The notes under the pieces were generated by a model. The model ran no database searches, was not told the DNA's origin, and was given only the letters and a program-made list of their open reading frames with translations. Positions 1 to 64,000 of a stretch of 64,000 nucleotides of DNA are shown one piece after another. The stretch comes from Prosthecobacter dejongeii. GTDB taxonomy: Bacteria > Verrucomicrobiota > Verrucomicrobiia > Verrucomicrobiales > Verrucomicrobiaceae. Each line of letters starts with the position of its first letter. Position 1 is the first letter of the stretch. The position numbers were made by a program, and so were the translations under genes. The DNA lies in assembly GCF_014203045.1 (NCBI RefSeq), contig NZ_JACHIF010000013.1:1-64000 (forward strand), written 5' to 3'.

Positions 1-213
1 ACCATGAGGGTGAAGCATGCCATAGGTGTCAATCCCACACAGCGTCAATACCTTCGCTCACAACACCTCGCGCCTATTGCATCATCCGGGTTGAACGTCC
101 TCAAAAGCCATACCACCTCGGAAAATTTTAGATTCTCTACTTTTCAAACATTTAAGCATTGCGTTAAGCACGACGATTCTGTTAGACGATGTTTCACCTA
201 TTCCTTAAATCTT

Positions 214-708
214 ATGAAAAACCCGCTTCTTTTCCTTATTCTAGCCAGTTCCATCTCTGCTTATGGAGCTGATGCTTTGGAACTCAAAAACGGCGATTTT
301 GAAAATGGAAAGCAGTTTTGGCGCGGTGACGGTAAGGTGGTCACCACCAAGGAAGGCAGCAAAGTCTTGGAACTGAAAGCATCTGAGCGATACGGAGACG
401 AGATCACCCAAGAAGTGGACATGGGCAAAAACACCCAGTGTGAAGTCACCCTCAAGGTGCGCAGCGAAGGCTACACGGGAAATGGACTCCGCATTGCCAT
501 GCAGCGGCGTGGAGGTGGAAGTACCTTTGGAGTTCGCCCCGTCTCCACCGATGGTAATTGGACGGATCTCAAGTGGGTGTTCTCACGCAATACGCCCGAT
601 GAGAAGTTCACTTTCACCCTGACACCGACGATGGGCAAAGGGAGCATTCAAATTGATGATGTGAAGATCACAGCAGCCAGTGCCAACTCCCCGAATATCA
701 AAAAATAA
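214..708 (+). CDS. Secreted carbohydrate-binding-module-like protein
   Basis: A 164-residue protein. The ATG at 214 is chosen because it opens a clear signal peptide (MKNPLLFLILASSISAYGA, cleavage after about residue 20), whereas the upstream in-frame extension has no coding character. The mature part (LKNGDFENG, then a W, alternating beta strands, ending in IQIDDVKI) has the layout of a CBM_4_9/galactose-binding-like jelly roll. It probably binds a glycan outside the cytoplasm. No catalytic motif is seen. It stands alone ahead of a strong terminator. The fold is inferred from pattern only; the ligand is unknown. Confidence 0.75.
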   Translation: MKNPLLFLILASSISAYGADALELKNGDFENGKQFWRGDGKVVTTKEGSKVLELKASERYGDEITQEVDMGKNTQCEVTLKVRSEGYTGNGLRIAMQRRGGGSTFGVRPVSTDGNWTDLKWVFSRNTPDEKFTFTLTPTMGKGSIQIDDVKITAASANSPNIKK

Positions 709-739
709 CGGTAGCGAGCTCCGTCATTACAATTTTAGA

Positions 740-786
740 AAAATGAAGCCGGGAACCTTTGATTAGGTATCGGCTTCATTTTTTTA
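740..786 (+). terminator. Rho-independent terminator after the CBM-like gene
   Basis: An 11-bp perfect stem, AAATGAAGCCG at 741-751 with CGGCTTCATTT at 771-781, is followed by a T tract running to about 785. It lies 32 bases after the stop codon of the preceding gene. Confidence 0.85.
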
Positions 787-822
787 AGGCCAAAGGCGAG
801 ATTTGACAGAGCCCTGAAGTCT

Positions 823-1464
823 TCAGGCGATGGGTGGGCAAAAGTTAAGAAGCTCGATCTCAACTGCGTGTTTTTTCTCTGGCTGGACTTCGACAATGCT
901 CAGGCTGCCGTACTCAATATTGAAATGAGCCATGTATTTCAAGGGCTGCTCCAGCAGCAGGGCCAAGATCACGCGGATGATGCCGCCATGGCAAAAGATG
1001 GCTACACGCCGATGGGGATTCTCTTGAAGGATCTTGAGCAAGGCAGGCTGCACCCGCTGGGCAAGTGCTGCTGCCGTTTCACCCTGGGGGATGCCTGGGT
1101 TTTCGATGATCTCTAGCCAATCAAAGGCACTCACGCCAAAATGCTCCTGGATGCCATCCCAGCGATAACCGGTCCAGTCACCAAAGTCCACCTCACGCAA
1201 ATCTGGCACAAGGGTGGGTTGCAATCCTTTGGCCGCCGCCAGAGGGGCCAGTGTCTGCTGAACACGGACCATCGGGCTGGCGTAAATGGCATCCAATGGG
1301 GTATCTGCCAGCCAGCTCGCCAACGCAGCGCCATGCTGGTGGCCTAGAGGCGAAAGCTCCATATCAATGCGACTGCCGCCAAAGACACGGTGGTAACGCT
1401 CCTCCACTTCACCGTGGCGGATGAGATAAAGCTGGGTGGGATGGTTGGGTAGGTGCGGTTTCAA
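823..1464 (-). CDS. Histidine phosphatase (phosphoglycerate mutase-like) family protein
   Basis: The RHGE motif near the N-terminus (LYLIRHGEVEE) and the later FCHGG carry the two catalytic histidines of the histidine phosphatase superfamily; YASPMVRVQQT and the EVDFGDWTG acidic stretch also fit. Relatives include alpha-ribazole phosphatase (CobC) and PhoE-type phosphatases; the substrate cannot be told. The start is uncertain because no ATG exists upstream of the motif. The frame is open to a TTG at 1536, but that lies inside the terminator hairpin of the upstream gene. TTG at 1464 is therefore preferred; GTG at 1515 is the alternative. Confidence 0.8.
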   Translation of the reverse strand: MKPHLPNHPTQLYLIRHGEVEERYHRVFGGSRIDMELSPLGHQHGAALASWLADTPLDAIYASPMVRVQQTLAPLAAAKGLQPTLVPDLREVDFGDWTGYRWDGIQEHFGVSAFDWLEIIENPGIPQGETAAALAQRVQPALLKILQENPHRRVAIFCHGGIIRVILALLLEQPLKYMAHFNIEYGSLSIVEVQPEKKHAVEIELLNFCPPIA

Positions 1465-1515
1465 AGCACGATGTTCATCGTCCAGAGCTAACAAACGATC
1501 AAGGTTCCAGGGCAC

Positions 1516-1546
1516 AAAAAAAGCGGTGACTCGCAAGAGCCACCGC
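1516..1546 (-). terminator. Rho-independent terminator of the DUF1549/DUF1553 gene
   Basis: Read on the minus strand, GCGGTGGCTC and GAGTCACCGC pair around a TTGC loop with one mismatch, and seven T follow (plus-strand A run 1516-1522). It lies about 20 bases beyond the stop of the 1567-3906 gene. Confidence 0.8.
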
Positions 1547-1566
1547 CATGAATTCCGAAAGCGCGA

Positions 1567-3906
1567 CTACTGGATGAAGTAGAACTGGCGGGTGTTGAGT
1601 GCGGCCCAGAGAGCATCGCCTTTACCCACCATACCTTTACCCTCCACCACTGGTTTCAGCAGCTCTTGCTCCTCTGGGGTAGCCTTACGGCTGAAGAGCG
1701 CGAGATAAACCGCATCCACGGTCTGCTCAGTGGTTTCTGCCCGGCGCAGGGCGCGCGAGATCATCGTGTAAGGGTTCAGCAGTTGCGTGAAGGTCTTGCC
1801 ATTTAGCAGCATGAGAGCCTGGCCCACGCTGGCTTCGTCATTGCTGTTTTCCACCAGCTCACGGTCACTCTGGCCAAACTCACGAAGGAAGTGACCATTG
1901 GGGGCTGGGCTGCGCAGATCAGCCGCGCGGACCATGTAAGTGTCGCGGTAGTTTTCCCAGGCTTTGAGGGAGGTCAGCTCTTTTTTATCGTCCACTTTCA
2001 GAGCTTCAGCATCCCGTTTCAGGCGCTGCTGCTGCTGGGCGGTGAGGCGGGCACGCTGCTGCTTTGCCATGATGGCGAGGGCTTCATCAATGCCCAGATC
2101 TTGACCTTCTTTGCTGCGAATGACGCTGGTGATTTCTTTGGCAAACTCCACATCATCCACCTGCTCCTTCAGCTTCCCTTCCCGGGCTAGCTGTGCAAAC
2201 TTTTTGAAGCCCATTGAATAGATGATCTCCTCGGCGGCTTCGTCAATGGCCCGGCGCTGATTGGCCACCACTTTTTTGGCAGCACGGATGGCGTCCTCAT
2301 CCTTTTTCTTGTTGGCCGCAGTGAGCTGTTCCTGGGCCTTGCGCACATCTGCGGCGAGCTGTTTCTGCACAGCGACTACTTTAGCAGCGCCTTCAGCGAG
2401 TTCCTGGGCAGAGAGGGCATTCAGCGCGCGGTCCAGCCACTCCACGCGGCGGATGGTGGATTCACGCTCAATGCTAGCGGTCATGCTCGGTGTATCTGGG
2501 GAAGGTTTATACAAAGCCACCATGCTGTCCCAAATCTGCTCTGCACTCATGCGGCGAAGGATAGGACCAGGAAAGTGGTACACTTCACCCAGTTCCACAT
2601 CTTTAGTATAGGCGGCACGCTGGTAAGTGCTGCTGTTGTAGATGATGCGCAGGTAGGCCTTCATGTCGTAGTTCACCTGCTTCATGGTGTCTTCCAGAAA
2701 GGCCATGAGCTGCGGATTGCTAGGCACACTGGAATCAGTGATTTCATCCACCGGCTCGATGACACCCACGCCCATCACCTTTTTCCAAAGACGATTGGCG
2801 ATGACCAGTGTGAAACGTGGATTCTCTTTAGAAGCGACCCAAGAAGCATAAGCCTCGATGGGTTTCTGCCCGTCTTTGACGATCTTGCCATCCTTCGAAA
2901 AAGCGGCAGGTATCACAGGCTCCACCACGCTTTTAGGCTTGGCATCCGCATACTGGTAGTCATGGGGCAGGCGCAGAGGCTTTTTATCCGTTTCATCCAG
3001 CACGGTGTTGTAGCGCAGCGGGCGTAGGATTTCATTCATAGCGCGGCCCACGTCTTTGCGGGCCAGTCCAGCCATTGCCTCTCCCCCCATCATCATGGAG
3101 TCCATGGACTTGTCTCCTTTGGCCGCTTTTTTGCCTTTAGCGCTGCGTCCATAAAAAGCCTGGGCTAACAAAGGATTCGAAAGGCCATTGCTACCGGTCA
3201 TGCCATTGCTGTGAGCGGCCATTTGGTAGTAGTCCATTTGGGTCCACTTATCAAAAGGATGGTTATGGCACTGGGCACACACCATGCTGGTGCCGAGGAA
3301 GACCTGCGTGGTGACGGCCATGTTATCCAGCGGCATGTTGTAGTCGCGAATGTAAAACCCCACGGCCCCATTTTCATAAGTCTTGCCCTTAGCCGTCAGC
3401 ATCTCCTGCACCATCTTGTTATAGGGCTTATTGGCCTTGAGCGAATCACGCACCCAGTTGGAATAAGCGGCACCCGCAGGTTGACTGTTACCCATAGTGA
3501 GTTGCGACTTCACGCGCAGCAAGTCACTCCAATAATTCGTAAAGTTTTGCACGTAGCCATCGGAGGCCAGAAGTTCATCAATCAGCTTGGCCCGTTTATC
3601 TGGGGCCTGATCGGCCAAGAAATCTGTGGTTTCCTTCAGCGTCGGGATACGGCCGGAGATATCCAGATAAATACGACGCACAAAAACCTCATCCGATACT
3701 GGAGCCGTGGGCTGGATTTTTTCCTTTTCAAGCTTGGTCAAGACGAGCTGATCCATCTGCTTCGCTTTGGCTTGAATATCTGCCGGGGACATCTCTTTCG
3801 CCTGGGTCAATCCCGCCAGCGCACAGGCCATAGCTGCCAGCGCCGCAGGTAAACGGTAGCCCGGATTTTTAGGAGTGAGGGAGGGTTTCATGGGAGTCTT
3901 TTTCAT
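1567..3906 (-). CDS. DUF1549/DUF1553 (PSCyt2-PSD1) secreted protein
   Basis: A 779-residue exported protein. The start MKKTPMKPS at 3906 (or ATG 3891) precedes a signal peptide ending near TQAKE. DUF1549 follows, with its hallmark VRRIYLDISGRIPT, and then a CAQCHNHPFDKW segment containing CxxCH (about residues 210-214), a possible haem site. DUF1553 forms the C-terminal half (FTLVIANRLWKKVMG; REFGQSDRELVENS). Between them lies a long Lys/Glu/Ala-rich coiled coil. Such proteins are abundant in Planctomycetes and Verrucomicrobia and usually pair with DUF1501 proteins; here no partner is adjacent. The N-terminal PSCyt1 cytochrome domain is absent. Biochemical function is unknown. Confidence 0.85.
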   Translation of the reverse strand: MKKTPMKPSLTPKNPGYRLPAALAAMACALAGLTQAKEMSPADIQAKAKQMDQLVLTKLEKEKIQPTAPVSDEVFVRRIYLDISGRIPTLKETTDFLADQAPDKRAKLIDELLASDGYVQNFTNYWSDLLRVKSQLTMGNSQPAGAAYSNWVRDSLKANKPYNKMVQEMLTAKGKTYENGAVGFYIRDYNMPLDNMAVTTQVFLGTSMVCAQCHNHPFDKWTQMDYYQMAAHSNGMTGSNGLSNPLLAQAFYGRSAKGKKAAKGDKSMDSMMMGGEAMAGLARKDVGRAMNEILRPLRYNTVLDETDKKPLRLPHDYQYADAKPKSVVEPVIPAAFSKDGKIVKDGQKPIEAYASWVASKENPRFTLVIANRLWKKVMGVGVIEPVDEITDSSVPSNPQLMAFLEDTMKQVNYDMKAYLRIIYNSSTYQRAAYTKDVELGEVYHFPGPILRRMSAEQIWDSMVALYKPSPDTPSMTASIERESTIRRVEWLDRALNALSAQELAEGAAKVVAVQKQLAADVRKAQEQLTAANKKKDEDAIRAAKKVVANQRRAIDEAAEEIIYSMGFKKFAQLAREGKLKEQVDDVEFAKEITSVIRSKEGQDLGIDEALAIMAKQQRARLTAQQQQRLKRDAEALKVDDKKELTSLKAWENYRDTYMVRAADLRSPAPNGHFLREFGQSDRELVENSNDEASVGQALMLLNGKTFTQLLNPYTMISRALRRAETTEQTVDAVYLALFSRKATPEEQELLKPVVEGKGMVGKGDALWAALNTRQFYFIQ

Positions 3907-4086
3907 ACACTGCGTGCCAGACGCGAGAACTCGCGCTGCGTTCCTGGGGGGCAGGACAGGGGCGGAAACGATGCACTCGAAGGCATCTTTCACACCGAAG
4001 GGTGGAAAAAATTCGATTTCAAACTGGAAGTGGGCTCACTCCTCAGCCTCCCCCACTTTCACGAGATGGGTAAACCGAATGCGAAA

Positions 4087-4524
4087 TCATGACTTTCCCT
4101 TTTTCAGAAAAAGGTGGGCGTACTTCTCCATCCAGTCCTCTGGAAGACGCATCGGCTTGCCCTGGGGCATCTGGACGAGCGCCAGAGACTGCCGACAAGA
4201 AATAAGTATGGTTTCCTCTCCCAGCCGACGCACTTCAAAGGCGACCCAAAAGCGCACCCGCTCCACGCTTTCAAGACGACCGGAGATGACGAGTTCATCC
4301 CCGAGGGTAGCCGGTTTACGGTAGTCAATCTCCGTGCGAACGACGACGGGGTAAACCTGTGTCTGCGCCATATCACGCAGTTTCATGCCCAATTTTGCCG
4401 CGAGTCTTGTCCTCGCAGTCTCGATCATGCGCAAGTAGGCGATGTTATGAACCACACCGCCGATGTCCGTGTCGAAAAACATGACTTCCTCGCGCGTCTC
4501 AATGGTGGTGCTATCGTCGTTCAT
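4087..4524 (-). CDS. Acyl-CoA thioesterase, YbgC/4HBT hot-dog family
   Basis: A 145-residue protein with the 4HBT signature FFDTDIGGVVHNIAYLRMIE, where the Asp and the VVHN region correspond to the YbgC active site. It probably hydrolyses acyl-CoA or acyl-ACP thioesters in the cytoplasm. The ATG at 4524 (MNDDSTT) is chosen because AGGAGA lies about 15 bases upstream and residues before it resemble no hot-dog N-terminus. It is divergent from coaD. YbgC belongs to the Tol-Pal operon in Proteobacteria, but no tol gene is near here. Confidence 0.85.
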   Translation of the reverse strand: MNDDSTTIETREEVMFFDTDIGGVVHNIAYLRMIETARTRLAAKLGMKLRDMAQTQVYPVVVRTEIDYRKPATLGDELVISGRLESVERVRFWVAFEVRRLGEETILISCRQSLALVQMPQGKPMRLPEDWMEKYAHLFLKKGKS

Positions 4525-4634
4525 GGGATGTTGGAGCTGTCTCCTTGAATTAAGGGCGACCAGCGGAATTGCAACTTTCCTGAGCAATCGCTTTTCTCCT
4601 GGTGTCTAAACGAGTAACCAGTCTGCTTTTTTTT

Positions 4635-5117
4635 ATGCGCCGCGCCATCTACCCTGGAAGTTTTGACCCCATCACCAATGGCCATTTGGATGTGCTGCAA
4701 CGCGCGGCGGGTTTGTTTGATGAACTCATCGTCGCCGTAGCCCAGGACAATGCCAAGCAAAGCCTCTTCACCGTGGAAGAAAGGGTAGAATTGCTCATCG
4801 GTGCCACGGAACACATCCCTAATCTGAAAGTGATGCCGTTCCAAGGCTTGCTGGTGGACTTTGCCAAACAGCAGGGAGCCGTGGCCCTCGTGCGAGGGCT
4901 GCGAGCGGTAAGTGATTTTGAGTTTGAATTCCAACTCGCCCTGATGAACCGGAAGCTGGAGCCCAATCTAGAAACCATGTTTCTCATGCCCCGCGAAGAG
5001 CTGACTTACATCAGCAGCCGACTGGTGAAAGAAATCTCTCGGCTAGGTGGCAACGTAAATCAATTTGTGCCCCCTCATGTCGTAGCAGCCCTGAAAGCAC
5101 GGCAAATGAAAAGCTAG
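4635..5117 (+). CDS. coaD: Phosphopantetheine adenylyltransferase
   Basis: It catalyses the penultimate step of coenzyme A synthesis, adenylating 4'-phosphopantetheine with ATP. The nucleotidyltransferase motif [15 protein letters not shown] opens the protein, and the second signature, [14 protein letters not shown], closes it. Length is 160 residues, typical for CoaD. The ATG at 4635 ([10 protein letters not shown]) matches the family N-terminus; a longer open frame upstream is ignored. It heads a run with yceD and rpmF. Confidence 0.95.
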
Positions 5118-5159
5118 ACCTCTTGAGGCCCCTTTTTACCTTTTCCCATCTCGAACCTT

Positions 5160-5636
5160 ATGAACCCATTCCATTTCGACATTCGCAACCTGCCTGTGGA
5201 TGGCAAACAAGTGACTGGCAGCCTGCCCGCTAGCTTTTTCCAGTTGCCAGAAAATGACCTCGTCAAAGCAGAAACGCCCGTGGTTTATGACCTGACTTTT
5301 CTTCGCGATGACAAAGACATCATCGTCACAGGCAGTCTTGATGCCACCTTCAGCCTGGAGTGCGGTCGCTGCCTCCAGCGCTTTCAACAGAGGATTCACC
5401 TTCCTGAATACCAGGCCGAAGTGCCGATTGAAAAGGAAACAACGATGGACTTGACAGACCTCGTTAGAGAAGACATTCTGCTCACCCTTCCGAACTTCCC
5501 GCGCTGTGAAGACGGCAACGTTGATCCGCGCGACTGTCCTGCTGAAGGCGACTTCGATCCGACTGATGAACCTCTGGTGAACGAAGAGCCTGGCGCTGAC
5601 GGCGGAGTGTGGAATGCCCTCGATCAATTGAAATAG
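5160..5636 (+). CDS. DUF177 / YceD family protein
   Basis: A 158-residue protein with the family core: a beta-rich N-terminal half, the CGRCLQRF cysteine pair in the middle, then DLTDLVREDILLTLPNFPRC and an acidic tail. DUF177 genes sit directly before rpmF in very many bacteria, as here (15 bases apart). In E. coli and plants this family has been linked to 23S rRNA accumulation; the exact role remains unclear. Likely co-transcribed with rpmF. Confidence 0.88.
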   Translation: MNPFHFDIRNLPVDGKQVTGSLPASFFQLPENDLVKAETPVVYDLTFLRDDKDIIVTGSLDATFSLECGRCLQRFQQRIHLPEYQAEVPIEKETTMDLTDLVREDILLTLPNFPRCEDGNVDPRDCPAEGDFDPTDEPLVNEEPGADGGVWNALDQLK

Positions 5637-5651
5637 CGACCCCTTCCGAAC

Positions 5652-5837
5652 ATGGCCAATCCAAAACGCAGACAATCCAAGAGCCGCCAACGCCTCCGTC
5701 AGGGAGCTAACCGCTGGCGTGCACCCGTCCTCAAGACCTGCCCTGAGTGCGGCACTTCTGTTCCTGGCCACGTGGCCTGCCCTTCTTGCGGTTACTACAA
5801 AGGCCGTCAGGTGCTGAATATCACCGCTGGCGAGTAA
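5652..5837 (+). CDS. rpmF: 50S ribosomal protein L32
   Basis: Sixty-one residues beginning MANPKRRQSKSRQRLRQGANR, the canonical L32 start, with a four-cysteine zinc ribbon (CPECGTSVPGHVACPSCGYYKG). It is a structural component of the large ribosomal subunit. Unlike in many bacteria, plsX and fabH are not directly downstream; they lie about 4 kb away beyond the inserted Mla operon. Confidence 0.97.
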   Translation: MANPKRRQSKSRQRLRQGANRWRAPVLKTCPECGTSVPGHVACPSCGYYKGRQVLNITAGE

Positions 5838-5865
5838 TCGTAGCGACTGAGAGGCTCATCTTTCC

Positions 5866-5901
5866 AACCCCGCCTGGGAAACCGGGCGGGGTTGAGTTTT
5901 T
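5866..5901 (+). terminator. Rho-independent terminator after rpmF
   Basis: Perfect stem AACCCCGCC (5866-5874) with GGCGGGGTT (5885-5893), followed by GAGTTTTTG. It separates the coaD-yceD-rpmF unit from the convergent Mla operon. Confidence 0.85.
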
Positions 5902-5980
5902 GCATAGTCAGAACGCCGCCAACTTCAGAAGATCCTTAACCTCTGAAGTCCGATCAGGAATGCGCCGTGCAGACCTAGAC

Positions 5981-6559
5981 CTACCTCAAGGATTTAGCTA
6001 TGTCTCGAGAAAGCCGGGCCAGGGCTTCATTCATAGCGGCAATGCGACCCGATACAGGAGGAACGGTCAGCTCAATCGGCACTTCGGTGCGAAAGCTGCG
6101 GAAGTCTGTATCCCCACCCTTCACAGGTTGCACCTTCCAGGTGCTCTCCAGCACCAGAGCACCGGCGGGTGAGGGATCAAACTGGGCGATTCGGAGTTCC
6201 ACCAAAGAAGTATATTCCAAGGTCACAAAATCCTCCACAGGCAATATGCCCGTGGAACCGGTGAGACGGCTAAGATTCGCCGCGATCACCCGAGCAATCG
6301 CTGGCGCAAGAGGCTCAGACCAGAGATGATTGTCCTGCACGCGAACGGCCCCAGAACCATCACGAGCAACCAACTGCTGGCGGTCCAGATAGGCAGGCAA
6401 AGCCGGACGAGCAATCCCTAAAGCAGGGCGTGCAGACGTCCCTGCCCGATAGGGTATAGCAGGGTCCAGGAGATGCCTCGAAGCCGGATCTTTAACCGGC
6501 TTGAACGTGCTGCATGACAGCAACAAGAGCGGCAGGCAGAGCAAAAGAGCGTTTTTCAT
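5981..6559 (-). CDS. PqiC-like ABC-transport auxiliary lipoprotein
   Basis: A 192-residue lipoprotein. The signal sequence ends in the lipobox LLSC at residues 13-16, giving an acylated Cys16. The mature protein (YLDRQQLVAR, DNHLWSEPLAPAIARVIAANLSRL, then a beta-rich half ending RLSRDIAKSLR) matches the DUF330/PqiC pattern of membrane-associated lipoproteins that accompany MCE proteins. It is last in the Mla-type operon; its ATG overlaps the mlaD stop by four bases. It probably links the MCE protein to the outer membrane. Confidence 0.82.
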   Translation of the reverse strand: MKNALLLCLPLLLLSCSTFKPVKDPASRHLLDPAIPYRAGTSARPALGIARPALPAYLDRQQLVARDGSGAVRVQDNHLWSEPLAPAIARVIAANLSRLTGSTGILPVEDFVTLEYTSLVELRIAQFDPSPAGALVLESTWKVQPVKGGDTDFRSFRTEVPIELTVPPVSGRIAAMNEALARLSRDIAKSLR

Positions 6560-7566
6560 TCTTTGTTATCCTTACCCATGAGCAGGGCGTTGGGGTTGCG
6601 TTTCAGGTCATTGGCCAGTTCCGTGATGGCCCGGGCTGCGCGCTCGGTTTCTTGAAGCACTGCCTGAAGACGCATTAAAACCGGACCACGCGGATTGGTC
6701 ACTTTAGTAATTTCTCCACCAGCTTCTTCGATTCGAGTGAGACTTTCGGCCGCCTTGTCTGCCACCTTGGAGAAGTCTTCGAGCAAAGGATCTACCCCCT
6801 GATTGACCTTAGCACTCAGGTCTCGAAACTGAACCAGGGCTTCGTTAAGATTATCCACAGCCAAAGACAGCTTTTTATCCCCGGTGAAGTTTTTTACGTC
6901 CTCGGTGATGACGAGTAGGCTATCGCTGATAGCCTTGGTATTCAGATCGGCCAACTGTTTATCGGCGGATTTTAGAACATCTCTTAAATCCTTGACGATG
7001 CCATCCAGGTCCAGAGCATTGATCTTTTTGAGACCATCCGCCACACCTGCTATCAATTCATCAATCTCGGTCGCAATCGTCGGCACCGTGGGATAATTCG
7101 CAATGGTGGGACCATCATACAGAAAGCCGGGCTCGTCAGGCACGATGTCGAACTCAATGTAGAGCAGGCCAGTGAGCAGGCTCTGCTGCTTCATCCCCGC
7201 CCGCAGGCCGCGCTCGACCGCGCGTTCCACCCCTTCCCTCCTGGAGAAATCAATGGCCACGCCCGTGGTAGTGCCAATGGCTTTCAGATCTTTTTCCCCT
7301 AATTCCACCACGACCGGGATGATTTTGCGGTTCTTTTCAGTATCCACCATGACATTGATGGAAGCGACGCGACCGATACGAACACCGCCGAAACGCACGT
7401 CCGAGCCGACCATGAGGCCGATGGCACTCTTGTCGAAGTGCAGGAGGATTTTGTGCGAACGTTCAAAATACTTCCCTGCACCAAACAACACCACCGCAAC
7501 TCCGGCGATGATGAGTCCGACCAAGGTGAAGGCACCGATAAGAGTAGGATTGGCTTTCTGGCTCAT
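6556..7566 (-). CDS. mlaD: MCE-family phospholipid transport protein MlaD
   Basis: A 336-residue protein with an N-terminal anchor (residues about 9-31) followed by the MCE domain (VGSDVRFGGVRIGRV). A long helical C-terminal half with heptad character follows, as in longer Mce/YrbD relatives. MCE rings bind lipids in the periplasm and feed or receive them from the MlaE-MlaF transporter. It sits 14 bases after mlaF and overlaps the lipoprotein gene, so is almost certainly translated with them. Confidence 0.92.
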   Translation of the reverse strand: MSQKANPTLIGAFTLVGLIIAGVAVVLFGAGKYFERSHKILLHFDKSAIGLMVGSDVRFGGVRIGRVASINVMVDTEKNRKIIPVVVELGEKDLKAIGTTTGVAIDFSRREGVERAVERGLRAGMKQQSLLTGLLYIEFDIVPDEPGFLYDGPTIANYPTVPTIATEIDELIAGVADGLKKINALDLDGIVKDLRDVLKSADKQLADLNTKAISDSLLVITEDVKNFTGDKKLSLAVDNLNEALVQFRDLSAKVNQGVDPLLEDFSKVADKAAESLTRIEEAGGEITKVTNPRGPVLMRLQAVLQETERAARAITELANDLKRNPNALLMGKDNKE

Positions 7567-7580
7567 GAAATAACTTCTAG

Positions 7581-8369
7581 TTAGGCGTCCTTCTTGACGG
7601 CAATTTCTTCTCCTCGATTCAAAAAACGCCTGACATTGTCATTCTCCGAATGGTCTCGTAGGTCCGATGGGTTCCCCACGGCCCCCAAGGTCCTGGTTTC
7701 AGTATCGAGAAAAACACTGTTGTTGGCGATGGCAAAGATGCTGGCGAGCTCATGAGTCACGATGACGACCGTGGAACCCAGACTATCCCGCAACCGCAAA
7801 ATGAGATCGTCCAAACGACGGGAGCTGAGCGGATCCAGCCCTGCCCCCGGCTCATCAAGAAAGAGAATATCTGGGTCCAGAGCCATAGCGCGGGCGATGC
7901 CTGCACGTTTATTCATCCCACCACTGACTTGGCTGGGGTAATAATCCTCATACCCGGAAAGTCCCACCAAAGCCAGTTTATAGGAAACCAATTCCCGCAC
8001 GGCCTTAGGCGACATTTGAGTAAACTCGCCCAGAGGCAGGGCGATATTTTCCGCCAAGGTCAGCGAAGACCAGAGAGCGCCGGACTGATACATCACGCCA
8101 AAACGACGAATGAACTTCTCACGCGACTCAGGCTCCGCCTCGGTAAAGTTTTCTTCTCCATAATACACGCTCCCTTTCGCTGGCTCTCTGAGGCCGATGA
8201 GATGGCGGAGCAAGGTGCTTTTGCCACACCCACTGCCCCCCATGATGACAAAAATATCTCGATCCTGGATATCAAAGGTCAGGTCCTTCATCACCACAAA
8301 GGAACCATAAGCCATCGTCAGATCTCGAATGGAGATCTTGGCTTTCGATTCTTTGGCGGGCACGCTCAT
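7581..8369 (-). CDS. mlaF: Mla-type ABC transporter ATP-binding protein
   Basis: A 262-residue ABC ATPase with Walker A GGSGCGKST, ABC signature VSGGMNKRAGIARAMA, Walker B ILFLDEPGAGLDP and H-switch IVTHEL. The signature (VSGGM rather than LSGGQ) is characteristic of the MlaF/Ttg2A branch. It powers lipid trafficking through the permease encoded immediately upstream (three bases apart). Confidence 0.93.
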   Translation of the reverse strand: MSVPAKESKAKISIRDLTMAYGSFVVMKDLTFDIQDRDIFVIMGGSGCGKSTLLRHLIGLREPAKGSVYYGEENFTEAEPESREKFIRRFGVMYQSGALWSSLTLAENIALPLGEFTQMSPKAVRELVSYKLALVGLSGYEDYYPSQVSGGMNKRAGIARAMALDPDILFLDEPGAGLDPLSSRRLDDLILRLRDSLGSTVVIVTHELASIFAIANNSVFLDTETRTLGAVGNPSDLRDHSENDNVRRFLNRGEEIAVKKDA

Positions 8370-8372
8370 GAG

Positions 8373-9566
8373 TTAGATTTCCAGCAGGGTGAAGATGGCG
8401 GCAAAGGCGGAATCCAAAATGATGATGGCGGTGATGGAAATGACCACCGCCCGGGTGGTAGCCTGCCCGACAGCAGCCGAGGAATTCCCCGCATTCATGC
8501 CCTGCATGCAGCCACTGATGGCAATCGCCGCCGCAAAGAAAAAGCTTTTTAACACCCCCAAAGAAGCGGTGGTGAGATTGATCGCCAGGAGGGTTTCATT
8601 CCAGTATAGCACGGGCGGTATCCCCACCACCGCACCCACCAGCATGCCCCCCAGAATACCAATGATGTTGGCATACACCGTAAGCACTGGCATCATCAGC
8701 AGCAGGGCCAGAAGGCGAGGCAAGACGAGAAAGTCGAACGGGTTCAGGCCAAATGTGCGTAGGGCATCTATCTCCTCATTTGCCTTCATGCTGCCCAAAT
8801 GCGCGGCAAAGGCAGCCCCCGTGCGTCCACTCATGATGATGCCCGTCATCACCACCCCCATTTCACGAACCATGGCAATGCCCACCAGATCCGCTACGAA
8901 GATATTCGCACCGAAATTCGTGAGCTGAACATTGCCCACAAAAGCAAGGATCAGTCCGATCAAAAAACTGATCAGCGAGACAATGGGTAAAGCCTCAATC
9001 CCGCATTCCTGGATCGTCATCCACAGATCACTGCGGCGAAAGCGAGCCCGCCCGGTCAACAAACGACCCACGGAGAGTAAAGACTCCCCCACGAACTCTG
9101 CCATGCCGAGGATTCCAGCCCAAATGCCGAGCGTGATCTTCCCAAGAGCTTTGAGCTCCGAGGGGGCTGCACTACGTGTCTTAGCCTCGCTCCGCTCCGG
9201 CACAGCCAGTGCCAGCTCCATCAGCCCACGCAGATTATCAGGCAGTCCTTCCAGCGAAGGGGGTTCTACTTCAGCTTCGCCCGAAGGAAATTCACGAAAC
9301 AGCGATAGAAGAAAGGCAGGAAGAGTTGAGTCGAAAGATTTCAATCCTTCAGTCTGAAAGTGGTCGGGCCACTGAGTCGGCGTTGTCCCTTCGATCTTTG
9401 CCTCCGGTCCTTCTCGATTCCACACACCCGCCAGAATCAAAGTCACAACTGCACCCTCCTGAGTCCAGGAAGCAGAAGGGGGTGTGGCATCGGCGCGTTC
9501 GCTCACTGCGGCACTATTCGCCAGAACAGAACGGGAAACAAGAAGCGGTTTAGAGGGAGACATCAT
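8373..9566 (-). CDS. mlaE: Mla-type ABC permease with N-terminal STAS-like region
   Basis: A 397-residue protein. Residues from about 160 on are a MlaE permease: hydrophobic helices, LISFLIGLILAFVGNVQL, the GREMGVVMTGIIMSGRTGAA-type loop and EIDALRTFGLNPFDFLVLPR. The first about 120 residues resemble the STAS-like domain fused to some MlaE proteins (LILAGVWNREGPEA at its start). In E. coli the STAS protein is the separate MlaB, so the fusion explains why no mlaB is seen. It is the first gene of the minus-strand operon mlaE-mlaF-mlaD-lipoprotein. Confidence 0.9.
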   Translation of the reverse strand: MMSPSKPLLVSRSVLANSAAVSERADATPPSASWTQEGAVVTLILAGVWNREGPEAKIEGTTPTQWPDHFQTEGLKSFDSTLPAFLLSLFREFPSGEAEVEPPSLEGLPDNLRGLMELALAVPERSEAKTRSAAPSELKALGKITLGIWAGILGMAEFVGESLLSVGRLLTGRARFRRSDLWMTIQECGIEALPIVSLISFLIGLILAFVGNVQLTNFGANIFVADLVGIAMVREMGVVMTGIIMSGRTGAAFAAHLGSMKANEEIDALRTFGLNPFDFLVLPRLLALLLMMPVLTVYANIIGILGGMLVGAVVGIPPVLYWNETLLAINLTTASLGVLKSFFFAAAIAISGCMQGMNAGNSSAAVGQATTRAVVISITAIIILDSAFAAIFTLLEI

Positions 9567-9580
9567 TCTGCTTGAGAATC

Positions 9581-9748
9581 ATGAGCAAGCAGATTTTTTC
9601 GCGCCACAAGCCTGTGTTGGTCCCTTCCCGATTGTACTTTCCCGCCCTCATCCATCATGCTGGAATGAATCCGCATTTGCAAACTGACCGAGCCACGCTT
9701 TACACTCAGGCTTTCCAAATTTTGAAAACCACAGCTCCTGAGGCATGA
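9581..9748 (+). CDS. Possible 55-residue leader ORF coupled to plsX
   Basis: An open frame MSKQIFSRHK... ending APEA, whose TGA overlaps the plsX ATG as ATGA. I do not recognise it. It has no clear ribosome-binding site, mixed third-position base use and no obvious domain. A promoter-like sequence lies inside it, arguing against it being a real protein gene. Listed because the overlap with plsX could mean translational coupling. Confidence 0.25.
   Translation: MSKQIFSRHKPVLVPSRLYFPALIHHAGMNPHLQTDRATLYTQAFQILKTTAPEA
9677..9706 (+). promoter_or_regulatory. Candidate sigma70 promoter for plsX-fabH
   Basis: TTGCAA (9677-9682) and TACACT (9701-9706) are separated by 18 bases, 38 bases before the plsX ATG. 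Each box matches the consensus at four of six positions. Found by eye only. Confidence 0.35.
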
Positions 9749-10767
9749 AAATCGCGTTGGATGTCATGGGTGGCGACCACGCCCCGCAGAATCCCATGGG
9801 CGGCGTGAAGCTAGCCCTGGAAACCTTGCCGCAGATCGAGAAAATCTTTCTCGTGGGCGTCCCGGAACTCATCGAACAGGAGATGCACAAGCAAGGCATC
9901 CCCGCCAGTCCCAAGCTGGAAATCGTTCCTGCCAGCCAGGTGGTGGACATGAGCGACAGCGGCCTGGATGCTGTGCGCAAGAAAAAGGACAGCTCCATCG
10001 CCCGCGCAGTGGACTTGGTGAAGGAAAAAACTGCCGATGCCGTCGTCAGCGCCGGCCACACCGGGGCCGCCGTCACCGCCAGCCTCATCAAGCTACGAAC
10101 CCTGCCCCATATCGAGCGCCCCGCGATCGCCTCCGTCATGCCTTCGCAGACGACGACTTGGCTGCTGATTGACGCGGGAGCCAATCCCGACAGTCTCCCC
10201 GAGCACCTCGTCCAAAACGCCCTCATGGGCAGCGCCTATGCCAAGCATGTCATGGGCCGCCCCAACCCACGCGTGGGCCTCATGTCCAACGGCACCGAGG
10301 AGGAAAAAGGCAATGCTCTCTGCAAAGAAACGGCCAAGCTGCTACGCACCACCCCCGGGATCAATTTTATCGGTAACGTGGAGGGTCATGATCTCTGGGA
10401 AACTCCGCCTGATGTCGTCGTCTGCGACGGCTTTACTGGCAACATCATCCTCAAGACCTCCGAAGCTCTGGCTCATGCCCTTTTTGGCATGATCAAAACC
10501 GAGATCATCAGTTCCACCCGCACCAAAATCGGCGGCCTGCTAGCCAAGCCAGCTTTCAAGCGCATCCATAAAAAAACCAGTGCCGATGAGGCCGGTGGCA
10601 TGCCACTGCTGGGTCTCAATGGCATCACCATCATCGCCCACGGCGGAGCCAATGCCTACGCCATGAAAAATGCCATCCGCATGGCTTGCGACACCATTTC
10701 CCACCAGGTGAATCCTCACATTGAGGCCGCCATCTCCCAACATCTTCTCATCCATGCCCACGCCTAG
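9745..10767 (+). CDS. plsX: Phosphate acyltransferase PlsX
   Basis: Makes acyl-phosphate from acyl-ACP for phosphatidic acid synthesis. The start MKIALDVMGGDHAP is diagnostic, followed by AVVSAGHTGAAV, LIDAGANPD and the VVCDGFTGNIILKTSE signature. Length is 340 residues, normal for the family. It overlaps fabH by 14 bases, the usual plsX-fabH arrangement linking phospholipid and fatty acid synthesis. Confidence 0.97.
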   Translation: MKIALDVMGGDHAPQNPMGGVKLALETLPQIEKIFLVGVPELIEQEMHKQGIPASPKLEIVPASQVVDMSDSGLDAVRKKKDSSIARAVDLVKEKTADAVVSAGHTGAAVTASLIKLRTLPHIERPAIASVMPSQTTTWLLIDAGANPDSLPEHLVQNALMGSAYAKHVMGRPNPRVGLMSNGTEEEKGNALCKETAKLLRTTPGINFIGNVEGHDLWETPPDVVVCDGFTGNIILKTSEALAHALFGMIKTEIISSTRTKIGGLLAKPAFKRIHKKTSADEAGGMPLLGLNGITIIAHGGANAYAMKNAIRMACDTISHQVNPHIEAAISQHLLIHAHA

Positions 10768-11770
10768 TTCGCAGCCCTTCTGCGCCTCCAGCATCATCGG
10801 AACCGGCAGCTACATGCCGGAAAAAATCCTGACCAATGACGACCTGTCCAAATTTGTGGACACCTCCGATGAATGGATTACCAGCCGCACGGGCATCCGG
10901 GCACGGCGCATCGCTGCAGATGACCAAGCCACCAGCGACCTCGCCAGTGAAGCCGCCCGCCGCGCCATGGCCGCTGCGAACGTGCAGCCGGAAGACATCA
11001 ATCTCATCGTCGTGGCCACAGTTACGCCAGACATGTTCTTCCCCTCCACCGCTTGTTTCGTCCAGAAAAAGATCGGTGCCAGCAACGCCGTCTGCTTTGA
11101 CATCAGCGCGGCCTGCTCCGGCTTCCTTTACGCCCTGCAAGTCGCCCGTCACTTCATCAATACCGGCAACCGCACCACCGCCCTGGTCATCGGCGCAGAA
11201 AAACTCAGCAGCCTCATCAACTGGCAGGACCGCAACACCTGCGTCCTCTTTGGGGACGGCGCAGGAGCCGTCGTCATCCGCCGGGCCGAAGAAGGCGAAG
11301 ACGCCCCTGGGCGCGTCCTTTCCACCGTCATGGGGAGCGATGGTAACCTGACTGATCTCCTCAAAGTCCCTGGAGGTGCCAGCGCTTGCCCCATCACGCC
11401 TGAAAACGTGGCCAGCCGCCCGAACACCATCCACATGGAAGGCCGGGAAACCTTCAAGCATGCCGTCACACGCATGTGCCAGGCCAGCGAGCAAGCCCTG
11501 GAAATCGCTGGCTTGAAGAAAGAAGACATCGCCATGGTGATCCCCCACCAAGCGAATGCCCGCATCATCACGGCCATCGCCGATCGGCTAGGCGTGCCTC
11601 CTGAAAAAACCTTCATGAACCTGGATCAATACGGCAACACCAGCGCCGCCACCATCCCGGTGGCTCTGGATGAAGCTCATCGCCAAGGCAAAATCAAACG
11701 CGGTGACATCATCCTCCTCGTTGCTTTCGGCGGCGGCTTTACCTGGGCCAGCTCCGTGATCCGCTGGTGA
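10754..11770 (+). CDS. fabH: Beta-ketoacyl-ACP synthase III
   Basis: Starts fatty acid synthesis by condensing acetyl-CoA with malonyl-ACP. The catalytic triad is visible: Cys121 in DISAACSGFLYAL, His in VIPHQANARI and Asn in LDQYGNTSAAT. The ATG at 10754 (MPTPSSQPF) gives 338 residues and overlaps the plsX end by 14 bases; the frame is open further upstream but inside plsX. Confidence 0.96.
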   Translation: MPTPSSQPFCASSIIGTGSYMPEKILTNDDLSKFVDTSDEWITSRTGIRARRIAADDQATSDLASEAARRAMAAANVQPEDINLIVVATVTPDMFFPSTACFVQKKIGASNAVCFDISAACSGFLYALQVARHFINTGNRTTALVIGAEKLSSLINWQDRNTCVLFGDGAGAVVIRRAEEGEDAPGRVLSTVMGSDGNLTDLLKVPGGASACPITPENVASRPNTIHMEGRETFKHAVTRMCQASEQALEIAGLKKEDIAMVIPHQANARIITAIADRLGVPPEKTFMNLDQYGNTSAATIPVALDEAHRQGKIKRGDIILLVAFGGGFTWASSVIRW

Positions 11771-11845
11771 TTACGGCGTATGCATACAATAGTATCTGGT
11801 AGATCACACACACATTAGACACCGGAAACTTGGACATCTGGTCCA

Positions 11846-12565
11846 TCAGTGGCGAGGACCAATGACTATTTTTATAACCCCTTTTGGGGGGCGTATTTCT
11901 TCGTGAGGACTAATTATCAAAGGTTTATATCCAGAAGCGTGAAATGCAGCCAATAGTGCATTGGAAGCTGTGTCTTCCACGAAAGGTATTTTGCCTGGAA
12001 GTTCATCACTTGCAAACGTGATTGCCAAGCCAGATATTGAGTTGGAGAAAAGCAATCCCGCCTCCTGCATCATAAATGTTCGGCTCACATCTTTTAAAGA
12101 CACCCCCTTTGGCATTTCACGCAATAACCACCCAGTCTTAGCTATTTCACCATAAATACTCTCAGCAAACACATAAGACTCCGAATGTTCAGCAGCATAG
12201 ACGATTTGGACTTCCCCAGTTTTCCTACCCTCGAGAGCTTTAGAAAACTCGTTTCCAACAAGACGCCATTTTATTTCTTGTTGTAATCTGACCATTTCTA
12301 ATTCTGCTAAAGCTGCACGTTCTTTAGCCTCCTGCGCTTTTAAATTCGCTTCTGCGATTTGAATTTTAGATTCAGTTTGGTAACGCTCTAATGCTTTCTT
12401 TTTGTTGTCAGAATCCCTGTCTGCAAAATACCAAGCCGCTGCACCTACAAAAGCCAACAGAGCTCCCATAATCACACTAGCAACAGCAAATATTGACGAC
12501 ATTTTCTCAACAAGTTCAGAAGACATAATTTTGGACTGTTTGTGAATATTTGCCTTTTCCACCAT
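11846..12565 (-). CDS. AT-rich orphan membrane/coiled-coil protein
   Basis: A 239-residue protein I cannot name. One membrane helix (about residues 26-47) is followed by a coiled coil rich in Ala, Glu, Lys and Gln (about residues 55-100), then a soluble alpha/beta domain of about 130 residues with no motif I recognise. AAAGG lies eight bases before the ATG, a clear ribosome-binding site. Base composition is visibly richer in A and T than all neighbours, suggesting acquisition by transfer. It lies between fabH and an ECF sigma operon, with no operon partner. Confidence 0.7.
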   Translation of the reverse strand: MVEKANIHKQSKIMSSELVEKMSSIFAVASVIMGALLAFVGAAAWYFADRDSDNKKKALERYQTESKIQIAEANLKAQEAKERAALAELEMVRLQQEIKWRLVGNEFSKALEGRKTGEVQIVYAAEHSESYVFAESIYGEIAKTGWLLREMPKGVSLKDVSRTFMMQEAGLLFSNSISGLAITFASDELPGKIPFVEDTASNALLAAFHASGYKPLIISPHEEIRPPKGVIKIVIGPRH

Positions 12566-12948
12566 CGTTACCTTTCTTGATAAAGAAATAATTTTCTATT
12601 TACCTTCAGTGTAAAATCAAAGTAATAATCTAACTAGTAACGACGCATTTGAATATATGTAAATTACACCACTTCCTCTAAAATGTAATCTTTCTAACTC
12701 GCAATCGAAAGAGGAGGAACTTGGGCCTGCTTCCAGAGCTCAGAACAAAAAAGAGGGTTATTCCTTCTTTCTGGCATTTCGGACAAACAAAAAAATTCCC
12801 TCAAGGTCTTTTCTAGCATATTTCACACCGTCAAATTTCCATTCCTTCGAAATCGCAGAATTTTGATAGCTCATGATGGAAATGTCTGGACTGGAGTCCC
12901 TTTAGCTTTCGTTCGCGTTTCCCTCATAGCCATTTGAACCCGACCAGC
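12566..12948. other. AT-rich intergenic stretch
   Basis: About 380 bases separate the orphan gene from the sigma factor. The composition is AT-rich. Apart from the small minus-strand ORF at 12758-12874, I see no RNA gene, terminator or repeat. Promoters for the two divergent units should lie here, but none stood out. Confidence 0.5.
12758..12874 (-). CDS. Possible 38-residue Lys-rich small protein
   Basis: An open frame starting MSYQNSAISKEWKFDG and ending RNARKKE, in the AT-rich gap upstream of and in the same direction as the orphan membrane protein. The composition (Lys, Phe, Trp, Asp) is protein-like, but there is no ribosome-binding site or homologue I recognise. It could be a remnant of transferred DNA. 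Confidence 0.25.
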   Translation of the reverse strand: MSYQNSAISKEWKFDGVKYARKDLEGIFLFVRNARKKE

Positions 12949-13509
12949 ATGGGCCATGAGTCATCCATTCCCCCATCTGAATCAGGCAGGATTTTGGGGT
13001 CGGCGGGAGAATTTGAGCGACTGCTGGCAGACCACTCTGCATCTGTTCGCCTTTACGTGCGGTCCTTGATGCCAGGTTATGAGGGGGCCGATGATTTGGC
13101 TCAGGAAACCCTGCTTAAGCTTTGGGAAAAACGTTCCCAATTTGTTGCAGGCACTTATTTCAAGGCTTGGGCCTTTCAGATCGCCAAGTTCCTGGTCATG
13201 AATCAGCGCCGCAAACTGGCAAGATCTCCGGTGGTATTGCTGGATGACGAAATGCTGGAGCTGATTGACCGGCGATGGATGGAAACAGAGACCGTGCGGA
13301 TGGAGGGGCATCACTCGGCCCTCAACCAGTGTCTGGAACTTCTGAAACCGGAGGACCGTCACCTTTTGCATGCGCGTTATGCAACCGACACCTCCCTGGA
13401 GACATATGCAGAACAGGTGGGCACACGGCCAGGCACGCTCAAAGCCCGCCTGTTCCGCCTCAGGGATGCCCTCCGTGATTGCATTGACAGCCGCCTTGGA
13501 AATTCATGA
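12949..13509 (+). CDS. ECF-type RNA polymerase sigma factor
   Basis: A 186-residue sigma-70-family protein with region 2 (LAQETLLKLWEKR, then WAFQIAKFLVMNQRR) and region 4 (an HLLHARYATDTSLETYAEQ helix-turn-helix, then TLKARLFRLRDALRDCI). This resembles the sigma factors common in Planctomycetes and Verrucomicrobia. The ATG at 12949 is preferred to a TTG at 12934. The stop overlaps the ATG of the FecR-like gene (ATGA), so sigma factor and likely anti-sigma protein are translated together. It probably controls the lyase/sulfatase genes downstream. Confidence 0.88.
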   Translation: MGHESSIPPSESGRILGSAGEFERLLADHSASVRLYVRSLMPGYEGADDLAQETLLKLWEKRSQFVAGTYFKAWAFQIAKFLVMNQRRKLARSPVVLLDDEMLELIDRRWMETETVRMEGHHSALNQCLELLKPEDRHLLHARYATDTSLETYAEQVGTRPGTLKARLFRLRDALRDCIDSRLGNS

Positions 13510-14930
13510 CTCCCCATCCTCCAGAAGATCCCTTCAAATTGAACCGGGCGCTCGATCAACTGATCGAAGGTAGCCTGACGGCGGAGGAAGCGCAGGAGGT
13601 GCAAGCATGGATGAAGGAGGACCCAACGATCCTCTCTCTCTATCTGGACAAAATGCGCATGGACTCGCTGCTGAAGGATCACGCTTGGCCTGCGAAACCT
13701 AAAGTCGCAAAATGGCGAGTCGCGCCGCGTCAGAGTCTGGCCTGGGCGGCCGCAGCGGCAGTCCTGATCTCTGCACTCGCTCTGCTGTTGCGTTATGACA
13801 AGAGCAGCGGACCGGGCCTTGTAGATAGGACGCCACTGCCGAGTATCCAGTTTTCAGCGGCCTCCGTCTTTGATACCACACTGGCCCGCCTCCCGGATGA
13901 TGGCAGGCTACAATTTGGCGATGGCGTTATCATGAATGACGGCTCGGTCTCCATCCGGCTACCCAGCGGCGTGGAGGCAGTGCTAAAAAGTCCTTCTCGC
14001 TTTGCGATCACAGGCCCCAACCGGCTGAAACTGGACGAGGGCGCAGGGTGGTTCCGCGTGCCTCTGGCGGCGAAGGGATTCACCGTGGATCTCCCTGAAA
14101 TGGAAGTCGTGGATCTGGGAACAATATTCACGGTCAGCGTAAATGAGGGTGACCATCAGGTGCAGGTGGAGCAAGGCTTGGTGGAAGTCCGCCAGCGGCA
14201 AGATGGAATTCCCGTCCAGCGTCTAAAGGTCGGCGAAAAACTAGTTCGGCAGGCGAACCAGCAGACCATCCAAGTGGTGAGCGGCGCATCTCTGCTCAAC
14301 CCAGAAGCCATGACGGAAAAGCCGGAGATCGTCTTCCAGGAATCGCTGGCATCGGTGCCCGATCAGTCTTTCGCTGATAGGCAACCCCTGAAAGGCACTT
14401 GGACAATTCTGAAGGGAGATCCACAAGTCAGCAAAGGACGCTTTGCGGCGAAGTCGAGCTTCACTCACCTCATGGGCCGTTTTACACGCGCCATTGAGCC
14501 CACGGAAAAGGCGGTGATCATGGTCAGCTTTAGGTCCGTCTCTCCAATGACTCTCTTCCATTCCAAAGGATTCGCCGGCATCAGCCTTTTCAACGGTGAC
14601 GGCGAAATGTTTTTCTTCGGAGACAAGTCACGGAACTCCTACTCGTGGGAGTTCCTGGTCTATGGAAAAAACTACTGGCGGCCCGGAAGTCCCAGACGGG
14701 CCTATGACCTAGCCATCCAGGGCAGTGAAGAGACTTTCACTCTACGTTACAGACAGCGTAACGGAGCCTTCGAAATCTACCGTGGCTGGGGGGTGCAGGG
14801 ACTTCCACTTCTACGGGGAGTGACGGATCCGGGCCTGCGTTTTGATGGTGTGCGGGTGGCCAATGGCATGGGCGGAGATTTCTCATTTGAGGACCTGCAA
14901 GTCTCCGTTGTCAAAGATACGGCGGAGTGA
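13506..14930 (+). CDS. FecR-domain transmembrane protein, putative anti-sigma regulator
   Basis: A 474-residue protein. The cytoplasmic N-terminus (about 1-75, with LTAEEAQEVQAWM) looks like the sigma-binding part. One membrane helix spans about residues 78-96. A FecR domain follows (LPSGVEAVLKSPSRFAITGPN, then VDLGTIFTVSVNEGDHQVQV). The C-terminal 180 residues are a beta-rich region that may be a ConA/LamG-like glycan sensor. Coupled to the sigma gene by ATGA. I infer that sensing of extracellular polysaccharide releases the sigma factor. Confidence 0.85.
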   Translation: MTPHPPEDPFKLNRALDQLIEGSLTAEEAQEVQAWMKEDPTILSLYLDKMRMDSLLKDHAWPAKPKVAKWRVAPRQSLAWAAAAAVLISALALLLRYDKSSGPGLVDRTPLPSIQFSAASVFDTTLARLPDDGRLQFGDGVIMNDGSVSIRLPSGVEAVLKSPSRFAITGPNRLKLDEGAGWFRVPLAAKGFTVDLPEMEVVDLGTIFTVSVNEGDHQVQVEQGLVEVRQRQDGIPVQRLKVGEKLVRQANQQTIQVVSGASLLNPEAMTEKPEIVFQESLASVPDQSFADRQPLKGTWTILKGDPQVSKGRFAAKSSFTHLMGRFTRAIEPTEKAVIMVSFRSVSPMTLFHSKGFAGISLFNGDGEMFFFGDKSRNSYSWEFLVYGKNYWRPGSPRRAYDLAIQGSEETFTLRYRQRNGAFEIYRGWGVQGLPLLRGVTDPGLRFDGVRVANGMGGDFSFEDLQVSVVKDTAE

Positions 14931-15031
14931 TCCGGAGGTCAGCGCCGACTACTCTGCAGTGCTCCGAATTTTTTTGGAGAAGCTGTGCAACCGAATGGCG
15001 GTTCAGAACATTTGCGGTCAACCCAACCGCT

Positions 15032-17035
15032 ATGAGAACCCTTTGCTCAGTCGCCTTCGTCATTCTCTTTATCCTACCAGTCCGGGGCGAACCCTCAGGA
15101 CAGGAGATCACCGCACGCCAGGACCGATCCCGCATCCTCACAGCCGCAAAGGAGGCACTAAAGATGGCGCCCGTGAGCATCACCCAGCACCGCTCGCCCC
15201 TCAGCGAAGGGCGGCCTAACGAGTTTTTCTCCATGAGCGACTACTACTGGCCGGATCCTGAGAAACCGGACGGCAAACCTTACGTCATGAGGGATGGTCA
15301 ATCGAATCCAGGGAACTTCAACCAACACCGCGAAACCCTGATGGCCATGCGAGATGCGACCTCCGCTCTGGCTGCAGCCTTTGCACTGACGCGGGATGAA
15401 CGCTATGCGAAGAAAGCAGTAGAGATGCTGAAGGTCTTTTTCCTGGATGAAGAAACACGTATGCACCCCAGCCTGGATCACGCGCAGGCCATCGTGGGCA
15501 AGGCGACACCGGATCGCGGAACTGGGCTCATTGATAGCCTGCATCTAGTGGAGGTGCCGCTGGCCGTGCTGACGCTCCGGCCTTCCAAGGCGATGGAGCC
15601 TGCGATCTTCGATGGTCTGAGGCAATGGTTCGCGGATTACACATCCTGGTTTGTCTCCAACTCCAAGGGCAAGAATGAGGCGAAGGCCAAGAACAACCAT
15701 GCGGTGGCCTACTGGTTTCAAGTCGCCGCTTTTGCCACACTCACCGAGGACAAGAAACTGCTGGATGAGTGCCGCCGCCAGTTCAAGGAGGTCTTTGTGA
15801 CGGTGCAGATGGCCACGGATGGCGGCTTCCCCCTAGAGCTAGGCCGCACCAAACCTTATGCCTATTCGATCTTCCAGTTGGATAACATGACGGGCCTTTG
15901 CCAGTTGCTGTCCAATGAGTCTGACAACCTCTGGACCTTCACCACTCCAGATGGCAAATGCATGGAGAAGGCTGTCGCTTATCTCTATCCTTACTTGGCA
16001 GATAAATCTTCCTGGCCCCTGAAGCCGGATGTCAATGCCTGGGAAGGCTGGCCGGTGAGGCAGCCTTCCTTGCTGTTTGGAGGCATCGCCTTTCACGAGG
16101 ACAACTACCTAAAGTTGTGGCGGGATCTCAAACCCGACCCGACGGACTTTGAAATCCGACGTAACAATGCGATCACGCAACCGCTGCTGTGGACGACGCT
16201 GTTCGATCATTCCTCAGCGACTCCCTCGCCGAAGAAAATCCGCGCCCATCATGTGTTTCAGCCTAACCAGAAGGTGATCTTCGAGGATGATTTTCACAGT
16301 GACTCCATTGATCGCTGGAACATCTCTGAGGATGACCGCTACGCCCTCCCCACGCCGTCACCGGAACGCATCCAAGTGGTGGATGCACCTGATCTGCCGG
16401 AAGGGGCCAAAGCCGTGCGTTTTGTCGTGAAGCGTGCGCCTAACTCCTTTCGCTCGGAGATTTCACTGCCTCACGAGGAGGGGTTTCAAGAGCGCTGGTA
16501 TGCTGCACGCATCCTGATTCCAGAAGACTGGATTTTTGATCCTTCGAAGGCGAGTGACATCGTTCTGCAGTGGCACGGAATTCCCGGCAACTGGAAGCCC
16601 ACACATCCCAACTTGGCCATCTACGTCGCCAATGATCGATGGTCCATCAATCAAAGCTACGGCTCTCCGCAACAAGGCCCCACCCGCCACAGTGAACACC
16701 TGGAAGAGACTGTAAGCAGAGGCCAATGGGTGTCGTGGATCATCCATGCTAAATGGTCCCCTGGGGCTGAAGGGTTCCTGCAGATCTGGAAGGATGGAAA
16801 GCTGGTTTTCGATAGGTCTGGGCCAAACGTATATGGCAGCATCGGTGTGGAATACACCCCCTACATGAAGACGGGTATCTACCGCCCCGAATGGCATACG
16901 GACACGGATAACAAGCGGCAAGCCTTCGAGGCTGAAAAGACCGACATCACGAGCAAAACTGTTTACGTCACCGACATCAAAATCGGCAGTGGAAAGGCGA
17001 GCCTCAAAGATTTCATCGTCCCAGCCAAACCCTGA
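15032..17035 (+). CDS. Secreted two-domain polysaccharide lyase (alginate-lyase domain plus heparin-lyase-I/PL20-like domain)
   Basis: A 667-residue protein. The ATG at 15032 gives a signal peptide (MRTLCSVAFVILFILPVRG); a GTG at 14927 overlapping the previous stop would add 35 residues without a signal. Domain 1 (about 40-395) fits the Alginate_lyase family: SDYYWPDP, LDHAQAIVG, the catalytic-type NNHAVAYW (Asn221-Asn222-His223), LELGRTKPYAYSIFQLDNM. Domain 2 (about 415-660) fits heparin lyase I/PL20-type lyases: SFRSEISLP, DIVLQWHGIP, VSWIIHAKWSPGAEG, YFK-like GIYRPEW. The substrate is probably a uronic-acid polymer, and the sulfatases next door suggest that it is sulfated. Neither specificity can be fixed from sequence. 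Confidence 0.82.
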   Translation: MRTLCSVAFVILFILPVRGEPSGQEITARQDRSRILTAAKEALKMAPVSITQHRSPLSEGRPNEFFSMSDYYWPDPEKPDGKPYVMRDGQSNPGNFNQHRETLMAMRDATSALAAAFALTRDERYAKKAVEMLKVFFLDEETRMHPSLDHAQAIVGKATPDRGTGLIDSLHLVEVPLAVLTLRPSKAMEPAIFDGLRQWFADYTSWFVSNSKGKNEAKAKNNHAVAYWFQVAAFATLTEDKKLLDECRRQFKEVFVTVQMATDGGFPLELGRTKPYAYSIFQLDNMTGLCQLLSNESDNLWTFTTPDGKCMEKAVAYLYPYLADKSSWPLKPDVNAWEGWPVRQPSLLFGGIAFHEDNYLKLWRDLKPDPTDFEIRRNNAITQPLLWTTLFDHSSATPSPKKIRAHHVFQPNQKVIFEDDFHSDSIDRWNISEDDRYALPTPSPERIQVVDAPDLPEGAKAVRFVVKRAPNSFRSEISLPHEEGFQERWYAARILIPEDWIFDPSKASDIVLQWHGIPGNWKPTHPNLAIYVANDRWSINQSYGSPQQGPTRHSEHLEETVSRGQWVSWIIHAKWSPGAEGFLQIWKDGKLVFDRSGPNVYGSIGVEYTPYMKTGIYRPEWHTDTDNKRQAFEAEKTDITSKTVYVTDIKIGSGKASLKDFIVPAKP

Positions 17036-17074
17036 ACACCCGCACCTTTGCAATCCCTTGCCTAGCACCCTTCC

Positions 17075-18406
17075 ATGTACACCACCAACACCTTGTCACG
17101 CCGCCATTTTCTCAAAACAGCCGGAACGGGCCTCTTTGCTGGGCCCTTCATCACCCGGGGGCTTCGCGCTGCCTCGCCTAACGGGAAGCTTCGCCACGCC
17201 GCCTTCGGTGCCGCCGGCATGTCCTGGAGGGATATTGTTTCCCTAGCTGACCATCCCATGCTGGAACTGGCGGCTGTCTGTGATGTCGATACGCGGCAGT
17301 TTGCCAAGGTGAAGCAGCAGTTTCCCAAAGCCCGCCTCTACCAAGACTGGCGCGAGATGCTGGAGAAGGAGGGGGACAGCATTGATTCCGTCAATGTCTC
17401 CACCCCTGACCATATGCATGCCCCGATGGGGCTGCGATCCATGGAAATGGGCAAGCATGTCTATGGCCAAAAACCCCTGGCACAGACCCTGCATGAATGC
17501 CGGAAAATGATGCTGAAAGCCCGCGAGCAAGGTGTGATGACCCAGATGGGCATTCAGGCCTCGTCAGACTTTACGGAACGTCATGCGGTAGAACTGGTGC
17601 ACCTCGGACTCATCGGCAAAGTGAAGGAAGTGCACACGTTCTCCCACAAAAAGTGGGGCGATATGCAGCCCGTTCCTTCCGATGCCAGCCCCGTGCCTGG
17701 AGAGCTGGACTGGAAGCTGTGGCTAGGCTCTGCCAAGGACCGTCCTTACATTGACGGCTATTACCATCCCAAAGAATGGCGGAAACGCCGCGACTTCGGG
17801 ACAGGCACTCTAGGAGACATGGGCTGCCACATGTTCAGCGGCTGGTTCCGCGCCCTGGATCTGGCTGCACCTATCGCCGTCAAATCCATCGGAGCAACAC
17901 CCGCCAACGCTGTAAACTGGGCCACAGACTGCATCGTGGAATACACCTTCAAAGGCACCGCCCGCACAGAAGGTGACACCGTTAAAGTCACTTGGTATGA
18001 CGGCGATGCGCGGCCGCCCGCCGAGATCATGGCCTTGGTGTCCCCCTCCAAGTTCCCAGAGCAAGGCAGCATCTACATCGGTACGGAGGGGGTGCTCCTC
18101 CACCAACACACCAGCACGCCAATGCTATACCCTCGTGAAAAGTTCAAAGGCTTCCGTTATCCAAAACTGGAGCCGCGGAATCACTGGTTCGATTTCGTGG
18201 ACTGCTGTTTAAAAGGAGGCTCTGCGCGGCCCTCGGCCCATTTTGACTATGCAGCCCCTCTCACTGAAGCCGTGCTGTTGGGTTGCATCGCCACGGTCTT
18301 TCCGAAAGAGAATTTGGTCTGGGATGCCGAGGCGCTGAAGATTGCCAATAACGAAGCGGCTCATGGCATGGTCACACGCGAATATCGTCCTGGCTGGGAA
18401 ATGTAA
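17075..18406 (+). CDS. Tat-exported Gfo/Idh/MocA oxidoreductase
   Basis: A 443-residue NAD(P)-dependent oxidoreductase. A twin-arginine signal (SRRHFLKTAGTG) opens it. The Rossmann part runs HAAFGAAGMSW...AAVCDVD, and the usual EKP motif appears as GQKPLAQ, with Gln instead of Glu. The C-terminal half has the GFO_IDH_MocA beta-sheet domain (GTLGDMGCHMFS, where the His is the usual catalytic-region residue). Members act on sugars, inositols or uronates. Its place between lyase and sulfatases suggests processing of the released sugars in the periplasm. Confidence 0.88.
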   Translation: MYTTNTLSRRHFLKTAGTGLFAGPFITRGLRAASPNGKLRHAAFGAAGMSWRDIVSLADHPMLELAAVCDVDTRQFAKVKQQFPKARLYQDWREMLEKEGDSIDSVNVSTPDHMHAPMGLRSMEMGKHVYGQKPLAQTLHECRKMMLKAREQGVMTQMGIQASSDFTERHAVELVHLGLIGKVKEVHTFSHKKWGDMQPVPSDASPVPGELDWKLWLGSAKDRPYIDGYYHPKEWRKRRDFGTGTLGDMGCHMFSGWFRALDLAAPIAVKSIGATPANAVNWATDCIVEYTFKGTARTEGDTVKVTWYDGDARPPAEIMALVSPSKFPEQGSIYIGTEGVLLHQHTSTPMLYPREKFKGFRYPKLEPRNHWFDFVDCCLKGGSARPSAHFDYAAPLTEAVLLGCIATVFPKENLVWDAEALKIANNEAAHGMVTREYRPGWEM

Positions 18407-18444
18407 GTCGTTTACAACTTTGGTTATTCCTTTGTACTCACCTT

Positions 18445-19980
18445 ATGAAATCTGCCAGGGCTCTCAGCTTGTTCATGATCATGATCCACATCGGCTGGGT
18501 CTTCGCACCCAGCTCCAGCGTTCTAGCTGAAGAAGCTCGAGCTCACCCAAATGTGCTGTTGATCGCGGTAGACGATCTCAATGACTGGATCGGCTGCATG
18601 AAGGGGCATCCTCAAGCGAGGACACCTAACATGGACCGACTGGCCGAGCGAGGAGTGCTATTTACCAATGCCCACTGTGCGGCCCCGGTTTGCCTGGCCT
18701 CCCGTACCGCCCTATTCAGCGGGCGTTATCCAGATCAAACCAGGGTTTTCAGCAACTGGGGGAAGACCAAGGGCAAGCCCCCAGCCAAGTCATTGCAAAT
18801 GCCGCTGCACTTCTCTGGTTCGGGTTACGAAACGCTCGGTACAGGCAAACTTTACCACTCAGCGTCTCCCGAATTCTTCGATGACTACTACGATACGGAA
18901 AACCGCTGGAGCCCCTTCACGCAGGAGCAGGCCCGATACACGGATGAGGAACAGCCCAGCAAAGGCAGCGCAAACCCGAGGCATGTGATCAAGGGCGGCC
19001 CCGGCGGTCACGACTGGGCGCTGCCACTCAACGGACTGCCGAGCGAACGCAATGCGACGGGCAAAGAAGGCGAATCGTTTGATTGGGGACCTGTTGATGT
19101 GAATGACGAAGAGATGGGGGACACACGAGTAACCAACTGGGCCATGACGAAATTGGAAGAACCCAGAGCTAAACCGTTCTTTCTTGGTGTCGGTTACTAT
19201 CGGCCTCACATTCCCCTCTTTGCTCCACAGCAGGACTTTGATGCCCTGCCACCCGTTGAAGCCATTGAACTCCCTGCACATAGGCCTAACGACTTGGAGG
19301 ACCTGGGTAAGGCGGGAAAGAAATTCGCCCTGGATCCTATCACCGCAGGCACCCACAAGCTGGTGGCCGATCATGATCAATGGAAACAGGCTGTGCGAGC
19401 CTATCTGGCCTGCATCACTTATGTGGACCGGCAGATCGGACGGCTGATTTCAAAACTGGAGGCCAGCCCTCATGCTGACAATACCTGGATCATCCTGTTC
19501 AGCGATCATGGCTGGCAGTTGGGCGAAAAGCAGCACTGGGGCAAATGGACAGGCTGGAGGGCATCCACACGCATACCCCTCATCATCGTCCCCCCGGCGA
19601 ACTTTCAAGCCGCACACGGACAGATCTGTGCCGAACCCGTTAGCCTGATGGATCTGTACCCCAGCTTAATCGAAGTCTGCCACCTGAACGAAAAGAAAAG
19701 CATCGTGGGTCAGTCATTGGTCCCTTTGTTAATGAAACCGGAAAAAGCCACGGGCCGAGCTGTCGTCACCGCCTTTGATCCTGGCAATCATTCACTCTCC
19801 ACCCGGGACTGGCGTTACCTTCGTTATGATAACAACGAAGAAGAGCTTTATGATATCCAGGCGGATCCGCATGAATGGCACAATTTAGCATCAGATCCGA
19901 GCTACCAGACCAAACTTCTCGAACTGCGGAAAAGCCTCGACGAAGAACTGGAGAAAATCCGTACCACTGACACGCCATGA
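18445..19980 (+). CDS. S1-family sulfatase (iduronate-2-sulfatase-like)
   Basis: A 511-residue exported sulfatase with an N-terminal signal peptide. The metal-binding pair Asp43-Asp44 lies in IAVDDLNDW. The formylglycine motif is Cys83-Leu-Ala-Ser-Arg (CLASR), and ILFSDHGWQLGEKQHWGK supplies the distal metal ligands. The LNDW and HWGKW features are those of iduronate-2-sulfatase-like enzymes. It removes sulfate esters after conversion of Cys83 to formylglycine. It overlaps the next sulfatase by ATGA. Confidence 0.92.
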   Translation: MKSARALSLFMIMIHIGWVFAPSSSVLAEEARAHPNVLLIAVDDLNDWIGCMKGHPQARTPNMDRLAERGVLFTNAHCAAPVCLASRTALFSGRYPDQTRVFSNWGKTKGKPPAKSLQMPLHFSGSGYETLGTGKLYHSASPEFFDDYYDTENRWSPFTQEQARYTDEEQPSKGSANPRHVIKGGPGGHDWALPLNGLPSERNATGKEGESFDWGPVDVNDEEMGDTRVTNWAMTKLEEPRAKPFFLGVGYYRPHIPLFAPQQDFDALPPVEAIELPAHRPNDLEDLGKAGKKFALDPITAGTHKLVADHDQWKQAVRAYLACITYVDRQIGRLISKLEASPHADNTWIILFSDHGWQLGEKQHWGKWTGWRASTRIPLIIVPPANFQAAHGQICAEPVSLMDLYPSLIEVCHLNEKKSIVGQSLVPLLMKPEKATGRAVVTAFDPGNHSLSTRDWRYLRYDNNEEELYDIQADPHEWHNLASDPSYQTKLLELRKSLDEELEKIRTTDTP

Positions 19981-21455
19981 CAAAGTTCCTGTTTTTGTTT
20001 TTGGGGTCCCTAGCGTTTCTGCCCGCACAAGCGGCACAGCCCGCCCGCAAGCCTAACATCCTTTGGCTCATTGGCGAAAACCTGTCCCATGATCTGGGCT
20101 GCTATGGCGCAAAAAATGTCCACACCCCCAACCTCGACCGCTTGGCGACTGAAGGCGTGCGCTATAGCCGCGTCTTTTCCACCAACCCGGCATGTGCTCC
20201 GAGCCGCTCCGCCTTCTTCGTTGGCATGTATCAGACTTCGACCGATACACATCCCATGCGCTCGCACCGCACCGATGGCTTCAAGCTGCCTGAAGGTGTG
20301 AGGCCTGTGACGCATCGCCTTCGAGATGGAGGGTATTTCACAGCCAACATCAAGACCGTGGGTAACGAGAGTGTGGGCACGGGCAAACTGGACCTCAACT
20401 ACGTCAACGAAGGCCCCATTTACCATGAAAACTCCAGCCAGTGGGAAACACTGAAAACCCGACAGCCCTTCTTCGCTGTCGTGAATGCAGAGGAAAGTGA
20501 GTACGACATCTATGATCGCAAGAGCGCCGAAAAAGACAGGGTCGAGTGGGTGGGGGAGCGCATCCACGCCCAGCATGCCAAGCCAGAGACCGTCACACCG
20601 CCGCCATACTATCCAGAGCACCCCGTAGTGCGACAAGAGTGGGCACGATATTTAAATTCAGTCTCCGGCATGGACCTGCGCTTTGGCAAAGTGCTGGCCC
20701 AGTTGCGACACGATGGTCTTGAAGACGATACGATCATCATCTTCTTCGGCGACAATGGCCGCCTGGAACCACGCGGCATCCACTGGTGCTATGACAATGG
20801 TTTGCGAGTGCCCATGATCATCAAATGGCCCAAGAACTTCCCTGCCCCGGACCAAATCAAACCGGGAACCGTGGATGACCGCATTCTCAGCTTGATTGAT
20901 GTGACGGCCACCACCCTTGCATTAGCAGGACAGTCGAAACCTCTTCTGATGCAGGGGCGTGTTTTCCTGGGAGAGCAGACCGAGGCCCCCCGCACATTTG
21001 CCTTTGCCGCCCGCGACCGCATTGACGAGACTCAGCAGCGAATCCGCTCCGTGCATGACGAATGCTATCACTATATCCGCACCCTTTCGACTGGCCCCAC
21101 CTTTTCATCCCTGAACCGTTACAAGGAAAAGTGTTTTGCCATCATGCCTGTGATGCATGGCCTCCATGCACAGGGGAAACTCACTGGACCGGCACTGGAA
21201 CTCATGCAGCGGACCGGTCCCTGTGAAGAGCTCTACAACACCCAGATGGACCCGCACGAGGTGAAGAACCTTTTGACCTCACAGGAGCCCGCCGATCGCG
21301 AAGCCTTGACCCGACTTCGCGCTGCACTCGATACCTGGATGACAGAAACCGGAGATCGAGGAGCCATTCCAGAACCCGCAGAGGTCACCGCCCCGTTTGC
21401 CCAAGAGATGCATCAATGGTTCGGCACGCCATCCTGGGCACTGCCAGCCAAATAG
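19977..21455 (+). CDS. S1-family sulfatase, variant metal site
   Basis: A 492-residue exported sulfatase (signal MTKFLFLFLGSLAFLPAQA). Formylglycine motif Cys73-Ala-Pro-Ser-Arg and distal IIIFFGDNGRLEPRGIHW are present. The usual Asp-Asp pair near the N-terminus is replaced by Glu34-Asn35 in LWLIGENLSHDLGCYG, a variation I associate with one planctomycete-type sulfatase branch. ATGA overlap with the preceding sulfatase shows they are made together. The last gene of the locus, ending before a bidirectional terminator. Confidence 0.92.
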   Translation: MTKFLFLFLGSLAFLPAQAAQPARKPNILWLIGENLSHDLGCYGAKNVHTPNLDRLATEGVRYSRVFSTNPACAPSRSAFFVGMYQTSTDTHPMRSHRTDGFKLPEGVRPVTHRLRDGGYFTANIKTVGNESVGTGKLDLNYVNEGPIYHENSSQWETLKTRQPFFAVVNAEESEYDIYDRKSAEKDRVEWVGERIHAQHAKPETVTPPPYYPEHPVVRQEWARYLNSVSGMDLRFGKVLAQLRHDGLEDDTIIIFFGDNGRLEPRGIHWCYDNGLRVPMIIKWPKNFPAPDQIKPGTVDDRILSLIDVTATTLALAGQSKPLLMQGRVFLGEQTEAPRTFAFAARDRIDETQQRIRSVHDECYHYIRTLSTGPTFSSLNRYKEKCFAIMPVMHGLHAQGKLTGPALELMQRTGPCEELYNTQMDPHEVKNLLTSQEPADREALTRLRAALDTWMTETGDRGAIPEPAEVTAPFAQEMHQWFGTPSWALPAK

Positions 21456-21459
21456 GCAT

Positions 21460-21503
21460 AAAAAAAGCGCCAACCGCTGCTTTCAGCGAATTGGCGCTTT
21501 TCT
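21460..21503. terminator. Bidirectional terminator between sulfatase and tmRNA
   Basis: AAAGCGCCAA (21464-21473) pairs with TTGGCGCTTT (21491-21500); a small inner hairpin CGCTG-CTTT-CAGCG sits in the loop. A-rich and T-rich flanks on both sides suit the plus-strand sulfatase and the minus-strand tmRNA. Confidence 0.8.
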
Positions 21504-21507
21504 AAAA

Positions 21508-21860
21508 TGGTGGAGGCGAGGGGAATCGAACCCCTGTCCGAATAACCGTAAGTTGGAGCTTCTACATGTTTATCCGGTTATTTAATCTCGATGAGAGGTC
21601 TTCAACTGGCAGAATACCTTTCACCCAGCGTCCTGTTGAATCTCGCTTTCGACCCGGTCGCCCGGTCAGCCAGCCAGCCTGGTAGTGTCATCGTCGAGGC
21701 TACCAGACATTGCCTCGAAGATGTTGCGGTGCTTAGGCCGCAAGAGCGAGCTCAGAAGAGTTTGCTTTTATTTGTTTGATCCGAAGATTAACGAGGCCAA
21801 CGAATCATCCTCGACATGCCACCCCGACCGCAGACTACCCGTCGAAACCAGGACGCCCCC
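21508..21860 (-). ncRNA. ssrA: tmRNA (one-piece)
   Basis: About 353 bases. The 5' end GGGGGCG (21860-21854) pairs with CGCCTCC (21518-21512) to form the acceptor stem, followed by A and an encoded CCA (21510-21508). The T-arm GGGGTTCGATTCCCC region and the 5' sequence CCTGGTTTCGACGGGT are diagnostic. The tag reading frame lies at 21765-21733: resume codon GCA, encoding ANSSELALAA and then TAA. It rescues stalled ribosomes and marks products for proteolysis. A weak -10-like AATACT ends five bases before the 5' end; no convincing -35 was seen. Confidence 0.97.
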
Positions 21861-21967
21861 ATGTCAGTATTGACAGTTTAAGCATCGCGTTATTTGGCGG
21901 AACAGTCAAGTTTTCTTTCTTGGCCTAGATGACCGCAGCCTGAGTAGCTCTGATCCAAACCATGCCC

Positions 21968-23026
21968 TCACAAACGCCGACCCCATACTTGAGCAAAGTG
22001 ATGTGCTAGACGTAGCTTTTGGGCGACTTTAACAGGAATCACAAACGGATATAAGGCCGACTCGCCTAGGCTATTGGAGATCTCATTGAGCACCGTAGAA
22101 AGACAAATCCAGCGCTGGAGCCAAGCCAAGAACTCATCGTTAGCGACGGGATCATGCTTTAAAATCGTGGGTAAAAAACCCGCCTCCACTGGCATCAAGA
22201 CCAGGGGAAGCGCCACGTGTTGCACCTGGATGCCCAATCCTTCGCAAGTCTCGAGACCATCGGCTATCTGGAGATAGTGAGCCCAGGTTTCTGCCCAGTC
22301 TTCCCAAGGGTGAGAGGCTGCATAACCCGTGATGTAGTTTTGCTCCCAACCCGTTGAAGGACCTTTTTGATAATGCGCGCTCAAGGCTCCGGCATAGTCT
22401 AGCCATTCGTCTCCGAAACGCTCACGAAAAGCCATACGCAAGGGGTCTTCCCAGGGCAGATTCGAGAGAAACCGCTGCCAGAGGTAATGTGCGCTTTCGT
22501 GACGAAAGTGGCCTAACAAGGTGCGACTGTTTTCACCCAACTGCTGCCGATTGATTTGCCGATAGGTATCATCGGCCTCTTCTAAATTCACCGTGATTAC
22601 GCCATTGAGGTGCCCTGTTGTAACGGTGGGATTTGAAACGGTGCTGATGATGTCAAAGGCGAGTCCATCCGCAGGGTTTTCTGATTTCAAAGGCAGCGTG
22701 ATGCCAATGTGCAGAAGTGTGTAGATAAGCCGTTTTTTAGCCATCTCCATGCGCCCCCAGAGGATCAGGTTACGCTCTGAATTCAGATCTGGAATGGTGC
22801 GATTCATCAGACACCCCAGACAGAGCTTCTGGCGAGAATTCGCCGGAACCAGCCAATTACACACCCCATGCTTCACGCCATTTTCGCAGAGTTTCATGCC
22901 CACGGATGGCTGGATCCGTAGCATTTCATTGGTGTATGGGTCATAACCCACCTCCTTTCCACATTTTAGACAGCGAGAACTGCCAAAGAAGATCACATTG
23001 CCACAGTCACAGTTGAATCGTTGCAT
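21968..23026 (-). CDS. Putative zinc-binding metallopeptidase (Peptidase_Mx-like) with zinc ribbons
   Basis: A 352-residue protein. An N-terminal ribbon (Cys6, Cys8, Cys19, Cys22) and a second cysteine set (Cys47, Cys56, Cys69, Cys72) probably bind zinc. The zincin motif HESAH is at residues 176-180 (HFRHESAHYLWQRF), with WEDWAETWAHYL supplying further conserved acidic and His residues. No signal peptide, so probably cytoplasmic. The ATG at 23026 (MQRFNCDCGN) is chosen because the ribbon starts there; a longer frame to 23098 would overlap the divergent L,D-transpeptidase. Substrate unknown. Confidence 0.82.
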   Translation of the reverse strand: MQRFNCDCGNVIFFGSSRCLKCGKEVGYDPYTNEMLRIQPSVGMKLCENGVKHGVCNWLVPANSRQKLCLGCLMNRTIPDLNSERNLILWGRMEMAKKRLIYTLLHIGITLPLKSENPADGLAFDIISTVSNPTVTTGHLNGVITVNLEEADDTYRQINRQQLGENSRTLLGHFRHESAHYLWQRFLSNLPWEDPLRMAFRERFGDEWLDYAGALSAHYQKGPSTGWEQNYITGYAASHPWEDWAETWAHYLQIADGLETCEGLGIQVQHVALPLVLMPVEAGFLPTILKHDPVANDEFLAWLQRWICLSTVLNEISNSLGESALYPFVIPVKVAQKLRLAHHFAQVWGRRL

Positions 23027-23084
23027 GGAAAAAAAGGCGGCATCTCCTGAATGAAGCTGCATCTCCCTTTCGCCCCTTTTAAGC

Positions 23085-23642
23085 ATGCTGTCATGCAAAG
23101 GTTACCCTCACCGCGAGAAGGCGCTCACCGGATGCGATCATTTGTCAAAGTCGCTGATCTGTGTAAGTCATCTCCGAGTGAATCTCATCCACCCACGCAT
23201 CGAAGTCTCTGTCGGCACCCAAACTTTGGAACTGTGGGACGGCATCCGCCAAGTGAAGCGCTGGCCATGCAGTACTTCAAAATTTGGTTTAGGCTACACG
23301 GAAGGGAGCCATAAGACGCCTCTTGGCGGTTTCGTCGTCCGGGAAAAGCACGGTGAAGGGGCGCCTTCGGGCACGATTTTTAAATCTCGTCAGCCAGTGG
23401 GGCTTTGGACAGAAGACTTCATAACTCCGGATGATCTCATTTTAAGCCGCATTTTGTGGCTGGACGGGGTGGAAAAACGCAATTCCAATACTTGGCAGCG
23501 TTACATCTACATTCATGGAACCAATGACGAACGCAGCATCGGGCGACCAGCTAGCCACGGGTGCATTCGGCTGAAAAATGAGGCCATGATTGAACTCTAC
23601 GATCTGACACCTGTGGGAACAGCGGTCTGGATCTGTGAGTAA
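23085..23642 (+). CDS. L,D-transpeptidase (YkuD domain)
   Basis: The YkuD catalytic motif is complete: His144, then SHGCIRL with His158 and the nucleophile Cys160. The family makes 3-3 peptidoglycan cross-links or attaches lipoproteins to the wall. The N-terminus is a puzzle: no signal peptide is visible although the enzyme should act in the periplasm. Translation may really begin at GTG 23178 (MNLIHPRIEVSV), where family similarity starts. The start given is the longest ATG/TTG-type frame. Confidence 0.82.
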   Translation: MLSCKGYPHREKALTGCDHLSKSLICVSHLRVNLIHPRIEVSVGTQTLELWDGIRQVKRWPCSTSKFGLGYTEGSHKTPLGGFVVREKHGEGAPSGTIFKSRQPVGLWTEDFITPDDLILSRILWLDGVEKRNSNTWQRYIYIHGTNDERSIGRPASHGCIRLKNEAMIELYDLTPVGTAVWICE

Positions 23643-23650
23643 GCAGCCGC

Positions 23651-23923
23651 TTACTCCACATCTCCAAAGCCGGAAAGGACGAGTTCCTCCAAGTCTGCCA
23701 TGGCAGCCTCGGCATCCACACCTTCCGTTGTTAGCTTGATCACTTCGCCGCGGCCAGCCGCCAGCATCATGAGCCCCATGATGCTTTTGCCATTCACGGG
23801 CTCTTCGTCTTTTTCCACCCAGACGTCGCACTTATATTTGCTAGCCCTCTTAACAAATTGCGCCGCAGGACGGGCATGCATGCCCATCTTGTTTCGGATG
23901 GTGAGGTCTTTACTGAGAGTCAT
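23651..23923 (-). CDS. ptsH: HPr phosphocarrier protein
   Basis: Ninety residues with both regulatory sites: His16 in GMHARPAAQF (phosphorylated by enzyme I or its equivalent) and Ser47 in GKSIMGLMML (target of HPr kinase). Located 24 bases downstream of hprK on the same strand. No sugar-specific PTS transporter is nearby, so it probably serves a regulatory rather than sugar-uptake role. Confidence 0.94.
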   Translation of the reverse strand: MTLSKDLTIRNKMGMHARPAAQFVKRASKYKCDVWVEKDEEPVNGKSIMGLMMLAAGRGEVIKLTTEGVDAEAAMADLEELVLSGFGDVE

Positions 23924-23947
23924 GCGGGTGGGTTGGCTAGGCGCGTA

Positions 23948-24916
23948 TTAACCTATCTGGTCGTCCGCCATCTTTTTCAACAATCTTTGATCAAACTCTA
24001 CTGCGCTGTTGTAGCCAAAGGTGCGCAATTTGTAATTTAAGGCCGCTAATTCGATCAAACCCGCCACGTCGCGGCCTGGGGCCACTGGAATATCCACTTT
24101 GGCGATGGTCATTCCCATGACCTCAGTCGTCTGATTTTCCATGCCTACTCGCTCCAGGTCATTGGATTCCTGGAGGTGGACGAGATTCACTGCTAAATCC
24201 AGCCTTTTGCTCATGCGGACAGACCCCACCCCGAAAAGGGCGGCTACATTGAGAATTCCGAGGCCACGAATTTCAATCATGTTACGGGTCATTTCGGGGG
24301 CAGAACCCACAATTTCACGTTCTTCGACGAGGCGTAAGCGCACGGCATCGTCCGCCACGAGGCTGGCACCGCGCTGCAAGAGCCCAATGACACTTTCACT
24401 TTTACCACAGCCACTTTTCCCCTGCACCAGAACGCCAATGCCCTGCACATCCACCAGGCACCCGTGCACGAGCATGGTGGGGGCAAAGGCCCACTCCAGC
24501 TTGATGGTGGCTGCATTGATGAATTTCATGGTGATCATGCTGGTCTGGAAAACGGAAATGCCGGCTTCATTCGCTATGGCTACCAATTCCTCACTCAGAC
24601 GATGTCCACGGGCCACGATGAGGCAGGGAATCTCCCAACTGCACAATTGGCTGAAGCGGGCGGCTCGCAATTTAGGCTCCAGTCCCTCCAAAAAGGAATG
24701 CTCAGAATTCCCGATGATCTGCACCCGTTTGTAAGCGAAATAGGTGAAAAACCCCGAAAGGGCAAGGCCTGGCCGATTCACCGAAGGCTCTGAGATCTTG
24801 CGTTTGAAGCCCGCATCGCTGCCGACCAAACGCAGCTTCAATGCCTTTTCGTTGGTTCTGAAAAACTCCTCCACCGTGATGGCGGAGGGACGTTTCATTT
24901 TTGAAGACGGACTCAT
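23948..24916 (-). CDS. hprK: HPr kinase/phosphorylase
   Basis: A 322-residue bifunctional enzyme that phosphorylates and dephosphorylates HPr on serine. Walker A GKSGCGKS at 166-173, the catalytic VADDAVRLR after it, and the family signature EIRGLGILNVAALFG are all present, as is the N-terminal domain. The ATG at 24916 (MSPSSKMKRP) is chosen; ATG at 24898 is possible. Paired with ptsH. Confidence 0.94.
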   Translation of the reverse strand: MSPSSKMKRPSAITVEEFFRTNEKALKLRLVGSDAGFKRKISEPSVNRPGLALSGFFTYFAYKRVQIIGNSEHSFLEGLEPKLRAARFSQLCSWEIPCLIVARGHRLSEELVAIANEAGISVFQTSMITMKFINAATIKLEWAFAPTMLVHGCLVDVQGIGVLVQGKSGCGKSESVIGLLQRGASLVADDAVRLRLVEEREIVGSAPEMTRNMIEIRGLGILNVAALFGVGSVRMSKRLDLAVNLVHLQESNDLERVGMENQTTEVMGMTIAKVDIPVAPGRDVAGLIELAALNYKLRTFGYNSAVEFDQRLLKKMADDQIG

Positions 24917-24982
24917 GGCTGAACATTTTAGCGGGAGAATGAACCAGCCCAAGTAGAATCCTGGATTTTGCGTTCGTGCTTT

Positions 24983-26806
24983 TTAGAGCTGGCGACCAAA
25001 CTGCCAATGAGTAGAAGCTTCACCTTTACCTGTCAGTTCGATGAATTGGATCTCCAGATCCGACAGGGTTCCTGCCGGAGTGATCCGCAAATGAATCAGC
25101 TTTCCTTGGATGGGCAGTGGCAGCTTTACCTCCTGCCAATCTGTGCCAGCAGGCCACTCAAAGGAGGTTTGATTCGCTGGGGTGAAGTCCACTTCCGCTT
25201 TCGTCCTCCAGCTTACCGTTGCAGTCCCTCCTTTCCGTGCTCGCGCTCGCAGAGTGAGTGTGACCGGGCCTGGAACGGAGAGACCTGGGCGTGTGATGAA
25301 GACACGGGAAGCTTTAGCCCCCCTGCCCTGTGGGATGATTCGCAGCCCCGTCTCTGTTTCTTCAAGACTGCCATTTCGGCAAATCCAGCCTTGCACGCTT
25401 CCTGGTTCTGCGGCTGTTGCTTTAGGAACCACTGGTGCCAAAGCCGACTTTACATGATCTGCAAAGAAAACCACATCTTGAGGATGCAGGGGTTCAGCAG
25501 CTCCAGGACGTTTTAAGGTCTGACTCCAAGCTTTGAGTTTTACATCCAACCGAGCGGCGATTTCTGGATGCTTGTCTATGAGATTTTTCGTCTCGCCAGT
25601 GGGCACAGAAACATTGAAAAGAAAGGTCTCCTTGCCCCCCAGATCAATCAACTTCCAGGGGTGCTCCAGCACAGCGGCTTGGCTGCGCCAACGCCAAAAA
25701 AGAGCTTCATGGGGAGATGCTTGGGTTTCTCCTAGAAGGTAAGGCATAAGATTCACCCCATCCAGTGCTTGGTCATGAGGCAGTCCAGCCAAGGCCACGG
25801 CAGTCGCTGCCACGTCGAGGTTCATCACCGGCTGCTCATACACTTTTCCCGCTGGAATTTGGCCAGGCCATGCCGCGACAAAAGGCACCCTGACACCGCC
25901 ATCTGTCAGCATGCCTTTTTCACCCACCAAGGGGTCATTCAGAGAACCATTCCACGCTCCACGTTTAAGCGGAGCCCCATTGTCTCCGATAAAAAAGATC
26001 AGTGTGTTTTTCTCGGCACCCATCTCCTTGAGCTTCGTCCGCAGTCGCCCGATGCCGTCATCCATCGCGGCGATCATTGCCAAGGCCTGACGACGTTCCT
26101 TCGGCAGATGTGTGGGTGTCTTGGCATACCAGGGTTCCGGTGACTCCAACGGCACATGAGGCGCATACCAAGCAAGGTAAAGGAACCAAGGCACCTCCGG
26201 CTTCGCCACCCTTCGATCCAGGAAACTCAGTGCGGCCTCCGTCTGCACCGTGATGCGAAAACGATCATCCAATACCAATCTTGGCGCACCCTCAAAGGGC
26301 TGTCCGTCGAGTCCATGAGAGGCATAATACTGGCGCATCTCCCCACGCCAGTATTCATCAAAACCGTGCCTGTGCGGCATGTGGTCAGGCAAGATGCGCA
26401 GGGTCTTTGGACCATCTTTTTTATTCCCTAGATCCAGATGCCATTTGCCACACATGCCGGTGACATAACCTGCCTGTTTTAGCCTCTCTGGTAGAGTCAG
26501 CACATCTAAAGGTAGCGGTCCCTTGTTATTATCATCCACTCCAAAACGATTTTGGTGAGTGCCTGTGATCACCCCTGCACGGGAAGGCACACACTGTGGG
26601 GCGCTAACATAGCCACGAGAAAAACGTACTCCATCCCTCGCAAGTTGGTCCAGGTGAGGCGTTTTAATATCTGGGTCCACCCCTTGCAGCCCTAGATCCG
26701 CCCAGCCGTGATCATCGCTGTAGATCAGCAGGACATTTGGAGCCGCATCAAGACCATGATGAAAACTGATGAGTCCAATGAGCACAAATAAAACAATCGC
26801 TTTCAT
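24983..26806 (-). CDS. S1-family sulfatase with C-terminal beta domain
   Basis: A 607-residue exported sulfatase. Asp31-Asp32 (YSDDHGWADLG), formylglycine motif Cys72-Val-Pro-Ser-Arg, and IFFIGDNGAPLKRGAWNG are visible. After the sulfatase fold (to about residue 450) comes an extra region of about 140 residues of beta strands (VTLTLRARARKG, LIHLRITPAG) that may bind carbohydrate. Last gene of a minus-strand block of three sulfatases, DUF1501 and DUF1549/1553. Confidence 0.9.
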   Translation of the reverse strand: MKAIVLFVLIGLISFHHGLDAAPNVLLIYSDDHGWADLGLQGVDPDIKTPHLDQLARDGVRFSRGYVSAPQCVPSRAGVITGTHQNRFGVDDNNKGPLPLDVLTLPERLKQAGYVTGMCGKWHLDLGNKKDGPKTLRILPDHMPHRHGFDEYWRGEMRQYYASHGLDGQPFEGAPRLVLDDRFRITVQTEAALSFLDRRVAKPEVPWFLYLAWYAPHVPLESPEPWYAKTPTHLPKERRQALAMIAAMDDGIGRLRTKLKEMGAEKNTLIFFIGDNGAPLKRGAWNGSLNDPLVGEKGMLTDGGVRVPFVAAWPGQIPAGKVYEQPVMNLDVAATAVALAGLPHDQALDGVNLMPYLLGETQASPHEALFWRWRSQAAVLEHPWKLIDLGGKETFLFNVSVPTGETKNLIDKHPEIAARLDVKLKAWSQTLKRPGAAEPLHPQDVVFFADHVKSALAPVVPKATAAEPGSVQGWICRNGSLEETETGLRIIPQGRGAKASRVFITRPGLSVPGPVTLTLRARARKGGTATVSWRTKAEVDFTPANQTSFEWPAGTDWQEVKLPLPIQGKLIHLRITPAGTLSDLEIQFIELTGKGEASTHWQFGRQL

Positions 26807-26844
26807 GAGTTTTCGAAATCTAGGCTAACCATCTTTACTTCAAA

Positions 26845-28743
26845 TCATGGCTTCTTGTACGGCAGCCATACTTGCAACACCTTGCCATCGCCCCCCATTA
26901 GAGAAAGATTGGAAATCTCTACCCTGCCCTTTCCCTGAGCGGGATCGAGCCGCAGAGAATGGAGACTCTTCACCGGTAGCTGAACAGACTGCTCATGCCA
27001 TTCACCGTCAGGTTTCCCTAGCAAAGGCACTGTGCGCTCTTTGTGGAAAGGCTGCCCTTGAATAGTGGTGTAATAAATCAAAGGCTGCCCTTTGGCCGTG
27101 CACCGCCACCGGATCTTCACCGTCATGGAATCATGCTTACCTTGAGGCACGAGTGTGGTCGCCAACCAGGGATCTCCTCCTGTGCAGTCGATGATCAGCG
27201 CGCCCTCGGGCGTGAGCTCCAGCTTCGCATGCTCGCTCGATTTCCAGCCGGCGAACACACGCCCTTTCGCAAAAGGTTCACTCTTACGCTGGTAGGCTGG
27301 ATTAAGCTGCGGCACCACGGCTTCCGTGCGCTTCAAATAATCGCTGATCAGTCTATTGAGGTCTGAAACCAACTCGGGCATTTCTGCCGCTAGATTTTTA
27401 GTTTCCCCCACATCCTCTGCCAGATTATAAAGCTCCAGTCGATCACTCCCATCCTCAGACGCCGCAAAAAAACGTATCAGCTTCCAGTCTCCACGTCGAA
27501 CCCAGGTGCTCGGTAGAAAACCCTCAATATCCGATCTACCACCATGGGGAAAATGACAGAAAATGGATTCACGCTCCACCTTTCCGCCCTTCATTGCGGA
27601 CGCGATACTCACACCATCTAGAGGCTGCCCTTCCGGGGACTTTAAGTGGCATAGCTCCACCAAGGTGGGGAAAAAATCCACACTTTGCACCACCTCAGCA
27701 CTCTGACTGCCTGGCTCCACATGGCCAGGCCAGGCAATGAGTAAAGGCACCCGTGTGCCGCCTTCATAATTACTCGCTTTACCGCTTCGGAAAGGGGCAT
27801 TGCTAGTCACAGGCACATTGGAATAACTGCTGTTTTTACCCATCGCTTCTTTCGGCACATTGTGCCACGCGCCATTGTCGCTGGTGAAAACCACGAGCGT
27901 TTTTTCACTCAAGTTCAGCTCATCCAAAGTTTTTGTTAGGCGCCCTACGGCCTCATCCAGACTGCGAATCATACCAGCATACATGGGATTACGCTGACCG
28001 CTGTTTGGGTTGGCATGTAGCGCAGCTTCTGTGATGTAGTCTGCTTTGGCCATCCAGGGAGAGTGCACGCTGAACGCCCAGTAGTTGAGAAAGAATGGGC
28101 GATCCTTGTTCTCACGCATGAATTTCACGGCCTCTTCGGCCATGCGGTCTTCGATGTGGTCCCCAGGACTACCTTCATTCTTCCAGAAGGCCCAGGGAGC
28201 AAAGTAGCCATTGCCCCCCCCTGGCCCTGGTCCAGGTGTATGAGGCAGATCCACGTCAAAACCCTGCTCCAGAGGCGAATAAGGAGCGGGTCCAAGATGC
28301 CACTTGCCAAAATGTCCCGTGCGATAACCTGCCTGCTTCAAGAGCTCTGCAAGGGTCACATACTCCGTCCGCATGCGTGTCACGGATTCCGCGCCCAAGA
28401 CCCTCATTTGGGCCCCGCCCTTCATCAGCCCCTTTTCTAAAATCACCTGCGGCACATGACCAGCTGGCGCTGTAATCCCCGTGCGGGCAGGTGCCATGCC
28501 TGTGAGGATGCTGCTGCGAGTGGGGGAGCACAAGGGGCTCGCCGAGTAGGCTTGGGTAAAAAGCATGCCTCGTTTCGCCAATGCATCCAGGTGAGGAGTT
28601 TGATGAAAGGTGCTGCCATAACAGCCGAGGTCCTTACCCCCTAAATCATCAGCGAGAATGAATACAATGTTAGGCCGGACCTTCTCTGCGGCCTGAGCGA
28701 CACCACCGGCCAACAAGGAGATGAGAACAAGAAGAAACTTCAT
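26845..28743 (-). CDS. S1-family sulfatase with C-terminal beta domain
   Basis: A 632-residue exported sulfatase (signal MKFLLVLISLLAGGVAQA). Metal-binding Asp32-Asp33 in ILADDLGGKDLGCYG, formylglycine motif Cys72-Ser-Pro-Thr-Arg, and VVFTSDNGAWHNVP. The Thr in CSPTR is a tolerated variant. A C-terminal module of about 130 residues (MTVKIRWRCTAKGQ, SLHSLRLDPAQGKGR) parallels that of the neighbouring sulfatase, suggesting a related accessory domain. Confidence 0.92.
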   Translation of the reverse strand: MKFLLVLISLLAGGVAQAAEKVRPNIVFILADDLGGKDLGCYGSTFHQTPHLDALAKRGMLFTQAYSASPLCSPTRSSILTGMAPARTGITAPAGHVPQVILEKGLMKGGAQMRVLGAESVTRMRTEYVTLAELLKQAGYRTGHFGKWHLGPAPYSPLEQGFDVDLPHTPGPGPGGGNGYFAPWAFWKNEGSPGDHIEDRMAEEAVKFMRENKDRPFFLNYWAFSVHSPWMAKADYITEAALHANPNSGQRNPMYAGMIRSLDEAVGRLTKTLDELNLSEKTLVVFTSDNGAWHNVPKEAMGKNSSYSNVPVTSNAPFRSGKASNYEGGTRVPLLIAWPGHVEPGSQSAEVVQSVDFFPTLVELCHLKSPEGQPLDGVSIASAMKGGKVERESIFCHFPHGGRSDIEGFLPSTWVRRGDWKLIRFFAASEDGSDRLELYNLAEDVGETKNLAAEMPELVSDLNRLISDYLKRTEAVVPQLNPAYQRKSEPFAKGRVFAGWKSSEHAKLELTPEGALIIDCTGGDPWLATTLVPQGKHDSMTVKIRWRCTAKGQPLIYYTTIQGQPFHKERTVPLLGKPDGEWHEQSVQLPVKSLHSLRLDPAQGKGRVEISNLSLMGGDGKVLQVWLPYKKP

Positions 28744-28767
28744 GATGAATGGAAAAAAAATGACGAA

Positions 28768-30219
28768 TCAGTGTTTCTGGACTGGGAATGGGGGAGGCCC
28801 TCCAGCACGATGCCCGTGGGAAGCTTCCATTTTCCATTTCGACGACAGGATCTTGATCTCATCAGGAGTCGGGATCTTCCACGATGGAGATCGTGGGTGA
28901 GCAACTTCAAGAGGTAAATCATCACCTAATTTCGCCTGCAACTCGGCCATTTTTTTCAGCATGGTTTGTTTGCGTTCCTGAAGCTCTGGCTGGAGCGAAA
29001 GATCCTGCATTTCTAGGGGATCACTTTCCAAGTCAAAGAGCTGCGTGACACCTGTCTGAGGATAACGAATTAACTTATAACGCACATCCCGCAGACCGCG
29101 TTGTTTGTCCATGTAGGTCAACAGCAGTGCCTCACGCATGGTTTTATTTTTTCCAAGAATCACCGGCTTGAAGGAGATTCCATCTATCCCCGCTGGCTGA
29201 TTTGCTCCGACTAAATCACACACCGTGGGATAAATATCCAGCAGGTGAACCAATGCAGCGCTCTTCCCCTTTGGAATACCGGGCCCAGCTACGACCAATG
29301 GGGCCTTGGCACTGTGGTCATAGAGGTTCTGCTTGCCTAACAAACCATGGCTGCCAATAGCGATCCCCTGATCCGCTGAAAAAAGAATGAGAGTGTTCTC
29401 CATCAAACCACGCTCCTGCAAAACTTTCATTAAGCGGCCAATCTGTGCGTCCAGCCCAGTGATCGTCGCATAATAATCTCGCCAAGTGCGGCGAATCTCT
29501 ATCTGCGAGCGTGGCCAAGGAGAGATCATTTCATCTCTCACCATCATCTCGCCATTATCAAAGGGGTGAACTGGCAAGTAGTTTCTTGGCAAAGGCATTT
29601 GCGCCTCCACATAGAGATCTCGATAAGACTGCGCTGCGACTCGGGGATCATGCGGATTGCTGAACCCCAAATACATAAAGAAAGGTTTCGTATCTGAGCG
29701 CTGACTGACAAATTGAATGGCCCCATCAATGATCTCACGGCCTGGTTCTCCATGCTGACGATCCATGTGATCTTGCTCCAGGTAATGCACGTGATCAAAC
29801 TTCGCCTGGATGAGGTTCGCCGAATTCCCCTTTTTTCCGAAGTGCCAAGTTTCGTAACCTGCGTCCTTCATGGACAAAGGAAAATTGGGTCCGTCTCCAG
29901 GACTCATTTTACCCCGACGCGCTTCTGGCGCACCAACTGGCAGATAGTCTTTCCAGCGTGTGTAAGCACGACCACTCATCATCATGTTCCGGCTGGGCAT
30001 ACAGACCGCCGGCGAATTGCCTCCCAAATTGTAAGCATTGGTGAAGATGAATCCACGCTGGACCAAGCCATCTAAGTTCGGTGTCTTCACCACAGGATCG
30101 CCCAGGGCTCCCAGGGAATCTGAGCGCATATCATCGGCAAACAAAAACAGAACATTCGGCGGTGCAGCAGATGCCAAGCCACAAAGGAGGAGCAGGCAGA
30201 AGAATAGCAGTGATTTCAC
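28768..30219 (-). CDS. S1-family sulfatase
   Basis: A sulfatase of about 483 residues. From the GTG at 30219 it has a clean signal peptide (MKSLLFFCLLLLCGLASA); the frame also opens at a TTG at 30240. Asp29-Asp30 (LFADDMRSDSLG), formylglycine motif Cys73-Met-Pro-Ser-Arg, and LILFSADQGIAIGSHGLLGKQNLYDHS are present. The HGLLGKQNLYDHS stretch is typical of sulfatases near the choline-sulfatase/iduronate branch. Substrate unknown. Confidence 0.9.
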   Translation of the reverse strand: MKSLLFFCLLLLCGLASAAPPNVLFLFADDMRSDSLGALGDPVVKTPNLDGLVQRGFIFTNAYNLGGNSPAVCMPSRNMMMSGRAYTRWKDYLPVGAPEARRGKMSPGDGPNFPLSMKDAGYETWHFGKKGNSANLIQAKFDHVHYLEQDHMDRQHGEPGREIIDGAIQFVSQRSDTKPFFMYLGFSNPHDPRVAAQSYRDLYVEAQMPLPRNYLPVHPFDNGEMMVRDEMISPWPRSQIEIRRTWRDYYATITGLDAQIGRLMKVLQERGLMENTLILFSADQGIAIGSHGLLGKQNLYDHSAKAPLVVAGPGIPKGKSAALVHLLDIYPTVCDLVGANQPAGIDGISFKPVILGKNKTMREALLLTYMDKQRGLRDVRYKLIRYPQTGVTQLFDLESDPLEMQDLSLQPELQERKQTMLKKMAELQAKLGDDLPLEVAHPRSPSWKIPTPDEIKILSSKWKMEASHGHRAGGPPPFPVQKH

Positions 30220-30276
30220 AAGCGGGTAACGTTGAGACAACGTCCATGTTTCCAGTCATCTGGAAAGTGTGTCTGT

Positions 30277-31725
30277 TTAAGCAAAAAGATCCGCCACTGC
30301 CTTCCCTTTGCCATCTTCTGTCACATAAAAAGGTCGACCTTCGATGAGGTATTCCGTCTTCGGACTGATGCCCATTGCGGTCATGATGGTGGCGTGTAGA
30401 TCCATCACACTCACTGGATTCTTGGTCGCCACCAGGGGGCGTTCATCCGCCGTCTCCCCATAAACAAAACCTTTCTTCACACCACCCCCGAACATCACCA
30501 CACTGGTCCCTGCGGTAAAATGCCGATGCAGACCGTAATGTTTCATCTCCTCCAAGCGCTCCACCTTAAAGGTCGCTTGGTCATTGGCATTGGATCCAGG
30601 CTTGCCCTCCATGATGGCATCTCGACTGAACTCACTAGCAAGGACAATCAATGTGCGGTCTAACAAACCCCGTTCTTCAAGATCTCGCACCAGGGTGGCG
30701 ATGGGTAAGTCCATCTCCTTGTGCAGTCCTTCCACTGTGGTGTGGCCATCCTTGTGCGTATCCCATTGGAAAAAGGGCACATATTCCGTCGTCACTTCGA
30801 CGAAACGCACACCGGCCTCCACCAGTCTCCGAGCCAGCAAGCAGCCGCGACCGAAACGACCTGTGTCATATTTGGCATAGTTCTCCTTGGGTTCCAAAGT
30901 GATGTCGAAAGCCTCCCGCTCTTTCGAACTCAACAAACGATAGGCATTGTTCATGCTGCGGATCAATGACTGCTGCTGGTGATCACTCATGTAATCACGC
31001 TGCGGACTTTGATCCACCAGTTTGCGGAACAGCTTATCCCGACTGGCAAAGCGCCCCGCATCCATGCCTTTGGGTGGCCGCACCGAGGTCGCAGCATCTT
31101 CTGGATAAGGCAGGTTCATGGGCCCATATTCGCTGCCAAAAAAGCCTGCCGTCGTAAAGGCTTTCAGTTCCTCACTTTCACCCACCCCTTCCAGCCTCTG
31201 ACCGATGTTTACAAATGAAGGCATCACCGCATTTCGCGACCCCAGCACCTTCGCCATCCAGGAACCAATGTGCGGGCAAGCCACCGTCTGAGGGGGGACA
31301 TACCCTGTGTGCCAATGGTATTGATGACGGCTGTGCAAAATGCTGCCCAAATCAGGCTGCACCGCACTGCGGATGAGCGTGGCACGATCCATCACTTGGG
31401 CGATATTCTCCAGACCTTGACAGATTTTGACTCCATCCACAGCCGTATCAATCGCCGGAAAGGTGCTCAGCATTTTCGCCACTTCGACACCCTTTTCAAA
31501 GGGCACATAACGTTTCGGGTCAAAGGTCTCCGGTGCGGCCATGCCACCAGCCATCCAGAGCAGGATGCAGGCATCCGCCTTCGCTTGGGGATGTTGCAAC
31601 GCAGCGCCTTTCACCATTTGTGGAGCACCCGTCATCCATGCAGCCGTTCCAGCCGCTGCCAGTTGCTTGATAAAATCCCGCCTAACAATGGATGTCGGTG
31701 CCTGGGTATCGAATTCGAGGTTCAT
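30277..31725 (-). CDS. DUF1501 Tat-exported protein
   Basis: A 482-residue protein with a twin-arginine signal (VRRDFIKQLAAAGTAAW) and the DUF1501 core: ILLWMAGGMAAPETFDPK, SVLHSRHQYHWHTGY-like segment, RFVEVTTEYVPFFQWDTHKDGH, VVMFGGGVKKGFVYGETAD and a C-terminal MDLHATIMTAMGI. This alkaline-phosphatase/sulfatase-superfamily-like domain nearly always accompanies DUF1549/DUF1553 proteins in this phylum, as it does here. Enzymatic role unproven. Confidence 0.9.
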   Translation of the reverse strand: MNLEFDTQAPTSIVRRDFIKQLAAAGTAAWMTGAPQMVKGAALQHPQAKADACILLWMAGGMAAPETFDPKRYVPFEKGVEVAKMLSTFPAIDTAVDGVKICQGLENIAQVMDRATLIRSAVQPDLGSILHSRHQYHWHTGYVPPQTVACPHIGSWMAKVLGSRNAVMPSFVNIGQRLEGVGESEELKAFTTAGFFGSEYGPMNLPYPEDAATSVRPPKGMDAGRFASRDKLFRKLVDQSPQRDYMSDHQQQSLIRSMNNAYRLLSSKEREAFDITLEPKENYAKYDTGRFGRGCLLARRLVEAGVRFVEVTTEYVPFFQWDTHKDGHTTVEGLHKEMDLPIATLVRDLEERGLLDRTLIVLASEFSRDAIMEGKPGSNANDQATFKVERLEEMKHYGLHRHFTAGTSVVMFGGGVKKGFVYGETADERPLVATKNPVSVMDLHATIMTAMGISPKTEYLIEGRPFYVTEDGKGKAVADLFA

Positions 31726-31746
31726 GATCTGGATTCCTCTAAAAGG

Positions 31747-34167
31747 TTAACGAACAAACAGAAACTCAGGCTGCATGACCACAGCCCATAACAAATCTTG
31801 GATCGGAATCACCGTCGGCTTTTCGCCGATGGCTTCCAAGGCAGCTTGCAATTCCGTGCTGGTCGGATCTCGGGAAAGAACTGACTCATAAATCCAGTTC
31901 ACAAGCGCCTCAGGAGTTTTCCAGTCACGTGCAGCCAGGGTCTCAGCACCACGTGCGAGCGTGGTCGTCAAGGCCTCACCATTGGATAGATCCAACGCTT
32001 CCAATGTGGTAATCTCGTTTGGACGCATGGAGACGATTTGATCCCGATTGGGTCGCCCGAGAGAGCGCATCAGAAAATCGCTTTTCAGCAAACTTGCCCG
32101 CACCATGAGGTGACCATTTTTTCCACCTTGAGCCAGCAGGGCCGGGCCCTGTGAATCCAGCCGTTGCTTCCAGGCCCCGAGAGTTTTCACCACCACCACA
32201 GGTTTCCAGCTCTTGGCCGCCACGGCTCCCAGTCGGCCTTCTTTGCCTTCCGGAATGGTAGCATTCCACTCCCAGGTGTCGTCGGTAGTCACAGAGATCT
32301 CTTTTCCATCCGCCAACTTAAGCCGAGCCTCAAAATACAACCCGGCAGGATTGGGTCCTTTGCCAGCATTGGTGGCAATGACCACGAGGGTATTTGGCCC
32401 AACCACAAGTTTGTCAGCCAATGGAACAGCGACAATCTGCTCCCAGTTTTCGCTTCCTGTCACTTTGCGCCCGTTGATGTAGAGAGAAAAACCATTGTCA
32501 CAGGTCATGATAGCAGATCCTGCAGCCACGGCTTGATCCAGTTTCAGAATCTTCCGCAAAAGGATCTTCTCTCCTGCGGGTGGGATATTTCCAGGCAGCG
32601 CCGAGTCTCCCCAAATCCATTTACCTTGAAGTTGAATCTGCTGGGCCAGCGCGGGATCAGGCTTCCCACGGAACACGGAAGCATCCATTTTCGAGGGTGC
32701 TGCTCCGGTCAATCTCCAGACTGCATCGAGAAACTGCTCCGCCGTTAGTCGCTTGGACCGCACACCTTTGAAGACGTAAGCTGCATCTTCGGCTTCGCCA
32801 GTCATCACATCTCCCCGGGACTGATAAATCTGAGAAGTGGCGATGAGTTGCAGAGTCTGCTTTAGATCATATTCATTTTTCTGCAAATGAGTCGCTAAGA
32901 AGTCCAGCAGATCCGCATTCCATGGAGGTGTGTCCATGGCATCCAAAGGATGCACGATGCCACGCCCCATCAGACGATGCCAAAGACGATTCACGATGGT
33001 GCGAGTGAACCGCCCGTTTTCAGGATGGGTCATCAGGGCGGCCAATTGCTGTAAACGTTCTGCCCTGGGCGCAGAGGCTTCTACATTTCCGATCTCTGGA
33101 AACAACCAACCTGCTTTCGCCTGACGTCCCACGGGCTTGTCACAGCGATGAATGTCCAGAGGTTTCTCGGCATAGATCGCGGCCAGTCCATAGGCTTCAT
33201 CTAATTTCCAACGGTCCACAAAGCTGTCGTGGCAGGAAGCGCACTTCAGGTTGATCCCCAAGAATGACTGGCCCACGCTCTGTGCAAACTGGATCTCCAC
33301 CGTTTGCCCCGCACTCACCTCGCCACGCCATTTGATGCCATCAATGAAACCCCGGCTATCATCGGTGGGTGGTGCGATGAGCTCACGCGTGAATTGGTCA
33401 AACCTTTTGTTATTCACCAAAGATTCATACAGCCATTTGCTGATCTGCTTTCGGCCCCCGGTGATGAATCCGGTACCGCCGTAATCATTGCGTAGCAGGT
33501 CGTTCCAAAAGGTCAGCCAGTGTTCGGCATAGTCCACATCCCGGGCCAACAAAGATTGCACCAGACGTTCCCTCTTACCCGCTGTTTTGTCCGCCTGAAA
33601 ATCCGCCAATTCTTCCGGCATCGGCAACAGGCCGATAAGATCCAGATAGGCGCGCCTCATGAAAGCGCCGTCTTCTAACATCTTTGGACGAGCCAATTTC
33701 CGCTCTACAAAGTAGGCATCCACCAGGCGATCCACTGGATTTTCACGCCCATCCATGGCAGAAGGTAAGTTCACCTGGCGTGGTTTCAAAGGCGGCTCAT
33801 AAGCTGGCTTTTTAAAGGCAAAACCCGCTTCCCAGGGAAGTCCTTCCGCCACCCACTGCTTCAGCAAGGTGATTTCATCTTTGGTTAGCCCCGGCCCCTT
33901 CGGCGGCATGCGCAGCTCTTTATCCTCAGTGGTTACCACGTCTAACAACATGCTCTCATGCGGCACTTTGGCATTCACCACCAGACCTTTTTCCCCACCC
34001 GTCATCAGGGAACCACGATCATTCATGGAAAAGCCCCCTTTCTTTTTATCTCCCATGTGACACTCAGCGCAGTGCTTGCGCAAAACGGGCACAATCTGAT
34101 GCGCAAAGTCAATCGCTGCCCAAGCAGGGACAGCCGACAGGAAGAGAATGCAGAGCGACTTTTTCAT
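31747..34167 (-). CDS. PSCyt1-DUF1549-DUF1553 exported cytochrome-like protein
   Basis: An 806-residue protein. The ATG at 34167 gives the signal MKKSLCILFLSAVPAWA. Then a Planctomycete cytochrome C (PSCyt1) domain with CAECH at residues 33-37 and LRMPPKGPGLTKDEI. DUF1549 follows (FMRRAYLDLIGLLP), with a second CASCH, and then DUF1553 (FTRTIVNRLWHRLMG). A beta-rich module of about 150 residues (GFSLYINGRKVTGSENW, DDTWEWNATIP) is inserted in DUF1553. First gene of the sulfatase block; likely couples oxidation or electron transfer to degradation, which is inference. Confidence 0.88.
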   Translation of the reverse strand: MKKSLCILFLSAVPAWAAIDFAHQIVPVLRKHCAECHMGDKKKGGFSMNDRGSLMTGGEKGLVVNAKVPHESMLLDVVTTEDKELRMPPKGPGLTKDEITLLKQWVAEGLPWEAGFAFKKPAYEPPLKPRQVNLPSAMDGRENPVDRLVDAYFVERKLARPKMLEDGAFMRRAYLDLIGLLPMPEELADFQADKTAGKRERLVQSLLARDVDYAEHWLTFWNDLLRNDYGGTGFITGGRKQISKWLYESLVNNKRFDQFTRELIAPPTDDSRGFIDGIKWRGEVSAGQTVEIQFAQSVGQSFLGINLKCASCHDSFVDRWKLDEAYGLAAIYAEKPLDIHRCDKPVGRQAKAGWLFPEIGNVEASAPRAERLQQLAALMTHPENGRFTRTIVNRLWHRLMGRGIVHPLDAMDTPPWNADLLDFLATHLQKNEYDLKQTLQLIATSQIYQSRGDVMTGEAEDAAYVFKGVRSKRLTAEQFLDAVWRLTGAAPSKMDASVFRGKPDPALAQQIQLQGKWIWGDSALPGNIPPAGEKILLRKILKLDQAVAAGSAIMTCDNGFSLYINGRKVTGSENWEQIVAVPLADKLVVGPNTLVVIATNAGKGPNPAGLYFEARLKLADGKEISVTTDDTWEWNATIPEGKEGRLGAVAAKSWKPVVVVKTLGAWKQRLDSQGPALLAQGGKNGHLMVRASLLKSDFLMRSLGRPNRDQIVSMRPNEITTLEALDLSNGEALTTTLARGAETLAARDWKTPEALVNWIYESVLSRDPTSTELQAALEAIGEKPTVIPIQDLLWAVVMQPEFLFVR

Positions 34168-34395
34168 GCAGTTGGTTGAGCAGCTTGCCCCTTTCATGCG
34201 GTTGGGCACAAGCCTGTCACTCGTCCGAAACGGACTGCGGACGACTAAAACATCAGCAAAGTTTGTGTCGGATTTGGCAAACCTTCAACTTTCAGCCTGC
34301 GCGGCCATAGATGGAAAATTGTAAACTCAAAACACAACTCTGCCGCATTCGTCCCACCATTGCCCACGTTCGTCCAGCATCTCCCTTGAGCTTAC

Positions 34396-35298
34396 TCACT
34401 TCAAATGCTCCAACAAAAAGCCAAAGATGTCCGGGTGTTTCACCTCTGGACCTCCGGTATAATTCAATTCATAAGGAATGCCCACCTTCTTCAGTTTCTC
34501 TTCCAGCCCCACCCCGAAATTGGCGGAGTGTGGCGGGTCTTTGGCATCCTTGCCCATGGCAGGTACCGAGTCATAAAACAGATATACGGGGGGGTCATCC
34601 GAGGTCGCCAGAGCATAGGGCGAAAACTTTTCAATCCAGGGCATCAGCGACCCGCGCTTATCCACAAACTCCTGGTAGCTGGCCAATAGAAAAGCGTGGT
34701 GACCATAATCATTGTTAGAAATCCAATCACGCATCTGCTGCGGGTCCAGGGATGTCTGGGGGACAAAGCCTAACGTGCAGGTCAGCCGGGTAGATTCACG
34801 GGCCACAGGGTCTGCACTTTTGGCATCGGCCATGTCCGGGTGAAAAGCCAGCCAAAGAGCATTGAATCCGCCTGCCGAACCACCGCAGCCGCCGATGCGA
34901 GTTTTGTCAATCTTCCATTCCGCGGCCTTGCTGCGCACGAATTGCAGAGCGCGGGCTGAATCATCCAAACAGGCCTTCACCGGCGGCACACTTTTGTCCG
35001 CACTCACGTCTGGGATGAGGCGGTAGTTGATGGACACCACAGAGATCCCAGATTCCAGGCATTTCGCCAGAAAGTCAGGATTGGCTTTATCCCCATTCAT
35101 CCAGCCACCGCCGTGGATGAAAAACAGCAATGGCACCGGTTGGTCTGAAGCCGCCTGATAGAAATCCAGCACCTGCTTTTCATGCGTGCCATAGGCGACA
35201 TTCGCCAGCGTCGGCTTGGGTGCGGTAGGGGTTTGGGCCAGAGCCGAGCAGGTCCAAAAACCTCCCACAAGCAGCATTATAATCGGAAAGAATCTCAT
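34396..35298 (-). CDS. Secreted alpha/beta-hydrolase (esterase)
   Basis: A 300-residue protein with a signal peptide from the ATG at 35298 (MRFFPIIMLLVGGFWTCSALA). The oxyanion-hole motif HGGGW and nucleophile elbow GGSAGG, with the catalytic Ser in CGGSAGGFNALWLA, are those of the BD-FAE/esterase-lipase group. C-terminal His in GPEVKHPDIF. Probably removes acetyl or feruloyl groups from glycans, consistent with the adjacent sulfatase block. Confidence 0.85.
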   Translation of the reverse strand: MRFFPIIMLLVGGFWTCSALAQTPTAPKPTLANVAYGTHEKQVLDFYQAASDQPVPLLFFIHGGGWMNGDKANPDFLAKCLESGISVVSINYRLIPDVSADKSVPPVKACLDDSARALQFVRSKAAEWKIDKTRIGGCGGSAGGFNALWLAFHPDMADAKSADPVARESTRLTCTLGFVPQTSLDPQQMRDWISNNDYGHHAFLLASYQEFVDKRGSLMPWIEKFSPYALATSDDPPVYLFYDSVPAMGKDAKDPPHSANFGVGLEEKLKKVGIPYELNYTGGPEVKHPDIFGFLLEHLK

Positions 35299-35352
35299 GA
35301 AGTCGCTCAGTCTAGTCCTTCCCTCATTTGAACAAAGGTCAAAAGTCATTTT

Positions 35353-35481
35353 TTATAAGGCTTCAGTGACCGCCATCGTGGCATGGAACTTGCCTGAAAT
35401 TTGCCCGAAGAGGGATCCGCCAAACTGCTTGACCGTTCCTCCTGAAACAGGCTTACTGGATTCTTTACCAGCGGTCTGCAT
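35353..35481 (-). CDS. Possible 42-residue small protein
   Basis: A short frame between the esterase and amidase genes, starting MQTAGKESSKPVSGG and ending MAVTEAL. The composition is protein-like (GGSLFGQISGKF) and the frame fills most of an otherwise empty divergent gap. No ribosome-binding site or homologue recognised, so it may be chance. Confidence 0.2.
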   Translation of the reverse strand: MQTAGKESSKPVSGGTVKQFGGSLFGQISGKFHATMAVTEAL

Positions 35482-35546
35482 GCTTGCGTTTCGATTGCCG
35501 CCTGCCAGTCCACGGCCAGTTCTTTCATCCCCCTCGATTTTCCTGC

Positions 35547-36161
35547 ATGAACTTCACCTCTTTCCGGTCTCAGGTCCTCTGGCTCGTGCTTTTCGCCAGC
35601 ATGTTCCTCAGCCCCTTGGCTCAGGCCTTTGACACCGTGATCCTGGATGCAGGACATGGAGACCATGACCGGGGTGCTGCCATTGGTTACGTTTATGAAA
35701 AGCACCTCGCCCTGGATACTGCCCGACGTGTGGAGCAGCTTTTGCGTAAAGAGGGCATCAAGGTCATCATGACCCGCAGCCGCGATGTGTTCATCCCCCT
35801 GCAAGACCGCTCCGCCGCAGGCAACCGCTATGGCAATGCCATCTTTGTCAGCGTCCACTATAACTACAACCGTGGCGGCAGCGGCAGCGGAGTCGAGACC
35901 TTCTATCACTTTTCCCGGGGCTACACTCTGGCTGCCTACATCCAGGCTTACTTGGTCCAGCGCACCCGCATGACCAACCGTGGGGTCAAGCACGCCAGCT
36001 TCCATGTCATCCGGAAAACAGAGCGCAACCCCGCCGTGCTGGTGGAGTGTGGTTTCGTCAGCAATCCCACGGAACGAGCCCGTATGATGACGGGTGAATT
36101 CCGCGCCCGCATCGCCGAAGGCATCGCCCAGGGCATTGTGGCTTACAAACGTGCCAAATAA
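35547..36161 (+). CDS. N-acetylmuramoyl-L-alanine amidase (Amidase_3)
   Basis: A 204-residue exported zinc amidase. The ATG at 35547 opens a signal peptide (ending PLAQA). Zinc-binding and catalytic elements of Amidase_3 are visible: VILDAGHGDHDRGA, FVSVHYNYN and VLVECGFVSNPTER with the catalytic Glu. It cleaves the bond between muramic acid and the stem peptide during septation or recycling. Confidence 0.9.
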   Translation: MNFTSFRSQVLWLVLFASMFLSPLAQAFDTVILDAGHGDHDRGAAIGYVYEKHLALDTARRVEQLLRKEGIKVIMTRSRDVFIPLQDRSAAGNRYGNAIFVSVHYNYNRGGSGSGVETFYHFSRGYTLAAYIQAYLVQRTRMTNRGVKHASFHVIRKTERNPAVLVECGFVSNPTERARMMTGEFRARIAEGIAQGIVAYKRAK

Positions 36162-36173
36162 GCTCTCACGACC

Positions 36174-37649
36174 ATGCTGGTGACATGCCGCCAGATGCAG
36201 GAGATGGAAGAAGGTGCGTTTGCCCAGGGCGTGCAGGCATCCGATCTTATGGAGGTGGCGGGCATAGGCATCGCCCAGGTCATCCGCCATTTTTTTCTCA
36301 CCCCCGGCACGCTCATTCTCTACCTGGGAAGCGGCAACAATGCCGGCGATGCCCTGGTGGCTGGACGCGAACTCCAAAAACAGGGATGGACATTGCTGGC
36401 CCGTCTTAGCGGCGAGCCGGGTAACATGAAAGCCCTGCCGCTGAAACATTGGAACGAGTTAAAGGGCATGGAAAGGCTCCATCATCCGCCTCTTTTAAAT
36501 CTCCAAGCTCCCGTAGTCTTGCTGGATGGATTGCTAGGCATCGGCAGCCAGGGGCCCTTGCGCCCCAGTCTTTCTGCGCTTGCACAGGAGATGAACCAGC
36601 TACGGATCAGCCACCGGGCCGTCACCGTCGCCATGGACATTCCTTCGGGTCTAGATGGTGATACAGGCCAGCCCCACCCAGACTGTGTGGTGGCGGACAT
36701 CACGGCCACCGTTGCCGCCTGTAAAAAAGGCCTGGTAGCTGATGCAGCGACGCATCATGTGGGCAGGTTGGCGCTGGTTCCCCTGCCTCAACTGGCCCCG
36801 TTCATGCCCAAGGAGGCAATTCAAGAAAACCTGCTCACCCCAGAGTTTTTGCGCCCTCACCTTCCGCGACGGAACTTTGATTTTCACAAAGGCCAAGCAG
36901 GCCGGGTGGGCATCCTCGCTGGCTCGCGTGGGTATTATGGGGCAGCCGAATTGGCCTGCCGCGCTGCCTTGCGTGCTGGGGCTGGCCTGGTGACTTTGAT
37001 TGTCAAAGAAGACGCCTACGACATCCTCGCTTGCCGCGTCCCACCTGAGGTCATGGTGAAATCCGTCCAAGATTACCGGGAGGTGCTTAACATGCGTTTT
37101 GACGCCATAGGCATCGGCCCCGGGCTGGGTTTCACCGATGAAGCTGAATACATCGAGATGATTCGTCAAACATCAGTGCGCTGCGTCGTGGATGCCGATG
37201 CCCTCACCGCACTGGCACGCCAGGAACATGAGACTCTGGATGATTGCGTTGCCTCGCATCTTTTCACGCCTCATCCCGGTGAAATGGCCAGGCTGCTGCC
37301 TAACTGCGCCAACTTCACGCGACGTGAACAGGCGGCAAGCTGGACCACCGACCATTTAGGGCATACTCTTCTTCTCAAAGGGGCCCGCACTGTCATTGCG
37401 ACCCACGGGCTGGACACTCTGTATAACACCACCGGTCACCCTGGTATGGCCATAGGAGGCATGGGGGATGTGCTCACGGGCGTCTCCGCAGCCCTCATAG
37501 GCCAGGGTATCCGTACGCATTTTGCCGCAGGCCTCGCCGCCTGGCTCTGTGGCAGGGCCGCCGAGATCCACGCACGTGCGCAAGCTGCCGAAAGCACGCT
37601 ACCGACGGATGTCATCCGGCACCTGGGTCAGGCCTGGGCTGAACTATAA
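36174..37649 (+). CDS. nnr: Bifunctional NAD(P)H-hydrate epimerase/dehydratase
   Basis: A 491-residue repair enzyme for hydrated NAD(P)H. The N-terminal epimerase (YjeF_N) carries GSGNNAGDALV; the C-terminal ADP-dependent dehydratase carries FHKGQAGRVGILAGS, TPHPGEMARL and the signature GHPGMAIGGMGDVLTG. Fusion of both halves is the common bacterial form. It starts 12 bases after the amidase stop and is probably in the same transcript. Confidence 0.94.
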   Translation: MLVTCRQMQEMEEGAFAQGVQASDLMEVAGIGIAQVIRHFFLTPGTLILYLGSGNNAGDALVAGRELQKQGWTLLARLSGEPGNMKALPLKHWNELKGMERLHHPPLLNLQAPVVLLDGLLGIGSQGPLRPSLSALAQEMNQLRISHRAVTVAMDIPSGLDGDTGQPHPDCVVADITATVAACKKGLVADAATHHVGRLALVPLPQLAPFMPKEAIQENLLTPEFLRPHLPRRNFDFHKGQAGRVGILAGSRGYYGAAELACRAALRAGAGLVTLIVKEDAYDILACRVPPEVMVKSVQDYREVLNMRFDAIGIGPGLGFTDEAEYIEMIRQTSVRCVVDADALTALARQEHETLDDCVASHLFTPHPGEMARLLPNCANFTRREQAASWTTDHLGHTLLLKGARTVIATHGLDTLYNTTGHPGMAIGGMGDVLTGVSAALIGQGIRTHFAAGLAAWLCGRAAEIHARAQAAESTLPTDVIRHLGQAWAEL

Positions 37650-37657
37650 CGTCACTT

Positions 37658-38179
37658 CTACTCATGCCCCACCCACTCTCTCATTTCGTAGAGTTTGGGA
37701 TTTCGAATGGGTGCGCGCCCCCCCTGAACCATCTTTTTAACGGTCGCAAAAAGGTCCACATCTCCCGCTTCTCCCAGCCCGCCAAATTCAGAATCCAGCT
37801 TTTCTGGATCTTCTCCTGCCTCCAGACGCTTCACCATCTCGCGTAACTCTGGAGGTGTTTTGTCCCCCATCAAATCGGTCATTTTCCGCATCAGATGGCC
37901 CAATTGCCTAGGATCGGGATTGTCTTCATTCATCGCCCCCATCTCGCCTTCCATCTCGAGCATCAGAGCATCCATCTTTTCCTCATCCAATCCAGCAAAG
38001 GGGTCCCCCTCCAGATTTTCCTTGGCCTTGCCAATGATCGCAAAACGCGAAACCTGTTTTTGCAGTTTAAACGCAGGGTTGTCCGGGCAGGTCGGCACTT
38101 TGTCTCCATAGGCAAGGCTCCGCGCGAGGAACTGGTAAACCGTGTTGTTCTCGGGGCAGTAAAACTCGTAAATGGGCAT
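37658..38179 (-). CDS. FmdB-like zinc-ribbon regulatory protein
   Basis: A 173-residue protein beginning MPIYEFYCPENNTVYQFLAR, the FmdB/zinc-ribbon start, with only Cys8 and a second CPD cysteine, so the ribbon is degenerate. The rest is acidic and helical (MDALMLEMEGEMGAMNED, EMVKRLEAGEDPEKLDSEF). FmdB-type proteins are small regulators of unknown mechanism. The ATG at 38179 is used because upstream residues do not fit. Confidence 0.75.
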   Translation of the reverse strand: MPIYEFYCPENNTVYQFLARSLAYGDKVPTCPDNPAFKLQKQVSRFAIIGKAKENLEGDPFAGLDEEKMDALMLEMEGEMGAMNEDNPDPRQLGHLMRKMTDLMGDKTPPELREMVKRLEAGEDPEKLDSEFGGLGEAGDVDLFATVKKMVQGGRAPIRNPKLYEMREWVGHE

Positions 38180-38402
38180 GATCTGGGGAGAAAGTAGCGA
38201 GATAGGCGGGAAGAGCACCACCTCGATTTTGCAAAAAGATCCACTGAATACATCATCAGATTCGCATTCCATAGATCACAAGGACGTCAGCGGTGTCTCA
38301 TAACAGTTCTAGCAAGACTTCCAGAAGATGCCCACGCCAGGAGGAACGCTCTCTGAGGAAATAACTGTGTTTCTCCAAGAGCGAAATCATCCGTATCATT
38401 GC

Positions 38403-38420
38403 TTGTGAAATTTTTCACAA
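38403..38420. promoter_or_regulatory. CRP/FNR-family operator upstream of nuoG
   Basis: A perfect palindrome TTGTGA-AATTTT-TCACAA, identical to the CRP consensus half-sites (TGTGA-N6-TCACA) and close to FNR/NtcA sites. Its centre is about 67 bases before the nuoG ATG. A promoter-like pair follows: TTGCCC at 38428-38433 and GATAAT at 38450-38455, with 16 bases between. That puts the operator some 50 bases upstream of the probable start of transcription, a position used by activators. Confidence 0.6.
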
Positions 38421-38478
38421 ATTCGGGTTGCCCCTCTCCCGACGGCTCCGATAATCCCCAAACTCCGCTTTTCCGCCC

Positions 38479-40212
38479 ATGTCTGCTCCCGCTGCCGCCG
38501 CTACCCCCACCGCACCCCCACCTGTTGACTTGGTGAATGTGCAAATTGACGGCGTCTGGTACAAGTTTCCCAAGGGCACTCGCATGATCGAAGCCTGCAA
38601 GCAGGTGAAGAAAGAAGTGCCGCATTATTGCTACCACCCGAAGCTTTCCAGCCCGGGCAATTGCCGCATGTGTCTCGTAGAAATGGGCATGCCGCCTCGC
38701 CCAGCCCCTGGCCAAGAAGCAGAAAAGGACGAACATGGCATGCCGAAGATCGGCTGGATGCCACGTCCCGTCATTGCTTGTGCCAATACCATCGCTGAAG
38801 GCATGGGCATCCGCACGGAATCCGTTTTGACGCAGGAATGCCGCAAGGGAGTGATGGAGTTCCTTCTCATCAACCATCCACTAGATTGCCCCATCTGTGA
38901 CCAGGCTGGCGAATGCCGCCTCCAGGAATTCAGCGTGGAGCACGGCAAGGGCGAAAGCCGCTTCCGTGAGAACAAGGTCAAAAAGCCGAAGAATGTGGAC
39001 ATCGGCCCACGTGTTCGTCTGGACGACGAGCGCTGCATCATGTGCAGCCGCTGCATCCGCTTCACGGCGGAAATCGCGGACGAGCCTGTTCTGGGGTTCA
39101 CCGAACGCGGCAGCCACACCACGCTGGCCGTTCATCCTGGCAAGCGCTTGGAGCACAATTACTCCCTCAACACGGTGGATATCTGCCCAGTGGGTGCCCT
39201 CACCTCCACGGACTTCCGCTTTCAGCAGCGCGTCTGGTTCCTCAGCGAGACTAACAGCGTTTGCACAGGCTGTGGCCGTGGCTGCAACATGGAAATCGGC
39301 GCCCGCGGTGATACCATTTTCCGCCAGACCCCGCGTGAAAACAACGACGTCAACTCCACGTGGATGTGTGACCGTGGCCGTCTCGACTTCCACTTCGTCA
39401 ACAGTGAGTTCCGCCTCACAGATCCTCTGGTAAAATCCGGTGGCAAGCATGAGATCAGCACTTGGAAAAAATCCATCCAAGCCGTGGCGGAAGGTCTTTC
39501 TGGCCTGAAGGGCGAAGAAATCGCCATCATCGCCAGCGCCCGCATGACCAATGAAGAGCTTTTCTTCGTCAAGCAACTTGCACGGGTGCTCGGCACTGAA
39601 AATGTGGACGTCATCCAACGTCAAAGCGAAGGAGACAACTATCTTTTCGCTGCCGACAAAAACCCCAATACCCTCGGGGCCAAAGAGATCCTCGGCATTG
39701 AGCCTGGCAGCCGCCTTGCAGGCATCACGGAACTGATGAGCCGCGGCCGACTTCGTGCCGTCCTGGCCCTGGGAGAAAACCTCCTCAAAGTCGGTTTCGA
39801 ACGCCGTGACATCGAAAAAATCGGTTTCCTCACCACCCTGCACATTCTCGCCAATGCCACAGCAGAGCTTTCCAACGTGGTGCTTCCAGGCACAGCCTAC
39901 GCAGAAAAGCGCGGTAGCATGATCAATGTCACAGGCCGCCTGCAAAAACTGAACAAGGCAGTCAACGCTCCGGGGAACGCTCGCGACACCTGGGAAATCC
40001 TGCGCGATCTCGTCGTGGCTTGCGGCGGCTCCAATGGGCTTTACAGCGTTGAAGATGTCTTTAAAGGACTCGCCAATGACGTGTCTGTCTTCAATGGTCT
40101 TACTTACGCGAAGATCGGCGATCTCGGCATCCCGCTGATTGAAACAAGCGAGGCTATTCCTCTCTTAGAGCGCGAAAAAGAGCGCAAATCAAAAGGTATC
40201 ATCGTGGGTTAA
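38479..40212 (+). CDS. nuoG: NADH-quinone oxidoreductase subunit G-like protein
   Basis: A 577-residue protein of respiratory Complex I. The 2Fe-2S ferredoxin domain has Cys51, Cys62, Cys65 and Cys101. HPLDCPICDQAGEC gives the His/Cys cluster (His133, Cys137, Cys140, Cys146), CIMCSRC gives Cys186, Cys189, Cys192 with Cys236, and CTGCGRGC plus Cys297 gives the N7-type cluster. The molybdopterin-oxidoreductase-like C-terminal half is short. No other nuo gene lies within the window, so the gene is separated from the operon. A CRP/FNR-like operator lies upstream. Confidence 0.88.
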   Translation: MSAPAAAATPTAPPPVDLVNVQIDGVWYKFPKGTRMIEACKQVKKEVPHYCYHPKLSSPGNCRMCLVEMGMPPRPAPGQEAEKDEHGMPKIGWMPRPVIACANTIAEGMGIRTESVLTQECRKGVMEFLLINHPLDCPICDQAGECRLQEFSVEHGKGESRFRENKVKKPKNVDIGPRVRLDDERCIMCSRCIRFTAEIADEPVLGFTERGSHTTLAVHPGKRLEHNYSLNTVDICPVGALTSTDFRFQQRVWFLSETNSVCTGCGRGCNMEIGARGDTIFRQTPRENNDVNSTWMCDRGRLDFHFVNSEFRLTDPLVKSGGKHEISTWKKSIQAVAEGLSGLKGEEIAIIASARMTNEELFFVKQLARVLGTENVDVIQRQSEGDNYLFAADKNPNTLGAKEILGIEPGSRLAGITELMSRGRLRAVLALGENLLKVGFERRDIEKIGFLTTLHILANATAELSNVVLPGTAYAEKRGSMINVTGRLQKLNKAVNAPGNARDTWEILRDLVVACGGSNGLYSVEDVFKGLANDVSVFNGLTYAKIGDLGIPLIETSEAIPLLEREKERKSKGIIVG

Positions 40213-40274
40213 TCGGCTCACCCGAATGGATGGATAGCATCGAAAACCCTTCGATAGCACTTCCATTCATAAAC

Positions 40275-40308
40275 AAAAAAGCGCCAGAGTCTCCTCTGGC
40301 GCTTTTTT
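40275..40308. terminator. Bidirectional terminator after nuoG
   Basis: Perfect stem AAAAAAGCGCCAGAG / CTCTGGCGCTTTTTT with a short loop, about 60 bases after the nuoG stop. A and T runs on both strands serve nuoG and the convergent gene at 40329. Confidence 0.88.
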
Positions 40309-40328
40309 GTTGGATGACGGATTAGGCT

Positions 40329-42614
40329 TTAGCGCTTGGGCTCCCATTCGGAGATGGGTTTCACCGGATTCACCGGGGGGGCTTCGCCCAAAGCAAAAGC
40401 GATGCTGATCGTCTGAGGCCCTTTTACGGCACCCAGATTGACTTTGAGCACCTTGATCCCGGTCAGCTTTTTCATCTGCTCACTCTTCGGTTCTGGAGCA
40501 TCTTCCGTCGTAAAGGTTGCTCCGGCAGGAGATAGAATCACCGCGTGCAGGGTCTGCTCCTTGTCCTTCAGAGTGGCCTTCCCGCCTTCTACGGTCACTT
40601 CAGCACGCGTGTGCATGGACCATGTCACTGGGGTGGTATTTTTCACCGAAAGATCATCTTGCAGCACCACATAAGGTTTGGCCCCGCGCACCATCATGGC
40701 TCCACGAAAAGCATCTTTGGCGGCCTTGGAGTAGCCTTTGGAGAGATCCACGGCCGTGATACCCAGAGCTGGTGTGCTGTGGCTGACGATCACGGAGGCT
40801 TTGGCATCCAGTTCCTGGTTTCCGCCTAAAGAAATGGTGTTTTGCCCCGGAGTGCCTTCCACATAAAGTTCGTAACGTTTGGTCCGGTCCGCAGCAGGTT
40901 TAAAGCCGGGAGCCCGATCACTTTCGCCGCCCAGTTCAATGCCCCAGCGTTTACCACCTGCTTCTAAAACGAAGCTGCCCAAATCAAGCTGCGCAGTCGG
41001 AATACTATTGTCGCCACCTTTGACGGCAACGTAATAAGCATCCTTTTCCCAACTGCTACGCAGGGCAGCCACAGAACCACCTGGGAAGGAATAATCCATG
41101 CTGTCCGGCGCACCGTCCCCTGCGGCATGCGGATTGTAGTACATCAGGTGACCGGCCAGATTCAAAAAGGCCGTATCCGGTCCAGGAGCAGCGCCGGCGG
41201 TGAGGGCCTTAGTCCCCATGTTGCCGTGGGCTCCGGCTAACCAAGTGGAAACCCAGGGCCGAGTGAGGGCGGAACCCTGTGCATCCCCATAATTGAACAA
41301 CTGGTTGGTAGGTCCCACCAGATGTACACGGGCTAAGCCCGCTTGAGGCAGACCTTCCAAAAGACTGAAACCGAGGTCACTGCCTGCGTTTGCCTTCAAG
41401 GTCTGCAAAACCAGGATGGCGTAATCTAGCACCTGCTCTCCAGACTCCATGCCTTCAGGCCAGATACCCGCCGGGGCAAAGCGCAGCATGCCTTTACCAA
41501 AGACCTTACCAGCCGCATCCATCGCCTGCTTAGCCGCGCTAGGGTCTTCATCACTCAAACAAAAAGCGGCTAAAATGAGGGCCGAAGCCGCTGCCATGTG
41601 TTCAGAATCAGGCTCCTCTTCAGATTCACCTTTCGCCGCAGCTTTCGGCGCTGCCTTAGGTTTCGGTGCCGCATCCGAGCCTGCGGCTTTGCCACGGGCA
41701 GATTCTGGCACGGGCTCTCCTTTGAGAAAAGCAGCCAGAGCCCCGATACCTTTTTCAATCATGTAAGTGCGGGCATCCGTCGCCTGTTTTTCATTCAGAC
41801 CGTCCCGGAAATAATCATAGCCCAAAGACGCCGCGATGAGGAAATCTGCCGTCACAGGCGGCTCGTCCACATACCAGTTTTGAAACGTTGCTGGATCTGT
41901 GATGGCGATCAATTCACGCACCCCACGCTCTTTCCAGCGAGGATCACCGTCCACAAAATTTAGAGTGCCGAGTGTCGCCATACGGAAGATGGCTTTAGAG
42001 CCCGGTGTCACGGTGCCACGCTGCTCACCAAAAATACGCGTCAGTTCAGGCGCTTCCAGAAGCTTTTCACCCCCAGCCTTGAGATTCTCCAGCATTTTAG
42101 CCGCCACAGGATCTGCCGCTGGCAGTCCCTTCACATAGGCCCAGCCCTGTGCTGCGTGGACCAAACGAGGACGGGTTTTCAACACCGTACGGATGTAGTC
42201 AGCACTGTTTGGCACCTTGAATTTATTGGCCGGGGTGATGGCCAAAACAGGCCGCGCAGGGGCTGGCTTGGCACTGGCGGTTTTAGGGGCTGGAGCACCC
42301 GGCGCAGGGGACGTGGGAGTTCCTGGCGCAGCCGCAGTGGCAGGGGCGGCAGCAGGCATGGACTGCATTTTTTTCCACTGCTCTGCCGCAAAGGCTTTGT
42401 CCTCATCGCTCAGACTGTCAATTGGGATGGTGAAGGTCTTTTCATCCGCACGCTTGATGGTGATGGTGCGTGCAGCCACATCCACAGCTACCATTTCAGC
42501 CTCAATGGAGACCCCGGCCTTATTTTTCCAAGCACGCATCTCTGCCGTGGCCATCAACGGTATAGTCAGGCCGAGCAAAAACGTGGTGAGGGGACGGTGT
42601 ACAGCAGCATTCAT
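40329..42614 (-). CDS. Secreted SHD1-domain protein with heparinase-II/III-like region
   Basis: A 761-residue exported protein. After the signal peptide comes an SHD1-like domain (MRAWKNKAGVSIEAEMV, DEKTFTIPIDSLSDEDK), then an Ala/Pro-rich linker (about 88-125). The large C-terminal part has the layout of heparinase II/III-type lyases: an alpha-helical toroid (RLVHAAQGWAYVKGL, FLIAASLGYDYFRDGL) followed by a beta-sandwich (YYVAVKGGDNSIPTAQLDLGSFVLEAGG, WSMHTRAEVTVEGG). Lyase activity is plausible but the catalytic residues cannot be assigned by eye. Confidence 0.75.
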   Translation of the reverse strand: MNAAVHRPLTTFLLGLTIPLMATAEMRAWKNKAGVSIEAEMVAVDVAARTITIKRADEKTFTIPIDSLSDEDKAFAAEQWKKMQSMPAAAPATAAAPGTPTSPAPGAPAPKTASAKPAPARPVLAITPANKFKVPNSADYIRTVLKTRPRLVHAAQGWAYVKGLPAADPVAAKMLENLKAGGEKLLEAPELTRIFGEQRGTVTPGSKAIFRMATLGTLNFVDGDPRWKERGVRELIAITDPATFQNWYVDEPPVTADFLIAASLGYDYFRDGLNEKQATDARTYMIEKGIGALAAFLKGEPVPESARGKAAGSDAAPKPKAAPKAAAKGESEEEPDSEHMAAASALILAAFCLSDEDPSAAKQAMDAAGKVFGKGMLRFAPAGIWPEGMESGEQVLDYAILVLQTLKANAGSDLGFSLLEGLPQAGLARVHLVGPTNQLFNYGDAQGSALTRPWVSTWLAGAHGNMGTKALTAGAAPGPDTAFLNLAGHLMYYNPHAAGDGAPDSMDYSFPGGSVAALRSSWEKDAYYVAVKGGDNSIPTAQLDLGSFVLEAGGKRWGIELGGESDRAPGFKPAADRTKRYELYVEGTPGQNTISLGGNQELDAKASVIVSHSTPALGITAVDLSKGYSKAAKDAFRGAMMVRGAKPYVVLQDDLSVKNTTPVTWSMHTRAEVTVEGGKATLKDKEQTLHAVILSPAGATFTTEDAPEPKSEQMKKLTGIKVLKVNLGAVKGPQTISIAFALGEAPPVNPVKPISEWEPKR

Positions 42615-42764
42615 GATAGATGGGAAGTCTTAAGCCTACGAGTGTGAGTTTCGTCCGTCTCGCCGACAAGGCAAAAATGCGGCTTCGAGAGAAAAGAGAA
42701 TCTCGTCAGGCCACAGCCGATTACCCATTCGACAGGGGCGCTTCCTCCGTGTAGCAAAATCCCC

Positions 42765-43370
42765 ATGTTCACAGGCCTCATCGAATGCACCGGCACCGTT
42801 CTTTCTCTGGAAGCGCGCGGCGAAAGCGCACGCTTGACACTCAAAGTCGGTCCCTTAGCCGCCGAACTCACCGAAGGCGAAAGCATCGCTGTCAATGGCT
42901 GCTGCCTGACAGTCACCGAATGGGACATCTCCCAGCAGACAGCCTGTTTTGATTTGCTCATGCAGACGCTCAAAGTCACCAGTCTGGGAGATTTAATTCC
43001 CGGTAGCTTAGTCAACCTGGAGCGGGCCATGAGCATGAGCGCCCGCTTTGGAGGGCACTTTGTTCAGGGGCACGTGGACGCTACCGTCACCGTTTTAGAC
43101 TGGAGTCCGCATGGGCAAGATTATCGTCTAGAGGTCGCGTTGCCCGCAGAGTATGCTGGCTTAGTCATTCCCAAAGGGTCGATCTGCCTGGATGGTATCT
43201 CTTTAACCGCAGCGGAAGTCACCTCTCAAAGTGTTGTCTGCTGGATCATTCCCCACACCTTTCAGGTTACCAATCTCCACACCAAAGCGGCAGGGATGCG
43301 GTTAAACGTGGAATTTGATCTTCTGGGCAAATACGTGCGAAATCTCATGCAGGCGCAGACGGGAACCTGA
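42765..43370 (+). CDS. ribE: Riboflavin synthase alpha subunit
   Basis: Dismutates two lumazine molecules to riboflavin. MFTGLIECTGTV is the family start, GESIAVNGCCLTV the first barrel, HFVQGHVDATV the second and SICLDGISLTAAEV the repeat. Length is 201 residues, typical of the two-barrel enzyme. No other rib gene is nearby and no FMN riboswitch was recognised upstream. Confidence 0.95.
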   Translation: MFTGLIECTGTVLSLEARGESARLTLKVGPLAAELTEGESIAVNGCCLTVTEWDISQQTACFDLLMQTLKVTSLGDLIPGSLVNLERAMSMSARFGGHFVQGHVDATVTVLDWSPHGQDYRLEVALPAEYAGLVIPKGSICLDGISLTAAEVTSQSVVCWIIPHTFQVTNLHTKAAGMRLNVEFDLLGKYVRNLMQAQTGT

Positions 43371-43433
43371 CGTGTACCTTGACGGGGGAGGGCTCACCCG
43401 GCATCTTGTGGGACGTCCCTGTCCGCCGGACGA

Positions 43434-45485
43434 ATGCCCACCCTCATGCAGACTGTGTTTTATCGCCCCTGGCAATCGCTGGCTCTCGGCTATTGCCTAC
43501 TCTCTACCATCCCTGCTGCCTCCGCCCAGGAAGCCCCCAAGGCTGTCCCCGTGCAAAATGTGTCTGTCGGCAATGAAGGAGAAGAAAAGAAAAAGGGCGA
43601 TCTCTCTGCCACGCTCCTGACGCAGAAAGAGGCACGAACCATGCGGCTGAGCATCCCTGCCCCGCGTGGGCAAATTGTGGATCGCAACGGTATTGCCTTC
43701 GCCACCAACCGAGTGGTCAATTACCTCGCGCTGAATTTTCCCTTCATGGAGAAGGCCACTCCAGAAAAGATCCTGAGCTTTGCCAAAGGCAAGATTGATG
43801 CGGCAAATCGCGTCCTGGGGAAAAATTGGTCGCTGCCGGACGAGCGCCTGCTGAGCCATTACGAGCATCGCCGCTGGTTGCCTTTGGTGTTTTCGGTGGA
43901 GGACAACCTCAATGTGGAAATCAACTCCGAGCAGCAAAAACTGCTCGCTCCGCTTTTAGAGGATGGCCTGCTTCTTCAGCCCGCCTACATCCGCAATTAC
44001 CCCAAAGAGGATAGCGCTTGCCACATCGTTGGTTATACGGGCAAGACACGCCCCCTCCCTCAAGGCCCCATTGCCGATGGCGATCAACTGTTTGAAGAAA
44101 TGGAAGGGCGCGATGGCCTGGAAGTAACCTTTGATTCCTGGCTCAAGGGCATTCCAGGGGAGATCAACTTGCTGTTCGATCCGGATGGCAAACTGCTGGC
44201 TGATGAAGTGCTGCGCCGCCCTGCCCCAGGCCGCACAGTGGTTACCACCCTGGATTTCAATCTCCAGAAACACGCCGAAAACGCCCTCAAAAAAGGGGCT
44301 CGCAATGGTGGTGCCATGGTCATCATGGACATCCGCAATGGCGATATTCTAGCGATGGCTTCAAATCCAGGATTCAACCTCAACGAGTTTGTCCCTGGCA
44401 TCAGCAATGCGCGTTTACAAGAACTGCAGAATGACCCACGCAAACCCACGACGGATCGTTGCTTTCGCGGCGGTTACCCACCTGCCTCCACTTTCAAAAT
44501 TGTGACCGCCCTGGGCGCTTTAGAGAGTGGCAAAGTGAGCGCCTCCACGAGTTATAATTGCGGCACATCGTTCCTGGTCGGAGATCGCTACTTCAACAAC
44601 TGGAATACGAAGTCGGATGAAGGCCCGATGAACGTCATCTCCGCCATCAAACGCTCCTGCAACACTTGGTTCTACCAAGCAGCACTCGATACCGGGGCAG
44701 ATCCCATCACGAATATGGCGCTGCGACTGGGTTTCGGCGAACGCACCGGCATTCCTCTGAAAGGGGAAGTCGCAGGCAACGTGCCGACCAATGCAGATCA
44801 CCGCATTCTAGGCGGTGAACTGGCCAACATCGCCATCGGCCAGGGTGCCGTTTTAGTGACTCCCCTACAGGTTTGCCAGGCCATGGCAGCGATCGGTGAT
44901 GGCGTGAACATGCCGCAACCACGCCTGGTGAAACAGGTGCAGACCATCGGCGAAATCGTCGTGGATGCCACAGAGCCTCGCGTGCGCCGCCAGATCAATC
45001 TCGACCCAGGACACCGAGACACCGTGGTCAAAGGCATGGTGGCGGTGGTATCTGGCAGCGGGGGTACAGGCCGCAATGCCGCCATCAAAAAAGCTCAGAT
45101 CGCAGGCAAGACCGGCACGGCCCAGTGGGTGCCTGCCAAGGAGCAAAACCTGGCCTGGTTCACTGGCTTCTTACCTGCGAGCCAGCCCGTGCTCGCCTTT
45201 GCGGTGGTGTATGAGGGCCGCCCTGGAGAAAAAGTCGGCGGCGGGGCCATTGCGGCACCGATCGTGAATGAGGTTTTCACCAAATACTTTGAAGGTGCCC
45301 CTACCGATGATCCCCTGGTGGCTGCACTCAAAGATGTGCCTCAGGCTTTGGCGGTGGATGAAGGCGAGATGGAGGGCATTCCGTCCCAAGAAACACGCCC
45401 AGCCGAAGCTGCCCCCCCCCCACCACCGCCTGAGCAAAAAACGCTGGGTGGATTCTTCCGCAAGCTCTTCAAGCGCGGCTCTTAG
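43434..45485 (+). CDS. mrdA: Penicillin-binding protein 2-type transpeptidase
   Basis: A 683-residue class B PBP. Catalytic motifs are STFK (Ser352-Lys355), SCN (408-410) and KTGT (559-562); the dimerisation domain starts PAPRGQIVDRNG. It cross-links elongating peptidoglycan. The N-terminus ends like a cleaved signal peptide (LSTIPAASAQ) rather than the usual single anchor helix, and the C-terminus is Pro-rich before a final basic helix. Whether it acts with RodA is not shown here because rodA and mreBCD are absent. Confidence 0.9.
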   Translation: MPTLMQTVFYRPWQSLALGYCLLSTIPAASAQEAPKAVPVQNVSVGNEGEEKKKGDLSATLLTQKEARTMRLSIPAPRGQIVDRNGIAFATNRVVNYLALNFPFMEKATPEKILSFAKGKIDAANRVLGKNWSLPDERLLSHYEHRRWLPLVFSVEDNLNVEINSEQQKLLAPLLEDGLLLQPAYIRNYPKEDSACHIVGYTGKTRPLPQGPIADGDQLFEEMEGRDGLEVTFDSWLKGIPGEINLLFDPDGKLLADEVLRRPAPGRTVVTTLDFNLQKHAENALKKGARNGGAMVIMDIRNGDILAMASNPGFNLNEFVPGISNARLQELQNDPRKPTTDRCFRGGYPPASTFKIVTALGALESGKVSASTSYNCGTSFLVGDRYFNNWNTKSDEGPMNVISAIKRSCNTWFYQAALDTGADPITNMALRLGFGERTGIPLKGEVAGNVPTNADHRILGGELANIAIGQGAVLVTPLQVCQAMAAIGDGVNMPQPRLVKQVQTIGEIVVDATEPRVRRQINLDPGHRDTVVKGMVAVVSGSGGTGRNAAIKKAQIAGKTGTAQWVPAKEQNLAWFTGFLPASQPVLAFAVVYEGRPGEKVGGGAIAAPIVNEVFTKYFEGAPTDDPLVAALKDVPQALAVDEGEMEGIPSQETRPAEAAPPPPPPEQKTLGGFFRKLFKRGS

Positions 45486-45508
45486 TTCCCTGCCTTTTCC
45501 TGACAGAC

Positions 45509-45934
45509 ATGACGGTCCAACTCGCCACCCTTTGCGACTCCGCGTCCGATTACTCTGGAAAACTCTGCATTTTAGGCGCATTCGACACGCTTTGTGCCCG
45601 TGAGTTTCCCGTGGTTCACCCGCATTGCTCCCTGGTTATCCGGCTCATGTTTGAGCCCATGGATACGGGGCATCACGCCTTCCTTATCCGCTGCATTGAC
45701 CCTGCCGGCCAGGAGTGCCTGCCCCCTTTTGACCCCGCAGTGGATGTCAGCTTCCCATCGAATTTCGTCCCCTTCGTCACCCGAAATATCGTCCTAAACT
45801 TGCAGCGCTTGCGTATCGAAAGGCAGGGCGTCTATCGCTGGGTGCTGGAACTCGCAGGCAATGTGCTGTTCACCATCCCATTGCGCGTGACTCTTTTTGA
45901 TGAATCCCGCTCCACCATCGGCCCTGCGGGCTAG
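45509..45934 (+). CDS. DUF6941-like conserved protein
   Basis: A 141-residue beta-rich soluble protein (LATLCDSASDYSGKLCILGAFD at its start, FVTRNIVLNLQRLRIERQGVYRWVL in the centre). The pattern matches a small family of unknown function seen in many bacteria. No signal peptide or membrane helix. It follows the PBP gene by about 25 bases and precedes the ACT gene, so is probably co-transcribed. Function unknown. Confidence 0.65.
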   Translation: MTVQLATLCDSASDYSGKLCILGAFDTLCAREFPVVHPHCSLVIRLMFEPMDTGHHAFLIRCIDPAGQECLPPFDPAVDVSFPSNFVPFVTRNIVLNLQRLRIERQGVYRWVLELAGNVLFTIPLRVTLFDESRSTIGPAG

Positions 45935-45957
45935 TTTCACCTCTACCCCACTCCATC

Positions 45958-46434
45958 ATGCAGTCAAACTCTCTGCAAGAAACCCCTGCCGCCACCGCCA
46001 AGAGCAGCCCCATCCGCCAGCTTTCGGTCTTTCTACCCAACCGAGTCGGTTCTCTCATGGCTCTGGTCAAACTCCTCCAGGAGAATGCCATTGAAGTCTT
46101 GGGCCTGTCCATGCAGGACACGACAGAAATGACCTTGGTACGCTTGATCCTGAGCGACCCTGAAAGCGCAGCCATGCTCTTCATTGAAAAAGGCATTCCT
46201 CACACCGATTGTTTCATCATCGTCGTGGAACTCAGCGAGTCGGATCGTCGGCTTACCGAATGCTTATCAGTGCTGCTAGCGGCAGAATTGAACATCGAAT
46301 TTTGCTACCCGTTATTGGTTCGCCCCAGCCTATTCCCACTCTTCGCCCTCCATTGCGATGACGTGGACATGGGGGCCGATGTACTTGGCCGGGCAGGCTT
46401 CAAAGTGCTCTGCCAGGGTGACCTCAGTCGTTAA
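45958..46434 (+). CDS. ACT-domain protein
   Basis: A 158-residue protein. Residues about 20-85 form an ACT domain (LSVFLPNRVGSLMALVKLLQENAIEVLGLSM is its start), and a second, weaker one follows (FCYPLLVRPSLFPLFALHCDDV). ACT domains bind amino acids and regulate enzymes; acetolactate synthase small subunits are related. Its place just before ilvE hints at branched-chain amino acid sensing. The partner enzyme is unknown. Confidence 0.78.
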   Translation: MQSNSLQETPAATAKSSPIRQLSVFLPNRVGSLMALVKLLQENAIEVLGLSMQDTTEMTLVRLILSDPESAAMLFIEKGIPHTDCFIIVVELSESDRRLTECLSVLLAAELNIEFCYPLLVRPSLFPLFALHCDDVDMGADVLGRAGFKVLCQGDLSR

Positions 46435-46540
46435 TTCCCGTTTTCTCAGCGCCGCTCTGCATCCTGTGATGCAGACCGCAAGCAGACACTTGCAAACGAG
46501 CGTGTGACTGGCATTCTCCACGCCCTCCCATTCATCCATC

Positions 46541-47431
46541 ATGGCTTCCTCCAATCTGCTCATTCACCTCGACGGCAAACTCGTTCCTGAATCCGAGGCT
46601 AAAGTCTCGGTCTTCGATCACGGTCTGCTCTACGGAGATGGCTGCTTTGAAGGCATCCGCATTTACAATGGTCGTGTTTTCCGCCTGACGGAGCACTTGG
46701 TGCGCCTGTATGAAAGCGCCCGTTCCATCTGCCTCACCATCCCGATTTCCATCGAAGAAATGGAAAAAGCGACCGTGGAAACGGTAGCTGCTAACAATCT
46801 TCGCGATGGTTACATCCGCCTCGTCATCACCCGTGGCGTGGGCTCCCTGGGGCTGAATCCTTACCAGTGCCCCAAAGCTGGCGTCATCATCATCGCCAGC
46901 GGCATCACCTTGTACGCCAAGGAAAAGTATGAGACCGGGCTGAACCTCATCACCTGCGCTACCCGCCGCCCGACTCCTGCAGCCCTCAGCCCCCAGGTCA
47001 AAAGTCTGAACTACCTGAACAACATCATGGCCAAGATCGAATGCATCCAGGCCGGGTGTGAAGAGGGCATCATGCTCAATGAACAGGGCTACGTGGCCGA
47101 GTGCACGGGAGACAACGTGTTTGTCATCAAAAACGGCATCGTTTATACCCCGACCATCGCCAGCGGTGCCCTCAATGGCATCACTCGCCAGGCAGTGATC
47201 GAAGTCATGACAGAAATGGGCCTGCAAGTGAACGAAGTGACCATGACCCGCCACGAAATCTACACGGCGGACGAATGTTTCCTCACTGGCACTGCGGCGG
47301 AAGTGATCCCGGCCGTTCAGTATGACCGCCGTCCTATCGGCGATGGCAAGCCCGGCAAGCTCACCGCAGAAATCATCAAGAACTTCAAGGTGCTGGCCAA
47401 CTCCACCGGCACTCCAGTCCCTTACGCGTAA
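46541..47431 (+). CDS. ilvE: Branched-chain amino acid aminotransferase (class IV)
   Basis: A 296-residue PLP enzyme. The Schiff-base lysine is Lys154 in [11 protein letters not shown], and the class IV features [14 protein letters not shown] and [15 protein letters not shown] are present. It transfers amino groups to the keto acids of Leu, Ile and Val. A D-amino-acid aminotransferase is the main alternative in this fold, but the LNYLNNI context and length favour IlvE. Confidence 0.9.
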
Positions 47432-47502
47432 GGAACCGTAGGCCATCAAGGGTCAAGGAGAAGCTCTCCTTAACCTCTCAGCACAGCACTTTCCTCTCTC
47501 GC

Positions 47503-48300
47503 ATGCAAGAATACCACCGCCTGCTTCAAAAGGTGCTCACTCACGGTAGTTACCGCGAAGACCGCACAGGCACGGGCGCGTATTCCGTTTTTGGCGAGCA
47601 GAGCCGTTATGATCTGAGTGCAGGCTTTCCTATCGTTACGACAAAAAAACTACACCTTCGCAGCATCATCCACGAGCTGCTTTGGTTCCTCGCGGGTGAT
47701 ACAAACATCCGCTATCTCCAGGAAAACAAAGTCTCCATCTGGGACGAATGGGCGAATGAACAAGGCGAGCTCGGCCCAGTTTATGGTGCTCAATGGCGGC
47801 GTTGGCAAGGGGCACCCAAGGCAGCCCCCATTGACCAGATCACCCAGCTCGTGGAAGGCATCCGCAAAAACCCATTCAGCCGCCGCCACATCGTCAGCGC
47901 CTGGAATGTCGCCGTGGTGGATCAAATGGCCCTGCCGCCATGCCACTGTCTGTTCCAGTTTTTCGTGGCGGAGGGTAAGCTCAGTTGCCAGCTCTACCAG
48001 CGCAGTGCCGACCTCTTTCTCGGCGTGCCGTTCAACATCGCCAGTTATGCTCTACTGACGATGATGGTGGCCCAGGTTTGCGATCTCCAACCCGGTGATT
48101 TTGTCCACACTTTTGGGGATCTCCATCTCTATAAGAACCACCTCGACCAGGCCAAAGAGCAGCTCAGTCGCGAGCCGCGCCTCCTGCCTGTCATGAAGCT
48201 GAATCCTGAGGTCAAAGATCTCTTCGCGTTTCGCTTCGAAGACTTCACGCTCGAGGGTTATGACCCGCATCCAGCGATCAAGGCTCCTATTGCGGTTTGA
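47503..48300 (+). CDS. thyA: Thymidylate synthase
   Basis: Converts dUMP to dTMP using methylene-tetrahydrofolate. The nucleophile is Cys147 in [11 protein letters not shown]; the folate/dUMP-binding [19 protein letters not shown] is complete. Length of 265 residues matches E. coli ThyA. It is convergent with the following gene. No dihydrofolate reductase gene lies beside it, though the two often pair. Confidence 0.97.
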
Positions 48301-48333
48301 TTTTGAGAGTCTCGCAGGCTCGACAAAGGCCTA

Positions 48334-49656
48334 TCATTGCATGGGTAGCATGAGCGTTTTACGCTCTTTCCCACGAAGGAAAGTCACCTCCACGACATCG
48401 CCTAACAAACGTTTTTGGAGCAGATGCCCCAGCAAGCGACTTTCTGTCATGCGTTCTTTGAGTCCATCGCATTCCACGATGACATCCTCTTTTTGAAAAC
48501 CCGTCTTTTTAGCGAGGGCATGCTTTCCATGCATGCCCAGCCCTTTCACCCAAAGAGCCAAGCCGTGCAGGTCCAGTCCGCGTGCCTGCCGCTCCTCATC
48601 AGTGAGGTCCACCAGGACCATTCCACCTGTCGCCATACCCCGCATGGGCCAGGCTCCTACACGACCGGTATTATCTACACCATGCTTCCAGCCGGCAGGT
48701 AGTGTCAGCTTCACGGGCATCTCCCGCCCGTCACGTTCCACCGTCATCTCCAGCATCTTATTAACCGCATCTTCTGTGCGATGCAGTGCCCAGCTTAAGT
48801 CCGCGACGGAGACGAGCGGTTGACCTGCGACCGCAGTGATTTGGTCGCCTGTTTTAACTCCTGCCACTTCAGCCAGAGATCCCACCGCTACCATCGTTAC
48901 TTCAGCCACAGGGTCCACGGCCAGAGTCAGTCCCAAGGTTTCCGCAGATGGCATGGGATAGATCCATTCCGTCGGGATAGGCTGCTTCTTTTCCCGGTAG
49001 GAGGCACGCAGGGAATCTCCCAGCATGTGACAGTGGATGCAGCTCTGCATCACTTTGCCATCCCAGTCGAGCTGGGCCTGATATCGCCCGGCTAGATTCG
49101 GCATGTCCAGAGGATTAACAAAGGGCAGCGGGGCCCCCTGTTTACCTGCCAGCTTTGCCTTGTTACCTGGATACCCCGCATGAATTTTCAACGCTGCCTC
49201 CAGGGATCTTTTGTAGCCTGAAATCGTCGTATCCGCCGAGTTCTTCTGATGCGTCCATGAGCCGTAACGGCCATAGACAGTGCCATCTCCATTAAAAAAC
49301 AGCGTGGAAAAAGACAGATCAAAGTCGAACTGAAACTTGGTTAGGTCGAGCGCATTTGCATTGATCACCCGGACGCAGACAAACTGGTCCAGCAGCGGGG
49401 CCAGTTCCTCCCCCTGCATAAGTACCGCACTGTCCAGCCCCATGCACGAAAGACATGGCACACAACGCAGCACCACCAGCAAAGGTTTGCCTGTTAGCTT
49501 TGCCTGCCGAAAACCACTTTCAAGATCATTGTATGCCCAGCGCTTGTCATTTTCCATCGCCGCTTTGTCAGCGCGCACGGCCCCTTCACGATCTTTCACT
49601 GTCGCTGCATAACTCCAACCAGACAGCAGCAAAGCGACGAAGATGAATGATTTCAT
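48334..49656 (-). CDS. Exported thioredoxin-like/CxxCH/PDZ protein
   Basis: A 440-residue protein with a signal peptide (MKSFIFVALLLSGWSYA). Residues about 40-160 resemble a thioredoxin-like fold with CVPCLSC (Cys65, Cys68, Cys71). A CIHCH motif at 206-210 could bind haem c. One PDZ domain follows at about 245-320 (GSLAEVAGVKTGDQITAVAG) and a second, weaker one at the C-terminus (KTGFQKEDVIVECDG). I know no named family with this arrangement. A periplasmic redox or quality-control role is inference. Confidence 0.72.
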   Translation of the reverse strand: MKSFIFVALLLSGWSYAATVKDREGAVRADKAAMENDKRWAYNDLESGFRQAKLTGKPLLVVLRCVPCLSCMGLDSAVLMQGEELAPLLDQFVCVRVINANALDLTKFQFDFDLSFSTLFFNGDGTVYGRYGSWTHQKNSADTTISGYKRSLEAALKIHAGYPGNKAKLAGKQGAPLPFVNPLDMPNLAGRYQAQLDWDGKVMQSCIHCHMLGDSLRASYREKKQPIPTEWIYPMPSAETLGLTLAVDPVAEVTMVAVGSLAEVAGVKTGDQITAVAGQPLVSVADLSWALHRTEDAVNKMLEMTVERDGREMPVKLTLPAGWKHGVDNTGRVGAWPMRGMATGGMVLVDLTDEERQARGLDLHGLALWVKGLGMHGKHALAKKTGFQKEDVIVECDGLKERMTESRLLGHLLQKRLLGDVVEVTFLRGKERKTLMLPMQ

Positions 49657-49700
49657 CCAACGATGCTGGCAACATTCAAACCTAACCGCAAGTCTAGAAT

Positions 49701-51248
49701 TCAGCGCGCCAGCTTGCTGATCTCTGCCTCTGTCAGCACCCGAGAGAAAAGCATAAACTCATCCATGGTACCGCTGAAATGGCGAATGGCCACACGATCA
49801 CTGCGGCCTCCTGCATTCCAGTTTCCCAGATCTGCCACGCCTAGAGTCACGGGGAAAACCTCCACTCTAGGCACACGCGCCGCTAGATCGCCATTCACGT
49901 AATGCCGCACTTCTTTCGCCGTAGGGTCAATCACGGTCGCTAGATGCATCCATTGTCCGAAACGTTCCGGGGTGAAAAGCGCGGGAGTATCATGATCTCG
50001 AGAGGATTTCTCATCTCGCCCTGCAATACCCAGGCGCAATTTCCCTTCACGAGTGATCTGCCAGTGAATGCCACCGTTTGAATACCCCTCGACCATGAAC
50101 AGGGAATTGTAGGCACGGTCCAGTCCATGCACTCGCACCCAGGCACTCAAGGTAACTGCCATTTGTTCCCCCGGAACACTCAATCTGACGCGGTCACTCA
50201 CATTGCGAAACTCGAGCGCTCTTTTACCCGGCCAGCGGCCTTCCGTCCAGGCACAGCCGACGATGCTGCCCGCGGGCACCTGTGGTGCATGGCTCGCCAA
50301 ATTTCGCAGGCTGCGCGTATCTGTGCGGTCTTGAAAGTCCAGTCGCATCAGCAAAGCTGGTTCCTCATTCCACACCGCACTTCGGGATAACCACGTCTCA
50401 AAGGCCACCCGTTGAGATTCCGCCGTACGTTCATCCACCGAGCCCAGTGAAGCGAAAGCGGCCTGATTCGCCAAAATAGACCGTGTCTCATTCCCCAACG
50501 TCATCCCCTGCCCCTCTCTCAGCGGTTTCATCTCCGCTCCAGAGGCATGCAGTTCCACCTCCCCTTTGAAGACGTGTAACTCTGCGGCAGAGGTGTTCAA
50601 ATCCAGACCAAAATCCGTTCCTAGATCCACAATCATGCCTTTTGGCGTATCAATGCGAAAGCCTTTGGCTTGGGGGGGAACGTGAGCACTGAGCTTTCCT
50701 GCCGAACAAAAAGCTTCGCTAGGTGAGATCAACTGAAAAGCAGCCGGCCCCTCGAGGGTTACTCTTGCTCCTTGATAAAACTCGATCTGTGCTAAGCCTG
50801 ATTTCAGTCGCAACCACCCCGGGGCCAGCGGGCTGCCAGGTGCATGAGGGTCCCCTTCCCATTCAAGATTCACACCCCTCGTCAAAACAGCCACCGCCGT
50901 CGTGGTATCCTCATCCGCCTCTGTATCGGCAGGCGTGATTAACCATGTCGCCGCTAGGGTGATACAAGCCGCCAGTGCAGCCACCGAGGCCAGCACGGTA
51001 AAACTAAACTTGACCCCGTTGCGCCTTTTCGCGGGCATCGGGCCCCTCATTGGCACTGCATGGCTAGCCTTCCTTTCTCGCAACATTGCATCCATGGAAA
51101 GCTGGGATAGAAGCTTCTCATGCAGCTTTCCTGAGCCATCTTCTCGCCTTTGCAAAAGCATGAGCAAGGCCTCAGCCTCCTCTTCGGTCAGGCAATCTTC
51201 CAGATAACGTTGGATCAGGACATCGGGATCAATCATCGGGTCAGACAT
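49701..51248 (-). CDS. FecR-like anti-sigma protein with C-terminal LamG/ConA-like domain
   Basis: A 515-residue protein. The N-terminal part (LIQRYLEDCLTEEEAEALLMLL) resembles sigma-binding regions. One membrane helix lies near residues 75-97 (FTVLASVAALAACITLAATWLI region). A FecR domain follows (FRIDTPKGMIVDLGTDFGLDL), and the C-terminal half is a LamG-like jelly roll (VTLSAWVRVHGLDRAYNSLFM, HYVNGDLAARVP, FSGTMDEFMLFSRVLTEAEI). The ATG at 51248 overlaps the sigma stop by eight bases. It probably senses an extracytoplasmic glycan and holds the sigma factor inactive. Confidence 0.85.
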   Translation of the reverse strand: MSDPMIDPDVLIQRYLEDCLTEEEAEALLMLLQRREDGSGKLHEKLLSQLSMDAMLRERKASHAVPMRGPMPAKRRNGVKFSFTVLASVAALAACITLAATWLITPADTEADEDTTTAVAVLTRGVNLEWEGDPHAPGSPLAPGWLRLKSGLAQIEFYQGARVTLEGPAAFQLISPSEAFCSAGKLSAHVPPQAKGFRIDTPKGMIVDLGTDFGLDLNTSAAELHVFKGEVELHASGAEMKPLREGQGMTLGNETRSILANQAAFASLGSVDERTAESQRVAFETWLSRSAVWNEEPALLMRLDFQDRTDTRSLRNLASHAPQVPAGSIVGCAWTEGRWPGKRALEFRNVSDRVRLSVPGEQMAVTLSAWVRVHGLDRAYNSLFMVEGYSNGGIHWQITREGKLRLGIAGRDEKSSRDHDTPALFTPERFGQWMHLATVIDPTAKEVRHYVNGDLAARVPRVEVFPVTLGVADLGNWNAGGRSDRVAIRHFSGTMDEFMLFSRVLTEAEISKLAR

Positions 51249-51774
51249 GAGCGGCACCTCCCTGCTGGATCTGGCGCTGGATGCACTCCCGCAGCTTCTC
51301 CCGCACGCGGGATAGAGCGCGGCAAACCGTGTCAGCTTTCATTTCTAGCTGCTCGGCGATCTGCGGGGTGGATACATCGCTGTAATAATACATTTGGATG
51401 AGGTCGCGGCTTTTCTCCGGTAGTTTCTGTAAGCACTCCCGCAGAAGTCCGACCTCTTCTTCATATCGCGGTGGTAACTCACTTTCCTCAGCCAGCAGGC
51501 GAATGTGGTCCGCCAGTTTTTGCACCACTTCAGGCCGTTGGCGTGTGCGGTCACGCCACAGCCGCATGGCCACATGGCGGGTCATGGTAGCCAGAAGTGG
51601 GCGCAGATCATTTTCCAGATCCCACCTCTGCTCCTTCGCCATGAATTCTAAAAACACTTGCTGGGCGATGTCCTCCATCAATCCTGGCCAGGGAGCATAC
51701 TTCAGCGCCACCCCTTTCACAAAGTCGTGATGGGTGAGAAAGATTTGGGCAGCGCGTGTCTCCTGCGTGTTCAT
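51241..51774 (-). CDS. ECF-type RNA polymerase sigma factor
   Basis: A 177-residue sigma factor. Region 2 (GLMEDIAQQVFLEFM, then LRPLLATMTRHVAMRLWRDR) and region 4 (CLQKLPEKSRDLIQMYYY, STPQIAEQLEMKADTVCRALSR) are clear. Its C-terminal stop overlaps the start of the FecR-like gene. It lies divergent to the VWA-like gene at 51932, and an inverted repeat occupies the gap between them. Target genes are unknown. Confidence 0.87.
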   Translation of the reverse strand: MNTQETRAAQIFLTHHDFVKGVALKYAPWPGLMEDIAQQVFLEFMAKEQRWDLENDLRPLLATMTRHVAMRLWRDRTRQRPEVVQKLADHIRLLAEESELPPRYEEEVGLLRECLQKLPEKSRDLIQMYYYSDVSTPQIAEQLEMKADTVCRALSRVREKLRECIQRQIQQGGAAHV

Positions 51775-51815
51775 ACAGTCTTATTATCTCACACCACCCC
51801 CCAAAACCGGACAAG

Positions 51816-51843
51816 AAAGTTCGACCTCATCCGTTCGAACTTT
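51816..51843. repeat. Inverted repeat in the divergent sigma/VWA intergenic region
   Basis: Perfect 9-base arms AAAGTTCGA (51816-51824) and TCGAACTTT (51835-51843) with a 10-base spacer. It lies about 42 bases upstream of the sigma start and about 90 bases before the VWA-like gene, with no T tract, so an operator is more likely than a terminator. Confidence 0.5.
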
Positions 51844-51931
51844 AGCAGCGGGAACGCACAGTGACGAAAAGCTTGCGGGCCGGGACTCGATCCGGCATTT
51901 CTTGAGCGGCTGATTATTATTTAAAGTGTCC

Positions 51932-53632
51932 ATGCCTCCTCAAGATCCATCCGATGACTTCAGTCAGCTACCCACGGCGGATGGCGGCTCCCGACAGAAT
52001 GGGCATGCCCAGTCCCAGGCACCCCGTCAGCAAACGCGGATCGGCCCACGTTCCAACCAGCCCGCACCTCAGGCTGCGCCTCCAGAAGAAGCCCCCATTC
52101 CCCTCTCAGACGACTGGCAGGAACTGCTGCAAAATCCCGCAAGCGAATCCACAGACGCAGGCTGGATTAAAAAAGCTTTTCCAACATCCCTTCAGGAAGA
52201 TCTAGATCTCCCTCAGCAGCCGCCCGCACCGCGCCGCACTATCGTTGGCCGCCGCGCCCCTCTTGTCGAAGACTCCCCCCCACCCGTAGAGCTCCCACCA
52301 GAAGTTCCAGTCCCGCCTAGGCGCACCATCGTTGCTAAACGCAGCGAAGAGACACCGCTAGAGACACTCACCCCAGCCGCTCCGGAGCCTCCTTCACAAT
52401 CTAAGGAAATACAGACCGCCAACCCCAAAAAGGAAAGCACAACCAAAACATCTGCCTCAAAAGGCCAGAAAGCAGCCTCAAAATCCGCATCTCTTCCTGA
52501 ATCAATAGGCCTCTCGGAGAACCAAGCACCATCCCATGCGGAGATTCCAAACACTGCGGAGGTCAAAGAGGCGCCCTCAACAACCGAAACCAAAGTTCCT
52601 GAGAAGCTGAGTCCCGTCCGGCAATACTGGGAACGCTGGGGCGGGAAAGCCCTTAGCCTCAGCGTCGCTGTCCATGCGCTCCTCCTACTGAGCGGGGCCT
52701 TGATCGTCGTCAGTCAAGTCGCCGATAAACAGGTGGACTTTCTTCCCGGTGGGGGAACACAGCAAGGAGCCGAAGCCTCTCAGGCCCTTGAGCACAAAAT
52801 CCAGCAGAAAAAAAGCCCCTGGCTCAAGAAGGCCATGCCCGTGAGAAAGATCGCCGCCGTGGGCTCCATCTCAGACATTGTGCTTCCAGACGATGTCCCA
52901 GATCTCCTTGATCTGCCCAAGTCCAAAGACTTTCTTTCTGACAGCAAACTCACCGCAGGCATGGGGCTAGCAGGATCTGGAAACGGTTTTGGCAAAGGCA
53001 TCGGCATGGGAGGAAAGACCGGCCTCGTCTTTCAACCCTTCTCCATGTTCGGCATGCAGATCAAGGCCAAGCGTCTCGGTCTTGTCCTGGATGTCTCCAC
53101 CTCCATGGCCCCCCATCTTCCCCGCGTCATTGAGGAGGTGGATAAAGTAGCCAAAGGCAGCATCGTCATTCTCTACTTCGGCTGTGGACTGGAAGCACCG
53201 CCTCCACAGGGCATTGACGGCGATGAAGTTTACTCCACATCAAGTGTCGAATTTGAAAAATTCTGGCGCCTCGGTGGCGCGACCCTTTTTGAGACGCGCA
53301 AGTTCCGCATTGATCCCAAAAAAGAAATTCAGAGCGAAGCCATCTACCGCATTCTCTCCAAACGCCCCCAGACCTATTTCATTCACAACACCGGTCTCGG
53401 ATATACCTGGTTAGCATTGTTGAATGACAAACTTCGCACAGCCGATGGCATCTACTGGTTCTCCGATTTCCAAGACCGAGTGGACTTCAAACAGGTCACC
53501 ATCGTCCGAGAAAACCTAGAGCGCCGCAAACAACGACTCTATATGCACGCCTACATGCGTGGCTCCGCCTACGACCTCGTCAAAACCCAACTTGTGGATC
53601 CCACGAAAGGCGACGTGAAACTGGAGGAGTGA
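51932..53632 (+). CDS. Pro-rich transmembrane protein with VWA-like domain
   Basis: A 566-residue protein. The first 230 residues are Pro/Ser/Glu-rich and disordered, with a duplicated RRTIV motif (residues 101-105 and 130-134). One membrane helix spans about 239-260 with no signal peptide. The C-terminal domain begins LGLVLDVSTSM, a MIDAS-like DxSxS (387-391), then IEEVDKVAKGSIVILYF, as in von Willebrand factor A domains. The ATG at 51932 is preferred to GTG at 51926. The topology resembles TonB-like linkers plus a VWA domain in the periplasm. Function unknown. Confidence 0.72.
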   Translation: MPPQDPSDDFSQLPTADGGSRQNGHAQSQAPRQQTRIGPRSNQPAPQAAPPEEAPIPLSDDWQELLQNPASESTDAGWIKKAFPTSLQEDLDLPQQPPAPRRTIVGRRAPLVEDSPPPVELPPEVPVPPRRTIVAKRSEETPLETLTPAAPEPPSQSKEIQTANPKKESTTKTSASKGQKAASKSASLPESIGLSENQAPSHAEIPNTAEVKEAPSTTETKVPEKLSPVRQYWERWGGKALSLSVAVHALLLLSGALIVVSQVADKQVDFLPGGGTQQGAEASQALEHKIQQKKSPWLKKAMPVRKIAAVGSISDIVLPDDVPDLLDLPKSKDFLSDSKLTAGMGLAGSGNGFGKGIGMGGKTGLVFQPFSMFGMQIKAKRLGLVLDVSTSMAPHLPRVIEEVDKVAKGSIVILYFGCGLEAPPPQGIDGDEVYSTSSVEFEKFWRLGGATLFETRKFRIDPKKEIQSEAIYRILSKRPQTYFIHNTGLGYTWLALLNDKLRTADGIYWFSDFQDRVDFKQVTIVRENLERRKQRLYMHAYMRGSAYDLVKTQLVDPTKGDVKLEE

Positions 53633-53668
53633 CACTCCCTTCCACAGTGTGCGAAATCATCCGTAGCC

Positions 53669-54877
53669 CTACTTAATCAGGCCCCAATGCTCCGTCAGAG
53701 GCCAATAACAGAAGAGGGCTGAGCCCACGAGATTTCGCTCCGGCACAGAGCCCCAGGAGCGCGAATCACTGCTGCTGTAGCTATTGTCGCCCATGGCAAA
53801 GTATTGCTCTGCGCCGAGGTCAATTTTGGAAATCCCGCCGCCAATGGCACCGGGGTCGGAGTAACCGCGATACCCATCCACAGGGGCTTCATAGGTGCCC
53901 TGCATGACACGCTGGAAACCTGGCTCTTGAGCTTCCACGCCATTGATGAATAGCTTGGGGGACTTCACTTCCAGCTTATCGCCAGGCAGACCTGCCAGGC
54001 GTTTGATGTAATGCTGAGAACCGTGACGAGGGTCAAACGAGGAAGAGTTCTCAATGCCACGAATGTGCTTGGTGGTGAAAACAAAGACTTCACCACGATT
54101 CGGGCTGCGGAAGTGATACGAAAATTTGTCCACGAGAACATGATCCCCGTTTTGAACGATGCCACTGGCCAGCAGTTGCCCTTTCTCCACCTTGATCCCA
54201 CCCTGAATGACCACGCGATACTTCATATCCGGTGTGTCATTTCCCGTGAGCACCGGCTGTGAGCGCAGGTGCTTCGCTAGCTGGAGCTCATTAGTCAGCT
54301 GCGAATAGGGTGCCATGATGTCAATCGTATGCCCATCCTTAAAATGGAGTTTGCAGTAAGGCATGAAAATCAGCCAATACTTATGCTCTGTGACAGGCTC
54401 TTCATCCCGCAAATAACCGCTGTGGTCGGACACCACATGAATTTGCCGACTGCTGGTGAGAAAGGACCCCAAATAGCCTAACAGACCAGGACGCGGATCC
54501 TCCGCCGTTGCCTGCGCGGTGATGCCATTGAGCGTCGGCTGCATGGAACCCGTCGGGATTTGGAACGGCTGCGCAATGTATCCTCGGATGCCTAAAGCAA
54601 TAACGATAGCTACAAAGAAGACCTCTACATTGTCTGCAATCTCGCTAGGGGCCGCTTCAGGCAGGGCTTTTTCGCAGACTTTATTGATCTCCTCATTGAG
54701 TTCTTGGAGGCGTGTTTTATCCCGGGCCTTCATGGCCTGCTCCAGACTGCGGCGCAGTCCACAGATTTCCTCCAGCTTGGCGGCAGGCAACAAATCACGC
54801 TTGTAATCAATGAACCGAGTGACGCCTTTATGCAGCAATTTGGCGTGCTTCAGGTAGCGAGGAGTGAGGAAAAACAT
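53669..54877 (-). CDS. lepB: Signal peptidase I with large insertion
   Basis: A 402-residue membrane protease. Catalytic Ser111 in PTGSMQPTLNG and Lys292 in HYIKRLAGLPGD are present, as is the C-terminal box MGDNSYSSSDSRSWG. A membrane helix precedes the Ser (about 84-100), and an N-terminal helical region of about 80 residues comes before it. Between Ser111 and the next conserved box (GDHVLVDKFSY) lie about 125 extra residues not found in standard enzymes. The ATG at 54877 (MFFLTPRYLK) is chosen because the frame upstream looks non-coding. It removes signal peptides from exported proteins. Confidence 0.9.
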   Translation of the reverse strand: MFFLTPRYLKHAKLLHKGVTRFIDYKRDLLPAAKLEEICGLRRSLEQAMKARDKTRLQELNEEINKVCEKALPEAAPSEIADNVEVFFVAIVIALGIRGYIAQPFQIPTGSMQPTLNGITAQATAEDPRPGLLGYLGSFLTSSRQIHVVSDHSGYLRDEEPVTEHKYWLIFMPYCKLHFKDGHTIDIMAPYSQLTNELQLAKHLRSQPVLTGNDTPDMKYRVVIQGGIKVEKGQLLASGIVQNGDHVLVDKFSYHFRSPNRGEVFVFTTKHIRGIENSSSFDPRHGSQHYIKRLAGLPGDKLEVKSPKLFINGVEAQEPGFQRVMQGTYEAPVDGYRGYSDPGAIGGGISKIDLGAEQYFAMGDNSYSSSDSRSWGSVPERNLVGSALFCYWPLTEHWGLIK

Positions 54878-55058
54878 GTGGGCGGATGGTCGGAGACCTG
54901 CTGCTCTCGTCAAGCAGGAGCTGAATCCCTGACCAAGAATGTTGTGTTTACGCTCAAAATCCGTCTCGAAAGCGTAATTTAGTAAACATCGCTCTTGCCA
55001 AACCCTTAGGCTTTGGATTCTCCTTACAGTCAGCTCAGAACACCCCCAAAAACACTGG

Positions 55059-57266
55059 ATGGCGGAACGATACAAGATCTATGACAAACTCGGCGCCGGT
55101 GGCGTGGGGGCCGTGTTCCGCGCTTACGACAACGAGCTCAAGCGCTGGGTCGCCATCAAGCGTCTCATCTCGGCCAATGATGCCAGTGGTGATACGGGTC
55201 TAGCGGCAGAACTGCGCCGTGAGGCAGACGCACTCGCGTCCCTGCGCAATCCAAACATCGTCACCATCTTTGACGTGGCTAGCGATGCTGAGGGCTTATT
55301 CATGGTGATGGAGTTGCTGGAAGGGGAGGATTTGGCAGATGTCGTCGCCCGCGGTCCCCTTCACTACGATGATTTTAAAGAACTGGCGTCCCAAACGCTG
55401 GAAGGCCTGTTGGCGGCCCATCAGCGGCACATCCTGCACCGGGATATCAAGCCCGAAAACATCAAGGTGGAGCGCCTCCCTGGGGGCCGCATGCAGTCCA
55501 AGATCATTGACTTTGGATTAGCCCGTGAAGGCATGCGGGCGCGCAAGCAGACTGAAGATCAGGAAGGCACGGTGATGGGCTCCATTTTCTACATGGCGCC
55601 TGAACAACTCACCCGCGCCCCAGTGGATGTCCGCACGGATCTTTACTCCCTCGGTTGCGTATTTTATGAGGCTCTTTCGGGTCGTAAAGCCTTTGATGGG
55701 GAATCGTTGAACATCGTGATTGATAAGCATATCAACCACGACATCATCCCTCTGAATCTCGTGGCACCGCATGTTCCGCCTTGGCTTGGAGCCTGGGTGC
55801 TGCGGCTGATGGCGTTGAATCCGGAAGATCGCCCCACGGGCGCCCAGCAAGCCATCGAAGAATTCCGCGCTTGGGAAAAAATGTCTGCGGCACCGCCGAT
55901 GATGCCCTGGATGCCGCCAAATTACGGCCAACAGTCCGGTGCCTACACGCAGCCCATGTACCCAGGGGCTGTCACTACCAGCACCATTCCCGTCCAACCT
56001 GGCTACTATCAACAACCGCCCGCTGAGATGTATGCACAGCCGGTTTTGGAGGTGATCCCAGATGCTGAGCCGATCATGGAAATGGCGGCTTATACCACCC
56101 CTATTTCCCGGCCGAGTCCTGCGACAGGTCGCCCCCCCATCGGTCGCCGGACGGTTCCAGTCAGCAAGTCTCCCTCAGCGAGGCTGCATTCCTCACCTTC
56201 GCAGAAACTGTCAGAACCCGCTGCATCCAAAGGCAAACTTTTCGCCATCATTGGGGCCGGTGTCGCCTTGGTGCTGGTTTCGGGTTGGTTTTTCTTTAGT
56301 GGCAAAAAAGATCCTGCCAGTGGAGGATCTGCGTCTCCGACCATTCTTGCCACAGGACCTGCTGCAGTCACCTATCAGTTGCCACAGGATCGTCTGTTTC
56401 CACCAGTGGATCGCGATATTTGTCTGCATTGGGTCGCGGGTGTCGGTGGTACAGGGAAAGATGGTAAACTGGCCGGGCCCGATGGGGTGGTGGTGGAATG
56501 GCATGATATCGCCCCCTTGGCCAATGACAATCTGGCCAGAGCCTACAACAAGAATGCAGACTACTCGCCGAAACGTAGCTTCTGGCCCACGCCTAAGGAC
56601 GGTATCATTGGTGCCAAACCGAATCGTAGCGTGCTAGATTTCCGTCCACGGGAAGGTCGGCCTATTGCGCTTTCCATGACCGACGCTGCTGGAGAAGCTG
56701 GGAAATTTCCCTTTGGGGACGTTGCTCCTAAAGGCGAACGTGGTTTGACCTTAGCGGTTGTGTTTCAGGTCGATCCCTCACGGCTGCCGATGCGCATCTT
56801 AACCTTGTCCAATGACAAAGGCGCAACTGTCATCCTGCGAGTGGATCAATCCAAAAAAATCATCGCTGAATTTCGCAATGGCAGTTCCAGCAGCACCATC
56901 ACGAGCAACACGGCAGACCCAACGTTGGCTTCGACGGTGCTGCTGACTTGGCAGGCCAGCACGGGAGCCACGGAACTGCGCGCTAAAGATGCGCCTGGTA
57001 AAACCTTCCGTGGAACAGGAAAAACCACGCCCCCTTCAGCCCCCCTTTCACGGCTGCAAGTGGGTAAAGTCGTGGATGCCAACCAGGATAATGCTCCTGC
57101 AGAAGAGCAATACTCGGGTTACTTGGCGGAAATCGTCATGTATTCTTCTTTTCTCAAGCTCGATCAGGTCCAGTTGCTCGAATCCAAGGTGTTGCGTGAT
57201 CACTATATCCAGGGACCGCCGACCACGCCAGTGCCCGCCCCTGCTCCTTCAGTTCCTAACAAGTAG
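55059..57266 (+). CDS. Ser/Thr protein kinase with extracytoplasmic ConA-like region
   Basis: A 735-residue Hanks-type kinase. Gly-loop LGAGGVGAVF, Lys34, HRDIKPEN with Asp129 and DFG with Asp151 are intact, as are the APE-like MAPEQ and activation segment. A Pro/Gln-rich linker (about 275-390) leads to one membrane helix (393-414). The external C-terminus (about 430-720) is beta-rich with LamG-like features (KVVDANQDNAPAEEQYSGYLAEIVMY segment). This layout suggests an external signal controlling phosphorylation in the cytoplasm. The linker contains a RRTV-type motif similar to the repeat in the VWA-like protein. Confidence 0.9.
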   Translation: MAERYKIYDKLGAGGVGAVFRAYDNELKRWVAIKRLISANDASGDTGLAAELRREADALASLRNPNIVTIFDVASDAEGLFMVMELLEGEDLADVVARGPLHYDDFKELASQTLEGLLAAHQRHILHRDIKPENIKVERLPGGRMQSKIIDFGLAREGMRARKQTEDQEGTVMGSIFYMAPEQLTRAPVDVRTDLYSLGCVFYEALSGRKAFDGESLNIVIDKHINHDIIPLNLVAPHVPPWLGAWVLRLMALNPEDRPTGAQQAIEEFRAWEKMSAAPPMMPWMPPNYGQQSGAYTQPMYPGAVTTSTIPVQPGYYQQPPAEMYAQPVLEVIPDAEPIMEMAAYTTPISRPSPATGRPPIGRRTVPVSKSPSARLHSSPSQKLSEPAASKGKLFAIIGAGVALVLVSGWFFFSGKKDPASGGSASPTILATGPAAVTYQLPQDRLFPPVDRDICLHWVAGVGGTGKDGKLAGPDGVVVEWHDIAPLANDNLARAYNKNADYSPKRSFWPTPKDGIIGAKPNRSVLDFRPREGRPIALSMTDAAGEAGKFPFGDVAPKGERGLTLAVVFQVDPSRLPMRILTLSNDKGATVILRVDQSKKIIAEFRNGSSSSTITSNTADPTLASTVLLTWQASTGATELRAKDAPGKTFRGTGKTTPPSAPLSRLQVGKVVDANQDNAPAEEQYSGYLAEIVMYSSFLKLDQVQLLESKVLRDHYIQGPPTTPVPAPAPSVPNK

Positions 57267-57354
57267 TCCCCAGCTTCAAAGCGGTTGCGGCTGAGTCCAT
57301 TTGCGGCTTTCTTACACTTGAATTTTCTTACCAGACCACGCCGTCTCATTGCTC

Positions 57355-58179
57355 ATGAACCGATCCTCCCTCCCTTGTCTGTTTGTCGTCACTGCGGTGA
57401 CTGCTTTGGCCTCTATCAGCCCTGCTTCTGCCCAAGGAGCCAGTGCTGGTGTGCAGGAGTTTGATCCGCAGGCTTTCCCTGGTCAGGTGGTCGAAGACGT
57501 AGTCGTGCCAGTCCCGAGCGAAGTTTTCTCAGTTCTCGATAAATTGGGCGAGCCTAACTGGCGCCAGGAAATCCGCACGGTGAACCTCCCCAAGACTCCT
57601 GACCGTACGAAGCTCTCACTCCTTTTCGGCCTAGTCGTCGCAGAAGGTTTTGTGGCCGTGCAGGCTGAAGATAAAGAAGCCGTCAAAGACATTGGCCGTG
57701 AGGTCATAGACCTCGCCACCGCCCTAGGACTCATCAAGTCCGTTCGTCCCCACGCGCAAGCGATTCTAGACGCCGCAGATAAGAGCGACTGGGCCAGCAT
57801 TCGCAAAGAATTCGACCAGACTCAAAAAACGGTTCGCGACTCCATGGAACAAATGAAGGACGCTGACCTTTCCCAGTGCGTGAGCATGGGCGGTTGGCTG
57901 CGTGGTACCGCCTCAGTTACCTCCGTCATCGGCAAAAGCTTTTCAGCGGACCGTGCTGAACTGCTGAATCAACCCATGTTGGTCGAGCATTTCATTGCTT
58001 CTATCAGCAAAATGTCCAAGGACAAAAAAGACCACCCCAATGTGGCCGATATTTCCAAGGGGCTGAAAGACATCCTGGCCAAAATGGAAGGTGCCGTGGA
58101 TGGCTTCACGAAAGAAGGCGTGCGTGAAATTGGCAAGACCTGCGACAGCTTGCTGACCGATATCCAGGCAGCCAAGTAA
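57355..58179 (+). CDS. Exported helical protein of unknown function
   Basis: A 274-residue protein with a signal peptide cleaved near ASAQ (MNRSSLPCLFVVTAVTALA at its start). The mature part is mostly helical and charged. I recognise no motif. It sits after the kinase gene and before another secreted protein and may belong to the same unit. The ATG at 57355 is preferred to a TTG at 57349. Confidence 0.65.
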   Translation: MNRSSLPCLFVVTAVTALASISPASAQGASAGVQEFDPQAFPGQVVEDVVVPVPSEVFSVLDKLGEPNWRQEIRTVNLPKTPDRTKLSLLFGLVVAEGFVAVQAEDKEAVKDIGREVIDLATALGLIKSVRPHAQAILDAADKSDWASIRKEFDQTQKTVRDSMEQMKDADLSQCVSMGGWLRGTASVTSVIGKSFSADRAELLNQPMLVEHFIASISKMSKDKKDHPNVADISKGLKDILAKMEGAVDGFTKEGVREIGKTCDSLLTDIQAAK

Positions 58180-58217
58180 GGTAGGTATCTCCGCGAAACC
58201 TCTCACCGGACTCGTCC

Positions 58218-58673
58218 ATGCATTTTCTCTCCATTCGCCATCTCCAACGCACGGCCGCTGCCTCTGTGGCAGCGCTGTTGCTCACTAGCGCACCTCTTAG
58301 CCACGCCACCATTGACGATGCCCACAGCTTCGCCATGGAAGCCGCTGTTCCTTTTGTGGAACAAGGTTTCATCGTCCGTGAAGATTACTGGAACGGTGAA
58401 GTGAAAAGCGGCCAAAAGCTGATGGTCCGCCACCAAATGTTCAAAGGCAATGAATATGCCTTTTGGTTAGGCACCGCCAGTGAAGAAGTGGCTTTTGAAC
58501 TCAAGGTGCTCGACGAAAAAGGCAAAGAGATCGAACTCGACTTCAAGAATCAAGGCATGTTTGCCACAGTTCGGGTCAATCCACCCAAAACTGGCACCTA
58601 CAGCGTCGTCTTTTCTTTGACCTCGAAAAAGGAAAAGGGACTCTACTGGGCCCTGGCTTACGGATACCGTTAA
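58218..58673 (+). CDS. Exported beta-rich protein of unknown function
   Basis: A 151-residue protein with a signal peptide (cleaved near LSHA). The mature part is beta-rich (GNEYAFWLGTASEEVAFELKV, KTGTYSVVFSLTSKKEKG), like a small extracellular sandwich domain. No named family. It lies close to the previous exported gene in the same direction. Confidence 0.62.
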   Translation: MHFLSIRHLQRTAAASVAALLLTSAPLSHATIDDAHSFAMEAAVPFVEQGFIVREDYWNGEVKSGQKLMVRHQMFKGNEYAFWLGTASEEVAFELKVLDEKGKEIELDFKNQGMFATVRVNPPKTGTYSVVFSLTSKKEKGLYWALAYGYR

Positions 58674-58703
58674 TTTTCAGTTCGTTCAAAGCTCAGCATT
58701 CAC

Positions 58704-58952
58704 ATGACCATGAATAATCCTTACGAGAGCCCATCTACTGACGTTTCGACCACCACTCGGACGACTTTGACTGACATTGATATTCCTTTCGGTCGCCTTA
58801 TTATGATCATGCTGAAGACCATGCTGGCCTCGATCCCCGCCGTCATCGTGATGTATATCATCATGTTTGCCATCTTCCTTGTGATCGCCCTGCTCTTTGG
58901 GGGCGTAGGAGCTTTAATGGGTGGCTTCAACCCTGGAGCACTGGGTAAATAG
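58704..58952 (+). CDS. Small membrane protein of unknown function
   Basis: An 82-residue protein: a hydrophilic N-terminus (MTMNNPYESPSTD) followed by two closely spaced hydrophobic helices and a Gly-rich tail. The NPYESPS motif is common at the start of small membrane proteins in this phylum. No function can be assigned. It ends about 60 bases before phoH. Confidence 0.62.
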   Translation: MTMNNPYESPSTDVSTTTRTTLTDIDIPFGRLIMIMLKTMLASIPAVIVMYIIMFAIFLVIALLFGGVGALMGGFNPGALGK

Positions 58953-59013
58953 GCCTGCGCGTTTAAAACGCAGACCCACCAGGGCTTCGACTTCCCTTTT
59001 TCCAACCTGCTTC

Positions 59014-59973
59014 ATGCCCGTCGAAACCCTCACTTATGAGTCGCCCCAGTTTCTACAAAAACTGATCGGTCACGACCTCTCTGGCCTGCGAATCATCGCA
59101 GATACACTCCATGTCCAAATCACCAGCCGGGATGGCTGGGTCCGCATTGAAGCGGAAGAGCCAGCCATCGCAGCAGTCAAAGAAGTCTTTGGGCAGTTGG
59201 AGCGTATTCGCCGTCAAGGAGGCGAGGTCACGCCTACTATGCTACGCCTCGTTACGGAGAGCGTGATGACAGAGCACGACAGTGCGCCAGCAGATGCCAT
59301 CATGAATCTGCGGCTGCAAGGCTCTAGCCGGAAGCCCCCAGTTTTAGTGAAAACGCGGGGTCAGATTGCCTATGTGCAAGCCATGCGCGAGCATGAAGTG
59401 GTCTTTGGAATTGGGCCTGCGGGCACGGGTAAAACCTACCTCGCCATGGCGCAAGGTCTGCATCTACTGAGGGAGAAAGTGGTACAGCGTTTGGTTTTAA
59501 CTCGCCCAGCCGTGGAAGCAGGCGAAGCGCTGGGCTTTCTTCCAGGGGATCTCAAAGAAAAAATCTTCCCCTACCTTCGCCCTCTATACGATGCGCTTTA
59601 CGACATGCTGGACCCGGATGAAGCCGAACGCATGATTGAACGAGGAGCCATCGAAATCGCCCCCCTGGCCTACATGCGCGGCCGCACACTGAAAAATGCC
59701 TTCATCATTCTTGATGAGGCCCAAAATACCACCACAGAGCAAATGCTCATGTTTCTGACTCGTCTCGGGGAAGGAGCGCGCTGCGTGATCACGGGAGACC
59801 CCTCTCAAGTAGATTTGCGGCGGCATGTCCGCTCAGGTCTGCGGGAAGCGGTGGAGGTGCTGCAAGACGTACCTGGCGTTAAATTCGTCAGCTTTTTGTC
59901 CAAAGACATCGTTCGCTTACCGGTCGTTCAGCGCATCATCGAGGCTTATGATCAATATCGCGCAAAATCTTAG
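59014..59973 (+). CDS. phoH: PhoH-like ATPase
   Basis: A 319-residue protein. An N-terminal KH-like part is followed by Walker A GPAGTGKTYLAMAQG and Walker B AFIILDEAQNTT, typical of PhoH2/YbeZ proteins. The ATG at 59014 (MPVETLTYE) fits; the longer open frame overlaps the previous gene. It is next to pgpH and ybeY, as in many genomes, where YbeZ-YbeY act in ribosome and RNA quality control. Confidence 0.92.
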   Translation: MPVETLTYESPQFLQKLIGHDLSGLRIIADTLHVQITSRDGWVRIEAEEPAIAAVKEVFGQLERIRRQGGEVTPTMLRLVTESVMTEHDSAPADAIMNLRLQGSSRKPPVLVKTRGQIAYVQAMREHEVVFGIGPAGTGKTYLAMAQGLHLLREKVVQRLVLTRPAVEAGEALGFLPGDLKEKIFPYLRPLYDALYDMLDPDEAERMIERGAIEIAPLAYMRGRTLKNAFIILDEAQNTTTEQMLMFLTRLGEGARCVITGDPSQVDLRRHVRSGLREAVEVLQDVPGVKFVSFLSKDIVRLPVVQRIIEAYDQYRAKS

Positions 59974-60081
59974 GATACCTTAAAATCAATGTTCCTCTGA
60001 ACATATTTTGATAAAAAAGGCTTCTTGTAGGCGACCTTGAGTGTGTTAGCATCACGCTAATACTTCTCGAAAAACCCACTC

Positions 60082-61773
60082 ATGTTTGAATCCATTCGCC
60101 GGGCCAAATTGCAACGAGCTGGGCTTTCCTGTGGGAAGAAGCGCCTGAAGCATCAAGAGGGAGATCTCGTGGATGAGCTGCGGACGCACAAAGCCGCGAC
60201 TATTGCCGTTTATTTGGGCTTCTTCTTCGTGCTGGGTCTGCTGATGAAGATGGGGGCCGCAGTCATCCCAGGTACCGTGACACCCCAGCCGATCGCATAC
60301 ATTTGCATGGCCGCCATCGCTTCCGCCTTGGTGGTGCATTTGAGAGTGGCTTTGACGGAGGATGTCGAAGACAATGCCGAACTGGCCTTGGTGCTCGGCA
60401 CCCTGCTTCTTCAAATGGGCGCGAACGTGGCCATGCTGGATTATGGCAACCAACAGAGCTGGACCGGAGCTCTCCTTGTTGTCGCCATGCCACACGCCTT
60501 TGCCCCGCTGGTGCTTTCGGTTATTTTAGGCCGTAAAATGGGGCTCTTCGCAGCCATTTATTCGACTTTGTTAGGAACGATTGTCTGTGTAGCCGTGAAC
60601 CCGATCACCTACCTTGCCAGTTCTTCACTGATTGGCTTCCTCGTGGTTCTTTTCACCAAACGTGTCAGGCGGAGGAACCGCCTTTTCATGGCCGGGCTTT
60701 ACATTGGTGTCGTAGCCGCAGTATTCTCCCTCATTCTTCATGAAGCGGCTGGCACAGGACTGGGCGGAGTTTCGTTAGGGCGCATTCTCGGCGTTCCTTT
60801 CGCCATTGGTATCATCACGGGCCTGTTGGTGGGCGGCTTACTCCCAGTGATAGAAAGCTTATTTGGTGCCACCACGGAGGTTTCATGGTTAGAACTGGCA
60901 GACTTAAATCACCCTCTGATGAAACGCCTCAGCATTGAGGCACCCGGCACTTATCATCACAGCCTTGTCGTGGCCAATTTGTCCGAAGCAGCCGCTGAAT
61001 CCATCGGTGCCAATGCAGCCATGACTCGAGTCTGCGCTTACTTCCACGACATCGGCAAACTGACCAAGCCAGAATATTTCATTGAGAACATGGACCCTGC
61101 GGAGAATCCGCATGATGATCTTACGGCCCGCATGAGCGCCCTCATTTTGATCGCGCATGTGAAAGATGGTGTGGACTTAGCCATCAAGCATAAGCTCAAT
61201 GTGAGCATCATTGATGTTATCGAGCAGCACCACGGCACCTCTCTAGCCTGGTATTTCTACAAACGCGCGCTCGACCAAAAGGCAGAAATGATCCGCCTCG
61301 TGGAGCAAGGCAAGTCCAAGGAAGATGATGTACCGCAAGTGAGCGAGGAAGTCTTTCGTTATCCAGGTCCCACACCTCAGTTTAAAGAATCTGCCATCAT
61401 CTCCCTGGCTGATGCAGTGGAAAGTGCCTCCCGTGCGCTGGAAAAACCGAATGCCTCCCGTATCGAAGGTCTCGTGGACGAACTTGTCCAGGACCGGATG
61501 AAAGATGGCCAGTTGGATGAATGTGACCTCACCATCGCCGAACTGGCGAGAGTGAAGGCCAGTTTCGTGAAAACTCTGCTCAGCATGATGCATAGCCGCA
61601 TCAAGTATCAGAAAGGCCACGAAGCTCCGACTTCCAACATCATCACGAAAGAGGCGGCAGCCACGGCTCAGATCCATGATGGAATGACTTTAGTGACTGA
61701 AAACCCCTACGCTACGGGTGCCGGTAACGAGAAAAAGCGCTCTGCCCGCAAGCCCCCAGCCTCTGCTGCCTAA
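60082..61773 (+). CDS. pgpH: 7TM-HD (PgpH-like) phosphodiesterase without external domain
   Basis: A 563-residue membrane protein. About seven helices fill residues 45-270, and the HD domain follows: TYHHSLVVANL, then AYFHDIGKLTKPEYF. Homologues hydrolyse cyclic di-AMP or related nucleotides. The extracellular 7TMR-HDED domain that normally precedes the helices is missing. The stop overlaps the ybeY start by one base. Confidence 0.87.
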   Translation: MFESIRRAKLQRAGLSCGKKRLKHQEGDLVDELRTHKAATIAVYLGFFFVLGLLMKMGAAVIPGTVTPQPIAYICMAAIASALVVHLRVALTEDVEDNAELALVLGTLLLQMGANVAMLDYGNQQSWTGALLVVAMPHAFAPLVLSVILGRKMGLFAAIYSTLLGTIVCVAVNPITYLASSSLIGFLVVLFTKRVRRRNRLFMAGLYIGVVAAVFSLILHEAAGTGLGGVSLGRILGVPFAIGIITGLLVGGLLPVIESLFGATTEVSWLELADLNHPLMKRLSIEAPGTYHHSLVVANLSEAAAESIGANAAMTRVCAYFHDIGKLTKPEYFIENMDPAENPHDDLTARMSALILIAHVKDGVDLAIKHKLNVSIIDVIEQHHGTSLAWYFYKRALDQKAEMIRLVEQGKSKEDDVPQVSEEVFRYPGPTPQFKESAIISLADAVESASRALEKPNASRIEGLVDELVQDRMKDGQLDECDLTIAELARVKASFVKTLLSMMHSRIKYQKGHEAPTSNIITKEAAATAQIHDGMTLVTENPYATGAGNEKKRSARKPPASAA

Positions 61774-62228
61774 TGGTCAAATTGTTGCTGTACAATCGGC
61801 AGAAAACGCACCGCCCAGACCTACCCTGGCTGCGCCGGATCCTCAAATCTGCCCTGCCCCATTGTCTGGCAGAAGCTAAATCTCCTCAGGCTCCACTATC
61901 TGAGTTGGAAGAAATCGAATTCACCATCATTTCCGACGACGAAATTGCCGAGGTGCATGCCGAATTTCTCGAAGACCCAACTCCGACAGATGTCATCACC
62001 TTTCATCATGGTGAAATCCTCGTCAGTGCAGACACCGCCCTGCGCCAAGGGGCTGAGCATGGCCAGACGCTGAATGAAGAACTGGCCCTCTATCTGATTC
62101 ATGGTCTGATGCACCTGGGCGGGTGGGATGATCACGAGGCGGAGGAAGCGGCTGAAATGACACGCCGTCAGGAAGCGATTCACCGCCGTGTTTTGAGCGA
62201 AATTCCCCGTCTTGGCAAGAGCGCGTAG
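61773..62228 (+). CDS. ybeY: Endoribonuclease YbeY
   Basis: A 151-residue zinc-dependent rRNA-processing enzyme. The metal site appears as HGLMHLGGWDDH, with the three histidines expected, after FLEDPTPTDVITFHHGEI. It overlaps pgpH by one base. YbeY helps mature 16S rRNA and remove damaged ribosomes. Confidence 0.93.
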   Translation: MVKLLLYNRQKTHRPDLPWLRRILKSALPHCLAEAKSPQAPLSELEEIEFTIISDDEIAEVHAEFLEDPTPTDVITFHHGEILVSADTALRQGAEHGQTLNEELALYLIHGLMHLGGWDDHEAEEAAEMTRRQEAIHRRVLSEIPRLGKSA

Positions 62229-62273
62229 AAAAGCCACTTTTCGTCTGACTTAGAAGCCCGTGGCGGAGAAAAA

Positions 62274-62297
62274 TTCGACTGCCCCTGGGGAGTCGAA
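62274..62297 (+). other. Strong hairpin ahead of kdsB
   Basis: TTCGACT (62274-62280) pairs with AGTCGAA (62291-62297), and inside them CCCC pairs with GGGG across a very short loop, with one bulged G. It has no T tract and sits about 85 bases before the kdsB start codon in a 154-base gap. It may be an RNA element in the leader. Confidence 0.45.
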
Positions 62298-62382
62298 GAA
62301 GTGACGCCCTGACATTCGCCATTTCTTTCTTGCACCCTTCCCGCCTCCGCGCCATCTCAGGTGAACCGTCCTGCCACCACCC

Positions 62383-64000
<1,618 letters not shown>

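Follow-up and report, generated by a model that had tools for sequence, protein, structure and literature searches.

A candidate sigma/anti-sigma sensor at the head of a putative operon for a sulfated, uronic-acid-rich polysaccharide in Prosthecobacter dejongeii

Verrucomicrobiota are known degraders of sulfated polysaccharides, and the locus described here raises the question of how one of them, Prosthecobacter dejongeii, might sense such a substrate. A first-pass annotation of the window, by which we mean the whole 64,000-nucleotide stretch of DNA that was analyzed, had proposed a sigma/anti-sigma-led locus for a uronic-acid polymer. That proposal is borne out by a self-contained unit with a conserved gene order and unmatched flanks. 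We regard it as fairly probable that the unit forms a degradation operon that its substrate, a sulfated polysaccharide rich in uronic acids, induces through a sigma/anti-sigma sensor spanning the membrane.

Layout of the unit and its enzymes

All six ORFs of positions 12949-21455 were confirmed in their coordinates and (+) strand. The unit and its downstream boundary comprise the following features:

12949..13509, + strand: ECF sigma factor, Sig-70_gvs1 (Rhodopirellula/Verrucomicrobium) subfamily (TIGR02989, 158.7 bits)
13506..14930, + strand: probable FecR-type anti-sigma factor (PF04773, 29.9 bits)
14310..14927, + strand: putative glycan-sensing ectodomain of the FecR protein (relatives at >290 bits; no Pfam family at E 0.01)
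15032..17035, + strand: secreted two-domain polysaccharide lyase, PL38-like and PL20-like (PF05426, PF14099)
17075..18406, + strand: Gfo/Idh/MocA oxidoreductase with a twin-arginine motif (PF01408, 59.1 bits)
18445..19980, + strand: predicted type I sulfatase 1, CLASR motif (PF00884, 154.4 bits)
19977..21455, + strand: predicted type I sulfatase 2, CAPSR motif (PF00884, 117.4 bits)
21463..21501, unstranded: terminator hairpin lying between operon (+) and tmRNA gene (-), from folding energy
21508..21860, - strand: tmRNA gene, convergent neighbor outside the unit (ARAGORN, tag ANSSELALAA)

The sigma ORF scores above the TIGR02989 cut-off of 124.55 and belongs to that NCBIfam family; TTG 12934 is an alternative start. 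The sigma and FecR genes had been described as translationally fused, which proved incorrect, as their 4-base ATGA overlap (13506-13509) leaves them coupled and unfused. The ATGA coupling of the two sulfatases was found as described (4-base overlap, 19977-19980). Intergenic gaps of 101, 39 and 38 bases occur within the unit, the first of them between the FecR stop and the signal-peptide-like lyase start at ATG 15032. The lyase ORF abuts FecR only if started at GTG 14927, and translational coupling from that codon was rejected in favor of ATG 15032.

The strong terminator said to end the unit exists as a hairpin but is not the operon's own, being common to the convergent tmRNA gene; with that gene on the opposite strand, the hairpin was rejected as a private terminator of the operon. 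Folding energies of 21455-21515 are -22.4 kcal/mol for the (+) strand and -27.2 kcal/mol for the (-) strand, on which the stem leads into TTTTTTT, and the hairpin is better oriented for tmRNA than for the operon. Between positions 10000 and 25000, 6 consensus promoters were found with 7.9 expected from shuffling, and 17 predicted terminators with 16.0 expected.

The lyase contains the domains PF05426 (Alginate_lyase, 238.3 bits) and PF14099 (Polysacc_lyase, 117.6 bits), both passing the Pfam cut-offs. Its closest solved relatives are 3nfv and 8bdq, termed alginate lyase, and the glucuronan lyase 2zzj; we take the former two to be PL38 and the latter PL20, and the window protein differs from PL38 and PL20 lyases in joining two lyase domains. 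At the position of the histidine that is altered in entry 9fi1, the window lyase has Ala and 3nfv has Gly; with Ala at this site, specificity therefore need not follow 8bdq. The oxidoreductase carries a GFO_IDH_MocA domain and SRRHFLK near its N-terminus, has 8tdf as a PDB relative, and scores 269.9 bits against NF058561 glycoside 3-dehydrogenase, under the cut-off of 750. Both sulfatases combine a Sulfatase domain with the C-x-P/A-S-R motif, from which they are predicted to be type I (FGly) enzymes. The best solved relative of sulfatase 1 is 6hhm, followed by choline-sulfatase and iduronate-2-sulfatase, while sulfatase 2 is closest to S1_8 sulfatases, including the S1_8A enzyme 9bb9 (268 bits), which PMC12549532 interprets as a galactose-2-sulfate 2-O-sulfohydrolase. 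A glucuronan- or ulvan-like glycan is the likeliest substrate.

The FecR protein and its exchangeable C-terminal half

The FecR protein begins with three predicted helices (residues 9-58; block pLDDT 67-85 over residues 1-50), followed by a single hydrophobic segment from near residue 77 (hydropathy 2.3 at 77), the FecR domain at residues 145-227 (cut-off 24 bits) and a modeled lectin-like domain at about residues 269-474. To judge from its sequence, it is probably an anti-sigma factor holding the neighboring sigma factor. FecR was the sole match in a Pfam scan of the protein at E 0.01, with neither a family for the C-domain nor an RsgI domain detected.

The C-terminal half of the full-length model (block pLDDT about 19-29) was not used for fold search; modeled alone, the C-domain reached a pTM of 0.65 and a mean pLDDT of 58. 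Foldseek matched this model mainly to lectins, with TM-scores of 0.3-0.4 only, so the claim of a lectin-type fold follows from a second aligner, which gave Z-scores as high as 10.6 for lectin folds, galectin among them, and scored other beta-sandwiches (glucanases, an amylase inhibitor and a neurotoxin-complex protein) nearly as high. We therefore model the C-domain as a lectin-type beta-sandwich with moderate confidence. Sequence kinship with LamG and CBM96 domains was not detected in comparisons with the sensor domain profile (probability 0.7% and 0.3%), and a PDB sequence search with the same profile gave a best E of 0.82.

Among FecR homologues of the genus, the anti-sigma/FecR half is common and the C-terminal half is exchanged. 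We compared 60 FecR proteins, 55 from fetched regions and 5 from the window's genome, the regions having been hand-picked from listed FecR matches, mainly in less fragmented genomes. The C-terminal half belongs to a lectin, carbohydrate-binding or glycosidase family in 52 of the 60, many of which are mutual orthologues, so that these counts do not represent independent events. Matches were to Laminin_G_3 (pfam13385) in 35 proteins, CBM96 in 16 and GH6 in 1; local profiles again gave 35 LamG and 16 CBM96, with no protein carrying both. The FecR-GH6 protein contains a whole GH6 domain, and its gene lies directly upstream of a gene for a GH6-CBM2-GH5 cellulase. Among the matches listed, the alignments of non-orthologous FecR proteins are confined to query residues 3-293, so that most of the C-domain (269-474) stays unaligned. 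The earlier suggestion that the FecR C-terminus could be the glycan sensor gains support from this swapping of carbohydrate-type ectodomains and from the lectin-type fold of the model, and the C-domain, as modeled, probably senses a uronic-acid sugar polymer.

The statement that no SusCD or TonB receptor is present also held, with SusD_RagB (PF07980) absent from the genome and TonB-receptor plug domains absent from the window's contig, C13. We accordingly rejected the pair as a Bacteroidetes-like PUL regulator, given a genome without SusD and a contig without a TonB receptor. Classical FecI/FecR cell-surface signalling, in which FecR receives its signal from a TonB-dependent receptor encoded at another place in the genome, appears very improbable. 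The FecR domain is present, and the genome contains six plug domains (contigs C2, C3, C4, C6 and C9); against this, the cognate receptor by which such signalling is recognized is missing from the locus and from all of C13, and the C-terminal half is separate and lectin-like, with LamG, CBM96 or GH6 in its place in homologues.

Conservation of the unit and the company of related pairs

The comparison of gene order that had been suggested as a check yielded the six genes in identical order in two further species (G056 and G064), with 76% DNA identity across 8,531 bases between the units of G000 and G056. None of the flanks in the three species matches another at E 1e-5. Since the order is the same and the flanks are unmatched, the unit was inherited as a module. 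A reduced version in G128 keeps sigma, FecR, lyase and sulfatase, and in G027 sigma, FecR, lyase and oxidoreductase are retained in a changed order. In G005 the sigma-FecR pair precedes a stand-alone PL20-like domain and a near relative of sulfatase 1. Megablast of the unit against plasmids gave no match.

Near relatives of the window sigma factor stand first in the units of G056, G064, G027 and G128, and 61 of the 67 FecR ORFs sampled have a sigma ORF immediately 5'. The proposed search for a shared promoter motif came out negative, as none was common to at least four of the six sigma upstream regions and their alignment displayed no clear motif. Only one of 2,782 distinct gapped 4+4-mer patterns occurred in three of the six regions and none in four, and 4 of 100 single-base shuffles likewise reached three.

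Of 288 genomes from the order, 8 contained strong relatives of the window sensor (>290 bits). Seven of the 288 contained both the strong sensor and the lyase (at least 72% identity), one the sensor only and two the lyase only (Fisher 9e-12, uncorrected for kinship). In G457, a single contig, megabases separate the sensor FecR proteins from the lyase, and in G276 sensor FecR and lyase are on different contigs and not adjacent. Lyase homologues were found at 43 loci, where an opposite-strand ORF of at least 200 aa was taken to terminate a run. Nine were led by a sigma/FecR pair, 15 were not, and 19 were undecided, the same-strand run having come to the end of the stretch or contig before any sigma gene appeared. 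The pair was thus missing ahead of the lyase at 15 of 24 decidable loci, one of which, L152, has a pair beyond an opposite-strand ORF, and a sigma/FecR pair does not generally accompany the lyase.

These 15 loci, together with gaps of a size that leaves some room, would suit transcription of the enzymes from their own promoters with an incidental sigma/FecR adjacency. We find this quite unlikely, as the order is conserved in three species with unmatched flanks and, in G005, 4-base overlaps link sigma to FecR, FecR to the lyase domain and the lyase domain to the first sulfatase.

To describe what follows other sigma/FecR pairs of the genus, 38 pairs were taken from the 60 fetched regions with a non-overlapping ORF picker, excluding regions with a missed sigma ORF. 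Sulfatase, oxidoreductase or PSCyt/DUF1501 genes follow 14 of these 38 versus 18 of 285 control gene pairs. PSCyt/DUF1501 genes account for 10 and an oxidoreductase for 1; none of the sought families was recognized after 24, and a lyase after none. Distant sensor relatives of family f2 precede a lyase at none of nine loci (L144-L150, L169, L170) and PSCyt/DUF1501 genes at three. The window itself contains a DUF1501 gene at 30277-31725.

The sigma/FecR pair may instead sense a non-substrate cue, such as envelope or nutrient stress, with the catabolic genes as passengers or as one of several trans targets. The neighbors of the 38 pairs, and the separation of sensor FecR and lyase in G276 and G457, give this reading some weight. 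It nevertheless seems unlikely in view of the tight unit with its coupled genes and unmatched flanks in three species, and of the lectin, carbohydrate-binding or glycosidase ectodomains in most homologues.

Proposed mechanism and comparison with known sensing systems

What computation shows is which genes are present and in what order, that they are conserved as a unit, how the proteins are built from domains, and that ectodomains are exchanged between homologues; we infer glycan binding, sigma release, control of the operon by sigma, and the substrate. In the substrate-induced operon that we favor, the FecR protein would cross the inner membrane, with the ECF sigma factor held by its N-terminal domain of three helices and with the FecR domain in the periplasm. 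Binding of uronic-acid oligosaccharides by the C-terminal lectin-like domain would release the sigma factor, probably by cleavage of the FecR protein, and the freed sigma factor would transcribe its own operon. The secreted two-domain lyase would then cut the chain, the two sulfatases would strip sulfate esters, and the Tat-exported oxidoreductase would act on the released sugars. If the outer domain resembles an enzyme or lectin for one glycan, the substrate of the operon would be predictable from the sensor, and such sigma/anti-sigma pairs would offer swappable glycan biosensors.

FecI/FecR pairs also occur at Bacteroidetes glycan loci. The window pair resembles FecI/FecR in its ECF sigma factor and overlapping FecR gene, and in the N-terminal helices, one membrane segment and FecR domain of the putative anti-sigma factor. 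It differs in a contig without a TonB receptor, a genome without SusD, and a C-terminus (lectin-like, CBM or GH) that could bind ligand.

Verrucomicrobial sulfatases lie near putative pectin lyases, pfam13385 proteins, GHs and PSCyt genes, neighborhoods suggested to serve sulfated polysaccharide degradation, according to He et al. 2017 (PMC5615132), whose main text contains neither 'sigma' nor 'FecR'. Unlike in those neighborhoods, pfam13385 here is part of the putative anti-sigma factor itself and was found in 35 of the 60 FecR proteins. The texts of PMC6388578, PMC4807772 and PMC8857213 hold no relevant sigma/FecR content, and no description of substrate sensing without SusC/D in Verrucomicrobiota was found in the open-access literature searched.

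Until now, sensing designs of this kind have been best known in clostridia that degrade cellulose. As described in PMC12203970, SigI/RsgI of Clostridium thermocellum employs a single-pass anti-sigma factor whose C-terminal CBM or GH senses extracellular polysaccharide; the genome encodes several such pairs with differing sensors, and one RsgI bears a GH10 domain. We consider it an even call whether Verrucomicrobiota possess a class of TIGR02989-like ECF sigma factors and FecR sensors with exchangeable lectin, CBM or even whole glycosidase ectodomains, each pair governing a catabolic operon of its own. Such a class would mean that the SigI/RsgI principle had been invented independently in a diderm phylum, without the involvement of a TonB receptor. 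Like SigI/RsgI, the window pair joins a sigma factor to a probable anti-sigma factor with a single predicted membrane segment and a putative C-terminal carbohydrate sensor. The genome of P. dejongeii likewise has several pairs, with four other sigma/FecR pairs besides this one, and FecR-GH6 parallels RsgI-GH10. Unlike SigI/RsgI, the window pair has an ECF (TIGR02989) sigma factor and a FecR backbone, in which the Pfam scan detected no RsgI domain, belongs to a diderm host, and is placed directly on the enzyme operon.

The six-gene unit and its candidate substrate

All six open reading frames that the first-pass annotation placed at 12949-21455 were found at those coordinates. The first encodes a sigma factor that scores 158.7 bits against TIGR02989 (Rhodopirellula/Verrucomicrobium subfamily; cut-off 124.55), and the second a FecR protein (PF04773) with three predicted N-terminal helices and a hydrophobic segment beginning near residue 77. 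These two had been described as fused; they are separate genes that overlap at ATGA. The third gene encodes a secreted lyase with Alginate_lyase and Polysacc_lyase domains. FecR was said to lead directly into it, and the lyase is indeed the next gene, but its signal-peptide-like start lies at 15032, 101 bases past FecR. The fourth gene product is a Gfo/Idh oxidoreductase bearing a twin-arginine motif. The fifth and sixth genes encode sulfatases, both with the FGly motif. Within the unit there is no transporter gene, and a Pfam scan detected a glycoside hydrolase in none of the six proteins. As for the strong terminator proposed at the end, a hairpin is present, but it lies between convergent genes, with its T-run on the side of the tmRNA gene.

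21508-21860, minus strand: tmRNA gene, on the strand opposite to the unit
23651-24952, minus strand: HPr gene beside an HPr kinase gene (109.6 and 199.1 bits), just past the tmRNA gene

The solved structures nearest to the lyase are 3nfv and 8bdq ("alginate lyases") and 2zzj (glucuronan lyase); for sulfatase 1 the nearest is 6hhm, which is linked to ulvan. For sulfatase 2 it is 9bb9, an S1_8A sulfatase (PMC12549532), and for the oxidoreductase 8tdf. Because two uronic-acid lyase domains occur together with two sulfatases, the sequences point to a sulfated polyuronide as the probable substrate; glucuronan-like or ulvan-like chains would fit the nearest structures, a similarity at the family level only.

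Conservation of gene order

The six-gene set is a unit rather than a coincidence. Gene-order comparison across genomes, as the first-pass annotation had proposed, revealed all six genes in the same order in two further genomes, G056 and G064. DNA identity to the window's unit is 76% over 8,531 bases in G056 and 75-77%, in two pieces, in G064, and the six flanks of the three units (3.9 to 7 kb each) have no mutual match at E 1e-5. The lyase ORF of G064 is only 419 aa long, with no room for the second domain. Partial versions also exist: G128, from another genus of the family, carries the sigma and FecR genes together with the two-domain lyase and sulfatase 1; G027, from the same genus, has the order sigma, FecR, another gene, sulfatase, single-domain lyase and oxidoreductase; and in G005 the FecR of the sigma-FecR pair ends in a different C-terminus, and the pair precedes a PL20-like domain that stands alone and a protein closely related to sulfatase 1. 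Across the order (288 genomes), 8 genomes have strong relatives of the FecR C-domain (>290 bits), 9 have lyases of at least 72% identity and 7 have both (Fisher 9e-12, uncorrected for kinship).

The sigma-FecR pair as operon leader

Fourteen of the 38 sigma-FecR pairs sampled in the genus are followed by a same-strand sulfatase, PSCyt, DUF1501 or oxidoreductase gene, compared with 18 of 285 control gene pairs from the same regions (p 1e-6, orthologues unthinned). PSCyt/PSD1 and DUF1501 genes, to which Pfam assigns no function, are led by sigma/FecR in 10 of the 38, and also at loci L006 and L007. None of the 38 sampled pairs leads a lyase. When lyase homologues were taken as the starting point, 9 of 43 loci had a leading sigma gene (same strand, without an opposite-strand gene in between) and 15 did not; in the other 19, outside both classes, the gene run continues to where the stretch or contig ends. 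Behind the sigma gene in all nine led loci stands a FecR or short FecR-like protein.

Lyase loci with a leading sigma gene: window, L037, L038, L039, L045, L046, L047, L124, L154

Based on these counts (14/38 pairs, 0/38 with lyase, 9/43 led lyase loci), the pair recurs at the head of operons in this group, and the lyase is a tool of several settings whose union with the pair is limited to some lineages.

The L038 operon, in which a sigma gene and the gene for a short FecR-like protein come first, encodes a GH2-PL38-like fusion protein (10976-14590, minus strand; Glyco_hydro_2 domains and Alginate_lyase). Its FecR-like protein matches the local FecR profile and no Pfam model at E 0.05. A second degradative cluster lies at 24983-34209 of the window (minus strand), with three sulfatases (151 to 198.3 bits), DUF1501 and a PSCyt1-PSCyt2-PSD1 protein; no sigma/FecR pair was seen beside it.

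The exchanged ectodomain and a possible route to sigma release

Non-orthologous FecR matches in the genus, among those listed, are confined to query residues 3-293; the anti-sigma/FecR half is therefore common and the C-terminal half swapped. In 60 FecR proteins, Pfam found FecR in all, Laminin_G_3 (LamG) in 35, CBM96 in 16, and Glyco_hydro_6 and Pentaxin in one each. Local profiles assigned 35 to the LamG kind, 16 to the CBM96 kind, none to both and nine to neither, these nine including the window's own protein and the GH6 protein.

Window 48334-51774, minus strand: second sigma/FecR pair (FecR paralogue 49701-51257, Laminin_G_3 68.2 bits), then a thioredoxin-like/PDZ protein
L079:6597-12903 (G016), minus strand: sigma, FecR-GH6 fusion (GH6 domain 288.5 bits), GH6-CBM2-GH5 cellulase

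The idea that the ectodomain reports the substrate is best supported by the FecR-GH6 protein of G016, where sensor matches enzyme, with GH6 in both. The cellulase gene overlaps the FecR-GH6 gene upstream. The outer domain of this anti-sigma factor is an enzyme of a cellulase family, and it retains the aspartate whose position is alanine in PDB entry 6k55.

The proposal that the C-terminus of the window's FecR protein is a glycan sensor gains from the G016 match and from a modelled lectin-like beta-sandwich, but the domain (residues about 269-474) matches no family in a Pfam scan, and profile comparison with LamG and CBM96 domains revealed no relation. Modelled alone from two sequences (mean pLDDT 58, pTM 0.65), it is a predicted beta-sandwich whose top VIA-align 2 matches include galectins, sialidase lectin domains, calreticulin and legume lectins (Z up to 10.6, rmsd 3.0, 144 residues), with other beta-sandwiches also among the best. 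Foldseek likewise returned lectins for the model, at TM-scores of 0.3-0.4. The lectin-like fold would be a likeness of fold and no proof of binding.

The separate parts of the unit are already known. Topic searches of an open-access library turned up no FecR joined to a lectin, CBM or GH domain and acting as sensor of a substrate, which is a weak negative. A Gly-Thr pair in the FecR domain is invariant across the 60 proteins (G205 and T206 in the window's protein), and FecR proteins of Pseudomonas self-cleave at a Gly-Thr pair. By analogy with RsgI (PMC12203970), ligand bound outside may lead to cleavage of the anti-sigma (FecR) protein, which would in turn set sigma free.
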